Positions 1 through 64,000 of a DNA stretch of 64,000 bases are shown here, piece by piece. The notes beneath the pieces were generated by a model, which worked only from the letters and a program-made list of their open reading frames with translations, searched no databases and was not told where the DNA came from. This DNA is from Platycnemis pennipes (taxonomy: Eukaryota > Arthropoda > Insecta > Odonata > Platycnemididae). Made by a program: the position numbers and the translations under genes. Every line of letters starts with the position of its first letter. Positions within the stretch are counted from its first letter, which is position 1. Location: assembly GCA_933228895.1 (NCBI GenBank), contig OW121853.1, positions 126,748,133 to 126,812,132 on the forward strand, read 5' to 3'.

Positions 1-511
1 TAAAATCCAAGCATTACTCATGGAAACATCAAGTAGCCACATTATTGAAGGCATATACCACTTTTTCTCTCAATCTCAAATTCTCCCGATCCTAATGGGG
101 TCGTTTACCATATTTTTTTATTGCCGAATCTGATAGAGTTTGTAAAATAAAAAGACCCGTATTTTTCCGTTTTTGATCCGACAATTATTTCCCGAGTTAT
201 AAGCGGCAAAAAACTGATGTTTTAAACCCTTTCGGAAAAGTGGGCGTGGTGCAACCTCTGACGTACATCGACTTCGTCGAATCAGAACTGAGCCCGCGAA
301 GTTATTTTGCCTTATCGCAATGGAGGAGACACAGCTGACTCAGCCAATGGGAATGATTGCAACAGCATCTGTGCGAGCAGACCTTCCGAGAATCCCCCTC
401 CACTCCCTTCCTCTCCCCTGAAAGCAGTCAAGGACGGGAGGAAAATGACGTCAATGTTATCACAGCAGCATTTTCGGTGGGCGTCACCTTTTGCTTATTT
501 TAATTTTTGAT
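1..511. other. No gene; probable outer part of decayed piggyBac element
   Basis: No coding similarity is recognised here. The stretch lies beyond the 3' end of the decayed piggyBac transposase on the minus strand. A TTAAACCC string at about 213-220 and a GGGTCG string near 97 resemble the TTAA-plus-C-run ends and subterminal GGGTCG motifs seen at 7603-7981, so the far terminus may lie here. That assignment is inference. Confidence 0.3.
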
Positions 512-1688
512 TTATGAGTGAATGGTTGTAGTTAAAAGATTAATTTTTTCACTAAAATTCTTTTTTCGTTTCCATCTAACGATTTCGTGTACAAAATTGC
601 GATTTCGGTTCCGAGTAAACGCCCCCATTCTGTCATAATATACATTGCTACCCATCAGATCTACGCCTCCCATATTCAAATTATAGTGTAAAAAATAACC
701 ATTGGCTGGCCAATGGTTATTTTTTGGATTTTCACCAAAACAGAATAACGCTGAGCTTGTTGAAGAGGGAAACACCAAGGTCGTTAGACAGCATGTAGAC
801 GACATCATTGTCCTTCCATGTGAATGCAATCAAGTTATCGTTTTATGAACTACGAATTCTAGGCCCTTGAACCCCTTGATCTTTCAGTCATGGTAGTTTT
901 ACCTAGCAATGGGCAACTATTCAAGCTGTTTACCCAGACTGTCCCTATTGCTTTCATGCCTCTCCGTCATATTCCTGACATGAGCTTAGCGGTCGTACAG
1001 AAATTATCAAAAAAGAAAAGGATATCCTGGGAAAATTTTTCTGTAATACAACTGAAAACTGGTAAACCACTGATTCACCGAGACCTACTTCAACAAGCCT
1101 CTCAGAATGCCCCTTGTATCGGTGACCCTCATGTAAATCTGCGTGAAGACACTAAATAGCCTTGTCGTAGCGCAAGCACGAGTGCTTCACTTTAGTGACT
1201 CATTTTTCGTATGTGCAGCGGAATAATTGAAGGGAAATAGAGCCATTGCATCCATAGCGTTTTTGTTCATAAAGTCGGAAGAAATCGAGCGGACTATCAC
1301 TTGAGATAGTGGCAGCATTTTTGTGACAAATATGAACATTTGGACAAGTATGTTATGGCAGGTTACCAGATTCCCATTTCCTTTCTGTTGATTTGGTTTT
1401 TGTACTGCATCTCGTCGTAGGTTCATGCTCACTTATTTCTTTGGTATCCTCTTCATTTCCTTCACAGCTAACACTATCATTCAAAATAGCCAGCTCCGCT
1501 TGTGCCAGGAGTTGGCGTCGATTGAAATAGTTACGATTATTGCATTCTTCATCCCCAGAGTCTTCATCAGTTACCTCGCCATCGTCGTTTGAAGCACTGA
1601 TCGAAACATTCGCACCAAAAAAAGGAATTTGGATGTCGTCAAGTTCCAATGCCTCTATTATCTCGGTATCGGTTATGTAAACTGCCAT
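512..1688 (-). pseudogene. piggyBac-type transposase (DDE_Tnp_1_7), decayed
   Basis: A cut-and-paste transposase relic read on the minus strand. From 1688 downward there is an acidic N-terminal region (EVTDEDSGDEE), as is usual in piggyBac proteins. The middle (about 900-1150) reads in broken frames as LFFFDNFCTT followed by KAIGTVWVN and CPLLGK, matching the piggyBac pattern DNFFTS...GTVR.NR. The C-terminal part (512-829) has NMGGVDLMGSNV, the GGVD block that carries the third catalytic Asp in the family. At least two frameshifts and internal stops separate these blocks, and the stretch is shorter than a normal ~550-residue transposase, so it is inactive. The family call rests on motifs seen; the full extent of the element is inferred. 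Confidence 0.75.
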
Positions 1689-1898
1689 GTGGTTATGAAA
1701 TTAATTTCAGATACTAATTCAGAATAGATCTAACGTATAACACCTAAACGAGGCTTTATATAGAAATGCAGATGAAAGCAAACGGTAGGAGTAAGTTAAC
1801 TTGAGTCTAAAATTGCATCGATATATAGATGCACTGAAAAAATATAGAAAGCGTATTCATAAATATTAGTAGCCTATTTGGAGTATTCAGCGATAAAA

Positions 1899-1910
1899 AC
1901 GGGAAAAATT
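1899..1910. repeat. Target-site duplication, left copy
   Basis: ACGGGAAAAATT lies immediately before the LINE 5' end and recurs exactly at 7571-7582 after its tail. It marks target-primed reverse transcription into what was piggyBac 5' sequence. Confidence 0.9.
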
Positions 1911-2499
1911 GCCCCCTGCGGGTTGGGGGATTGAGAATACTCCCGCAGTATCTCTGCTTGTCGTAAGAGGCGACTAAAAGGGCGGGGAGATAACCCCGAT
2001 AAAAAACCCAGAGCCAACAAGGGTTGAGCCCGGACAGTCTTGTGGGTCAACTGTCTGTGTGCGGCCATACCACCTGGCCTGCGATCCACCCGCATGTTTG
2101 CCGTGTGCGGAGACCCGTAAAGAGGAGAAGGGGAACCTGGAGGGTGAGGTCCGTGGTTCCCAGCCGGGTGTCGGATGCCCGGTATGGACAACGGGCCAAT
2201 ACCCCTCTTTGGCCCCGGATTCGCTGTAAACGGGCGGCCGGGAGCTAGCCACTCCCGGTCAATCGGCTTCCGATACGTTCGGTGGCGAGTGCCAGGGAGG
2301 TGGGGGTCTGCGTAGGGCGGTCGGAGATGTACGGGTTTGGTGGGCCCGTGCATCGAAGATCCAACCCGAAACAGGCAACTACCTCTAGGGTGCTATATCC
2401 CTCGGGTAGCCCTGGCGACCGCACCGGTTTGCGGTGCGGCGTCCCAAATGTGTGGCTCCATGGTGGGTGGGGAGCTCGGGGGATGAAGTTTTATTTGGC
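1911..2499 (+). promoter_or_regulatory. LINE 5' UTR, probable internal promoter
   Basis: The leader starts with a CCCCCTG block that also starts copies at 21749 and 34736, so it is the true 5' end. The segment at about 1954-1988, containing TCGTAAGAGGCGACTAAAAG, is nearly unchanged in all three 5' ends, which is the pattern expected of a promoter or other functional site. Non-LTR elements of this group carry internal promoters; that this block is one is inferred. Confidence 0.6.
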
Positions 2500-3672
2500 A
2501 TGGAGGATATCAACCTACCACCAACTAAAAAATCCCGCCCAGACATGGGTGGAGGAGTTAACGGTTTCTGCGCCTCTCGGCGCTTTTTGATTATGAGGTG
2601 TACAAGGGAAGGCGAGACCCTCAAGAAGGTGTCTCCCTTCCTAATAAAGAGAGTTTTGTCTGCCAAAATACCCGGCGAATTAAAGTCCGCCAAGAAACTG
2701 CGCGATGGTTCCTTGTTAATCGAAACAAGCAACCCAAATCAGGCTGAAAAACTACTTGGCATGAAGGCACTCCACGACATTCCCGTCTCGGTAGAGGTGC
2801 ACCGCACCCTGAACACCAGTCGGGGAGTCATAAGTCACTACGACTTCTTATACGTGGAGGCCGAAGAAATAAAATCTGAGATGTCATCTCAAGGCGTCAC
2901 AGACGTTCGTCGGCTTACCACAAGACGTAATGGGGAGGTAGTGAACACTACGTCCGTCGTACTGACTTTTGCCAGTGATAGGCTCCCCGATAAGGTGTTC
3001 GTGGGGTACGAATCGGTCCCCGTGCGGCCATTCGTACCGGCTCCTATGCGCTGCTTCCAGTGCCAAAAGTTCGGCCACATTGCTACTCGATGTGAAGGCA
3101 AGGCCACCTGCCCACGCTGCGGCCTGGAAAACCACGAGGGTGCGGAATGCAAAAATAGCCCACACTGCGTTAATTGCGAGGGTACACACCCAGTCTATTC
3201 TCGTCAATGCCCAAAAGTAAAGGAAGAGCGTAAAATCATGGAAATAAAAACTTTAGAAAAGATCACCTATTTCGAGGCGAGAAAGAAGTATAGGGCAATG
3301 GAGGCCCCTACCTTCTCCAAATCCTTCGCTGCAGTTGCTACAAAACAAGTAACCAAGGCCACTATCGCAACACAGACGGAAAGTACGCAAACAACCACAC
3401 CAGAACGAAAAGAGAAATCGGCCACGCCGGCTAAGGCCTCTAAACCGGCACAAAAAACAGAAAATAAAAATGCGAGTCCTGGTAAAATGAACCCACCTAC
3501 GACTACCACTGGGACTACTAATGCGAGGCGTGAGAAGACGCCTTCCCCCGGTCCCTCCGGTCCGGTCGGACTGAACCGACCGGAATCGATGGAAGAGGAC
3601 GAGAGTCTCTCGGAGACAGAAGTCCTCCTGGCGAAGCAGAAGGCGAAGAAGCATCGCCGTATTAAGCGGTGA
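2500..3672 (+). CDS. LINE ORF1, zinc-knuckle nucleic-acid-binding protein
   Basis: A 390-residue ORF1 protein that in this family binds the element RNA and acts as chaperone in the ribonucleoprotein. I start at the ATG at 2500 (MEDINLPPTKKSRP); the frame is open further upstream but has no ATG there, and the other copies also have an ATG at this point. An N-terminal basic stretch is followed by a conserved central region (residues ~80-180) and three zinc knuckles at about residues 185-240: CFQCQKFGHIATRC, CPRCGLENHEGAEC and CVNCEGTHPVYSRQC. The C-terminal third is Lys/Thr/Pro-rich and looks disordered. It ends in TGA, and the downstream frame stays open into ORF2. Comparison with the decayed copies supports the reading frame throughout. 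Confidence 0.9.
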   Translation: MEDINLPPTKKSRPDMGGGVNGFCASRRFLIMRCTREGETLKKVSPFLIKRVLSAKIPGELKSAKKLRDGSLLIETSNPNQAEKLLGMKALHDIPVSVEVHRTLNTSRGVISHYDFLYVEAEEIKSEMSSQGVTDVRRLTTRRNGEVVNTTSVVLTFASDRLPDKVFVGYESVPVRPFVPAPMRCFQCQKFGHIATRCEGKATCPRCGLENHEGAECKNSPHCVNCEGTHPVYSRQCPKVKEERKIMEIKTLEKITYFEARKKYRAMEAPTFSKSFAAVATKQVTKATIATQTESTQTTTPERKEKSATPAKASKPAQKTENKNASPGKMNPPTTTTGTTNARREKTPSPGPSGPVGLNRPESMEEDESLSETEVLLAKQKAKKHRRIKR

Positions 3673-3720
3673 TTCTCCCACCGGATAGTGCTCGACGTTA
3701 GTTTTAACCTTTATACCTTT

Positions 3721-6700
3721 ATGGCTTTTATCCTGCAGTGGAACTGCAATGGTTTTTATAGGCATAAGGAGGAGCTGGCCGTTTTAATTCGAGATCTTAA
3801 CCCCTCTTGCATATGTCTGCAAGAAACTCATTTTAAAACAACTGACAACGGTATTTTAAAAGGTTTTAATGTTTTTAGACTGGACGACACCAGTGGCCAA
3901 CGTGCCCAGGGTGGAGTGTGGGTTGCCACTCGGGAGGCCCTTTACACCTCCCGAGTGCAGCTGAACACGCCTTTTCAGGCGGTCGCTGTAACGGTGCATG
4001 CCCCAGAGGCTGTGACAGTATGTAATGTTTACTTACCAGAGGCGGCTTCGGTCACCCGATTTAATCTTGAAACCCTTCTTCATCAGCTACCGAAACCTTA
4101 CATTTTATTAGGGGATTTTAACGCTCACGAAACCCTTTGGGGTAGCTCTCGGGAGCAGTGCAACCGTAGAGGCCGGGTGTTATCTAGTTTTATTAAAGAT
4201 TTTAACTTAGTTTTAATGAATAACGGTGAACACACACGTTTTAACTCTTTTAATGGTCAGTTTTCTACAATTGATCTTTGCCTCACGTCGAGTACTTTGA
4301 TGAACAAGCTTCATTTGACTGTTCACAATGACCTGTGTGGGAGCGATCATTTTCCCATTCTAATAAATAGAGAAAATAATTTTAATCCAGATTTTATCAG
4401 ACCGGGCAACTGGATCGTCCGGAAAGCCAATTGGCCTGTTTTTAAGGACACATTTAATTTTAAGCATGACGAAAGCCAAAACGGAGTTTTGAACATTGAT
4501 AAATTAACGCGCAGCATCATTCATGCAGCCAACTGCAGCGTTCCTAAGTCAGTGCGAACCATTCTCAGGCCTGCAGTCCCGTGGTGGAACGAGGAATGCG
4601 CAAGAGCCATTCGTCAACGCAAGAAAGCGTTACGGATTTTTAATAAATTTCCTACGGAGACGAACCTAGCTTCCTTCAGGTACCTCCGAGCCAAAGCTCG
4701 AAGGATCGTTAAGGAAGCAAAAAAGGCCTCCTGGATGGAATACGTATCCAGTATTAACTACAGAACACCCTTGGCACATGTCTGGGACAAGGTAAAACGC
4801 ATTTCGGGAAACCACCATCAACGCAGCGTCCCGTTCCTCAACGTAGGCGGCAATGTATTGACATCTCCATCTGCTATCGGCGAGGTCTTCGGCCAGTTAC
4901 TCACCACAACATGCAGCGACGACACGTATGAGGAAACCTTCCTTTCTATTAAGAGACGCTCAGAATCCTGCCCACTCATCTTGACTGAAAAGCATACAAT
5001 GGCCGAGTACAATATCCCGTTCTCCCTCTGGGAACTACGTTCTGCCATTGAAGACTCCCGAGACACGGCCGCAGGAATGGACGAAATCCACAATGCGTTT
5101 CTCCGGAATATTCCGGAGAGGGCACTGCTGGAGGTCCTGCGATCCCTCAACCAACTTTGGGCTGAGGGTAGCTTCCCTAACTCCTGGCGGGAGTCTATCG
5201 TTGTACCCATCCTTAAGCAGGGTAAAGATAGAGCTGACCCGAACAATTACAGGCCTATTTCTCTCACCAGTTGCCTGTGTAAGGTAACGGAGAGAATGGT
5301 GAATCGGCGGCTTGTTTGGTGGTTGGAGCGTCGAAACCTTCTCTCAACTATCCAATGTGGTTTTAGACGTGGTCGATCGACCGTTGACCACCTAGTCAGG
5401 GTCGACAATTATATCCAGGAGGCCTTTCTTCTCCGCCAACACGTCGTAGGTGTCTTCTTCGACATGGAGAAGGCATACGACAGAGTTTGGCGGCGGAAAA
5501 TCTTAACGACGCTGCACGAGTGGGGTATGAGGGGAAATTTACTTGTTTTTATACATAACTTTTTAAGTGACCGTGTTTTTAAAGTTAAGGTAGGCAACCA
5601 CCTATCTGATTTTTACCCACAAGAGAATGGTGTGCCCCAAGGGTCCGTTTTAAGCGTGACATTATTCGCCATTGCTATTAATGATATAGCAAGATGTATC
5701 AAACCTCCTCTCTTGGGATCACTGTTTGTGGACGACCTAGCAATATTTTGCAGGTCGTCGAAACTTAACAGCGCTGCTAGAGTAACCCAGCTGGCTCTGA
5801 ACAGACTCGGGAGCTGGTCCCAGAGAAATGGATTTAAGTTTTCGACGGAAAAGTGCAAATGCGTTCATTTTTATCGTGTAAGAGGAGCCTATATTCCACC
5901 AGCACTTTTACTTGATGGTAGACATTTACCTTACGTGGACTCAGTTCGGTTCCTTGGCATGACGTTGGACTACCGACTCAGCTACCGTGATCACATACGG
6001 AGTTTAAGGGATAAAAGTCTACGGACTCTAAATATTTTAAAGTTTTTAAATCACTCATCTTGGGGTGCCGACCGCAGGTCATTGCTTTTATTGTACCGCT
6101 CACTCGTACGTTCCAAGCTGGACTATGGGTCATTTGTTTACGCCTCCAGTCGCGATACGTATTTGAGATCTCTGACACCAGTGCACAACGCAGGGCTTCG
6201 GATATCCACTGGTGCTTTCCGGACCAGTCCGGTCCTCAGCATCTATGCTGATGCCGGCGAACCGCCGTTGTCGCACCGCAGAAACATTTTAATGTGCTCC
6301 TATGCGGCCAAAATTTTAGCGACACGGAACCATCCTTGTTTTAACGTGATTTTTAACCCTCGTTTTTTAGAACTTTTTAGTAGACGGACAAGAGCCACCA
6401 AGCCGCTTGGTGTTCGCTTTAATTTATTTATTCAAGCAGCCAGGTTAAGGCTCCCAGATTTGTATCCGGTCGGGTACTCTAGTTACCCACCGTGGATAAT
6501 TCCGCCCCCTGAAATCCACATGGGTCTCAGTAGTCGCCCGAAAGCCAACACCACTGATCTAGAGTACCAGCGGATTTTCAATGAATTTCTTGGTCGCCAC
6601 CCCGAATACATCCCCGTATTCACTGATGGTTCTAAATCGGATTCAGCTTGCGCATGCGCGGTTACCTCCTCTCACCACGGCGTCGTCAAGGCCAGGCTCA

Positions 6701-7422
6701 GCCCACTGTGTAGCATATACACAGCCGAGCTGCTGGCCATTAAGATGGCTCTTGATGGGATAGGGAAGAGTGCTAAGGCGTTCGCCATTTGTACGGACTC
6801 TATGAGTGCTCTTCAATCCATTTCCGTCTTCTGCTCCTATCACCCCATTGTCCAGAGCATACACTCCAGGCTCCTATGCCTTAATAGAAGGGGAATTACC
6901 ATAACATTCCTCTGGGTCCCTGGACATGTGGGAATTGCCGGTAATGAGACGGCCGATGCAGCTGCGAAGAGGGCTCTAAGGATCCCTGAACAGACGGTGA
7001 CGCTGGTCCCTTGCCAGGACCTAAAGGCTACTCTTCGTAAAGTAGTGCTAGAGCAGTGGAGTGTCTCTTGGAGAGACGTGCGTAATAACAAACTACGCAG
7101 CGTAAAACCGGTAACGTCAGTGTGGCCCACTTCCGTCAGGAACAGTCGCAGAGAGGAAGTCGTCCTCACACGTTTAAGAATTGGGCATTGCGCCTTGACC
7201 CACTCCTTCCTCTTTACAGAAGAGAAGATTACACCTCGTTGTGACGACTGCGACTCTCCTCTCAGTGTCCGCCACCTACTGACTGAGTGTGACAAATTCC
7301 GGACTATGCGCGAAAAGCTGGGTATAAGGGGAGACCTAGAACAAATTCTAGGAGACGATCTTGATCGCCTAAGCCGAATTATATCTTTTTTAAAAGCAAC
7401 TGGCCTTCTAAATAAGATTTAA
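3721..7422 (+). CDS. LINE ORF2: AP endonuclease, reverse transcriptase, RNase H
   Basis: A 1233-residue replication protein, start chosen at the first ATG (3721), 48 nt after ORF1. It nicks target DNA and reverse-transcribes the element RNA there. Residues ~1-230 are an APE-type endonuclease (LQWNCNG, LQETH with E35, GDFNAH with D132/N134, SDH with H210). Residues ~480-760 are the RT, with FFDMEKAYDRVW (D581), GVPQGS and FVDD (D671/D672), the last a variant of YADD. RNase H follows, with TDGSKSD (D969), AELLAI (E1003), CTDS (D1026), GHVGIAGNETAD (H1069, D1079). A C-terminal CX2CX7HX4C knuckle lies at residues 1174-1190. All expected catalytic residues are present and the frame is unbroken, so the protein looks functional. 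The RNase H domain favours the I group over jockey. Confidence 0.93.
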   Translation: MAFILQWNCNGFYRHKEELAVLIRDLNPSCICLQETHFKTTDNGILKGFNVFRLDDTSGQRAQGGVWVATREALYTSRVQLNTPFQAVAVTVHAPEAVTVCNVYLPEAASVTRFNLETLLHQLPKPYILLGDFNAHETLWGSSREQCNRRGRVLSSFIKDFNLVLMNNGEHTRFNSFNGQFSTIDLCLTSSTLMNKLHLTVHNDLCGSDHFPILINRENNFNPDFIRPGNWIVRKANWPVFKDTFNFKHDESQNGVLNIDKLTRSIIHAANCSVPKSVRTILRPAVPWWNEECARAIRQRKKALRIFNKFPTETNLASFRYLRAKARRIVKEAKKASWMEYVSSINYRTPLAHVWDKVKRISGNHHQRSVPFLNVGGNVLTSPSAIGEVFGQLLTTTCSDDTYEETFLSIKRRSESCPLILTEKHTMAEYNIPFSLWELRSAIEDSRDTAAGMDEIHNAFLRNIPERALLEVLRSLNQLWAEGSFPNSWRESIVVPILKQGKDRADPNNYRPISLTSCLCKVTERMVNRRLVWWLERRNLLSTIQCGFRRGRSTVDHLVRVDNYIQEAFLLRQHVVGVFFDMEKAYDRVWRRKILTTLHEWGMRGNLLVFIHNFLSDRVFKVKVGNHLSDFYPQENGVPQGSVLSVTLFAIAINDIARCIKPPLLGSLFVDDLAIFCRSSKLNSAARVTQLALNRLGSWSQRNGFKFSTEKCKCVHFYRVRGAYIPPALLLDGRHLPYVDSVRFLGMTLDYRLSYRDHIRSLRDKSLRTLNILKFLNHSSWGADRRSLLLLYRSLVRSKLDYGSFVYASSRDTYLRSLTPVHNAGLRISTGAFRTSPVLSIYADAGEPPLSHRRNILMCSYAAKILATRNHPCFNVIFNPRFLELFSRRTRATKPLGVRFNLFIQAARLRLPDLYPVGYSSYPPWIIPPPEIHMGLSSRPKANTTDLEYQRIFNEFLGRHPEYIPVFTDGSKSDSACACAVTSSHHGVVKARLSPLCSIYTAELLAIKMALDGIGKSAKAFAICTDSMSALQSISVFCSYHPIVQSIHSRLLCLNRRGITITFLWVPGHVGIAGNETADAAAKRALRIPEQTVTLVPCQDLKATLRKVVLEQWSVSWRDVRNNKLRSVKPVTSVWPTSVRNSRREEVVLTRLRIGHCALTHSFLFTEEKITPRCDDCDSPLSVRHLLTECDKFRTMREKLGIRGDLEQILGDDLDRLSRIISFLKATGLLNKI

Positions 7423-7570
7423 TATAGAGTCGTTTATTTTTTATTTTTTTTTTTTTTCTATCGCCGACATATCTTATTTTTATTTTAGAACACCAAATAG
7501 ACTGCGTGGTGCAAATGACCTTAGTCGTCGACGCACCCATAAAAACATAAACCTACCTACCTACCTACCT
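7423..7570 (+). other. LINE 3' UTR and (CTAC)n tail
   Basis: A T-rich stretch is followed by a conserved segment with GTGGTGC ... GTCGACGCACC (about 7506-7536) that can fold by pairing GGTGC with GCACC. Similar segments end the LINE copy at 24890-24940 and the fragment at 8085-8150, so it is probably the RT recognition site. The element ends in short CTAC repeats rather than poly(A). Confidence 0.7.
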
Positions 7571-7582
7571 ACGGGAAAAATT
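7571..7582. repeat. Target-site duplication, right copy
   Basis: Exact repeat of 1899-1910, directly after the CTAC tail. Confidence 0.9.
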
Positions 7583-7981
7583 ACACTTTGCGTATTTGTG
7601 CCGAAAGGGTCGTTACCGACCCACTATTTGTATCAAAATCAGTAACTCTGATACTAATCAAAACAATACCATTAAATTTCATGAATATATATCCTCATAT
7701 GCAAGAAACTCTTAGACGTTAAAAAATTGCATGTAGAACAGTTAAATTATGACATCTTACGATTTAGCTTGACGATAACACCGCTCCTTTTTCATTACGA
7801 ATATGAGCGTCCACACCATAGACTATAGTTGAAATGAATGCGATCTAAGCGTACGGATCCCTTAAAACATCTTTCTGAAACATTATTCATGCACCAAAAT
7901 TGTTACATTGTAATGCATTTTGAAAGACCGATTTTTTTTCTGAATGGGTCGAAAACGACCCGTTCGGCATAAATGGGTTAA
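7583..7981 (-). mobile_element. Probable 5' end of the piggyBac element, displaced by the LINE
   Basis: This flank continues the sequence left of the LINE insertion. It holds two GGGTCG...CGACCC inverted motifs (about 7606-7622 and 7947-7962), and the last ends close to GGG-TTAA at 7975-7981. piggyBac elements end in a C/G run next to a TTAA target, so this may be the terminus of the element whose transposase lies at 512-1688. The match is by pattern only. Confidence 0.4.
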
Positions 7982-8079
7982 TACAAAAAAAATTATCTAA
8001 CCAACGTGTACTAATTTATGTTTAACGTTTATTTTTTATCCTTGGACACCTTTAATTCATATTTTATTTCTTTTATGTC

Positions 8080-8155
8080 TCATATTTTAGTTAAAAGCAA
8101 CAAAGACAAGTAGTGGTGCGAAATGACGCTGCCGTCGAAGCACCCCAAAAAAAAC
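8080..8155 (+). mobile_element. 3'-end scrap of a related LINE
   Basis: AGTGGTGCGAAATGAC ... GTCGAAGCACCCC resembles the 3' UTR of LINE copy 1 (7505-7536) in both sequence and pairing potential, and ends in an A-rich run. It is probably a severely 5'-truncated insertion of a related family. Confidence 0.4.
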
Positions 8156-8213
8156 CAATACTACTACGATTGGTGCCAAAATTCAGCTCCCAACGCAGCT
8201 GCGTTATGACTGC

Positions 8214-8720
8214 GTGCACATTAGGGCGGATCGGAAAAATCGATTTTTCGCGGAGAAACTTGGCCCTCTGGAAAAAGTTGTCAAAGTAACTCAAAATGAG
8301 GCCAGAAAAATTTGAGACCTCTAGGTCAACCCTAGACCCTCGCGCCGTGGCCATTTATGAGGAGGTGGGCTGAAAATGGAAAAAGTCATGTTTTTATAGC
8401 GGTTTCCCATGTATTTTGCCGAGTTGCGGTCCTTTAGTGCAAAAATTTCGTCCATTTGTACGTATCTGTAGCCGTTAAGCCACAAATTGTCTATTTTGAA
8501 TGCACGGCCGCGCGTAATTATGCACCACCCACGCAGCGTCGCGGCGCAGTGGTCAGAAGGCCGCTCGCGCGCCTCCTTCCGGCTCGCGCCTCCTGCCCGG
8601 TCGCCGCGAACGCAGCAAAACTCATCACGGATGCGTCTTCCGTCGTTGGTCTCATTAATATTAGATAATTAAACAATTTCCAGGGAATAACAATTACGGA
8701 AGAATTGTATGAAAGTAATA
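8214..8720 (+). repeat. Left inverted arm
   Basis: This 507-bp arm is the reverse complement of 11288-11792 with a few substitutions and a 2-bp indel near the outer end. It includes an unusually GC-rich block at about 8535-8625 (clusters of CGCGC and CCTCC) inside otherwise AT-rich sequence. Short open frames in the arms are mirrored in both copies and are not taken as genes. Confidence 0.9.
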
Positions 8721-9049
8721 CAAAGCACACCGTCATCATTCGGGGAGTAAAGAAACACTCCCCGAGTTTAGCCCAATTTTACTATTAATTTTCAGTATGG
8801 AGAGAGAATACAAAAATAATGAAAGTAGTTATTAGAGCTCACCACGTTGAGGTACCTGCACTATGAACTCCCCCGCCCACACTCCCACTCATAAAATAGA
8901 GGAACGCATTTCCTTTATCAGATTATATGCTCTCGAAAAAATAAGAAAGTGGTCATTTTGTATTACCAGTCGGTTTATCTGTGTGCAAGTATTCGTATTT
9001 ATACTTTATTTTCATTGAACACTAAAGGTCATTATCGATTTTTTTTATT

Positions 9050-10900
9050 TTTGAAGTCAAGCAGATAAATGTAAAACTTACTCACTATATCACAGCATGA
9101 ACTGAGACTAAGTTTTGAAGGTTGGCATTTTGGTTCTGCTTTCTAGAATTTTCAGTATTTCTTATTGTCTCTCGTTGTTGCGGATGCCAATGAAGCTTGG
9201 GTTACCTCTTTTACAAATAGTTATTTCAAGAGCGCAAGCTTTTGTGTGACAAGGACAATTGCGTTCCACAGTTGAGCATTACTGATGTAATTCTCGAATT
9301 TCTTCAGTCGTGAGATGTGATAGAGCACGAGTCGGTGTTCTCGTCTCATTTTATCAGCAGCTTGTAGTCTTCTGCATCAAATTTAAAATCTTTTAACTCA
9401 AAATTTCACGATTTTCGTCGCACGCGTATTTCTTCATGCCTCTAAGATTATTTTCCACGCATCTCTTCACACTTCCTCTCCATTGTCAGCAATCATTGGG
9501 AGGAGTAAATTTTCTGAGTGCCCGAAAAAACCGTTTCTCTGAATAACAGGATCAATGACTCTTTTAAGATCTACTGGTAGATATCTGGATCAATTTAATA
9601 ATTTCCATAAATGTACAGCACCCTCGTGTATACAATGGTTTTTTTCACTGAAAACCAGACAGGTGCGTATACTTTTTGAATGACACTAGATTTTATAAAT
9701 TAGCGCATGAATTTTCTTTGGACACGTATAGCCTCAGTTGTCGGCTGGCCGTAGTGAGCTAACGAGAATGAGCCACATTTTTTGGAGTTTATCTGGCCAA
9801 ACTTTCCGAGCGAAATCCTTTGGACACAGTATTAGAAATTCCCCGAAGATACTGCTGGTCACTGCTCAGCAATCTCAAGTCTTCTTCGTGGGACAATTTT
9901 GCTGGAACTGGATCGAATCGTATGATATCAAGAGTGTAGCAGTCTTAAAGGGTGGAGACAATAGGTCTTGCAAACAAATTTGGACCCTTAGTTTGCCCGT
10001 CTAATGTTTCTACCAACCGCCGCAGTGTTAAGTCAATCAAGTGTAATTGGCAAATAGACCCTTGTAAGGGACGTCGGAGTTTTGCTTCCAGCAAACGGAT
10101 GATGCTTCCTTCCTGACCTGTATTCACTTTGGTGCCATCGCATCCAATCACTTTTAAATGTGAAAGTTCAATATTTTCTTTCGCAAAAAAATCAAGAATT
10201 GCAGTTGTGATTTTTCTTGCAGATCCTCCTGTGGGGGAGACAAAACCGAAAAATGGTGAGCCTGGCTCTTCAACAAACAAGACATGTTCCTCCCTAACCT
10301 TAGATTGATACGTCCTCTTGCCTATTTTCTCCAGTTTAATTGTTTCATCCTTTCTGCCGTCCAAATACAGACCTTCAATTGCATTTTTTATTTATCTGTC
10401 TTTGCTTTTACTGAATCTAGCATCTTCTTTTTCTGTATTCGTAAGTAATGCCGGTCCACTACATTTCACCTGTCTTCCGGAGTTTTGAGCTTTGCGTTGG
10501 ATACAGTTGCACTGACGATCATTGCTGCTGCTCTGAGGGACATGTCATCGGTACTTGCACATACCTCCGCCTCAGTTGGCAATTGAAGACGTCTTTGCCC
10601 CGAAGGAGGTCCAGGTTGATTTTCATTCCTAATCGTATGAAGAAATTTGAGGTCTAAGTCGGTTGGTTCCTCGTTGGTTGAGTTTTCTCGAGATGTAGCG
10701 GAAAATAATTCTTGATGCTCACTTTTTACCTCTTCAAGAATTTAAGATTTTGAGTCGACGCTCTCCGACGATCCTCTCCTGAGGTTTTTCTTTAACCGTC
10801 GAGTTTCTGAGGCATCCAATCAACCGGATACCATCTTTCGTTTTGTCCTTTGATCCCTCAAAAATGCCGCTTCATTTGGGAGAACTTTATCCTCTTTCTA
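9050..10900 (-). pseudogene. Decayed transposase-like protein of the inverted-arm element
   Basis: The longest clean stretch (9945-10364) contains YLDGRKDETIKL just upstream, then EEHVLFVEEPGSPFFGF, VIGCDGTKVNTG, and a segment PLQGSICQLHLIDLTLRRL. Reading on downward through stops and frameshifts gives further blocks (DPVPAKLSHEEDLRLLSSDQ, SRYLPVDLKESL). This arrangement recalls a group of uncharacterised arthropod mobile-element proteins; I recognise the pattern but no established family name. The GCDGT Asp could be catalytic, which is inference. Several stops mean it is inactive. Confidence 0.5.
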
Positions 10901-11287
10901 AATTTACACTTGCTAGTTCTTTTGCTCTGACACGCACAAGAATCACATAGATTCTGGGAATCATTTAAAAATATATTAATTTTTTGTCGATTTCGCGCCT
11001 TTCATAGGCTTGCTTGCATTTTTTCTTAAGCCGTAGTACGTCGTATGGTACCGTATAATCATTTTAATCACACCACGCTCCGGAATGATTGGAATAGAGG
11101 TGTGTCTCCAAAGTGCGGACACTTTGGCCACCAGACTACTTGATAAGCCGTAGGCTCCCTTCCTGCGCTTTCATATCTCAATGCGTCGCGAACATAAAAA
11201 AAATATTTTACCACTTCTCTAAAAGTCGGTAACGTCAATTCGTTTATGTCGACGAGACAGGAAAAAAAGTTATAGTGTGTAGGGTTA

Positions 11288-11792
11288 TATTACTTTCATA
11301 CAATTCTTCCGTAATTGTTATTCCCTGGAAATTGTTTAATTATCTAATATTAATGAGACCAACGACGGAAGACGCATCCGTGATGAGTTTTGCTGCGTTC
11401 GCGGCGACCGGGCAGGAGGCGCGAGCCGGAAGGAGGCGCGCGAGCGGCCTTCTGACCACTGCGCCGCGACGCTGCGTGGGTGGTGCATAATTACGCGCGG
11501 CCGCGCACTCAAAATAGACAATTTGTGGCGTAACGGCTACAGATACGTACAAATGGACGAAATTTTTGCACTAAAGGACCGCAACTCGGCAAAATACATG
11601 GGAAACCGCTATAAAAACATGACTTTTTCCATTTTCAGCCCACCTCCCCATAAATGGCCACGGCGCGAGGGTCTAGGGTTGGCCTAGAGGTCTCAAATTT
11701 TTCTGGCCTCATTTTGAGTCACTTTGACAACTTTTTCCAGAGGGCCAAGTTTCTCCGCGAAAAATCGATTTTTCCGATCCGCCCTAGTGCAC
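11288..11792 (-). repeat. Right inverted arm
   Basis: Reverse-complement partner of 8214-8720, including the same GC-rich block at about 11385-11475. Confidence 0.9.
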
Positions 11793-11794
11793 AT

Positions 11795-11935
11795 CCACTA
11801 AAATGTCACTGTTTGTCAGTCGAATCTAAATTCGTGTCTTCATATCTTTCCGTATCCTCGGCTCTCCGTGTAAGTAATATAGAAAGGTACGAGAAATGCA
11901 TACGAAGTTGAGCCCAATTTTAGTGGGGAGGTAAT
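11795..11935. repeat. Possible small inverted-repeat element (MITE-like)
   Basis: CCACTAAAAT near 11796 and ATTTTAGTGG near 11917-11926 form an inverted pair about 130 bp apart, next to the right arm. It could be a short MITE, but no duplication was seen. Confidence 0.3.
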
Positions 11936-12080
11936 CGTCATCATCGGTCAACACTCCTAGGACTGGTTTGACGCAGCCCTCCACTCAATTCTTCTATCGG
12001 CCATCCTCTTCATATTAACGTAGTTCCTCTCTTTTACGTGCTACACAACCGGCTCCATGTACCGTAAAGTACGTACTCTA
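11935..12080 (-). mobile_element. RTE-like LINE 3'-end scrap
   Basis: This segment matches, with substitutions, the 3' end of the RTE-like LINE at 61790-61920: both begin with CATCATC-type repeats and continue with TCCTAGGA/CTGGTTTGACGCAG and CTCTTTTAC. It encodes only the last residues of ORF2 on the minus strand. Confidence 0.65.
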
Positions 12081-13474
12081 AAACAAGATTGTAATGCTTC
12101 ATGAACCTCGATGTCGATGTTGTTTGGTATTGAAGACGCACAGTAAGGAGAACAAGTCTTATCATTTAGCACAAAACACATTAATATTAATCTGCTATAT
12201 CATTTGACATGTTTCTGATATCATAACTCTTTAGGTTTGAACCATTATAAAAATAAGTATGATTGATGGTTAGATATTCTGCTTGCTACATGCATTCCTT
12301 GGTAGTAAATAACATTGAGAATATCTTTAATTGTTATTAGTCGAAAGGTGAGTGGTAATTATATTAATATTGAAATACCTTTTGTATTTAAGTGATGTGA
12401 GGGGTCATTGATTTAACTGCTGATGAGTTATTAATAAGAAACCGATTGATTTCAAGCAATTATACATCAATTCAGGCCAAAATGACAAATCATTCCACAA
12501 GATAAAAAAATAGAAATCTCCATATCATAAGAATCTACGTTTACATTCCAAACTACGGCAATAATGTGAATTATCTCCGTAAGGCAATGAATGAAATTCA
12601 GTCCCTTGGCCTTATTAGGCAGAGGAGAAGGAGACAGAGGGAAAGGGAGAGGGCTCATGCCCTAAGATTAAATAGGAGCAGATTGCGGGGAATCAGGGAT
12701 GCAGCTGATCCTTTTGTAATTCCTGAGGAATCATTTAAGGGGTTATGCCCCCTTAGTAAAGCACTGGCACAGATGCTGATTGAGGAGCTTCGCCCTTATA
12801 TTCATGTCCCGAGGAGGATCACAGCAGTCCCAGTGGAGCTCAAGGTTAGTGTAATCATGAAATTTAATTTTTTTATTGGTGTTGCTATTTCTTTTACATG
12901 CTCACTAACACAAAGCATTTCCATAGGTCCTCTGTGCCCTTCACTTTTATGGGCAAGGGAGTTACCAAAAGAGTACAGGGAGCGAATCTAATTTGGGGCT
13001 GTATCAAAGCAGCGTTTCCAACGTTATTGAGGAGGTCACAAACGTGCTGAATTTGCCTCAGGTTGTGGTGAAATGGATTCACTTCTTAACTTCACATGAG
13101 GAAAGAAACAGGGCAATGCTGAAGTAAGTACTCGAATAATTCATTTAATATCATTCAACTTTTATTGGACAAACACAAAAAATGAATACAAAAGAAATTC
13201 AATACAAAAATAAAATTAATTTCTTCTCAGGAATAGGATGACTCTGTAAAGAAAATATGTTTATGTTAGAAATTAACCTCTACCATCTGTTGCAACAGAA
13301 ACTACTTGGCCTCTCACATTACGGGACAATAGGCTACATTGATGGCACACATGTAGCCATTAAGGCCCCAAAAGAAGAGGAGTATGTTTTCCTCAACAGG
13401 AAATTCTATCACTCCATCAATGTCATGATTGTGAGTTATATTAAGAGTAATGGCTAAGTTTTAAATTAATTAAC

Positions 13475-13486
13475 TTCAATTTTATA
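13475..13486. repeat. Target-site duplication of the Penelope-like element, left
   Basis: TTCAATTTTATA is repeated exactly at 15108-15119 on the other side of the insertion. Confidence 0.75.
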
Positions 13487-13535
13487 ATAGAGGAAACGAG
13501 TTCCGGCGAGATGTGGTGGAAGTTTTCCATTATGG

Positions 13536-14099
13536 ATAAATGAAAAAACGTTGTGAACTCCACAGTGAATTTTATTGCGACGACCTAGGTTTCGACACGT
13601 AGTGTCATCTTCAGGTACAATATACACTTCAATTTTACTTATATACACAAAATATTGGGGGGGGGGGGTGGGGGGGGGAGGGGGAATGAGTAAGGGGAAG
13701 GTAGGGAAGGGTTTGGAAGGTTAGTCATTGGGTGAGTTGGCAAGTTGCTGAGGTGGGGAGGGGGGGAGGGGGTTAAGGGGTTGGGTTAGTCATTAGGCGT
13801 AGGTACGGGCCATTCAGCGCGGGTAGGGGGGCTAGTCATACACTTATTTGTCATCAATGTTTTTCAGTTCAAATTGCACTTGGGTTTTTTCACTATTTTG
13901 GGCGTAGGGTGTTTAAGGGGATGGAGAATAATGGAGAGTGGGAGGGGAGAACTTGCTCGTTCGCCAAAGGGACGTTGTTTTTAAAATGGTGGATGATTTC
14001 TAGGGATTCAAGGGCGTCTAATCTTCTTCCATTATTTTCTATGTGCAGGATGTCTGGGATGAAGCTGCTATTGTGGTTGTTGTCACTGAGGTGGTTGGC
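13536..14099 (-). repeat. Inverted copy of the PLE 3' part
   Basis: Reverse complement of 14468-15108, lacking the 86-bp repeat found in the other arm. It includes a G-rich low-complexity run (13656-13780) that mirrors a C-rich run at 14885-14990. Confidence 0.88.
13574..13622 (-). ncRNA. Hammerhead-like motif, inverted copy
   Basis: Mirror of the motif at 15021-15070, within the inverted arm. Confidence 0.3.
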
Positions 14100-14119
14100 C
14101 AGATCTAATTGACAAATTA

Positions 14120-14701
14120 GTGCTTAAATCTCGCCAAAAACTAGCCATCTCAATGGTGTCATCACTGCGCCGAGAAGAAGAAACAGCGAAGTGGTGTAAA
14201 CTTCCATTTTTAGGACATATTTCATATGAAGTCGCCTCAAAATTCCCTAAACAGAAATACAAAACAGCTTTCTATTCCCCATCAACTATAAAAAAGCTAT
14301 TATTCAATGCCAAAGACAAAATTCCAAAACACAAAAGAAGTGCAGTGTATTGTTTAAAGTGCGACGATTGCCCAACATTATACATCGGTAAGACAGAAAG
14401 GAGTGTTGATGTTAGAACAGAAGAACACAAAAAGTGCCATGAAAAGAAGAAACGAGAATCAATGTTCGCCAACCACCTCAGTGACAACAACCACAATAGC
14501 AGCTTCATCCCAGACATCCTGCACATAGAAAATAATGGAAGAAGATTAGACGCCCTTGAATCCCTAGAAATCATCCACCATTTTAAAAACAACGTCCCTT
14601 TGGCGAACGAGCAAGTTCTCCCCTCCCACTCTCCATTATTCTCACATCTACATCTACATAATACCCTGCAAGCCACCACAAGGGTGTGTGGCAGGGGGTG
14701 A
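14120..14701 (+). pseudogene. GIY-YIG endonuclease part of Penelope ORF, 5'-truncated
   Basis: The C-terminal endonuclease of a Penelope-like reverse transcriptase. AVYCLKCDDCPTLYIGKTERS is the GIY-YIG core in its PLE form, preceded by a Cys pair, followed by VRTEEHKKCH and FANHLSDNNHN, which place the conserved Arg, Glu and His/Asn residues of this nuclease class. No RT domain and no natural start remain, because the element is truncated at the junction near 14103. The frame now runs into the 86-bp repeat inserted at 14644 and ends at 14701; in the uninterrupted sequence of the other arm it would stop a few codons after that site. The domain itself looks undamaged. Confidence 0.8.
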
Positions 14702-14729
14702 TTGCTCACCAAACATGCACTATCTATAC
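14644..14729 (+). mobile_element. 86-bp mobile repeat with TTCTC duplication
   Basis: Starts with ACATCTACATCTACATAA and contains the imperfect hairpin CCTGCAAGCCACC / GGTGTGTGGCAGG. TTCTC occurs on both sides (14639-14643 and 14730-14734). The matching point in the inverted arm (about 13919-13931) lacks the repeat and has one TTCTC, so this is a true insertion with a visible empty site. Related copies lie at 30676-30735, 45472-45535 and 60905-60975. Confidence 0.8.
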
Positions 14730-15020
14730 TTCTCCATCCCCTTAAACACCCTACGCCCAAAATAGTGAAAAAACCCAAGTGCAATTTGAACTGAAAAACA
14801 TTGATGACAAATAAGTGTATGACTAGCCCCCCTACCCGCGCTGAATGTCCCATACCTACGCCTAATGACTAACCCAAGCCCTTAACCCCCCCCCTCCCCA
14901 CCTCAGCAACTTGCCAACACACCCAATGACTAACCTTCCAAACCCTTCCCTACCTTCCCCTTACTCATTCCCCCTCCCATCCCCCCCCAATATTTTGTGT
15001 ATATAAGTAAAATTGAAGTG

Positions 15021-15070
15021 TATATTGTACCTGAAGATGACACTACGTGTCGAAACCTAGGTCGTCGCAA
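15021..15070 (+). ncRNA. Hammerhead-ribozyme-like motif at PLE terminus
   Basis: CTGAAGA fits the hammerhead core CUGANGA. GACAC-tac-GTGTC follows as a short stem II, then GAAA and a palindromic CCTAGG as a possible short stem III. Hammerhead motifs are known in Penelope-like elements. One extra U after the GA and imperfect stem I pairing make catalysis uncertain. Confidence 0.35.
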
Positions 15071-15107
15071 TAAAATTCACTGTGGAGTTCACTACGTTTT
15101 TCATTTA

Positions 15108-15119
15108 TTCAATTTTATA
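15108..15119. repeat. Target-site duplication of the Penelope-like element, right
   Basis: Exact copy of 13475-13486. Confidence 0.75.
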
Positions 15120-15772
15120 GAAATAAAATATCAGGAAATAGTGAGCTGACAACATTTCAAAAATCATTTCACAGGTGTGTGATTCTGGCTCGGTGATTTT
15201 GAAATGTGTAGGGCGTTTTGGTGGGAGTAACCATGACTCCTACATCTGGAATGGGTCCAGGGTGAAAACCGTCATGGTGGAGGCGTGGCGAAATGGACTG
15301 GTTACTAGATATTTACTTCAATTTTAACATACTCAAGGGAGTTCTTTATTTTACCTTCAGCAATTGTTAGCTGTACTTTAAGTTTTTCTACCTTTCCATG
15401 TTATGCCTTTCAGGAGATTCTGGGTATTCCCACCAGCCTTGGCTGCACACCCGTTTCCTCAACGCTGCCGATGGAACCCCCGAGGCTCATTACACCCGCC
15501 TGCATGTCCGTGCACGTAGTGCAGTTGAGAGGTGTATTGACCTTCTCAAGGGTCGTTTTAGATGCCTTCTGCGACACAGAGTTATGGAGTACACACCACA
15601 AAAGGCTGCCCGCATTGTAAATGCATGTGTTGTACACCACAACCTATGCCTTAGGGGTGGCTTGAATAAGCCTGACAGAATCCCCGATGACGGCCAATAT
15701 TGTGAATTGCCCGCTGAGCAGATGCCAAGAATGGCTCTGCTTCAAGAGGCAAGGGCAGTGAGGCAAGGTTGA

Positions 15773-17280
15773 TCAACGGCCTTCAGCCCTAATACTGCCA
15801 GATGAGAAGGTAGTGTGTGTCTATGTTTTATTATTATTATTTATTGTTCGGTAAAAAACACAAACAAATACAAAAAGTCTTTCTACATGGTCTCTATGTA
15901 TATAATTGTTTTTCCATTCGTGGTGGCTGCAAGGGGATAGTTCACTCCCAGGGGATTGGAACCACCTGCTCGCGATCTTCTCTCCCCCTCCCACATCCGC
16001 TTGGTAGACGATTCTTCATACTGCAGGAGTTCTTTGCGTGATCTCAGTTGCTGAGCAGTAGATCTCGGCTTGGTTGGTATGTCGTCTTGGATTCGTTGGA
16101 CTCGTCGTTGGTATGTCTATGTTTGTGTGTAAAAGAGAGAGTGAGTTTTCATATGTGGCTGTGTGTGTGAGAGAGAGTGATTGTGTGTGTATCTGTGTGT
16201 GTGAGAGAGAAAATATCTATATGTCCTGGTGTGTCAGTACACTGCATATACCTCCTAGTGGTAGGATAGGGGCAACGGTGTGTTGGCTGTAAAAGTTTCA
16301 TAACCTGATTAGCATGGTGAAAGTTGGTATAGGGTAGTCCTTAGACTTCAGTTTCACTTGCAGCACATCGGCAAAATTTGCAAAAACTGACCGGTTTTGT
16401 GCTTTAACCGTAAGCAGGAAATACTACATGTGGCACCGGTATCTTAAAGGCTTTTAACTTTGTGTACCCTAAATTCAACAACTGGAAACATTCAAGGTGA
16501 AATTAAAGGCTGAAAACATTCAGCCAAGCAAAACTCTGGTGTGCAGCATATGTGGAATCTAATGGGCCCAATAATAGGCTGGAAGATAAGTTGTTCCTGG
16601 CCAGTTTGAAATGTAAAAGTACAGCAGGCACAGGTAATGAAAGATTTTATTGTGATATGAATGGATATGTAGTGATAATACAGAACATAGATTAAATGAT
16701 GATGTGTCAGTTTGATGAAGGAAGGTGGTATGGTCATTCGGTCAGGTGTAGATGAAATTGTGTATGGCAGTTATGATAGGAAAGAATTTTAATTAATAGT
16801 CAAGGATGCCCTGACAAAAATATGAGTGGGAAGAATAAAATTACTGGGGAATGTAAATGAATGCGTAGGGATTGCACTGAAAAAGCTGGGAGTCCTAACT
16901 GAGATTTGTTTTCTAGCAATGCCAGAGAAAAGTTCAAAATTTTCTCTAGGCCAAAGATATAGTTATGTGGGATATGTGGTTTAACCCTTTCAGTGCAGAT
17001 TTGATGTTCCAAGGTTTATCGCCAAGTATACAGACCATAATCAGCTTGTTTCACAAATGACATATGAGGAAGTGGCTGTAAAGAGAAAATGAAGATGGCT
17101 ATTCCAAAAAAACAACTGATATTAATACGAAAAAAAGATGGAGTGTCATCTTTTTTGTTTCTTTGATATCCACCAGGACATAGGCATATGATGTATGTAT
17201 GTGTGTGTTATAATGAAAATAACATTTTAATTAATATGTGTTACATAATAAAGTAGCGTAATATATTCTATTCTAAAAGC
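15773..17280. other. No gene; spacer between convergent Harbinger ORFs
   Basis: AT-rich spacer with a GT/GA microsatellite at about 16120-16215. Nothing else recognisable was found. Confidence 0.6.
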
Positions 17281-19883
17281 TTACTCTTGAGCTAACTCGG
17301 AGATTGAGTCAGCTGCTTGCTGGTGTGCTGCAGCTATTTGTTGCATCGCTGCTGCTGCTTGCTGATTTGCTGCAGCCATTTGCTGTTCTGAAGCTGTCCT
17401 CCCCTCTGATGCGGCCGTCAATCTTTCCTCTATTTAATCGCGTTCTGAAATGTATTACAAACAGTTTTGTTTTTTTGATAGGATATAGTCCTCAACAGGG
17501 AATCCTCACCAGTCATGATGCTGTTACAATAAAGTATGGCCACAGTATTATTTCAGCATAAGATACTATTGACATGATTGCATTAAAGTAGAGAAATATT
17601 TACCATCTTTTAAACAATGAAAAAATGTAATGAACAAATGTATTTGTCAGTAAGGAGTAAATTAATTGATAATAACATAAAGTATAATAATTTCCCATTA
17701 CATTGGCATATAATATGCAGCCCAAAGTATAATATATCCCCATTAAAGTAGCATAGTAAATGCAGCCCAAAGTATAATAATTCCCCATTAAAGTAGCAAA
17801 ATTATGCAGCCCAAAGGTAAAAAAGGGAAATTTCTTATCTTACCATAATCAGAGTGACGCCTTTTTCGTCCCCGTGATGGAGCTGAGGTGGTCGGTGGTA
17901 CAGGGGAGGGTGTTGGGATGGGAATCGGGGGAGGGGAGTCAGGTATGGTGCAAAAAGATGTGGAGGGCTGCACATTGGTCTCTATCACGAGGACCTCCTC
18001 CACAGAAGTGCCCTGTAACTCTTGCAGGCACTGAGAAAGATTAAAGGCATAATCATCTCATTTGTGTATTGCATGTGCTAGAACAAAATATATTTTATTA
18101 ATAGAAATATTATTCATCAGCAAATGACCTGTAGATGAAACTGTGCCTTAATAAAATGTCTTCACTCTTATTGTGAGAAGTATGTAATGAACTAAAATTC
18201 CCAGAAGTACACTTCCCACTATCTCACTTCCACACATTTACTAATGAACAGTGAGAATGTTCTGACATGTGCTTAAAAGATTCATATCCACAATGAGCTT
18301 AACATCAGCAATTCCTCCTAGCATTAATTTGAATTTGGATCTGACTTATGGAAAATATACCATAGAGTGTCTAGTGCTCTCTATGAATATATTGCATAAA
18401 TTCGAATGATATTGAAAATTGACAATTCTTCCTAACATTCATGTACTATGGAAGTTGAATTTCTATTTCTGCAATATATAATTGATGGATATATTTAGTC
18501 AAGATAGATAATCCCATACTTCATCATAATATACAACTCAATGTTAGATGACAGAGGACAATCCTCATTTCAGAACCCCATGACACAGGAGATAAAAAAC
18601 TTGCAGTCAGTGTACACCACTGTGATGTTAACACACCTACTGTGCATTAGAAATCTCAAGCAAAAGTTCTCCTTCTGTTTTTATTACAATGTGTCACTTT
18701 CCACCCCCTTTTGTAATAGGAATTATTCACTTTCCAAATATACATTGCCTTTGTTCAACATTACAGTGGTGCCAGAGATCATCCATGTGACCAATAATAT
18801 TATTGTCTAACATGACTTTGCTTTTTCGTTTCTGCTGATTTGAAATACATGAAGTGCTTACAATACAATGCCCACAGGTATACCTGTACAGTAGTATACT
18901 ACTTTTCTTAGTGTGGTTAAATGTAACTAACACAAACCTTCACTCCGAATGTTTGTACGTACTTAATTCCTAACTTGCCTTTCATGGATAATATTTGAGT
19001 GAAATAAATTAATTTCCACCCTATACAAATCTCAGAATAAATTAGCATTACATAGGTGTCGTAAAACTTCAGTGTTCAATGTACAAAATGTTCAGTGTAT
19101 TTCTGTGATTTTTACGTATTTGCAGGAAATAAATATAGAATAATTAGGAAAAAAACATCTTTCATTGAAGGGTTTGGTTCCCTATTCTGTATCTTATTTA
19201 CCTGTTGGACATCAACAACCTCCTCCATCCCTACAGAGGCTGTTCTCCCTATTATCACTAGCAGCCTCTCCTCCAAGCTGCTGAGTGCGGGCACTTTAAG
19301 GGGAGGCCCACCCCCAGTCCCTTCTCCATGCCTTCTCATCCTTTGCCCTTTCCCTTTTGTCTCGCTTTTCCAGTTGTGCCAGCTCTGAAAAGAGTTGAAT
19401 GTTGGTTTATGCACTCGCTGCAAGTATCACCAATAACTTCAAGATTAATTTGGTACGTAATACCTTAATAGCTGCTGCCAAGCAGCAAAAACACCACAGA
19501 AAAATCTAACTTTTAAGTGGAGATTGAAGGGATCGTGAAAAATAGATTGATTTATGATAGAATAGATATTATATAAAAGGCATAGATACAAATATAAGAA
19601 ATTTGAGTAATTGCTTTGATTTAAGAGTGCATTCACGAAGGAATTCATGACAATATATACAAGAAATGTAAACATACCTTTATCCACTTATCAACACTTT
19701 TAATTGCCCCTGTGGAAGTGGCATTTAAAGTGGTGACCACTTCAGTCCATAGCCGCTGCCGAGTGGCAGCACCCTGAGCCCCACACAGCTCATTCCTGGC
19801 AATGGCAGGATGCTGTTCCATAAAAGAGAGCAATATCTCCCTCTGCTCACCAGACACCCTGCCACCAGCCTTAGCCTGCATTT
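17281..19883 (-). CDS. Myb/SANT-like (zeste/NAIF1-type) DNA-binding protein, spliced, intact
   Basis: Four exons on the minus strand join without a break: 19678-19883 (ATG at 19881-19879), 19202-19384, 17844-18030 and 17281-17429, all with GT/AG borders, giving about 240 residues. Exon 1 is the second half of a Myb/SANT-like trihelix (SGEQREILLSFMEQHP, LWTEVVTTLNA, VDKWIK). Exon 2 has the EGTGGGPP motif and ERLLVIIG typical of this group. Exon 3 is Pro-rich and ends in a basic RGRKRRHSD. The last exon is Gln/Ala-rich (MAAANQQAAAAMQQ). A further exon ending at 20666 may be 5' UTR, since it joins out of frame. In Harbinger elements this protein binds DNA and partners the HARBI1 transposase, whose broken gene lies convergent at 12587-15772. 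An intact frame in a decayed element is unusual; host use is possible but unproven. Confidence 0.75.
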
Positions 19884-20955
19884 CTAAAAGAAATTGTTCT
19901 CATGATTACCATAATTTTACAACTCTATCATTACGTTTCTAATTTTGGGATTAGATAGAGCCATCGTTAGGATAATATCAATAAAAATTGTTTCTATTAA
20001 ACTCGAATACCATTGAATGTAAAACAGACATTCAAAGAAGAGTGAATGAGTAGTGACAAATCCGTGGTTGGAAGTTTAAAATTCCATATCTTTCAGAAAG
20101 TTTCAAAATATTAAAATGAATTGTACACATATCAAGTAGAGTTTACGTAATGGGCGATCATTGCCTTATCGATTTCCTGTTTGCTAGACGTGCAGTAATT
20201 CTTAAAGGTTAATATAACACCTTAACTATTTGTGAATATTACTTTTCACGACATGTACAATATTACTTGCAAGGTAATACATCAACTGAACATGGATTAA
20301 GGATCAGTTCATAGAATGGAATGAATATGTCGGAATAGTTGGCCGGATAGTTACGAGTTTACAGCTTGGAAAACCATTTCACATCACTCTTCACTTTTAA
20401 TATTTAACAGATATAATTATCGCAATACATAAAACATTCTGAATGACCATTGATTGACTGCCGTTAGTTTCTTAAAGCTAAAATCAACACATCTACAGAA
20501 ATGAGTGATGTAAAATACAACTCAACGCAGTTTGTTTGTTTCATGTGATTATGAATTTTAGCAAAGTTAGGCAGGATAGCATTAAACACAAGTATACTGC
20601 TAGTGGTAATTATTTCCACGAGAATAGCTATGAAAATTGATTAGAATATATTTTAATTCGCTTACCTCGTCGTGCTCCAGTGTCCATTGTTCATCATGTA
20701 AGTTAACTGCTGTAATTTCGATCTTCATTTTTTCAAATTTCCATTGGCCAGAATGCCGTTGCATCATGAGGTCTTCGTGCATCCCCGTGGATCCATGATA
20801 TCACCTCGGAAAGACATCCCAACCGAATGTTTATGAACCGAAGGTGGTTCCATGATCGCACGGAACGGCACTTACGGAAAGTCACCGCCTTCCGAAACAC
20901 ATTCGTAAACTCCGTCGTTCCGAGGCCGATTGTTGGACCAATTTTACATGATAAC
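19884..20955. other. Upstream region of the Myb/SANT gene; possible 5' exon
   Basis: A possible 5' exon lies at about 20666-20790, with a good donor (GAG-GTAAG on the minus strand). No other gene is seen. The GC-rich part at 20790-20950 may be the outer end of the Harbinger element, cut at about 20955 by a LINE fragment. Confidence 0.4.
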
Positions 20956-21748
20956 CCCCCTGGAGGGTGAGATCCGTGGTTCCCAGCTGGGTGTCGGATG
21001 CCCGGTATGGACTAAGGGCCAATACCCCTCTTTGGCCCCGGATTCTGTGTAAACGGGCGGCCGGGAGCTAGCCACTCCCGGTCAATCGGCTTCCGTGGCG
21101 TAAGCTTAACGGTGGCGTGTGCCAGGGAGGTGGAAAACAGCGTAGTACGGTCGAAAGTGTATGGACCCGTGCATCTAAGACCTAACCCAATACGGGCAAC
21201 CACCTATAGGGTGCTATTTCCCCTCGGGTAGCCCTGGCGACAGCACCAGTTTGCGGTGCGGCATCCCGTGTGTGTGGCTCCGTGGTGGGTGGGGAGCCCG
21301 GAGGATGAAGACGTTGTTGGTATGGAAGATACTAATCTACCACCTACAAAAAGCCCGGACACGGGCGGGGGAGATATTTTTACCTTGAGACCTTGTCATG
21401 ATCTGCGCAAAACAGGGTAATGCACGTAAAACTGTGTCCCCTTATTTACTTAAGTAAATACTGTCACAGTACCCGGAGAGGTTACTAGTGCCAAAAAATT
21501 ACGGGACGGCACCACACTTATAGAAACGGCTTATGAAACTCCAGAGCGAAAAACTGTTGCAATGTCGACTATTAATGATATTCCAGTATGGTGGAGGGAC
21601 TCGCACCCTCAACAACATTCAAGGAGTGATCAGCTTATACGATATCTATACGTAGAAATCGAAGATATTAGGGCAGAGATGGCATTTTAGGGGCTCATTG
21701 ATGCTCGTCGTATGACCACTAAGCGCGAAGGAATTGTATAAAATACCA
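20956..21748 (+). mobile_element. I-like LINE copy 3, 5' fragment, decayed
   Basis: Matches the leader and ORF1 N-terminal half of copy 1, from the GGAGGGTGAG region of the leader. ORF1 starts near 21323 (MEDTNLPP) but has stops and frameshifts. The match ends at a point equivalent to about 2950 of copy 1, where LINE copy 2 begins with its own 5' end, so copy 2 may have inserted into copy 3. Confidence 0.8.
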
Positions 21749-21908
21749 CTCCCCCTGCGGGTAGGAGAATTGAGAATACTCCCGCAGTATCCCTGCTTGT
21801 CGTAAGAGGCGAATAAAAGGGCGGGGAGAAAACCCCGAAAACAAACCCAGAACCAACAAGGGTTGAGTCCGGACAGTCTTATGGGCCAACTGTCAGTGTG
21901 CGGCCATA

Positions 21909-21971
21909 CCACCTGGCCTGCGATCTACACCACCTGGCCTGCGATCTACACCACCTGGCCTGCGATGCACC
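21909..21971 (+). repeat. 21-bp unit, three tandem copies in LINE leader
   Basis: CCACCTGGCCTGCGATCTACA is present three times (21909, 21930, 21951; the last copy diverges at its end), while LINE copy 1 has a single unit at about 2070. Confidence 0.9.
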
Positions 21972-22273
21972 CGCATGTTTGCCGTGTGCAGAGACACGTA
22001 AGGAGGAGAAGGGGATCCAGGAGGGTGAGGTCCGTGGTTCCCAGCTTGGTGTCGGATGCCCGGTATGGACTAAAGGCCAATATCCCTCTTCGGACCCGGA
22101 TTCACTATAACGGGCGGCCGGGAGCTAGCCACTCCCGGTCAATCGGCTTCCGTGGCGTAAGCTTAACGGTAGCGAGTGTCAGGGAGTAGGGGGTCAACCG
22201 GTTTGCGTTGCGGCGTCCCGAATTTGTGGCTCCATGTTGGGTGGGGAGCCCGGGGGATGATGTAGTAATAGAT

Positions 22274-23035
22274 ATGGACGAGTGTCAACTTCTACCACCC
22301 AAAAGATCCCGCCCGGACACGGGAGGGAGAGGTTTTGTATCCTGCCGAAGCAAGCGGTGTCTTGTTATGAAATGTGCAAGGGAAGGAGAGACAGTAACAA
22401 AGGTACTTTTCTTTCCTTTCCTAATAAGAAAAGTAGTAACGTCCCAGGGGGACTAATTTCCTCAGAAAACTAAGGGACGGTAGTCTTCTTATAGAGGCAG
22501 CCAACGTAGCCCAAAGCGAGAAATTATTGAAAATGAAATTGCTTCACGATATTCCGGTCTGTGTGGATGTGCACCGCAGTCTAAACACGAGTCGCGGAGC
22601 AGTAAGTCAATTCGACCTAGTGTATGTGGAAGACGACGAAATCGAGGAGATGGCATCCCAAGGGGTGACCGTTTTTCGCCGTCTTACCACAAAACCTGAC
22701 GGTGTGGTTAAAAAGACCACGTCCGTGGTACTGACGTTCGCGAATGACAAGCTCCCAGACAAGGTTTTCATAGGTTATGAATCGGTACCTGTGAGGCCGT
22801 TCATTCCATCTCCCATGCGTTGTTTTCAGTGCCAGCGCTTCGGCCACACCGCAACGCGGTGTGAGGGCAAGGCCACCTGCCGGCGCTGTGGCCTGGACAA
22901 ACATGAGGACACTGAGTGTACCAACGAGCCACACCGTGTCAACTGCGAGGGTGCTCATCCCGTGTAATCTCGCAAGTGCCCAAGAGTAGTTGAAGAACGA
23001 AAGATCATGGAGATAATGAGTTGAACTACTATGAG
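22274..23035 (+). pseudogene. LINE copy 2 ORF1, broken
   Basis: Starts at the ATG at 22274. After a frameshift near 22430-22530 it reads clearly (22527-22967) through the conserved central domain and the knuckles CFQCQRFGHTATRC and CRRCGLDKHEDTEC. The third knuckle ends in a stop (HPV-stop at 22967). The Lys-rich tail is missing because the copy is deleted from about 23036. Confidence 0.85.
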
Positions 23036-23317
23036 TTGAGTACAACAAAAAAATTGAAAGAGGTATAATCACAACGTTACAACGTTGAGGTGAAGTGAGC
23101 CTTCGGATTTTATGCTTAAGCCCGTAGTACTTACAACCTTTAGAATCGTCTTTTCAACCCTTAATTATTTGAAAATGTGTATATGTACCTACGAACTTGT
23201 CAAATGCATTTTACTGAAGCTCAAATATTAATCTATCCAACATACGGTTGGAAAAATCTAATTAAAAACTTAATTTTTTTCATTGTGGCCACCTTTTGGG
23301 ATTTCGCCCCACTGATA
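23036..23317. other. Unrecognised filler inside LINE copy 2
   Basis: About 280 bp with no match to LINE copy 1, sitting where the missing ORF1 end, endonuclease and RT core should be. Origin unknown. Confidence 0.5.
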
Positions 23318-24775
23318 GTCGGTCTGATTCCTCGGTATGACTTTTGATAACCGACTGAACTGGCGTGAGCACATACTCTGAGAGATGTCTACGGACTCTA
23401 AATATTTTAAAACTTAAAATCACTCATCTTGGGGTGCCGATCGCATGTCCCTGCTTTTATTGTGCTTCGCACTCGTACGTTCCAAACTGGACTATGGGTC
23501 AGTTATTTACGCTACCAGTCGCGACTCTTACTTAAGGCCTTTGACAACAGTACATAACGCAGGGCTTCGTATCTCCACTGGTGCTTTCCGGACCAGCCCG
23601 GTCCTCAGCATTTATGCTGATTCCGGGGAGCCGCCGTTACCGTACCATAGGAACAGTATGATGTGCTCCTATGTGGCGAAAATTTTAGCTACCAAGAATC
23701 ACCCGTTTTAATTTGATTTTTAACCTCAGATTTATGGAACTTTTTATTCGACGGACAAGAGCTACCAAGCCGCTGAGTATCCGTTTTAAGTTATATATTC
23801 AGGGTATCGGGTTAAGGCTCTTAGATGTTCATCCTTTTGGGTACTCGAGTTACCCAATGTGGGTTATTCCGCCGCCAGACATCCATATGGCACGTAGTAG
23901 GTGCCATAAATCCCACACCACTGCTCTAGAATACCAGCGTCTCTTCAATGAATTTCTCTGCCGCCATTCCGAATTCATCCCTGTATACATGGATGGATCG
24001 AAGTCGGATGCAGCTTGCTCGTGTTCGGTTACCTCGTCTCATCACGGTGTTAGTTCAGTCAAGGCTTAATGACCTGTGTGGCGTATACACAGCGGAGCTG
24101 GTGGCCATTAAGATGGTTCTTGATGGAATATGGGGTTTTATCGGGGTCTTCTGTCATTTGCACACTCCATGAGCGCGCTGCAATCAATTTCCGTCTTCTT
24201 CACCACACCCTATTATCCAGCGACTACATACTACCCTTTCTTCACCACACCCTATTATCCAGCGACTACATACTACCCTTTTATCCCTTAATAGAAAGGA
24301 GCCAAAGTTATGTTTATCTGGGTCCTCGGACATATGGGTATAGCTGGAAATGAGAAGGCGGATGCAGCTGCAAAAGAAGATCTAAATATCCCTGAGCCGA
24401 CGACGACGCTGGTACTTTCCGTAAAGTAGTCCTAGAGCACTGGAGTGAACTTTGGAGTGATGTCCCAAACAATAAGCTACGGACAATTAAACCGGTAACG
24501 CCAGGGTTGCCCACTTCTGTCAGGGGTAGTCGCAGAGAGGAACATGCGTTTAAGAATCGCGTATTGCCCTCTGAACCACTTGTTCCTCTTTACAGAATAG
24601 AAAATTCCTCCTCTGTGCGATGACTGTGACTGTCCTATCACTGTGCGACATATCCTGACGGAGTGTGAAAAAACCGGCACGCACGTAACAGGCTAGGCAT
24701 CAGCGGCCACCTAAAACAGGTTCGGGGCAACGATGCTGATCGCCTAAGCCATGTCTTTACTTTTTAAAGGAAACT
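23318..24775 (+). pseudogene. LINE copy 2 ORF2 C-terminal half, broken
   Basis: Reads as RT thumb (LVRSKLDYGSVIYATSRDSYL) and RNase H, matching copy 1 closely, with several frameshifts. The first RNase H Asp is changed in VYMDGSKSD context but retained as Asp; later blocks (GPRTYGYSWK in one frame, GHMGIAGNEKAD in the correct one) need frame changes. The C-terminal knuckle remnant is at about 24610-24665. A 42-bp tandem duplication at 24198-24281 disrupts RNase H. Confidence 0.8.
24198..24281 (+). repeat. 42-bp tandem duplication in RNase H region
   Basis: CTTCACCACACCC... is repeated exactly with a 42-bp period (24198-24239, 24240-24281). Confidence 0.95.
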
Positions 24776-25081
24776 AACTTCATAAGTAAAATAAAATATA
24801 TTTTCATATATTTGGGCCTTTTATACTGCCATTGTTTTTTTTCTTTCTTTTTCTATATTTCTATCTATGCATATTTATGGGTATAAATTAAATTGTGCGT
24901 TGTGATAAATGTCCATAGTTGTCGACGCACCCTATAAATCTAAATCTTCCTAAATCTCCTTGCGAACCAAGATAATTATTTACGGCTTCAGGCAGTGATC
25001 GTTCCTTTGAACTGGGAAGATCCGAGAGGACCGATGTTGACAGAAGGAATGAAAGCACTCAACGTAGATTCTTGCGTGAAG

Positions 25082-25334
25082 CAAGAAGCTAGGTATGTTC
25101 TCTGCATCTCGGGTTCTGCGTCCGCGTTTGTTGACTGGGGGTGACAACAGTTTCGCTAGCCGTCCCGCTAGCGTCTTCAGGTGAATCAAAGTTATGTTTA
25201 GGTGAACCTGAAGACGCTAGCAGGACGGCTAGCGAAACTGTTGTCACCCCCAGTCAACAAACGCGGACGCAGAACCCGAGATGCAGAGAACATATGAACG
25301 ACGCCGCGGAAACCTTCGCACCAAGAAGCTAGGT
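25082..25334. repeat. Hairpin insertion with 89-bp arms between 13-bp direct repeats
   Basis: Arms 25094-25182 and 25206-25294 are reverse complements with one mismatch and a 23-nt spacer. CAAGAAGCTAGGT occurs at both 25082-25094 and 25322-25334. Each arm contains CCTGAAGAC, GCTAGC, GCTAGC, GAAAC, the same layout as the PLE terminal motif at 15029-15056, so this may be an inverted PLE-end insertion. Confidence 0.8.
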
Positions 25335-27040
25335 GTTAATCAGTTTAAAATGGCCTTACCGCTTTACGCGGAAACATTTGGGTACTGTTAGTGGGAATTA
25401 AAACGATTGTTTAATGTTATCATGTGCTAATATTTGGCATAGAATTTCCCCGCGTCTGACACGGCCTAGTCATGTGATAAACATATATTATCTTAATTGG
25501 GTTGGACGATAGCAACTAGCATAGGCCATATTCAGTTCACAGTATTGCAGAATTTCATGTTATCGTCGGCAGTGCTACCGCGTGGGCAACGAACACCTTT
25601 GAGTTAATTAAATTCCGGCACCCTCGATTAAATGAAAATTTAAAAAAAATCAAAATTTGAAAAAATTTCAATTTGAGCGATAATTTCATTTGACGGTAGA
25701 GTGGCCCCCTTCGCCCGAATTGGCTTAACCCCGGCACGATTTACAAATCCGCACGTTATGGCCCTGTCGTCGGTGTTTTTACATTTTGTACTATATAATC
25801 CCAATGTTTCAACATTTTCAATTCAATCAACTATTCTTTATGACGCTCATATCGACGTGACACTATTATAATGATAATTTCACTCTAAAATTTCATTGGT
25901 TCTGGCGATTTGATTTGACTACTTCTAAATTTCGCATTCCAAAGTATTTCCGTCGATTATTCAGTTTTCTCTATAGGGTCAGGCATGAATGAATGCTACC
26001 CTAAATGTGTTTTGCCCCCGTCGGAAGGCGTTAGTTTTGCAACGGAAGTTAGGTCGCAGGGAGTCGTCAAAACCTTTGCTACTGCAGGAGTTCTAGAGGG
26101 TTTGACCACCTTACACCGCAAGAAAGAAGTGAAATATCATATGCTCATTGCCTTTGAATGTTAAAAACGATATAATAAGGCATGGTTGAAATGTGTAAGG
26201 GAAAAGACAGATTACTATTTAATTAATTTCTATTAAAACTTGGCGCAATATGTTTACCATTGGTATTAGGCAACCGACAACATAGTTATTAGTTTTTCTG
26301 AAAATTTCCCATTGGTGAACTATACCCTAAAGTGAACTATATGTATTGCCCATCACTAATTTGAACATTTTTGTCTTTCACTGTATAGTCAGGCACGTAG
26401 CTTCTGGTGCTTCACAGTGAACTTTACCCTTGAGAAGAGATAAGTATGGGCATGTAAAAGTAAATATCAAGCACTGAAAATGAAGGCAAGAGATTTGTAT
26501 CATGTCGGCAACGAATGGGCAAGGCTGATTTGTTTCAAGTTTCGCAAGACTTAGCCCCCCCAGAAGCAAATTTCTGACTACGTGCCTGTGTAGAGTACGG
26601 CATTATTTCATCGCCTTTTCCTGCCTGTTGTTCCAAGTGTTCACAGTCCTATTTAAGTCAACAACCTTCATGTGTTTTTCCTCGACAATGACCGCATTTC
26701 CGCGTGAGTGCACACGCACGCACACGAGAGGTGTGAATATTTGTCCCTCGGCCAATTTCACGGTCAAACGGAGCAAACCGTCCGCTCGGCTTGGATGAGC
26801 CCCAATAGGCTTAAAGGGCCCTGTGAGGCGGCGTCGCACGCACCACCGGCCGGCCGGCCCTGGGGCAATTGACACCCTCTCCCAATATCGGGGCGGGCAT
26901 CGAGGGCCCGTTCGAATTCAGTCGAGCTCTCGAACATGATGCCGGCTCCAAAGGACTCGGCCAAGATTATGAGGCCGGCATGCGAACCGTTCCTTCGTAT
27001 AACCATTCTAATTTAATATTTAGTGACGGGAATAGTATGA
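25335..27040. other. No gene recognised; GC-rich patch at 26700-27000
   Basis: AT-rich sequence without coding similarity. The 26800-26990 part is GC-rich with a CCGGCCGGCCGGCC run. Short open frames here have no recognisable motif. Confidence 0.5.
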
Positions 27041-27044
27041 CTTA

Positions 27045-27300
27045 AGAGAGTAGAGGAGGTTTGGTGACGGTTGGAGTACTGGCCTCCATCTCCAAGGACA
27101 CGGGATCGATTCTCGACTACTGTGGAGAATATTTTGCGTTGGTAATCTACTTCTACGTGAGTGTTTTGTGTGGAGAGCATTCGATTCCAGTACACCGTCC
27201 GTTGGATGGGACGTTATGAAGTGGTCCTCTTGGCTCCTTTTTGGGTAATGCCGAAGTCGGGTGTCTCTCCATCCTTCCGTCATCCACTATTGTCCTTGTA
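27045..27300 (+). mobile_element. tRNA-like SINE
   Basis: A box A-like TTTGGTGACGGTTGGAGTAC at about 27059 and a box B-like GGGATCGATTC at about 27101 are spaced as in tRNA-derived SINEs. Downstream sequence (TTGGATGGGACGTT ... AATGCCGAAGTCGGGT) resembles the body of arthropod SINEs I have seen. The 3' end is not certain. Confidence 0.5.
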
Positions 27301-28629
27301 TCTCCCCTGAATGAAACGCCTTTAAAGTGCGGGCCAGACTTGATTCCACATGTTAGTCAATTTCCTGGTTTTAGCACTGCGTTAGATGTTTGCTATTTCA
27401 AGCAGCTAAATTATATATTTAATTTTTGTTAATTCCTATAAAAATATTTAATGTAAGTCTCTGGATATTTAATAGAGGTGGAGCGATGATCCAAATTGAT
27501 ATTTATACTCATTTTCGACGAAATTGATATTTTTAATATCATTTAGTTATTAGTTCTCGTGTGTCGGGAACAAAAATGATCACATTACGTCACTGCACAT
27601 TTTTAGAGAGATAGTGGGTCATATAATTTGTAAGCTGTGCAGTTGGGTTTGTTTATATCAAACAGATAATTCTCTTTGTTTGCCTTTTTATTTCTCTTTG
27701 AAACAATATTTAATACTTCCAATAGTCGTATGATCTTCTTTATTCATTATTCAATTTCATGCCATACATAAACCTTTGAGGTTGTATTAAAAAATTAATA
27801 ATGTACTATAAATAGTACCAATTATAGGGATAGCGGATTATTTTCGTTTTACCATAAAAAGTGGTCATAGCATTTGTAAAGGGATTACATTGAATTAAAC
27901 CCTGATATAAAATGTTATCGGGAGGGAGTTCTTTTTTTCCGAACGGAGGTAGATTACCAGCGTAACGTTGGAGCGTAGCTCGAGGCATGAAGGTATTGGA
28001 CCATATGAGCCACTGGTCACTGGCATCGAATCGAATGGAATACATAACAGTACACGAAATCGATGCTGATAAAGGTGCCAACATAAAAGCTTCAGATTGG
28101 GGTGTTTAAATAAATATTGTTTCTACTGTTTCAACATGTGATTTAATTGTTTCCCGACATGGTTTTAACACAATGTCATTGTCGAGGTGAATTCCATGGA
28201 AAAGCGAACACTATAAATAGCGCTCTTAACCATCTTTATATATAACACTACAGATATCGTTCTGAACCCTCGGCCTCCACCTACTCAATACTTACAAGGA
28301 ATCCACCGTGGGGTCTTTACTGGCATGTACTGACCCCATGCCATATATTAAAAAAATAGGTGCTACCCTCAGTAATTTGTGAATTAAACACGTGTAAATT
28401 ATGAGAAAGACATACATAAGTAATTTTTATTGCATTGCCAAATAATATTCATATTGTGTATGATATAATAATTATTCAGTACACTCATTAAAAATGTTTT
28501 TATGCAGCATCTTCTTGGTCTCATTTTTCGGTAACTTTCTGAACAATATAGAAAACAGTATTTTAATAAAATTTAACAATGATGTATTTACTTCATTAAG
28601 TTATTATCCTTCACATGTTTTGCATGATA
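27301..28629. other. No gene; probable outer part of second piggyBac
   Basis: No coding similarity found. GGGGTC...GACCCC at about 28309-28336 mirrors GGGGTC...GACCCC at 31017-31036 on the far side of the piggyBac transposase, suggesting paired subterminal motifs. Confidence 0.35.
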
Positions 28630-30300
28630 TTATTTTTTTGCATGATCATTGCATACATTGACTCCACATTTTTCACACCTCTGATTCACTTTCCGATCTA
28701 ATTCTCGTGGACAAATAGAACAGCGTCCACGCTTTTTACTACTTGTTGGCTATTTTCTTCTACGCTGCAGTGAAGTAGATGTTGAAACCCTGCAGAGGTA
28801 ATTGCATCCCTAAGTACATGCGTTCGAGTTTGAGGATTCTGCAATCGTCTTTTTATTTCCGGCTCTACTAACTCCTTCGCTAAATCAATTAGAAATTCTC
28901 TCCTTGCTCTTTTTCCTGTTTCCTCGTTAAGCCTTGTTGAATTCAAAACAAATGCACTTAATGCTGCAAAATCAATAATATCAAAAAACAGCGCAAGAGG
29001 CCGTCTTCTTGTTCCACGCTTTACAGAGTAGTGTCTTGCCAATAGGTCAACAGTGTCAATGCCAAATTTTGTTTGGTTGTAAAATAGAATTACTTCCGGT
29101 TTTTATGTTCTTCACTACTGACATCAAATGATCAGTGTTGAGTTGACAGAAGAATAACTGCCTTTCTTGGCTTTGGGACATAGGAAACCATCAAAGTATT
29201 GTTGGCATACACAATTATACTTGAATGCTCCTCTCAATTCCTGGCGGGTAACATCACCCTAGGAATTTCCATGCAATTTGATCTGAGAGTACCTACAAGT
29301 GTTAATTTTGTTTTTAGTAGTTCCTGACCCAATTCATAACTCGTGAAGAAATTATCAGTAGTTATATTTCTTCCGCTGCCTTACAAATGACTAACCAAAT
29401 CTAGCACTACCCGTTTACCTTGATTTACTTCCCTCGTTCTTTAAATTTTCCCCGTGTTTATTTGTACATTTACAATATACTGAGTTTCACAGTCAATAGC
29501 TGCCCATACTTTTATCCCATATTTCCCTGTTAATGATTGCATATATACTTTGAATCTACATCTACCTCTAAATGTGCTCAAATGCTCATCTACTCTAATG
29601 TTTGAGGATGGTTTGTACGATGTCATACAGGCCTCCGTAAACATTTTAAACACAGTACTTATTGCCTCTGCTTTATTTTTTGATACCTCTTGCCTTTCAG
29701 CACAAGTTTCTTATTATCAAACGTAAGACACCTCAGAATATCTTGAAACCGCTGACGAGACATTGTAGCTCTAAATATTGGTAAGCCATAGTCTGCATAC
29801 CAAAATTCAGGCAGTGGCTTTCCCCGCCCTTTATGAACACCAGTCATAATGAAAAGACCCAAGGAAAGAATTTAGCTCTATGATGTCCAGATCCACCCAT
29901 TTAGATAACTGATATCTACGATTTTATTTTGTAAATAAAATTGTAGATATCAGTTGTAAAATATCAATGACGTGAGCGAAAATGAGAAAAACACTTACTT
30001 TCTAGGTATGCACTTTTTCATTCGTGTGCGTACAGATGTGTTGCAGAATGTCCATCAGCAATAGGTGGAAATTTACTGAATTTCAGATTTCCACTCTTGC
30101 TGGTGTAAAATCTTCACTGTCCAGAAACCTAGGAATTTTCTTCTTCCTATATCGCATCTGAAACATTCTCTTCTATTTCTATCCGATCCTCTTCATCACT
30201 ACTCACGTCACTACTGTCTCCTGGTATGTCTACGTCACTGTCATCAAAAATATCATGTAAAACCTGGTTATATTCTCTGCTCAAGCGAATAAACTCCATT
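28630..30300 (-). pseudogene. piggyBac-type transposase, near full length, broken
   Basis: Length (about 557 codons) fits the family. From the ATG at 30300 it reads MEFIRL, an acidic region (DIFDDSDVDIPGDSSD), then the DDE core: FWYADYGLPIFRATMSRQRF, SNIRVDEHL (first Asp), KVWAAIDCE (second Asp) and FGIDTVDLLARHYSVKRG (third Asp block). The C-terminus ends in a Cys-rich finger (QRCEKCGVNVCNDH) typical of piggyBac proteins. Stops and frameshifts near 30140, 29870, 29650, 29400 and 28740 break it. All three catalytic Asp positions are still readable. Confidence 0.88.
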
Positions 30301-30675
30301 TTTCCTTTAACTCCTGGAAGATATAATTTTTTGCTGCCCCCACAAAACTACTTTCTACGCGGACTATTCACCTTCAGAGCTACAACGTAAATAAGGTCTT
30401 CTTCCTTGAAACATGAACTTCGAATAATTGTGCAGTAAAAAATCCGACAATACCATATAATGTCAGGATGCGTGAGTTTTGTGATAGACAGGGGAGACAA
30501 GTTTGAAAATGAGAGGTAAGGGAAAAAATTGCAACTAAGTAAAGGTGATGAATCATGGGAGCGAATAAACACAGTCAAGTTCCACTGGGGAAGTCAGTGA
30601 GTAATACACAATGAGAAATTCGTGTAGACTGAATTCTCGACCCTGCGAAGACTCGTGAATTCTCATTACTGTGAG

Positions 30676-30735
30676 AATTCACCCCCTTTATGGTGGCTTG
30701 CAGGGTATTATGTAGATGTAGATGAAATAGTAACG
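30676..30735 (-). mobile_element. Copy of the 86-bp repeat family
   Basis: On the minus strand: CATCTACATCTACATAATACCCTGCAAGCCACC-like start, then AAAGGGGGTGAATT. Just beyond, GAATTCTC motifs recur (30620-30680). Confidence 0.75.
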
Positions 30736-31989
30736 TATCCATCAAACTGAGCAACTCCTTGCTCTAATTAATTTTTGCTAAGTTTTCACGCGAGATTTCA
30801 TTACCCATATGAAATTACTCCAAATCACGGTAATATTTTCTACTATAGCATTAGGGAATTGACTAAAATTTCAATCAATATATATCCACTGTAAATAATT
30901 CCTACATAAATGCGCAGAGTATGACATGAAACTAGTTTGAACACCTCTCAACACCTCCTTATACTAATAAATATTTAGATACATGCTTAAAAATTTTATA
31001 CCCACAGTCTCCAGTTGGGGTCCAATTTGACCCCACACGGAAAAAATGATTCCATACATGAAATAGTGAAAAAAGTAATATCCACATGACATGAATGAAA
31101 AGAAAAAAGATGTTGGAACGCATGCATGTAACATGGTAAGGTTCTCTCAATTAAGTCAAAGATTGCAAGTATGTTTATCAAGCTTGGGATCAAAAAAAAT
31201 CGTAGGTGGAGTTGAAGGGTTAAAGGGCTCTTAAAAAGGTTTTAAACTCTCCAACTATGAAGGATTTTTCCTAAGTTACGCCCACTACCATTACTTTGAA
31301 CTGCATTGAATGCAGATGGCAATCATCGGTTTACGTCTTGGACACTTTGGTGACCATTAATCGACCATTAACCTTCTAATCGATTGAAAAAAAACTTGTG
31401 CGCAGCTGGTAATGCTCCTGCCTGCGTTTTGTGCGCGCTGTTGGCGGCCCTGCGCGGTTGCGGTGACTAACCCAGGGCCCCGTTGCAATTCATAAGATTA
31501 CTGAGCTCCGAAATCAGGTATGAGAACGTTTCGGCTTCAGATGCAGGAGTGGACGAAATACGCCGAAATCACGCTGAGTCATTTCCATCGCACCTATTGG
31601 CGAAACTATGTTACCACCCACACTGCTCCTTTCATATTAGGAAATAATAATTAATAGATATCATTAAGGGTGGAGAGTATCACACAGGATGGTATTAAGG
31701 GAGACAATTCAAAGCATTTTAATTGTGGTGAATTAAAAGAGTTGGAATTTTTAAATGCTGGTATTTATTTTTCGCCGCAAAGAACTGTCGATTTATTTGG
31801 CCCGATCCGTTGGAAAATAATCTGAAAAGAATTTACACTCCTGTTTAATAATGAATATGCGTTACTTTTACATGTTAAATGAACAAAAGTTGTGTCCTTA
31901 GATATTTGAAATATTACAGTGAATTAAATAACCGTAAAACAAGAAACTTGCAAATCGTAAATGGCTGCCACTTGTAGAATATGATTAGT
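30736..31989. other. No gene recognised
   Basis: AT-rich. A GGGGTC...GACCCC motif at 31017-31036 and GGGTTAA at 31217-31223 may belong to the second piggyBac terminus. A GC-rich part at 31390-31480 has a weak box A-like string but no clear box B. Confidence 0.4.
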
Positions 31990-33186
31990 AGTTTATCCAT
32001 CCTCCATTATTCGTTACTACCAATCGTAATCGCTCGGTCATTGACTGGACAGCACTCTGGCACAAAGGTGCTCCTATCGCATTCCATGTGTCCTCTATGG
32101 CTTCCCAAAGGGCATGCATTCAAGGAACGTTCTTTTTCTCGAAGTTCACGTGTCATAATACCCCCAGATATTTTCGATGGGTTTGAGGTCAGGACTTCTT
32201 GCCGGCCAGACTATCTGGCGCACAGAGTTTTGGGAAAACCAATTCTTCACTTGTCTGCAGGTGTGAATGCGTGAGTTATCCTGTTTGATTAGAAACTTAT
32301 AAACAAAAGTAAATAGTATTCACTTAGTATGGTGAAATAAGAAATTTGCGTCAACGCATGAAGAAGAATTGGGTGTTTGGCTTATTATTGCAGAAACGTG
32401 AGAGAAACTGCGAAGTAGCCAATTAAATTAGATCGAGATTATAAATTCATGGAATTGAGTCAGTAAATGAGACAAAATAATAACCTGTTGAAATACGAAT
32501 TCGTCCGGAAACAGGATTTCCACAGATGGAAGCATGACGTTTTCCATTATTTGGACATACTAGTTACCATTCGAATTCCCGACAATCTTCTACAAAGCTA
32601 CAGACCATCCGCGCAGATCCACCCCCAGACATGGACAGAAAATTGACCACTTCTTCCCCTCTGCTCCACAAACTGGGGGTTGAATCGCGTATTTCTTGGC
32701 CTATACACTACCACGGGACCATTAAAACAGGAAGAGAATGTCTTCTCATGGCTGAAGAGGACTTTCTTACAGAACTCAATGTCTTCTTCAACATAGAGCC
32801 TCGCAAACTCCAGGCGTGCCACTATGTGATCATCTGTCAGAATTTCCTTCACAGCTGCAATCCTTTCCTCAAGTCCTGCACATTGTAGCCTGCGTCGCAC
32901 GGTCTGTGGACATGCGCGAACACCAACCGCACCCCTTGTCTCTTCTGCAGTGGAATAGGGATTTGCCCTTGCATGTCCACTATGGCCACGTCCTCCTCCT
33001 GAGTAGTCACTTTAGGTCTCCCTGAACCCGCCTTCCTGGATACCGAATGGAATTCCTCCCACTTCTTCTTCAAATTAATAATTGTCACGTGGGAGAAATC
33101 CAATTGCCGTGCAATCTCCCGAACTGGCATGTTTGCCGTTAGCATTCCTGCCACTCGGTTTTTCCGTCTAGGTGTCATTTGCGGCA
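31990..33186 (-). pseudogene. Tc1-type transposase, broken
   Basis: Starts at ATG 33186 (MPQMTPRRKNRVAGML) with a helix-turn-helix region (MPVREIARQLDFSHVTI). The DDE part shows VLFSHEKTFSS, where the first catalytic Asp of the usual FSDEKTF is His, then RNTRFNP and VWGWI. Lower down QDNSRIHT keeps the second Asp and WPARSPDLKPIENIWG the third acidic residue. Frameshifts at about 32890 and 32600 and a gap before 32290 separate the blocks. The Asp-to-His change would abolish catalysis. Confidence 0.85.
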
Positions 33187-33354
33187 TTCCTATGGCGTGA
33201 CAATCACGCACCGTCACTTTTTCTGGAATATTTTTCCTCCCAAAAACACACACTTCGTCGCTAACACCACACTCTCTACTGGAAACGAAATTAATAAATG
33301 GCAAGGCAGGCATTCGCTCAAGTCGGAACGGCGCATTTTAAACACATGGCAACA

Positions 33355-34733
33355 TCATATGCCCCGCTTTTGTTTCGCGGCATGAAAACCCTTCCTACCG
33401 TTGAGCTTCCAGTCTCCAGATTCAAGTATGACGCGGCTTTGATTTCGCCTGCTCATATTTCGCTCGGGCGCATCTCGTACCGAGATCGCCAGTCCGACGC
33501 CAAAGCGTTCGTCAATCGAATACAGCGACAGTGTTGCGTCATCGCTGATTTTAAAGGCCTGTTGGCCAGGTTGCGTCTGGAAGTGGTACAAATGTTTTGT
33601 AAGTAGCTGTACAACTACTCGGGAATAGATACTTCTCATAGACTGGCTGCCATGAATGTACTTGCATGTTATTTTTACAGTCAAGAATAGATTTCTTATT
33701 TAGCCGCAAATGTATGTGGCATGTGGTAGGAAACTTAGTTTTTCATCCAAATATACTCCCAGATACTTGAAGGAATTGACTCTTTATCTGCTTCCCCTGA
33801 TTTTCACCTAAGGATTTCTTTTAAGTTTCCGACGAAAATCATATATTCACTTTTATTTTGAGAGAAGGTTAGTTTGTTGTCATAAGCCGCATACTATTAT
33901 ATTGACGCATTGGCGCGCTAGTAATTCTATTTCAAGTCTTGTGGAAGCAGGGATGGCGAATGCAATGTCATCTGCGCAGGCAATTATCTCACAGTTGGGA
34001 GGAAACTGTCTTCTTAATAATTGGTTCATTATTAGGTCCCAGAGGAATGATCCTAAGACTGATCCCTGCGGACAAAATTTGGAAGCTGTTTTTTCTTCCG
34101 TGTGATTTTTTGACCTATACTCGATGACTGTTTTGGAAGTAGCTTCTGATTAGGTTTAGCAGATTTTTAGGGATTCTACGATGTCTCATTTCTTCCAGGA
34201 CGGCAGGCCACCAAACGGAATCAATAGCCCCTTGTATATCTATGAAGAGGACTAGCTGGTATTTGCTTGTTTGAGCGTGGTTTTTGAGATTTATGATGAG
34301 ATGATTAATAGCATTGGATGTCTTGCTGTTTCTTCTGAATCCGTACTGGTCATTTGTGTGCATTGTTATCGCGCCAATTAAATCTTCAAATTTTTTATTT
34401 TTAATTGTCCTTTCAAAGGCATTGCCGAGTTCTGGTAGGAGTATGATAGGACGGTACGCCTTTGGTTCTTTAGGGTCTTTTTCCTTATTCTTTAGGAACG
34501 CGTGCAGTTTTCATGTTTTCCAAGTTGTTGGAAAATGTCCGAATTATAAACAATCATTGAATATGCATGTTAGGTCATCAATGAGTAGGTCTCTTATTTG
34601 CAGTAAAATGATTCCATGTATTTTATCGTGACCGGGAGCTTTCTTTTTTGCGGATTTGCATGAGTGATGTTTCTGCTTCCTCTTTGGTGAAGGGGTTAGT
34701 GTCTTGTTCGTTAGAGTTCAAATTATACATTCC
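33355..34733 (-). pseudogene. Non-LTR reverse transcriptase fragment (family unassigned)
   Basis: On the minus strand from about 34640: AYRPI-like block, NDQYGFRRNSKTSNAINHL, VLFIDIQGAIDSVWWPAVL (catalytic Asp), then CPQGSVLGSFLWDL and CADDIAFAI (YADD equivalent). A post-RT region with LLTKHLYHFQTQPGQQAFKI continues to about 33360. Frames break around 34110, 33900 and 33700. It differs from the I-like LINE of this window and ends where LINE copy 4 starts (34736). Confidence 0.75.
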
Positions 34734-34735
34734 AT

Positions 34736-36244
34736 CCCCCTGTGGGTAGGGGGATTGAGATACTCCTGCAGTATCCCTGCTTGTCGTAAGAGGCAACTAA
34801 AAGGGCGGGGAGAACACCCCGAAAACAAACCCCATGGGTTGAGCCCGGACAGTCTTGTGGGTCAGCTGTCTGTGTGCGGCCACACCACCTGGCCTGCGAT
34901 CCACTTGCATGTTTGCCATGTGTGGAGACCCGTAAGGAGGAGAAGGGGATCCTGGAGGGTAAGGTTCGTAGTTCCCAGCCAGGTGTCGAATTCACGGTAT
35001 GGACTACGTGCCAATACCCCTCTTTGGCCTTGGATTCGCTGTAAACTTGCGGCCGGGGGCTAGCCACTCGGTCAATCGGCTTCCGTGGCGTTCTGTTCAA
35101 CGGTGGCGAGTGCCAGGGAGGTGGTGGTCTGCGTAGGGCGGTCGGAGACGTACGGGTTTGGTGGGGCCGTGCATCGAAGACCCAACCCGAAACAAACAAC
35201 CACCTCTAGGGTGCTACATCCCTCGGGTAGCCCTGGCGAACACACCGGTTTGCGGTGCGGCGTCCCGTATGTGTGACTCCATGGAGAATGGGGAGCTCGG
35301 GGGATGAAGTCTTACTTGGTATGGAGGATAACAACCTACCACCAATTAAAAGATCCCAGCCCGCCCCAGTGGGGGAGATAACGGTCTCTGAGCCTCGCGG
35401 CGATTTTTGATTATGAAGTGTACAAGGGAAGACGAGACCCTCATGCAGGTGTCTCCCTTCCTAATTAAGAGTTTTGTCGGCCAAGATTCCCGGCGAATTA
35501 AAGTCCGCAAAGAAACTGCGGGATGGGTCTCTGCTAATCTAAACAAGCAACCCAAATCAGGCCGAGAAATGACTAGGTATTGAGGCACTCTATGACATTC
35601 CCGTCTCGGTAGAGGTGCACCGCATCCTGAACACCAGTCGGGGAGTCATAAGTCATTACGACTTCTTATACGTGGAAGCTGAGGAAATAAAATCTGAAAT
35701 GTCGTCTCAAGGCGTCACAGACGTTCGTCGGCTTACCACCAAGCGTAATGGAGAAGTAGTGAACACTACATCCGTCGTTATGACTTTTGCCCTTGATAGG
35801 CTCCACTATACGGTGTTCGTCGGGTACGAATCGGTCCCTGTGCGGCCATTCGTACTGGCTCCTATGCGCTGCTTCCAGTGCCATAAGTTCGGACTAATCG
35901 CTTAGCGATATGAGGGCAAGGCCACCAGCCCACGTTGTGGCCTGGAAAACCACGAGGGTACGGAATGCAAAAATGACCCACACTGCGTTAATTGCGAGGG
36001 TACACACCCCGCCTATTCTCGTCAATGCCCAAAAGTGAAGGAAGAACGCAAAGTCATGGAAATCAAAATTTGGAAAAGATCACCTATTTCGGGGCGAGAA
36101 AGAAGTATAGGGCACTGGAGGCCCCTACCTTCTCCAAATCCTTCGCTGCATTTGCTACAAACCAAGTAACCAAGGTCAGTATCGCAACAGAGACAGAATG
36201 CGCAATCAACCACAGCAGAACAAAAAGAGAAATCGGCCACTCCG
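34736..36244 (+). mobile_element. I-like LINE copy 4, 5' part (split by Transib A)
   Basis: Starts with the CCCCCTG 5' end and covers leader and ORF1. The ORF1 ATG at about 35320 is followed by frameshifts; the best part (35615-35905) matches the central domain. The first knuckle is lost to HKFGLIA-stop. The copy is interrupted at 36244 by Transib A and resumes at 40099 at the equivalent point of ORF1. Confidence 0.88.
36240..36244. repeat. Transib A target site, left
   Basis: CTCCG precedes the left heptamer. The right side reads AACCG at 40099-40103, so the duplication is imperfect or partly lost. Confidence 0.5.
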
Positions 36245-36283
36245 CACAGTGGTCGGAAGGCCCTCATTTCCCGGACAAAAGTT
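36245..36283 (+). repeat. Transib A left terminus, 23-RSS-like
   Basis: Heptamer CACAGTG at 36245-36251, spacer 36252-36274 (23 bp), nonamer-like ACAAAAGTT at 36275-36283. Confidence 0.88.
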
Positions 36284-37239
36284 ATTTTTTTGATCTTCAC
36301 GCATATTAGTTAATTTTGAGTCCACTTCATTGCTAAAAATTCATCGTAAATAAACTAAGTACATTTTAAAGCCAATAAAGTGATACACTTTACACATATT
36401 TGGTATCGTAATGATATTTTACTATCAATAAGCTAAGGGCGCACACGATGTATTTAGAATAACTTTGCAAATACCTAATTTGGAAACTTTAGTGGTTGGT
36501 TGGCCTCTGTGAAACTTAATCCATCGGTAACTTTGTCACAAATAGCCGAATGCTATTTATAACGCTCCTCATTGCAGAGGGGGATGAATCAAAGCGAGGC
36601 CTTGATTTGACTCCTTTTTCTACAATGGAAAGCGTTACATTTGACCACAAATTAGTGTAGACAGATTAACTCGGCCTCCTTTTCTCGCGTGGGAAGGTAG
36701 GCTAGTCAATGTATCTACATTATGGACAGTCTAATTGACTACTTCACTCTTCCCTATCCAGTTTTCCTCACTCTTGACTTTACTGTAGATGATAATCTGA
36801 AGCGAGCCAGTGCGAGTAGAAAAGAATAGAAGGATACGACGAGTCTATCTTCATTGAGTGTTAGCCTCGCACTTTCCATACAGTAGTGAGTGTCTGAATG
36901 TGTGCGATAGTTTTGCATGCAGAGAAATGACTACACGGAAGCAGTTATTTGAAGTATTGAGGTAAAAATAGTCTCAAACTATGAAGGAGCAGTGTGACCA
37001 CCTTTATCAGTATTTGATCAGGTACTTCGAACTCTTTTCTTACCGTAATCTCTACCTATAGTTATCAATTGAGCAATTGGCCACACTGATAGGTCATCTT
37101 AATATTACTGCTTGGTTGCTGAAAAGTAAAAATATAAATTTCTGTGTAAGCTTATTCAAAACTACACTTTTGTCATTACTCAGTACGCATCATATAGAGA
37201 ATAGCATAGATGCCAGAAGGAAAATAGCTCTACAATACG

Positions 37240-39232
37240 TATTTCTGCCTTCTACTCACATATTCATTCAAGATGGCAGAAATGTCAAAGGAAACTGGCT
37301 AGATTTCTGCATTGTTATTTTGAATGGCTGGAAGAAGATGCCAATTTGTTTTTGATGAGCTCACCACCCTCGGAGCTTCAGGTGAGTACAGTTTTATAAA
37401 ACAACTAAATCAGATAGGATCGTGTAAGCTCCAGAATTTTTTATGCGAAATGATTATGGTTACTAAAATATTTCAGAGATAGGACGTCCTAAGAAGGAAT
37501 TCAGTGAACTCTGCGATCGTTCCAAGCGAAGACGTATAACAGATCTTTGCGGCAAAACAAGCCCGGAGGAAATTTCGTTTGCAGCATGTTCAAGTCTGAG
37601 AAATACAGGCAAAGGAGATGCTGCTCAGGTATTAGGAGAAGCTCTGCGCACTCCTAAGAGGGCTTCAAAGATAAAAAAGGCGTGGGAGTCAGTCCAAAAC
37701 ATGAGAGAATATGTAGTTAGGTTTACTAGCTAGGTTTACTAGCGACGAGGCCCTAGCTTTATTCTTGGACTTTAATCTCACCAAAAGACAATCTGTCTTA
37801 ATTCGTCAGCGCTTCTCTCGAAGAACGTGCATGTTATGCCAAGTTATGATGGTCTTTTGGAGGCTAAAACACGATGCTATCGGAGAAGAGAGGACACTGT
37901 AATCACATATTCATGTGCCGAGACAAGTCTCCAGGGGTTACTTGAGCATACTGTTAATCGAATTCTAATCGTTGAGGAGCCGGTAATAAGGACTTTGTCT
38001 CCTGAGCAGCGATGTAACTTGTCCCTTGTGTGTAAATGGGGATTTGATGGTGCGTCAGGTCATTCCACGTACAAGCAAACTGCCCCTGATCCGAATTTTC
38101 ATGATGGTGGCATATTTTTTACATCACTTGTTACGTTACAGATGTTTACACGGATAGGGCAGGGGCTAAAAGTTATTGTGTGGTAAAATTCGCGCCCGTC
38201 TTCGCCAAGGTTCTGTCGACCTCTAAAATTTGAGTTTGTTAAAGAAACAGCACCTGTAACGACATATTCAGCGACAAATAGACAAATTACATCCTACGAA
38301 ATGTAATAATTTTGAGCTTGACTGCTGTATTACTCACAAATTATACCTGACTATGATCGACGGTAAGGTTTGCAATGTACACACGTCTACTGCCTCATCA
38401 CAATCCTGCAATATCTGCCAGTCGAAGCCATCAGAAATGAATGACTTAGAGGAGATTGCAAGAAAGCCTGTGAACTCCCGAGCCTACCACTATGGCCTTT
38501 CGCCTTCGCAGTGCTGGATAAGGTCGTATGAGTGTATCCTACACATTGAATACAAGCAAAATATCAGGAAGTGGCACGTCTCTACGGAGCACGACAAAAA
38601 GAGTGTAGCCATGAGGAAACAGGAACTACAGAAGGCTTTTAGAGAAAAAATTGGCCTTATCATTGATCAGCCAAAACAAGGCAGCTGTACAACGAACGGC
38701 GGGAACTCTGCACGCCGTTTCTTTGAGAATCATGAACTTTCCAAAGAAAATACCGGAGTTAATGTAAAGTTCATTCAGCGCTTGTCAAATATCCTCCACG
38801 CCTTGGCAAGCTCTTAGGAGATAAATGTTGAGGCTTTCCGGGACTACACTAGAGAGACAGCCCGGCTCTTTGTACATTTGTACGGTTGGTATGAGATTCC
38901 AGCCTCGGTTCATAAGCTCCTTATGCATGGGGCGGATATAATCGGCGCAAAAAAGTCGCTCCATTGCCTTTAGGACTTTTTTCCGAGGACGCCCAAGATG
39001 CTAGAAATAAAGACGCAAGAAAATACAGAGAAATGAATACAAGGAAGACGTCAAGGGTAGAATGTAATGAAGACCTTATCCACATTCTGCTAGTATCATC
39101 CGACCCATTGAACACCAGCATGAGAAGAAAGGTGAGACGGAATAATGCTGCAATATCTAGCGATGTCCTACAGCTGCTACGAGAACCTCATGAGAAGTCG
39201 GACATTCCTCAAACACTTGAGTCGGAGGAATA
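37240..39232 (+). pseudogene. Transib A transposase (RAG1 core homologue), broken
   Basis: A relic spliced transposase. FLHCYFEWLEED precedes a GT donor at 37382, and exon sequence resumes at 37477 with EIGRPKKEFSELC and SPEEISFAACSSL, parallel to Transib B. The core has VCKWGFDGASGHSTYKQ (first Asp, ~38043), MIDGKVCN (second Asp, ~38359) followed by a C-x2-C pair (SCNICQ), GGNSARRFFEN, and near 38990 SEDAQDARNKD with KTSR and LVSSDPLN. In RAG1 the third catalytic residue is Glu962 in NESGNK; the aligned position here is Asp (AQD). Stops at ~37734 and 38817 and a frameshift at ~38950 make it inactive. Confidence 0.88.
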
Positions 39233-40061
39233 AGAAAGTTAATGATATTCTATATTACGATACATTTTGTCTTACGTATTAAATTTAAATAAAGTTTACT
39301 TAAAAAATGAACTGTTTTCATTAAATAAACCTGCGGCAAGGTAGCCCGTAATTTGAAATCGTATGCCCACAACGTTTCAGAGAGAATTTAGATATACAAT
39401 GTTTAAAACTTGAAAGAAATGGTTTCGTCTAATGAATGTTGTCTCGTGGAATTAATTTCAAAATCATATTCTGTTAGTCGCAAAGAGCCATTATTCCTAG
39501 CAATTGTCAATTCGATACGACCATTTTACGCCTTCTCCTAGGGAACGAGAGTCTTTCAACATTCGTCACGAGTGACCATGTTAACCTCTTCAATCAAAAA
39601 TGCGCAGTTATGCGCAGCTAATTCTTTCAACAATTGGTATATGAGATATCATTCTACATGTGTCACTAAAGCAGAACACAGTGTAACGTAGTGGAAATTT
39701 TATAGCTCGAATTTATTTCTAGAATGCCAATTACTGGAGGACGCCAGATGAAGCTCTGTTTTATAGCTTATTTCTAATCTAACACGACGTATGGCTTATA
39801 AGCACAATTTCTAAGTCCCAAAGAATCAACTATATTAAGTATCGTTCAGGGAATCACACCCGATGGCAGAGGAACGCAAATGGAATATTGCTAATTTCTC
39901 TGCCTGAAAACAAACAAATCACGATCCCTCTATTCTTAGGTCTGTAGTGTTGGAACGGTTGAAGTTGAAGTTGAACATCAAAAAAGTGTGGTTTACTTGG
40001 GATGAATATTTAACTAAATTTGGACTCCAATTTGAGGAACTTGTATAATATTCGAAAAATG

Positions 40062-40100
40062 GACTTTTGTCCGGGAAATGAGGGCCTTTCGACCACTGAA
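40062..40100 (-). repeat. Transib A right terminus, 23-RSS-like
   Basis: On the minus strand the heptamer position reads TTCAGTG instead of CACAGTG (40100-40094), then a 23-bp spacer and ACAAAAGTC (40070-40062). Confidence 0.8.
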
Positions 40101-40492
40101 CCGGCTAAGGCCTCTAAACCGGCACAAAAACATGAAAATAAAAATGTGAGTCCTAGCAAAATGAACTTACCTATTTCAACCACAATTACTAATGCGAGGC
40201 GTGAGAAGACGCCTTCCCCGGTCCCTCCGGCCCCGTTGGACAGAACCGACCGGAATCGATGGAAGAGGACGAGAGTATTTCAGAGACAGAGGTCCTCCTC
40301 GCGAAGCAGAAGGGGAAGAAGCACCGCCGAATACGGCGGTGATTCTCCCACCGGATAGAGTGCTCGACGTAAGTTTTAACTTTTATACTTTTATGGCATT
40401 TATCCTGCAGTGGAACTGCAATGGTTTTTATAGGCATAAGGAGTATTCGCTGATGGTTCTAAATCGGATGCAGCCTGCTCGTGCGCAGTTGC
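40099..40492 (+). mobile_element. I-like LINE copy 4, 3' part, internally deleted
   Basis: Resumes the Lys/Pro-rich ORF1 end, the ORF1 stop and the ORF2 ATG at about 40393, then jumps at about 40442 straight to the first RNase H block (TDGSKSD equivalent), so roughly 2.85 kb of ORF2 is missing. It is cut at ~40492 by RTE-like sequence. Its ORF1-ORF2 spacer is 50 nt, not 48. Confidence 0.85.
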
Positions 40493-41290
40493 ATGAATAA
40501 GGCTTCTGGAATTGATGATATTCTTGCAGAACTTTGAGAGGCATTAGCGAAGGGATAAGGAGGGATCCGAATAAGAAGCTGATAACCATGAAAAGGACAA
40601 TGGCCAGGTATCAGCTGAAGTTCAATAAGAAGAAGACTAAGATATTGGTGTTCAGCAAGAGAGAAGAGGCCAAAACCAAAGTTAAACTTGGAAAACAAAA
40701 GCTGAAAGAGGTGAAAGAGTTCTGTTACTATGGAAGCCGAGTAACGAACGACGGAAGAAGCAAGAAAGAAATAGTTAGTAGAATAGCCCAGGCAAAGAGG
40801 GCATTCTATCAAAAGAAGAATCTACTTACAGCTGGAAATACAAGCGTAGAAGTAAGGAAACAATTAATCAGGACGTGCATCTGGAGCGTTTCTGTATGGC
40901 AGCGAGGCATGGACAATGACTGCAGCGGAAAAGAAAAGGGTGGAAGCATTCGATATGTGGTGTTACAGAAGAATGATGAACATTAAATGGATCGACCGAG
41001 TAAATAACGAGGAAGTTCTAAGAAGAGTGGGAGAAAGGAGAAGCCTTCTCAATATCGTAAGAAGAAGACGGGGCAACTTATCGGCCACATCATGAGACAT
41101 GATGGCCTGATGAAGGCAATCGTCGATTGACTAGGGAAGAATGGCAAAGGAGGACCTCGTGCAAGATATATGGAATAAGTGATAAAGGATGTGAAAGAGA
41201 AGAATTACGTGAATATGAACAGATTAGCCGATAGAAAAACTCAGTGGAGAGCGGCGTCAAACCAATCTCAGGATTGATGACTTATGATGG
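40493..41290 (+). mobile_element. RTE-like LINE fragment, deleted and broken
   Basis: Starts in the RT with NKASGIDDILAEL, jumps near 40556 to the RT end (MARYQLKFNKKKTKIL, VKEFCYYGSRVTNDG, KKEIVSRIAQAKRAFYQKKNLLT) and continues in broken frames to IGHIMRHDGLMKAIVD. It ends in a GATGATGATT tail, as RTE elements do. The same family is at 61785-62440 and 11935-12080. Confidence 0.82.
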
Positions 41291-41329
41291 CGATGATGAT
41301 TACAGCTTCTTATCATTTTAAGTAAATGT

Positions 41330-41935
41330 TATAGACACGGCATGATTTCTGCACTTGAAGGGAAGTAGGCGCTTACAAAAGTAAATTCATTTCCCTTTTC
41401 ATGCGAGATTTCGGCCACAGAAAAATAGTGGTTAACTAGCGAATTCACCTTGAGTACGTCTACTTCCTCATTTATTACTACGACTGAAGTAAGTTGTCTC
41501 TGTTGAGGCTGTTGATGGGACACTTCTCGTACTTGCTCCAATTCCTTCCAACTCCAATTTTCCAGTTATTTCTTCGTCCAAAGCGAGAAGTGTATGGCTC
41601 CTGTATTAGTACAATATCGAACTGAAGTTTATTGGAGACTTCTTTAAGCTCGGCGCTTGCTGTCTTTTAAGGTTCTGAAGATTTATCTGACCAATTTTTA
41701 GAGATTTCTTAGCCACAATTAATCGTTTGCGGTAATGCGTCTTTCCTTCTTTTATGGATCGGGCAATCTTCATCCAAAGCAGAATGATCATGACTGAGAT
41801 TGCCTTTTTTGCAGTTTATGCAGACACCTTCGCTATGTCGGAGTCGGAAAATTTTTGTTTGATCTCCGTTCCCAGCCGTTGGCTGTTGCCGGAGTGGTGA
41901 TCGTTGTTTTTGTGGCACAATGTTTACAGCAGAAT
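41330..41935 (-). pseudogene. Jockey-type LINE: end of ORF1 and endonuclease start
   Basis: From 41918 down: EGVCINCKKGNLSHDHSALD, a knuckle of ORF1 (C-x2-C...H...C), ending before 41700. Then an AP endonuclease N-terminus in broken frames: LKIGQINLQN, a block equivalent to LQFDIVLIQEPY, and LVNHYFSVAEIS...FTFVSAYF (41330-41541). A 38-bp segment at 41800-41837 recurs at 43736-43773. Confidence 0.65.
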
Positions 41936-41944
41936 GACTTTTAG

Positions 41945-42498
41945 CGAAGCAAGTTACACAGGCGGGTGATCAATGAGGGATTGAGGGTAGGGAAATCGGG
42001 GTGATGGTTGGGGGTTTTGAGAATATATAAGGCGGAGGATGGGATTAGGATGGGTTTTGAGGGAGTTAAATAATTTTTTGGATTCAAGGTACAGGATTTT
42101 GGGAAAGGTAGGTATTTTTAGGTCACTATGTATAGTCACAGATTGCCACATTTAGTACCCTCGTTAGCAGTTTTATGGTGTACGGGCTTTTGCAAGCCCA
42201 TGCTGGAGCGGCGTACTTCAGCACAGCTTCCACGGCTCCACGAACCAGGGTTATTTTTGCTTTTAAGCTCAGCGGAGATCTGCGTGCTGTGAGAGGGGCA
42301 ATCATGGCCCACATGCCCTTTGCCTTTTTGATGGTATCTTCCCTGTGGGTCACAAAAGTGAGGTGGCGGTCAAGTGTAACACCGAGATATTTGTTAGCTT
42401 TCTCGTCTCTGATCGGGCTGCCGTTCAGGAAAATGTTTTTATTTGGTTTCGCCTTTTTTCTTCCAGAGAATGTGATTCTGACGGATTTGTTTGAGTTT
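41945..42498 (-). pseudogene. Jockey-type LINE RT C-terminal part (left of Copia)
   Basis: On the minus strand HREDTIKKAKGMWAMIAPL and VRGAVEAVLKYAAPAWA are the post-RT region of jockey-like proteins. The frame ends at about 41954 with the usual short HSDLKIPT tail. It continues uninterrupted across the Copia insertion into 43559-43735. Confidence 0.75.
42494..42498. repeat. Copia target-site duplication, left
   Basis: AGTTT, repeated at 43554-43558. Confidence 0.9.
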
Positions 42499-42700
42499 TG
42501 TTAGAGGTTAAATAATATCTTGAGATATCCGCTTTAAACTAAGATGTTTTAATAACGAGTCACAGACACATCCAAATTCCAGTTTACAAATTGAACGACT
42601 GACAGAGAGTTGACAACAACAATATAGATAAATAGTTACTGACATAAATAGCAACATATGTTGCCAACCCATATTTATGTATTAGATTACAACTCTAACA
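42499..42700 (-). repeat. Copia 3' LTR
   Basis: 202 bp, differs from 43352-43553 at one visible base (T in CTTGAGATAT here, C in CTCGAGATAT there). Confidence 0.95.
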
Positions 42701-42715
42701 CCCTCACTTAATCTA
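42701..42715 (-). other. Copia polypurine tract
   Basis: On the minus strand AAGTGAGGG lies next to the 3' LTR, as expected for plus-strand priming. Confidence 0.65.
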
Positions 42716-42863
42716 ATAGGTATATATATATAAATCATTAAGATTCTGCAACCAGTCCTTTCTTCCTGTCATATCGTAGCTCCGGAGTAGATGAACCAGT
42801 CAGCTTCACTCGCGATGTGTTTGGCTCCCAAGGCTGCCACAGAGAGAAGAGTTCTCTCCTTTT

Positions 42864-43253
42864 TCATCGCCGTACTCGGTACAGCTGATGGTCCTTGTGC
42901 AGTCCTGGACCCATGCGATGAACCGCTACTGTGTGTCTCGTAGTTCCATCTGCTCCTGCATTTGGCTCTAATGTCACCAAATTTCCCACGTTTCTAGCCA
43001 CTTGCACTGCTTTACCAGGTTGTCGCCCGGAAACCCCTTTACTTTTTGCCCACAACGCGGACTCGTCATTTTGGCCCCACCGACTGTCCTGAATTAATTT
43101 GGATGTGTCATCTGCGGCGTAGCCTTCAACGCAACTCCAAAACCCTTCGTGCACTAAATACATCTTCATTTGGAATGTCCAAATATTGTAATTGTCCCGT
43201 CCATCCAATTTTTCCATGGATGCCAAACCAGTTCCAACTGACGCCTCAGCCAT
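42864..43253 (-). pseudogene. Copia gag N-terminal remnant
   Basis: From ATG 43253 the frame reads through LDGRDNYNIWTFQMKMYL and EGFWSCVEG, the N-terminal gag domain of Copia elements (a Trp-rich block). After about 55 residues the family pattern is lost, reflecting internal deletion. No nucleocapsid knuckle and no pol domain remain. It is about 130 residues and not a working gag-pol. Confidence 0.8.
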
Positions 43254-43337
43254 TTTTCGCTTTAACGATACAATAAAAAAAATGCACTCGCGTAATGTTG
43301 CAGTACTATTGAAGCACAACTGGTCCTTTTCGGTCGC

Positions 43338-43351
43338 CTGGGCCCATAACC
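43338..43351 (-). other. Copia primer-binding site
   Basis: CTGGGCCCATAACC on the plus strand adjoins the 5' LTR. It equals the anticodon region of initiator tRNA-Met, the internal half-tRNA primer used by insect copia. Confidence 0.85.
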
Positions 43352-43553
43352 TGTTAGAGGTTAAATAATATCTCGAGATATCCGCTTTAAACTAAGATGT
43401 TTTAATAACGAGTCACAGACACATCCAAATTCCAGTTTACAAATTGAACGACTGACAGAGAGTTGACAACAACAATATAGATAAATAGTTACTGACATAA
43501 ATAGCAACATATGTTGCCAACCCATATTTATGTATTAGATTACAACTCTAACA
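43352..43553 (-). repeat. Copia 5' LTR
   Basis: 202 bp, partner of 42499-42700. Confidence 0.95.
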
Positions 43554-43558
43554 AGTTT
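43554..43558. repeat. Copia target-site duplication, right
   Basis: AGTTT, as at 42494-42498. Confidence 0.9.
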
Positions 43559-43735
43559 GAGCTCATCTTCCAGCATTTTTGGAACTTTTGGAATGCGTTT
43601 AATGCAGTCTGAATACGAGTGGATGCAGATCGGGGACTAAGTCCTTCAGCGGAGATTACAACGTCGTCAGCGTAGGTATAAAGGGTTGTGTTTGGAGTGT
43701 TGGGTATATCGTGGGTGAAGAGGTTATAGAGGAGA
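43559..43735 (-). pseudogene. Jockey-type LINE RT core (right of Copia)
   Basis: On the minus strand NLFTHDIPNTPNTTLYTYADD, VVISAEG and a following thumb segment. The intact YADD shows this is the RT active-site region. Confidence 0.8.
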
Positions 43736-43975
43736 GCCTTTTTTGCAGTTTATGCAGACACCTTCGCTATGTTTTGATGGGCAATCTTTATATGAATGAG
43801 CATCGCCACAACGGCTGCAGGCTTCACTTTCTTCGTAGTCATATGGCCGAAGCCTTGGCACTTAAAGCATCTTGTAAGGTTGACATGGTTACTTACTTTA
43901 CAGCTATCAAAGTAGATATAAACTCTTATGTTGTTTGTTAGGATTTTCCATGTTTCTGGGTCGACTGCCAATACT
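43736..43975 (-). pseudogene. Jockey-type LINE ORF1 knuckle fragment
   Basis: VNLTRCFKCQGFGHMTTK gives the first zinc knuckle of the ORF1 protein, with a frameshift after it. It joins directly to the RT at 43735, so ORF1 end, endonuclease and early RT are deleted here. Confidence 0.7.
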
Positions 43976-44149
43976 CAATGTACTTTGGACATATTTATTG
44001 GACCAAACTTGTATTAAAGTATGATTGTTCCGTTCTCACAGTCTTTGTGATTTTTTATCATCACTTGTTTCAATCTTCCGATTGTCTTAGCTGGGGCAAG
44101 ATCCCGCTTCGGGGCAGTTTATTTAAAGAAGAACTGAGCACAATAAAAT

Positions 44150-44480
44150 GTACTGCTCCCCGAAATTATTTTGGTGAACAGCTGATGGAAAAATTGATAA
44201 ATAAAATTCAAACTTCAAAAGCCACTAAATTACTATGTTAACTTGACCAACCACTACCCGAAAAATTTTAAGAGTATGGTGTTTGCAATGTAGTGTATGT
44301 TGGTCAAACTGGGAGAAGATTTGTAACCAGAGTAAATGAAATTGAGAACTGTGAAAGAATTTCTGATGTGACTTCAATGGACGCTAAAAATCATCATAGA
44401 TGGTATCGTATGTTTAAAAGATCTTTTACCATGACAATTTTACTACTTCGGCACTATCCATATGTTTTTGTATCGTAGTT
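44150..44480 (+). pseudogene. Penelope-like GIY-YIG remnant
   Basis: YGVCNVVYVGQTGRRFVTRVNEIEN matches the GIY-YIG core in PLE form (YVGQTGR...R). The upstream Cys pair is lost to a stop near 44240. Only about 60 residues are recognisable. Confidence 0.55.
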
Positions 44481-45471
44481 GCTTATTATGTCTGATCACT
44501 TTAGGTTGTTTGAATAATTTGTAATAATAGTCTGAAATAATGGTCGTAAATGAACACTAATTTTTAAAGCTCTGGTAGTGGTATTAAACATACTAATTTA
44601 TATACATCATGTTCAACCCTAATATCGCATCTGCGTGCAGTGAGTGAATGGACATTAGACAACTATTGATCTGAGCGACATGGAATTGGTCTCGAGTTCC
44701 TATCTTCGGAAAATTGCGAAACAAACACTAGGGCATCGTAAGTTAATTCGGATTCCCGGCTGGAGAGGACGTGGGTTACTCGCGTCATTGCCCTGGAGGA
44801 GTATGTCATGAACACAGAGGACTATGGCCTCTCGCGTAATGGCCGAAAGCTCTCTCTCTCCCTCTCTCAACCCCGGCCGAACGAGGGGATGACCACAGGG
44901 CTCCCAATTATGGGGGCATTAGCGCAGAAGTGCGGGTAATCAAATGACCAATTTCCCATTGCATCGGAAGTTTCTCTCCACGAGGGCCTAATGGTTTGCC
45001 TCGCGCCGATTGGAAGGGCCTCTGTCGGCCAGCGGCAACGTCCCACGCCCGGGATGCGTCCGCTAGAATCTTTCGGAAGAGGGCTTGCAGGAGATTGGCA
45101 CCTCCATTTTGAGATTGGCGACAAGACAGCCATAAATGACCCGTAACTCGAATTAGAGTCCCGCTAGGGCTCGTGTTTCGATGTTTCATCCTTTAATAAG
45201 CAAGAGTGGTGTTTCCGCGCGAATCGAAGAACAGAGAGAGAGAGAACAGAATGCTCACGACTGCCATTGGCCGAGAGTTCAGCTCGCTCCGGAGCCTCAT
45301 TCTGGATCTGCAGGGGAACAACGGCCCTAAAACAGCAGCCGGATAGTTAGGCATGCTATGGAATTTAGTTGCAATGAATGTAAAACAAGCAATATTACAA
45401 CTTAATAACTTTGCTCTCAACGTGCAAATAATTAAATTGATTTATTTACTTTAAAAGCAAAATTAACACAT
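44481..45471. other. No gene; GC-rich block
   Basis: A GC-rich part at about 44740-45170 and a GA-rich stretch near 45232. Nothing recognisable was found in any frame. Confidence 0.4.
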
Positions 45472-45535
45472 CTATATAACACCCTGCACGCCACATTGTG
45501 GCAAGGGGTGAATTTCCACCAACCATGATTTTATT
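45472..45535 (+). mobile_element. Copy of the 86-bp repeat family
   Basis: ACATCTATATAACACCCTGC then CGCCACATTGTGGCAAGGGGTGAATTTCCACCAACCATG, with the same hairpin as 14644-14729 but diverged. Confidence 0.65.
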
Positions 45536-46609
45536 ATCATGCTCAACGAAGGTTCATTGCTATGATTTAGTCGAATTATAATAATTTAAAAAGGATTTAA
45601 AGAGAAGAGCAAGCATGCACAAACGAGATGTTCCATTTTTAAACTTTTGCATCTTCATCATTTCACTTTTTTCCAAATGCGAGATACACATGGCAGAACT
45701 TTATGATGGAATTCAGTCCTTGCTTGGAATGGCAGGTAGCCGCAATTCTCTTGGTTTGTGATGTTTAGCGACTCTAAACGTAGAAACAGGAACGTTTCCT
45801 TTTAAGCACTGTCATAATTTGACTTGGACCCTATTGCGCAGCACCCTCTCGAAATCTAGTCAGTAAAGCTTATGGTAAAATGTTTGCAGACATAAATTAT
45901 TTGGATTATGTGAAGAAAAGTACTCAAGAAGTAAACACGAACATTTCCACGATGGAATATGAAAGACGTCCGACAAAAATCTTCTATAATAATAATAGTA
46001 TTCTAATAATATTATTAGTTAATGGATATAGGTATCAACAACAGCAAATTAGCCGTACGTGTCTCACAACAGAAGCTTTCTTTAACTCTCAACCTCTCAG
46101 TCACTTCGTAGACTCAAAAATTGTCTCAACAGTCACCGTGAACAGACCTTTTCATATTGAGTGCCGGAATAGTTCCTGTGTTGCCGAATTTCCAAAATCA
46201 GGGCTCGCAACCTGTAAAAGGCAGTGGCTCTGCAGAACGAGTCAACAATTGCATTGCTTGTCCAATCCCACTAGCCGGAGCTGCGCGACAACAATATGTC
46301 ATATTTACAACAATATGTGCTCAAATTCATAATGGCCTCATATTTGATGTAATTGCTAGTAATATGTTTTTAACAGATGTAACTATAATTATATGATGGT
46401 TATTTAACAGTTTTCAGGAATTTTCATAACCAATTGAGTAATAGATATAAAATTTTTCCAACAATTAATAATTATTTTTAGATTTGTTTTAGAGATAATT
46501 TATTGGAAGAATGGCTTATTTCTTTTTGTCATATTCCTTGTAATTCTCGTCCCTTGAAGTTATATGTTTGAAATATATTCAATTTTTAAAAGTTTGTGAT
46601 TATGATATT
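45536..46609. other. No gene recognised
   Basis: AT-rich. Open frames up to 150 codons at 45880-46332 show no family motif. It may include the missing upstream exons of the Harbinger transposase that follows, but I could not read them. Confidence 0.4.
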
Positions 46610-47260
46610 AAAATTCTGGCTGTGAATGCACAGCATGGCGGAAGAGCCCATGATGCACAAGTGTGGCGAGCTTCCAGATTGAGGTAGTATATGGAAGAGT
46701 CACACCGGCTAGGCGATATGAGTAGTTGGCTCATCGGTGAGAACTGAACAAATGTCTTATTTGGTTGATTCTATCAAATTTCTATCTTGTTACAGTTTTT
46801 ATCTTTAAACGTAGGTGATTCAGCCTATCCTTTAGAGCTTTGGCTAATGACCCCTTTTCTGGGACCCCGTGAGGGTAGCCCTGAAGCGAGACATCGCTCG
46901 TTTTGTAGGTGCTAGGATTTGCGTAGAGAGATGTTTTGGTGTTTGGAAAGGGTGGTTCAGGTGTTTGCGAAGAAACCGAACACTTCACTACTCGCCAGAG
47001 CGTGCAGGTTGTACAAAATGTCATAATAAATAATTACCTTAATTCACATTTGAACTCTTTCACCATACTGAACTCTATCATTTTTTAATAAAGGGGTTAT
47101 TATAAATGCCTGTGAAGCACTCCACAACATGGCTCTCCACTGTAGAGTGGACCCTCCAATCCCTAATGTTGAGGAACAAGTTGCTGTGGTCATGGATGGA
47201 GTTGGGGGCGGAGAGGGAAATGCAGTAAGGAGGAGATTGGTGCAACTGCACTTCACCTAA
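46610..47260 (+). pseudogene. HARBI1-type transposase, 3' exons, broken
   Basis: Three exon remnants: 46610-46737 (ILAVNAQHGG, AHDAQVW, then a stop before YMEESHRLGD and a donor), about 46812-47020 (GDSAYPLELWLMTPFLGP, then after a frameshift VERCFGVWKGWFRCL) and about 47098-47260 (INACEALHNMALHCRV to a TAA). The GDSAY Asp and VERC Glu are the second and third catalytic residues. The part with IDGTH is not seen. A Myb/SANT-type C-terminal exon lies convergent at 48202-48480, repeating the layout at 12.6-20 kb. Confidence 0.8.
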
Positions 47261-47574
47261 TATGTCAGAAGGTATATGTTGATTTTTTATAGTGGTCCTT
47301 TTCCATTTAAAGACAGAAACAGGTATTTTATGATTAGAATTCTGAAAATCATTGTCACATCTTGATTATAGATTACTATTCATTTAAATATTTTTATATT
47401 TACCTACAAAATCTTTTCCATCACTTACAGGTAGTTTCTATCATCTTCAAGATGGGTTTAATTTTCTCCCACATCCATGGTTGGTTAACCAGTTTTTTTA
47501 TATGGTTTCTTCATTCAGTACTTTGTTAGTTTCAATGTTATGTTTCTTTTATAAATATTTTTGTTTATGTTATA

Positions 47575-47735
47575 TTTTGATAACCCCTCCCTTGGCACTG
47601 CTACCTTATCGTGGTGGGAGGGTTTGCGTGTTTCAATGATCCTTTGAGCTATACCAACTGGAGCTTATAAGCTCCAGGCAGGGTCACCCATGTTGGGAAG
47701 GTTAAGGGGAGAAACCAGACCAAAGCAGTGTCTGC
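47575..47735 (+). mobile_element. Probable 5'-leader fragment of a LINE
   Basis: Contains GGCACTGCTACC, GTGGTGGGAGGGTTTGCGTG, TTTCAATGATC and GGCAGGGTCACCCATG, a string I associate with 5' ends of insect LINEs (RTE-type). Not supported by coding sequence. Confidence 0.35.
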
Positions 47736-48201
47736 GTGTTAATACTTGTGTAAGTAAGTACCATAAAGTATTTGTCTCATGGTGTGAGGTTTGCATGGAT
47801 TTTTTGAATACTATACATATGTTATTGATGCCTTCAGCTTGACAAACATTATCTGAAGTTGGCATAGGTAATGATACATTTTCATGTCCAGTTCTATTGA
47901 AGACCCTGGATATACTGTGAGGTGAAACACCATCACTAGTATACACTTGCAAATAGATAATTTTTCATTGTTATCAAAGTTTTTTGTTAAACTTTTAATT
48001 TTGTATGATTTTTTTGTCATTACTATGCTTTTGTGTGTTGAAGTGCCCATTTAATGTGCATCTCCTCAAAGGACTGAATAAGTAATTGATAATATCGCTG
48101 AAGTTAATAATAATAATGTTCTTTCAATATCATTTAAATACGATTTTCTATGCACTTAAAGAGCTCAATAAAAATTGCTTATTTTTCCTGAAGCTTCAAA
48201 T

Positions 48202-48480
48202 TTATTTCTGCAGATGTTCCTCTAACAGCTCTAATGCTGATTCCATCAGCTGCACCATCCGTTCTACAGATTTCTCCTTCTTCTCCTCCAGAGCTACCTT
48301 CCTCTCCTCCAGTGTCACTTTTCTTTCGTCCAGCACCAACGCTCTCTCCTTCAGTGATAGTCTCCTTGACTCCATCTCCAATCTCTTCTCCTCCACACCC
48401 ACAAAACTGGTGACCAAGTGCTTCGCTTGCCCTCTGGTCCTTTGTTGAGGAGGAGATTGCCCAGAGTTATCGAATTCCAC
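48202..48480 (-). pseudogene. C-terminal coiled-coil exon of a Harbinger Myb/SANT protein
   Basis: On the minus strand VEFDNSGQSPPQQRTRGQ, then a regular charged coiled coil (LKERALVLDERKVTLEERKV...) ending LLEEHLQK-stop. Such an acidic linker and coiled coil form the C-terminus of zeste-like Harbinger proteins. The N-terminal DNA-binding exon was not found nearby, so the gene is incomplete or lies in unread exons. The frame itself is open. Confidence 0.5.
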
Positions 48481-49004
48481 GTCCACCTTAAATATAATGT
48501 AAACCTATGTAATATAATGTCAATGATCTAATAATTCCAGTAATATGTGAATAATGATGGGGTCCAGCAAGGGCATAGCCAGGTTCTGAACTAAGAAGGG
48601 GCAGTTTGTGATACATGGGGGAAAATGGGGTGAGTGACTGAATCTCATAACGTTTCCGACAATCATTTTAGCTTCATGGGGAGGAAAACTGCTCTCTCTG
48701 GGTACACTGATAATGACTGGCCAGCACCATGTCTGAATATTCATAAAATATTCGAGCTGTGGGCCCGGTTTCACCAACCATTTGCTGATCGACGATCAAG
48801 TGACCGTCAATCAATTGTTGATTGACGATCAAATCCCTCTCCTGTTTCACCAACACTTGATCGCAGATCATGATTGCCGATCATATGATGGGTAATCTTG
48901 GAACGTAAATGTATCATAGAAATAAAAGGAGATGTTCTATTGGCTGTAGATATCACGTGATACGCGTACGCTTATTAAAAGACATTCACCCGGAGTATTT
49001 AAAA

Positions 49005-49300
49005 TATGGCTGAAAATCGATCAGAAAATGTTGCGGAAAGACAAAAATCTCGGTAAGGAATATAAACAAACAAAAAACCTGACGAAATTTACGATAAAGC
49101 AAAAGTTAAGAGGCGTGGGATGATATAGCATTGCCTTTTATTACCCTAGAAATGAACGTTGCAAGGCTGTAACAACAGCTTAAAACCTGCTACGAAAATA
49201 TGAAGCAAAGCCCTAAGAATAATGCCGCGAATGTCACGGATTGTGGTATCACTGCTTCGAATTTTAAACAATCTTAGATACGATTTTCAACCGATTTATT
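49005..49300 (+). pseudogene. Myb/SANT-like domain relic
   Basis: Starting at ATG 49006 (MAENRSENVAERQKS) and read through frameshifts: DEIYDKAKVKRRG, WDDIALPFITLEMNVARL and QLKTCYENMKQSPKN, the third-helix and C-terminal pattern (LK.CYENMK) of zeste-type trihelix proteins. Broken by frameshifts near 49055, 49120 and 49170. Confidence 0.5.
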
Positions 49301-52300
49301 TCATTTATCGCCAATGCCTCCGCACCATCGGTGTCATTATACAATACTATTGGAAGTCATATTCCCCAAAAATGAATGATCTAGGGCATTGCATCATTGA
49401 AATCTGCAAGGATCACTTTCATCCACTGAGCAACTCAAAAGACAATATGCAATATAGAGCAATTGCAAAGATATGCTCTGTTTTTAGTCATTCTTTTATG
49501 CACATTCCATTTGTAGATGCATTTCGTTATTACATCACTTTATTTCAGCTAGCAACAACAGGGAAACTATTTTTGAGGTAATTTTCTCTATTTGAGACAT
49601 TATGACATTTTATTAATTTTACATGACATGCACCATACCTAAGCTATGCATTTAAAACTTTTTTTGTGCAAACACAGGCATGTAAAATTTTAAGAACAGT
49701 ATTCTGATTCAATAAAAACAAAGAGATGATAAATATCATTCTTAAGAATCAATTAATTAATTCTGAATGTACTTCACCAATCACTTGACAACACTCTTGA
49801 CGCACCCATCTCAGCTCCTACTACTTCATATAACTTTAGATTCCAGAAAAAATCATAGAATAAGAAGATGCCCAACTAGATACCAAAATAATCATTCCTC
49901 AACTCAACCCAATATTACACTTATTACCAAAACACAATAGTAATCATAAATCACGACAACCTCAGTTGCATCTATTCATCCACTTCCTCTCACCTCAGGT
50001 ATCTTCATACCACAAAGGAAATGGAAAGTAGAGAAGTTTCCCAAATGGCCTACAACAAAAGCATATAACTTCAGACAAGTTGAAAAAGTGACTGATCAAC
50101 ATATTTAAAAATCCAAGTCTTAAAATCTTTTAAAGAGACTGAATAAAGGATTCAGATTTTTATTATATTCAGTTTATATTTATTTATTTTTTTCCAGTTC
50201 TGAATCACCTTTCTCAACAGTTATATATGTGTATGAACAATGAACAGGTGAAGATAATGATGAATGAGTATACATAATACATATTCATAAGTTATTGCAA
50301 CATTAAAGTTTATTTTTTAATATTTTTCATTCTATTGTGAATAAGGCGTTAAATATCACAGCCCAAATAGACTTTCCAGTGCCAGTATATTTTCCAATGT
50401 TAGTTTCCACATTATCAAATGGTCGGAATTGAATATTCTAATACATAGGACCACCTTCACCCGTGAACATTATAGCCACATAATGTAGAACCCCTCTGGC
50501 TACAATGATAGTAAGAGCCCTATCTATATTGACTAGAAGTTCCATAGATAGACTAGGAAACCTCCTCATATGACACTGAAGCAATGGGATTCATTGTTTT
50601 AATATGAGTATGATTGTACCACTTCTGGTGGTATGGTTTACAATGGGCATGAGTAGATACCTATGATCAGCAGGGATACCCTGCAAAACCTAACAAAAAT
50701 CCATTCATGGTTTCTTTTACTTTGAATTTTGCCCATAAACAGAAATTGTTAACTATGGTAAGTACTGCCTGTGCACAAAGCCTAGCCACCTTGCCACTAA
50801 ATTGTTTGTTCTAAGGCTGGGGGTACAGAGAGCTTGAGCAGTAATAGAAAAATAAGGCATTCGGTCACGGTTTATCTCATAATTTTCAGTCCATGATGAG
50901 ATGACTGCAATTTGAGTGCTTCACAAATCTCCCAAGAGCTCAAGGCTCCAAATCCTACAAACACCAGATTTAGAGACATGGTGGAGTTCCCCAATTGTGG
51001 TCTGCATTAACAATTATCTTGAAATTAATTTCAAATTCACTCATATCTCTATTAAAGAGCTGGTTATTGAATCGTTACACTACTAGGATAAAATATGTTT
51101 CAATGACAGGCTTATCAGCTACTCCTATGTTGGACAACAGTGCCTGGTTTTGATACTTAAAAGTAAGTAATAGCATAACGAACCTCCAGATTGAAATTAC
51201 TTATAAATATGTTGATACAAGTATTTCTCAACAAGGTTATTGAAACTATTTATTGTTAAACAGTGTTAATAATTACATTATCTAATAAAGGTTGACTGAA
51301 ATATAAGATACTTCTAGCATATGATGAAACTATCACATAAAAATCTACGCAACAAATAATGAAAGGTCAAAATACTAGCTAAACAGATAGTTTCACCAAG
51401 TTGTTTTATGAGTCATAACCATATTGCATGTATGCACTATCTATGTCTGAGCCACCATTAAAGAAAGCACAATTCAAAAAGCCTCCACAATATCATGTTA
51501 TGAAAACACAATAATGATATAATATACATCAAGATTGAAGTAAAGTATATTAGCTACCAATCTTCATTGGGTGACATCTTATTTTAATTTCAACTAGAAG
51601 ATATAAAAAGATATTTGTTTAAAAATATTTGCTTACATTTACCTGAGCTAACTTTCAAGTGCAGTAGTACATGAAAACAAGATTCTTACTCAACAAGTAC
51701 ACTTTCAATTGTAGATAATAAATAGTTGGCACATTTTAATTGCAGTATTTCCCTACGTATTACCTGTAAGTAACTATATTATCTCATGATTTTAGATATC
51801 CATCCCGAAAGGAATAGGCCTGACAAAGTGGAATTCACCACAACTAAACAGGATTAAGTTTATTAAGTTCATTCACGCTAGCTAATTAACTTAAAATATT
51901 TACACACTGATTAACTACATTAATATGATTCATTTGAAGAACAGGAACAAACATAATCAATCTAAAACAGTCCCATCACTACAAGGTGGACACGAACTAA
52001 TGGACAAAGAATAAAGGGCAGTAAAAATAAATAGAAAGTAACATATATTAAACGCATTACATACCGCTTATATCACACAACATGGCTATTTCTTTTAGAA
52101 TTAATGAAAATACTACCGAATATGTGAACACAACATCGAATATGGTATCACCGTGAACAGAAACATGTAAACAACATCGCAAAACATCTTGTTTTCCTGA
52201 CTGGAGAAAGCAGAACCTTCAATTTTATCTTCAGAATGTAAAATCATATATATATTCAACGACAACATATCATATAAAGCATAACAATGGTTAAAATTCG

Positions 52301-52700
52301 TAATATATAAAAAGAAAGAACAACAACACACTACCACGTCTGCCTACGGCGTACGATTCACCAACACACGACGTTAGTTATTCATTTCATGTATCGACGC
52401 GGGAAATTTAAATTGATTCATAAATGGATGAATATTTAGAATTGTACCTGAGGACCTCACGTTGCGAAATATCGGCGACTATTACTAATTGATCTATTGA
52501 AGTCATAGCGTACCTTGCTCGGTTTCGGATGCCATTTTAAATGTTTTCTAAAATAAATTCCACTGCCGGCTTAGAGAATCTAAACCACAATTTGAAATCA
52601 TCTTCCTCTGCATGCAAACACATCATATTCTGTGGGGCCTGTTGTGGTTCCTTAAGTGGGAATAATCAATAATTATTTCTACGCATTCGCCTGAAGACAC
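49301..52700. other. Core of the 4.1-kb element; nothing coding recognised
   Basis: 3.4 kb of AT-rich sequence. No open frame shows a family motif. It could be captured sequence or a fully decayed transposase. Confidence 0.5.
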
Positions 52701-53116
52701 TTCGCAATCAGCCATGTCAGTTGATTCTCGATTTGATCGTCCAAAATCTGCGGTCAACTTGACAAGAGATTTGATCCCCGATCACAGCTGATTATTGTTG
52801 GTGAAACGGAATCAACAAAATCGCCGATCAAATCAAGACTTGATCGCCGATCAAGCGTTGATCGTTGTTGGTGAAACCGGCCCTAAGTGGCTATATGAAA
52901 ATAATCTATGAATGGGTTCCTGATTATGATTGAGGAAGGATATGAGGGAGTTATTTTCAATTTGCAGGCATTGTAATGTTTATTATTAATTCAAAATGAT
53001 TCAAAACAAATGCAACCACTTCAAATTAAAGTTCTTTGCGCATGCGTACAAGAGAAACAAGTGCGAAATATGCTGTAAATCCGACAACGCCGTAACGTTC
53101 GATTGGCTGCTGACGA

Positions 53117-53158
53117 TCGCCCTTATACAATCGCCCTTATACAATCGCCCTTATACAA
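53117..53158 (+). repeat. 14-bp tandem repeat, three copies
   Basis: TCGCCCTTATACAA at 53117, 53131 and 53145. Confidence 0.95.
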
Positions 53159-53324
53159 TCGCACTTTTCATCCTCGTTCGAAGACGGTGAGCTCGATCGA
53201 GAGTGAACGGATCACTAACGATCGAACGTTAGCCGAGTTACACAATCGGCCCCCAGAGCGGATGAATCGTCTAAAAGACCAGCACATGACCGGCAGTTCA
53301 CCGCTTGAGATCCGAAGATGGTCA

Positions 53325-53329
53325 CGCCG
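53325..53329. repeat. Transib B target-site duplication, left
   Basis: CGCCG, repeated at 57004-57008. GC-rich 5-bp duplications are the Transib hallmark. Confidence 0.93.
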
Positions 53330-53368
53330 CACAGTGGTCGATTTCACTGATTTAGCGGGACAAAAGTA
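53330..53368 (+). repeat. Transib B left terminus, 23-RSS-like
   Basis: CACAGTG at 53330-53336, 23-bp spacer, ACAAAAGTA at 53360-53368. Confidence 0.93.
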
Positions 53369-54298
53369 TAAAATGCAAGTTCCTTGTATTAATGTGTAAT
53401 TGTGTTTAGTACGTAGCCAATGAACCAACAAGTGCTATGGAAAAGAAATTACACCGAAAATGTTAGTTTTTTCAACGGTAGCGATACATTGAAGTGGAAG
53501 AATTAATTTCGGAGCCTCTAGTCACACTCCGTGGTCACAGCGCACCCATCAATTTCGGAGGGTATATCGGTTCGAATTTGAGTGATATTTTGAAAACCTT
53601 TACACTTAATAGAGAGGGTTGTTTCTGGTGGGTAATCATAAATTAATATTCGAGAAAATTTGCAAGGTTGGGTGTTGTAAGTATCGCTGAACAATTCATT
53701 ACAAATAATTATTAATTTTTGCACAATTGATTTTTAGAGTTGACGTACAAAAAAAGTTTCACGAGGTTTTACGTAAAAATGTGGTGCACTTCAATCCTTA
53801 AACAGTTATCTATGAACCAGTAATAGCGGTATTTGCGCCTACTTGCGCCGAAAGAAGTTATTCTCATTTTCCAGGAGCCGTGCACGCCATCTTGCGAAGA
53901 GATTTCTAATTCGAGAGTAGTATCTGGCATATAAAACGTTGTTATTTTATGTATGTAGGTATGTATATATATATATACATTAATTATACATTTTTATTTA
54001 TATTAACAGTCAGGAGTTTACGCCAATTAGAACAAAATTTATCAAATGGGTTATTCAAGGAAATATTTCATAATTCCTAAAGCAAAAATAGTTATGATTG
54101 AAGGACAGACATCTCCAAACCAAGTAAAATTTACTTGAATTTAAGAAATGAAACATAATTGTTCAACAATGAAATAAACCAAGCAACGAAATTACTAATG
54201 TAAATAAAATATCAACAAACTTGAAGGTAAAGTAACCTTGAAGGTGTCTTCATATAATTTTCTGTGACGCGTGATTTTTGGTTGATTCTTCGGTCATT

Positions 54299-56638
54299 AT
54301 GGAAGGCGATGTTTCAGGTAAATACTTAATGGTAATGTTGTTAAAGTTCCCAATGAAATGTATGGTACAATACCGTGCTACGTGAGTGTAACTAGGATCT
54401 TATGTTGTGTAATATGCTGTTAGAATTCGGCCCACTAACAAGTCTTCTCGAGATAGCACGCTACACTTCCCGATATTACAAACGTAACCGTTAGTAAGTT
54501 GTTCAATGATAATAGCAATGATTCTGCCCACTCCCACCAAATAACGTTACCCTTGTTTTCAGGAGCTGTGCGCACAATTCGGCGCCGAGACTTATTTGAA
54601 TTTATGAGAGAAAATAATCTCACTGGAAAATCAACATCACCGCAGACAACAGCGCAGTTAATCAATTTTGCATTTAAAAAGATAGTATCTGACAATTGTG
54701 ATATAGAAGAGAATTACTTACTGAAGGAGCGAATCAAACATTTTTCGAATAATTTCCTACTACGCTGGAAGGCATGTGGCAGGAGTTCGGCAAAGTTCCT
54801 GGTAAAGTACTCAAAGTGGCTTGATGTGAACTTAAGTGCACAACAACAGTCACCATTGCCTCTCGAAATAAGCTTAGGGGATAAGGTAGGCCGCCCAAAG
54901 AAATTGTTCTCTTCTTGCAGCTCAAAATCTAAGAGAAGAAAGATTGAAACTCTTGTACAATCTCGAAGCCCTGAAGAACTTGCTTTAGCTGCGCAATCTA
55001 GCTTTACTTCAACTGGCAAAAGAAATGTAGCACAAATCATAAAAAGTGCTACAACGAAAAGCCCTCGTTCAGTGAAAATAATTAAAAAAGTATGTGAAAA
55101 CCCATTTAATTCTTCCACCTCGAAACCCTATTCCCCTGAGGAAGCTTTAGCATTAATGGTAGAATTGAAATTAACTAAACATCAATATATTGCTATGCAG
55201 AAGGGAGCTAAAGAAAGAAATTTTGATATTTATCCTTCCTACTGCTCAGTTTTAAAGGCAAAAATCGAGTGCTACCCTATACAGGAATCGATCACTGTAT
55301 CAGAAACGTTAGTGGAGGTTAAATTACAAAATTTATTCGACCATACAGCAATGCGTCTAATGAAAGTACTAAACGCCGTATTTACTCAGTCTTGCCGCGG
55401 ATATGACTAAGTATCCTTTCAAATGAGTCATAAATGGGGATGCGACGGCAGTTCAGGGCACTCCCTTTATAAGCAAAGTTTTCCGAAAATCAGCATTCTT
55501 CAGATTCCGATGTTCTTTTGACGTCAATAGTTCCTTTACAGCTTCAATTTGAGCAAAAAGAAACAAATCAAAAAGTAATTATGTGGCAAAATCCAAGGAC
55601 GTCCTCCACAAGATTTTGCAGACCAATTCGACTTCAATTTGTGAAGGAAACTCCTGAGAAAATTAGAGAAGAAATCTACGGCATTGAGAAGCAAATAGCT
55701 AATTTGACGCCTACTAAATTAACCATAGGAAATAAAGTCATTGTTATTAAGCATTTGCTGTTAAATACAATGGTAGATGGAAAAGTCTGCAACTCTTTGA
55801 TGAATAATTTATCATCTCAAGTGTGCTACATTTGTGGTGCTTCTCCAAAAGAAATGAACAATTTTGAAATTGTTAAAAAACGACCTGTAAATACTGCAGC
55901 ATTTAACTTTGGCTTATCTACGCTGCATGCTCGTATTCGATTTTTCGAGTGTGTCTTGCATATATCTTACAGGCTAAAATTTCAGAAATGGCAAGTCCGT
56001 GGAAGTCAGACAGTAAAAGATGCTTATCAGTTAAGGAAAACAAGTAATAAATAGGTTTAGATCGGAAATGGGCCTCCTAGTCGATGTAGTAAAACAAGGA
56101 TGTGGAACTACCAACGATGGAAACACCTCTCGCCGATTCTTTGACAACCCAAGGAAAGCTGCGGAAATTACTGGAGTTGATGAGAAGTTGATTGAACGGT
56201 TCTCCGTTATTTTGCAAGCCATATCAAGTGGATATGGCCTCAACGTAGAAGCATTTAGAGAGTATGCCCATGGCACTGCTCTGCTATATGTTAGCCTTTA
56301 TCAGTGGTTTTACATGCCCACTAGTGTCCATAAAATTTTGATCCATGGAGCAGACGTGATTGAAAGCATGGTTTTACCAATTGGCCAATTATCAGAGGAT
56401 GTGAAGAGGCAAGACACAAGGAATGTAGAGCCTTCCGGGAGCATCACACTCGAAAAATGTCAAGAGGGGACACTAATCAAGACTTAATGAACCTATTATT
56501 AACTAGTTCCGACCCATTAATTTCGGCCCTCAGGAAATTACCAAATAAAAAGTATAGTCAACTGCCTAGTGCCGTCATAAGTTTATTAAAAACTCCGGAA
56601 CATGTAGGAAATGACTCAACGGATACGGAGAGTGAATG
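54299..56638 (+). pseudogene. Transib B transposase (RAG1 core homologue), frameshifted
   Basis: Exon 1 is ATG 54299-54317 (MEGDVSG), followed by a GT...TTTTCAG intron; exon 2 starts at 54563 and reads 280 residues: RRRDLFEFMRENNLTG, GRPKKLFSSCSSKSKRRKIE, SPEELALAAQSSF. After frameshifts at 55395-55435 comes KWGCDGSSGHSLYKQ (first catalytic Asp), then MWQNPRTSSTRFCRPIRLQF, MVDGKVCN (second Asp), CYICGA (zinc Cys pair), HARIRFFECVLHISYRL, TTNDGNTSRRFFDNP, SVHKILIHGADVI, and, after a one-base slip at ~56404, EEARHKE with the third catalytic Glu, EHHTRKMSR and TSSDPLISALRKL. All three DDE residues and the zinc region survive, so a few repairs separate it from a full frame of ~650 residues. Alignment to RAG1 Asp600/Asp708/Glu962 is from memory of the family. 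Confidence 0.92.
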
Positions 56639-56964
56639 AATATAATGTGATAAAACTGAGTAAAATATTTTATGCACAAAATAATTTGAAATAAAACATG
56701 GTAATGGTACAAATATTGAATGGAACACCTGTATTCATATTTGTTTAATGTGTATTGTAATGCAAATAATTTCGTTTTATTTGAAAACAATGCAGAAACT
56801 TTTATTACTCCAATTATTAGAAGATACCACAAACTACGAAACTTGGGTAACAATGCACAGAACCCTTTTTTAATGCTATATTTTCATGTTTTATTGCTTT
56901 TTAGGTTTATAATTCCAGAAATTTACAATAAAATAAGGCTATTCGATTGATTACATTGAAAAAA

Positions 56965-57003
56965 TAATTTTGTCCCTCTAATACTCGAAAATCGACCACT
57001 GTG
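56965..57003 (-). repeat. Transib B right terminus, 23-RSS-like
   Basis: On the minus strand CACAGTG (57003-56997), 23-bp spacer, ACAAAATTA (56973-56965). Confidence 0.93.
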
Positions 57004-57008
57004 CGCCG
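57004..57008. repeat. Transib B target-site duplication, right
   Basis: CGCCG, as at 53325-53329. Confidence 0.93.
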
Positions 57009-57345
57009 CCTGGGTGGCGGAGTTTAACTACGAAAAAAAGACATTTTATGACGTATTATCACTAAAGTGAGATTACAAAATAACACCCCTGATTTGTAAG
57101 CAAACTTCGTATCACCAGAAAACTTCGTATCACCAGAAAACCCCCCCCAAAGTCCGACCAAACCCAGCAGCCAATCAGAAGCCAGCAAACCTTTCCGTCG
57201 CCCATCCGAAAGGATGCGGCCGGAAAAACCTAGCTCCACCGCCAATCCTTCATCCCGCACCTTGAAAGCACCGTGCCGTGGCACGGCGTGACTCAAGCGG
57301 TGAACAGGCACACGCCGTGATCCTTCACCCTATACAATCCCAACA

Positions 57346-59202
57346 ATGGCTCCCTCCATCACGGAATCGGAAATGCTGAAATTTCACCCAGTTCATGACC
57401 TCCACTACGGCCTTTCGGAGTTCACGCCCGAGCTAAGAATTGCGCTTGGCAAAGCACTGGCCACGGGAAAACCTGTTCCCTTCAACTCCGATATTCATCC
57501 TGCATCCTCGATCCTGCATTCTGCACCGCCACCGCTCCACTTGCCGCACCCAGCTCCTCATCCTTGTCCGCGAACCCAGTTCCCGAATCCCACGATCCTG
57601 CTCTTCCGGAACCTCCAACTGAACTTCCTGCATCTTCGCCCGCCTATCTTCCCTCTGCACATTCGCCCGTCGCACATCATCCTGCACCCGCAACTGCCGC
57701 ACCCGTTCCTGCACCACCACCGCTGCCATCACCACCCGTCCATGCATGCAATCCTGTGATTCCTGTTCCTCCGCCACTTCCTCCTGCACCTCTGCACCCA
57801 AGCCTGCCTTCCTCACCTCTGCACCCGAGACAGCCTTCCGCACCACTGCCCCGATGCCAGCCCGCACCTTCTGCCGCACCTCGACCTTCAGTCCCGGTGA
57901 GTACCACGCTCACTTTAATCAGTGTCCCTTCTTCCAAAGTCATTCCCAATGAGGGCCGGGTTCCTCCTTCAGAGGAATTCAAAACTGTAACTTACAAACG
58001 TAATAGAAATAAGACTGTCATTTATGTGCCGCCACAAATAGAGACTGGTAATACTTTTAATCCTTTGCTGAATTTTCCCGACACTGATGTCTTTGAAACT
58101 CCTGTTTCCGAATCAAATAATCAATCCAATGTATGTTCATCAACTGAAAATTTGACCCATCAGGCGAAAATCCAAAACAATCAAATCAATGGTAATCCAT
58201 CAAATATTAATGTTCCTTGAGCCAGTTCTCTTAATTAAAATGTCAATCCAAGTGCAAACTCAGTAGATAATAGCAATGTTAGCAATAAATGTTCCGAAAC
58301 TATGGAAATTGTCTCGAGGAAAGGTAAAATTCCTCCATTTAAAATCCACGATGTTTCCAAATGGGCTCAACTCCATTCTGAGATGAGTGAAAAATGCCAA
58401 TCCCCGCCAATCACAAATTCTACTGGTTCAAATTCTGCAGGTTCAAATTCTGCATTCATTAAATGTTAAGTCAGGTCCGACTATTTCATTCTCAAAGAAA
58501 TTTTGAAATTCCTCCTAATTCCCTTCGTAACTTACAGCGTGCCAGACGAAAAGAAAATAGAATTTTCGGTTAGAGGAATATTCCCTTCAATTACTTCTAG
58601 TGGCGTGATCAGTGAATTGCGAAGCCGGGGCTTCTCGGTAGTATCCGCAGCCAGGATAATCTCAACTAAGCCAACAGAGGAACTTAAGAGGCAGGGCATC
58701 AATAGCTTGGAAAAATATCCCACAAGGAAATTTCATATAATTTTAAGTCACGATTCCGAAGTCGGATCTTTTGCAGACGTCCACTCCGCTTGTCCTGCAA
58801 AGGACAGGAAATTTCCACCACAATGCGTGAACTGCGGTGGTCAACATCCAGCAAGCTGGAGAGGCTGCGAAGCGTTCAAATCAGAAAAGATTATCATATG
58901 AACAGAAAGCAGGACAAGGCCATCAGCCGTCTGCTCAAATGAATAACCAGAATTACAACGAGACTACAAATAAAGAAAATGCTGCAATAGATCAACTTAA
59001 TTCTGAAAGTTCATTTCCACCGCTTCGCACGCCACAACCGCAGTTCACTGCTTCCCCCAAACTTGACAATTCCCCAAAAGGTCCGGGCAAGCCTGACTTC
59101 GTATGGTTCCGGAACATCTGCGGAAAATTGCGAAAGGTTAAGACACGAGAGGAAAAGCGCATGCTGATCCTCGAGGAGCTGCTCCGCTTTTATGAGGATT
59201 AA
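57346..59202 (+). pseudogene. Jockey-like LINE ORF1 (gag-like), broken
   Basis: Starts at ATG 57346 (MAPSITESEMLKFHPVHDLH). A long Pro-rich segment (PPPLPPAPLHPSLPSSP) follows after a frame change near 57560. It continues past stops at 58218 and 58467 into a gag-like domain (FSVRGIFPSITSSGVISEL, RKFHIILSHDSE) and one zinc knuckle CVNCGGQHPASWRGC. After another frame change it ends at 59202 (EELLRFYED). Overlapping Pro-rich frames on both strands are shadows of this segment. Confidence 0.7.
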
Positions 59203-59249
59203 ACCACTATGGCAGTAAACCCAAATTTTCTTTTCGGCCTCTCTCATAT

Positions 59250-59535
59250 TAAATTTTATCGTGGAATTGCCTATGTATACGGCAAAAACAGAATTAAATC
59301 AATACGCCTTAGAGAACAAAATTCACATCATCTTTTTGAAGGAAACTCATCTTCAACCTAATCACTCCACTTTTTTTCCGCAATTCCATACATACAGACT
59401 CGACAGGACGCCCGCACAATTGCGTAGCAGCGGCGCGCTTGCGCGCCGCTGCTACGCAAGGAGTCTCTCATATAGCGAGCATCCAATTAAATTGGCTGGT
59501 TTATCCAATAATCTAGGGCAGCGTACCAATTACAA
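59250..59535 (+). pseudogene. Jockey-like LINE endonuclease start
   Basis: TAKTELNQYALENKIHIIFLKETHLQPNH is the N-terminus of an AP endonuclease (KETHL carrying the metal-binding Glu), 50 bp after ORF1. The expected following sequence is lost where the palindrome at 59420-59459 interrupts it. Confidence 0.65.
59420..59459. repeat. Perfect 19-bp-arm palindrome
   Basis: Arm 59420-59438 (TTGCGTAGCAGCGGCGCGC) is the exact reverse complement of 59441-59459, with TT between. Very GC-rich compared with its surroundings. Confidence 0.95.
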
Positions 59536-60904
59536 TTGGTATTCTTGACAACTATTTCTTATGGAACTAAAATTGCATCCCAAACCGAACATGAATGCTC
59601 CTGTTCAACTGGTGTTCATTACTATTCCATTACAGATTGTAATTTATTCAAGGACGAATTTAGAAATTTTCACTCATGCCGTAGCATCTATTTTCTCTTG
59701 TTTCACAACACGTACTATTAGTGAACAAACCATTATCCAGCATTCATTGGTTCGTTGAGAAAAACTTGATTGATGTGACAGGGGATGTTGTCAATCTTCG
59801 TGGTGAATTAATTCGGAAAAAAAGCCCCACTCGACGATGCTTAGTGCAACTCACTCCTGGAATCACCTCATTGTCGACACTGCCATATACGTGTAGCTGT
59901 TTAATTGCTAGAGCGTGATTTCTTTCGTTGACGTCTGAGCATAAGGCTGTGCATTGTCGCTCAGGAAGGACTTACATTCGCCGGCTGCACTTTCCCGGCT
60001 TACTGTGCGATAACCTGTCATTCTGTCCGAAAGCCCACCGCCGCGCCTACTCAAATTAAGTCCTGCGGCTCTGTGAATTTAGCGTCGGTGACAGCATTCC
60101 GGGAATGCCACACCCTCCCGCAGACAAACGCCAATTGCGCCCCCGCAGTGGATTAAATGGGGGGAGGACAACCCCCAGCTCCGTCCCCCCCGAGGGGGCA
60201 GAGGGGTAGCGCTTTGAAAGGGGTGGATCATGACCCTGTTCGAGGCTTTTCCATCGCTGCTGCTATGTTGGTACCGATGTGAGTGCCAACAGCGGATTGC
60301 TCTCTACTCTTGCTCTCTAATGGTCGCTCTAATAATGCCGCTGATACTATTCAACCATTGAAGCGAATTTCATGCCCTCTGCCGTAAAGAAGGGAAAGTG
60401 GATGATTATTCACGATGAGGACGTGATAGCCAGGGTCAGGCTGCGTGCACGATGAAAAAACTTGATCTCAGAGCAATGGATACTGCGCTTTATGCTACTC
60501 TTAGCTTCCACAATGCACAATGCAATTTATTGTTTTTCTGATGCCGTGGTAGTACCTATTTATTAGGGGTAGGTGACCGAGGGCAAGGGTCGCTGGCGTC
60601 ATTAAGGAGCAGTGTGTGATTGCTTGGGCACCAGAGAACGAACGGAGGAAGATAGGAGTGAAACCCGGTTTCGGCTCTAGCCTATAGATATTAACAACTG
60701 GCGCCAAGGAGTTCCATCCGACCTGCCTTTCACTCGAGTGTGGACTCACCGCCGATTAACGATCTGAAGTACTGCCGGGATTTGTCCTCGGGATGGGGAA
60801 CCAGTGCTCTATTGCCATCACAAAACCCATCTCCGTTCACCCATGTATTATGTAGCATGTTTCCATTCGGTAGCTTGTTTGAATGTCAATAGATCATGCT
60901 TGGT
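59536..60904. other. No gene recognised; GC-rich middle
   Basis: 59940-60250 is GC-rich with C and G runs (CCCCCCCGAGGGGG at about 60186-60199). No coding similarity or tRNA-like fold was found. Confidence 0.4.
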
Positions 60905-60975
60905 TTTCTTCACCCCCTGCCACCCACCCTCGCGGTGGCTTTCAGGGTATCGCGTAGATGTAGAAGTCCTGAGGA
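60905..60975 (-). mobile_element. Copy of the 86-bp repeat family
   Basis: On the minus strand TTCTACATCTACGCGATACC, then a GCCACC/GGTGGC hairpin and GCAGGGGGTGAAG, matching 14644-14729 with changes. Confidence 0.72.
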
Positions 60976-61784
60976 AGTGGAATACTTCTGGGAATATAAA
61001 TTATGATATTAGGAAAAGCAATGTACGATTTTTGAAGTATGTAAGTTGTCATTGTTCATATTACGAGCACATTTTTACGTCAATATTCTGGAATTTGAAA
61101 ATTCAGGAATCAAAGGCATTAAAAAAAGAAAGGCATTTCAGGCATTTTAAAAAAATCGGTCACAATTATTAAACCAAATTATTGGAGTTGAATGCGGATT
61201 ACCTTGATCAAGACTATGGAGATTCATAAATAATGACGAACATCCAATATTTGAAAGTTTAATGATGGCTAGAAATTCGGTGTTTTTCCAAGGAGGAGGA
61301 ACTACAAGGCAGGGAGGCTGCTTTTTTTGTTATGTTATTTTTATGTTTTTACTTACAAGGCCACTGCGATAAGATGCTGGATTCCTTCCAAATCCGCCTT
61401 CCACGATCGCTTTGCCTGGGAAAATGGTGATTGTATTAAGATAACTATAATTACTTGCTTCAGTTTGCTGGCACGGCATCTAAATGTCACCGATAGGTAC
61501 TGAATACCCTGCAATCATACCCGATGGTATATGGCAGGTAGTGACCAGCACCAAAAAGGGGGACGCCACATACTGGTACAATTGTTCACAGACCACCGAA
61601 AGAGATTTTGCTAACAAATATCAAATATCATGTTGTACATAGCTACGAATCTTTTTTCGCCTAAGACGCAAGAAATTGTTCAATGAATATAACGGACATG
61701 TATTATCTGTACAAATAATGCATGCATAGACATCCTCAGATCATCAGAATCCACTATCGTAATCAAATATATGGTATATTTGCT
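60976..61784. other. No gene recognised
   Basis: AT-rich sequence without recognisable coding or repeat content. Confidence 0.5.
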
Positions 61785-62440
61785 GTCATCATCATTGGTC
61801 AGCAACCCTAGGATTGGTTTGACGCAGCTTTCCACTCAATTCTTCTGTCGGCCAACCTTTTCATTGTGACGTAATTCTTCTCTTTTACATCCTTCACAAC
61901 CTGTTCCATGTATCTCATACGAGGCCTGCCTTTTCCAATCTTCCCGTTCACTTTTCCCTCCACGATAGTCTTCATCAGGCCATCATGTCTCAAGATATGG
62001 CAGATTAAGTTGTCCCTTCTTCTTTTTAGAGTTTTCAGCAGACTTCTCTTTTCTCCTGCTCTTCTTAGGACTTCCTCGTTACTTACTCGGTCGATCCATT
62101 TTATCTTCAGCATTCTTCTGTAGCACCACATTTCGAATGCTTCCACCCTTTTCTTCTCCGCTGCTCTCATCGTCCATGCCTCACTGCCGTAAAGAAACAT
62201 GCTCCAGGTGTACGTTCTTATAAACTGTTTCCTTACTTCTACGCTTGTATTTCCTGGTGTAAGTAGATTTTTCTTTGATAGAATGCCCTCTTTGCCTGGG
62301 CTATTCTACTAACTATTTCTTTCTTGCTTCGTACATCGTTGGTTACTTGGCTTCCTAGGTAACAGACCTCTTTCACCTCTTCAGGTTTTTGTTTTCCTAG
62401 CTTGACATTGGTTTGGCCTCTTCTTTCTTGCTGCACACCG
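61785..62440 (-). pseudogene. RTE-like LINE ORF2 C-terminal part
   Basis: On the minus strand VKEVCYLGSQVTNDVRSKKE and RIAQAKRAFYQRK are followed, after a short break near 62220, by MFLYGSEAWTMRAAEKKRVE, FEMWCYRRMLKIKW, SNEEVLRRAGEKRS, HILRHDGLMKTIVEGKVNGK and GKGRPRMRYMEQ to a stop at 61808. This is the post-RT region of RTE/CR1-like proteins. It ends in ATGATGATGACA on the minus strand, the typical RTE tail. 5'-truncated at ~62440, next to a Harbinger terminus. Confidence 0.85.
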
Positions 62441-62801
62441 ATATCATAGGCCCGTATTCATAGTTGAAACTTAAGCATTTGCTTGAATGAGTTCGCCTCA
62501 AGTTCAAGCTTAATCACGATTTTCGTTTCGTAGTCGCTAAACAAGACAATCTCAAGCATTTTCGAATGAGGCGAGCTTGATCAAGATCGTCTTGTTTCAA
62601 GTGGAGCTTATTAGGTTTCATAGTTGTGTCTCATTGCAAACGAGCAAATGCTCAAGCATGCGTGGATTCATAGTCGCCGAAGCTCGTCTTGTTGATCGAA
62701 TAAGTCCGCAAATAAGTCGCCTTCATCATGTCCTCATCAACCTCGTCTTGAACAAACGTATCTTTTATTCTTTTGGTCTGTCTACCACTCGAATCTCCCG
62801 A

Positions 62802-63842
62802 ATGGAGTTAAACGGTGTTTGGTATGATCCTCGGGGTGATCCCATTGACTTACCGGTCGTAAGATTGCAAAAACAATACGTGAGGAATGCACAGAATCCC
62901 TTCGATAGGTATCGGGAAGGAGAATTTAAAGAGAGGTATAGATTCTCCAAACATTCGGTAATTAACGGGATATTGCCTCATATCAAGGTGCCATTACAAA
63001 AATCAAACAACCGAGGTCTCCCGATTCCTCCGGAGACGCAGCAGTATGTTTGCAATGTAAAAAGATTTGATCGGAAGCACATGACAAATAGGAATTGCAT
63101 GTTCAATTCCCATCACTTTCAATAGGCAGTTGTTGGTCCATCTATGGAGTTTCTGAACCTAGTTCCTGAACGACCAGGAAGTCAGCATGATAGCCAAATT
63201 TTTCAAAATTCCGGTCTCCATATGAGGTACTTGGGAGGGCACCTTGATGGGTGTCTAGTTGGTGATGTTGGGTACCCATGCTTACCTTTTTTACTGATAC
63301 CCATTGCAAACTCTGAGACTGAGGGAATTTATTTTGACTAGCGACAGGATATTATTAGTACAAAGTTTAATGGACATTATTAATGCAGTATTTTGACCCA
63401 CTATAATCAAAATGCCTCGCCTTTTATGGAAACTGTTTACTTACCATATCCATTTCTATAGAATTATTAAATGAAAGGAAGGTACTCCAAAGTAGTAGGT
63501 ATTCCAAGGTTATGATTTATGGTACAATACTTTAATTTTAATCCTTAAATGTTTAGGCATAATGGTGTTCTAACCAGAACAAGGATAATTGTAGAGAGGG
63601 CCTTTGGTACCTGGAAGAGGAGATTCCCTTGCCTTTCTAAAGGCCTATCAACAAAGCTCAAATGCTCTACCACAATAGTCGTAGCTTGTACCGTCCTACA
63701 TAACAAAAGTTTAATCTTCAATGAAGTTCCTTTGGATGGTGAGTTTGTTGAAGATGAAGTGGTGCCAGTAGAACCACCAAGCTGGCAGCCAGTAGATGGT
63801 TTTTCCCTGCGACATGCTCTTATTGAAAGAATTTTTCATTGA
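62802..63842 (+). pseudogene. HARBI1-type transposase, internally deleted
   Basis: ATG at 62802 (MELNGVWYDPRGDP), then RYRFSKHSVINGIL and GLPIPPETQQ, the normal N-terminus. The stretch that should follow, including the first catalytic block with DGTH, is missing. Reading resumes with VCNVKRFDRKHMTN, a stop at 63125, AVVGPSMEFLNLVPERPGSQHDSQIF, GHLDGCLVGDVGYPCLPF (second Asp in GDVGY) and, after a ~210-bp intron with AG before 63556, RTRIIVERAFGTWKRRFPCL (Glu) to a stop at 63840-63842. Lacking the first Asp, it cannot be catalytic. Confidence 0.85.
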
Positions 63843-64000
63843 TTTTTATCCATGCATGTAGTTTTTCATGGATATTAAATTATTTTCTCAAAATCATGTA
63901 TTTTTAACCTGTTTTTATTTGGTGTTTTTTTCTGAATACAAAACAAGAAAATCAACAAAACATAAAAGAAAGTAAATCATGATTCACTCATTTCCTTTCT
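63843..64000. other. No gene; downstream of Harbinger transposase
   Basis: AT-rich sequence after the transposase stop, presumably element 3' sequence. Confidence 0.5.

Follow-up and report, generated by a model that had tools for sequence, protein, structure and literature searches.

Do the ends of the Transib transposons at this locus carry both halves of a V(D)J-type signal, and could recognition of the nonamer be older than RAG2? The descent of RSSs has been argued by setting Transib ends beside V(D)J signals, and the argument is weaker for the nonamer than for the heptamer, since HzTransib, an active element with a solved structure, is said in the accessible part of PMC8289069 to show little or no likeness to it. 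The stretch of Platycnemis pennipes DNA analysed here (64,000 nucleotides; the window) contains two distant Transibs, both with ACAAAA at 23 bases and a GRP motif, and so offers a natural test of the question.

End architecture in two Transib families

The first element (element 1) is a degenerate Transib transposon of 3674 bp on the forward strand (53330-57003). The earlier note had reported CACAGTG, a 23-base spacer and ACAAAA at both termini, and this arrangement is present from 53330 on the forward strand (53330-53365, with CACAGTG at 53330-53336 and ACAAAA at 53360-53365) and from 57003 on the reverse strand (56968-57003). The perfect CGCCG flanks that it described were located at 53325-53329 and 57004-57008 as a target site duplication. 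Its description of the ends as perfectly 23-RSS-like holds for the heptamer and for the spacer length but not for the nonamer, for which each end of element 1 has 6/9 positions of ACAAAAACC. The inverted repeat is 80% complementary across 45 bases with the duplication counted in. Read from the outside inward, the left and right ends are identical at 15/15 bases, then at 5/12 and then at 9/9. A short tandem repeat with a 14-base unit lies about 160 bases to the left of the element (53113-53166).

A second, distant Transib, absent from the earlier note, was found on the forward strand at 36245-40098 (element 2; about 3.85 kb, degenerate), with the same end layout as element 1. Its left end reads CACAGTG-23-ACAAAA, and its right end keeps the layout from the third base inward, the outermost two heptamer bases not being CA. 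The inverted repeat reaches about 109 bp at 74%. The transposase has a GRP motif (37482-37490) and catalytic blocks KWGFDGASGHS (38034-38066), IDGKVCN (38356-38376) and DARNKD (38997-39014), which are spread over more than one frame. It is broken, and the one piece searched matched the HzTransib chain 6pqn with an E value of 1.3e-38. The transposases of elements 1 and 2 are identical at 244/555 aligned residues (44%, ten BLAST pieces summed).

Self-comparison of the window showed that 1912-3771 is an empty paralogue of the element 2 insertion site, recurring as 34736-36244 and 40101-40443 with about 3.85 kb between. The left part of this host sequence (forward strand) matches 1912-3429 at 88% and overlaps LINE ORF1; the right part, also on the forward strand, matches 3427-3771 at 89%. 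CTCCG to the left of element 2 (36240-36244) faces CGCCG at 3425-3429 of the empty site, and the right flank (40099-40103) reads AACCG. Judged from these flanks, CGCCG was probably the insertion target of both elements. Of the 5-mers in the window, 1.5% consist entirely of G and C, and GC-rich 5-bp targets have been described for RAG (PMC11844651, in the portion available).

The window contains several other repeats. A LINE at 2410-7422 has two long open frames of 420 aa and 1249 aa and may be a recent copy; the frame at 3673-7422 matches endonuclease, reverse transcriptase and RNase H, and the 420-aa frame (2410-3672), without a Pfam match of its own, was taken for the first LINE gene. More diverged pieces of the same LINE type occur at 20959-24952, at 70-82% to parts of 1912-7559. 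The region 13533-15111, which we take to be Penelope-type from its appearance, has inverted repeat arms (13533-14099 versus 15111-14468, two pieces of 93.6% and 99.4%). They enclose a 203-aa frame whose GIY-YIG match is weak (E 0.0014, under the curated cut-off). A 202-bp direct repeat of 99.5% (42499-42700 and 43352-43553) lies beside a frame with DUF4219, of the kind known from Copia-type gag. A 510-bp inverted repeat of 98% (8214-8723 and 11285-11792) and a palindrome of about 200 bp, 93% self-complementary (25094-25294), were also observed.

In both Transib families the order of the end is CACAGTGGTCG, 17 unconserved bases and GGACAAAA. CACAGTGGTCG is present in 3/4 ends, GGACAAAA in 4/4, and CAGTGGTCG is common to 4/4, a comparison of just two families, in which the two ends of an element do not count as independent and common ancestry would by itself promote similarity. 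Between the families, the 17-base middle is identical at 4/17 positions on the left and 5/17 on the right, about chance level. A common run of 8 past column 11 was obtained in 0 of 200,000 column shuffles of element 2, and when the left ends were slid against each other the best score was 5, compared with 10 in register.

CACAGTG occurs 10 times on the two strands of the window and is followed by ACAAAA 8-34 bases on in 3/10 cases. All three of these sites have a spacing of exactly 23 and all three are Transib ends, so that the CACAGTG-23-ACAAAA arrangement is beyond chance. A scan for CACAGTGGTCG with at most 3 mismatches, keeping sites with CAC at positions 1-3 or CAG at 3-5, gave 20 sites, and among these an exact ACAAAA at 23 was seen only in the four ends of elements 1 and 2. 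Unequal 12/23 spacers are absent, and since the spacing is 23 at both ends of element 1, and likewise of element 2, no 12/23 rule applies.

The presence of GGACAAAA in both families, with 17 unconserved bases ahead of it, makes it quite probable that the block at the nonamer position is under constraint. Taken together, the two elements suggest that an RSS-like end in two parts has been kept from one Transib family to another, and element 2 strengthens the earlier note's claim of RSS-like ends. An alternative accepts both elements as Transibs and takes the nonamer likeness to be accidental, recognition being confined to the outer 11-15 bases and the A-rich block coming from A/T-rich DNA or from common origin. 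It would fit the heptamer-like HzTransib ends, for which little or no nonamer likeness is stated (PMC8289069, available part), the matches of just 6, 6, 6 and 7 of 9 across the four ends, and the two ends of element 2 (L2 and R2), which are alike across nearly the whole spacer, so that no particular constraint on the block can be read from element 2 by itself. Between the families, however, the spacer has roughly random identity and yet the block is preserved at an unchanged distance, and the 15/15, 5/12, 9/9 pattern of element 1 also argues against accident, which we regard as unlikely. A bipartite end remains our preferred reading.

Identity and state of the element 1 transposase

The transposase coding region of element 1 lies on the forward strand in pieces. 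A possible first exon (ATG, 19 nt; 54299-54317) and a putative GT...AG intron (54318-54562), with splice sites read from the sequence, would be compatible with the reading frame. Piece 1 (54563-55407) comprises an N-terminal helical part, the GRP motif (54889-54897) and the DDBD, and ends at an in-frame stop. In the same frame, a piece at 55411-55518 carries KWGCDGSSGHS, the first catalytic Asp block (55432-55464), and aligns to the Transib-like protein P0060. The remaining pieces are in other frames. Piece 2 (55473-56051) has VDGKVCN, the second Asp block (55773-55793), and the zinc Cys pair CYICG (55824-55838); piece 3 (56035-56484) matches the HzTransib chain at 296-419; and piece 4 (56364-56636) has EEARHKE, the catalytic Glu block (56403-56423), and the C-terminus. 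The motifs listed in the earlier note were thus all located, in differing frames. The roles of the catalytic blocks were assigned by analogy with HzTransib D126/D225/E436, its catalytic residues (PMC6941560, in the part available).

The PDB was searched with four of the five unmended frame pieces (all but 55411-55518), and 4/4 matched HzTransib 6pqn_A. The E values were 1.2e-13 for 54457-55407 (the open frame of piece 1 starts at 54457 and was used in full), 1.2e-38 for 55473-56051, 3.3e-44 for 56035-56484 and 2e-11 for 56364-56636. A protein search with one transposase piece gave 63 relatives, of which the 9 organism-named rows were all arthropods; the best relative had 56% identity across 91% of the piece. 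For piece 1, a single relative with E <0.001 was obtained among 1363 candidates. In Pfam no RAG1/Transib model matched the element 1 protein, all matches obtained being under the curated cut-offs, and this result is uninformative because P0001 and P0004, labelled PF26100, are likewise unmatched by the same library. A search for a RAG2-like gene among the open frames, as distinct from decayed remnants, found none longer than about 100 aa outside the transposase region.

Further copies were also sought. The blastn comparison of element 1 with the window (E up to 1) returned its own ends and one match of 68% that lies within element 2 (E 0.001). Seven more short matches (E 0.016-0.69), one in element 1 and one in element 2, were taken as chance. 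Among viral contigs no relative was confirmed, 32 and 38 pattern-matching stretches having failed confirmation in two protein queries, and among prokaryote contigs 0 of 8 candidate stretches were confirmed. A 19-base end pattern matched two bacterial MAG contigs, against a chance estimate of about 2 (2 x 257 billion / 4^19, equal bases).

The HzTransib match, the three catalytic blocks, the terminal inverted repeats and the 5-bp duplication, together with the finding of no other long gene, support the Transib identity proposed in the earlier note, which is near certain. RSS-heptamer-like ends and a 5-bp duplication occur in both Transib and RAG-like elements (PMC7204232, available part) and would also be expected of a RAG-like (RAG1L-RAG2L, ProtoRAG-type) element; against this stand the strong HzTransib match, the fact that none of the four searched pieces matched a RAG1 chain in the PDB at E values up to 1, and the same survey of open frames, which leave this assignment highly improbable. 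That the locus is a host gene with a tamed transposase, as the three still readable catalytic blocks might allow, has a negligible probability given the coding stop, the frame changes and the intact transposon ends and duplication.

The coding region of element 1 has one in-frame stop (after 55407) and three frame changes downstream, so that this copy is unable to make the whole enzyme. Our favoured reading, with a probability of about 0.8, is that element 1 belongs to an autonomous Transib DNA transposon with bipartite ends, in a genome rich in transposons, and that this copy has been inactivated. By itself, it is an ordinary dead transposon with strikingly RSS-like ends.

The GRP region and a model of end recognition

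The GRP motif lies ahead of the DDBD in the element 1 transposase, and its motif and position agree with those of the RAG1 nonamer-binding domain, a helical dimer domain with a GGRPR-like motif that precedes the DDBD; the profile search and the separate fold gave no confirmation of this likeness. A GRP domain in Transibs has already been published (PMC9435367). The GRP domain profile had four matches in the PDB, with E values of 1.4 to 2.2, none of them RAG1, and the domain folded alone had a pLDDT of 57.8. Foldseek of a 317-residue model (mean pLDDT 64, pTM 0.32) gave no match with E <0.001, the top rows being HzTransib (0.016 and 0.12) and RAG1 (0.19). The GRP region of P0055 used as a query found 3 sequences, itself included; with the single relative of piece 1, the GRP comparison is thus based on few sequences. 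By analogy with RAG1, the odds that the GRP domain is the reader of the distal block are about even.

Extrapolating from HzTransib and RAG to an intact element, two transposase molecules would bind the two ends, nicks would be made at CAC and followed by hairpins on the flanking DNA, and after excision the element would be joined to a GC-rich target of 5 bp. The catalytic core, lying beside the cut, would recognise the outer CACAGTGGTCG. The GGACAAAA block, with ACAAAA starting 23 bases past the heptamer, would be gripped by the N-terminal GRP domain, predicted to be an AT-hook-like, helical counterpart of the RAG1 nonamer-binding domain. That both families have a full symmetric 23/23 RSS, and that a GRP nonamer-binding domain reads its nonamer with no RAG2 involved, is a tentative proposal, to which we give less than even odds.

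Relation to known systems

RSS-like Transib ends are already known in kind. The accessible text of PMC8355894 and PMC6941560, citing Kapitonov and Jurka 2005, states that Transib ends resemble RSSs, and the former describes some ends whose heptamer and nonamer are the same as in canonical RSSs. Fly and mosquito families in the same two sources have a heptamer and an A-rich block at about 23 bp, as here, whereas the Transibs of PMC8355894 have, in that text, unequal 12/23 spacers or equal ones of 20-22 in place of 23 on both sides. HzTransib (Helicoverpa zea; PDB 6pqn, 6pqr, 6pqu, 6pqx, 6pqy, 6pr5) is like element 1 in transposase core and catalytic blocks, but its solved chain begins at the DDBD, without the GRP part that element 1 has. 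Most Transib families, HzTransib among them, are described in the excerpt of PMC8289069 as having symmetric ends with little or no nonamer likeness, unlike elements 1 and 2. Transib subgroup II (PMC9435367), likened here by description, has GRP ahead of the DDBD and includes symmetric ends, as in the present elements; it has lost the RAG2-binding helices alpha11-alpha12 of the zinc domain.

Vertebrate RAG1 and the 23-RSS have CACAGTG, the 23-bp spacer, ACAAAA and, as far as modelling goes, the DDBD fold in common with element 1. The vertebrate system differs in that RAG2 and a 12-RSS partner are lacking here and the nonamer matches at 6-7 of 9. Amphioxus ProtoRAG likewise has two conserved blocks with a spacer and a 5-bp duplication, and differs from element 1 in its 27/31 spacers, its other distal block and its RAG2-like gene (PMC8289069, for both statements in the part available). 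Symmetric 23/23 Transib ends with CACAGTG and ACAAAA were not found in the running text available from this literature, as distinct from its figures and supplements. Judged against published descriptions, the novelty may lie in the strict 23/23 CACAGTG/ACAAAA layout in two distant families, alongside the GRP motif. If the proposed reading by a GRP domain is true, the bipartite 23-RSS and its reader would go back to the transposase by itself, and the 12-bp partner and RAG2 would be later additions.
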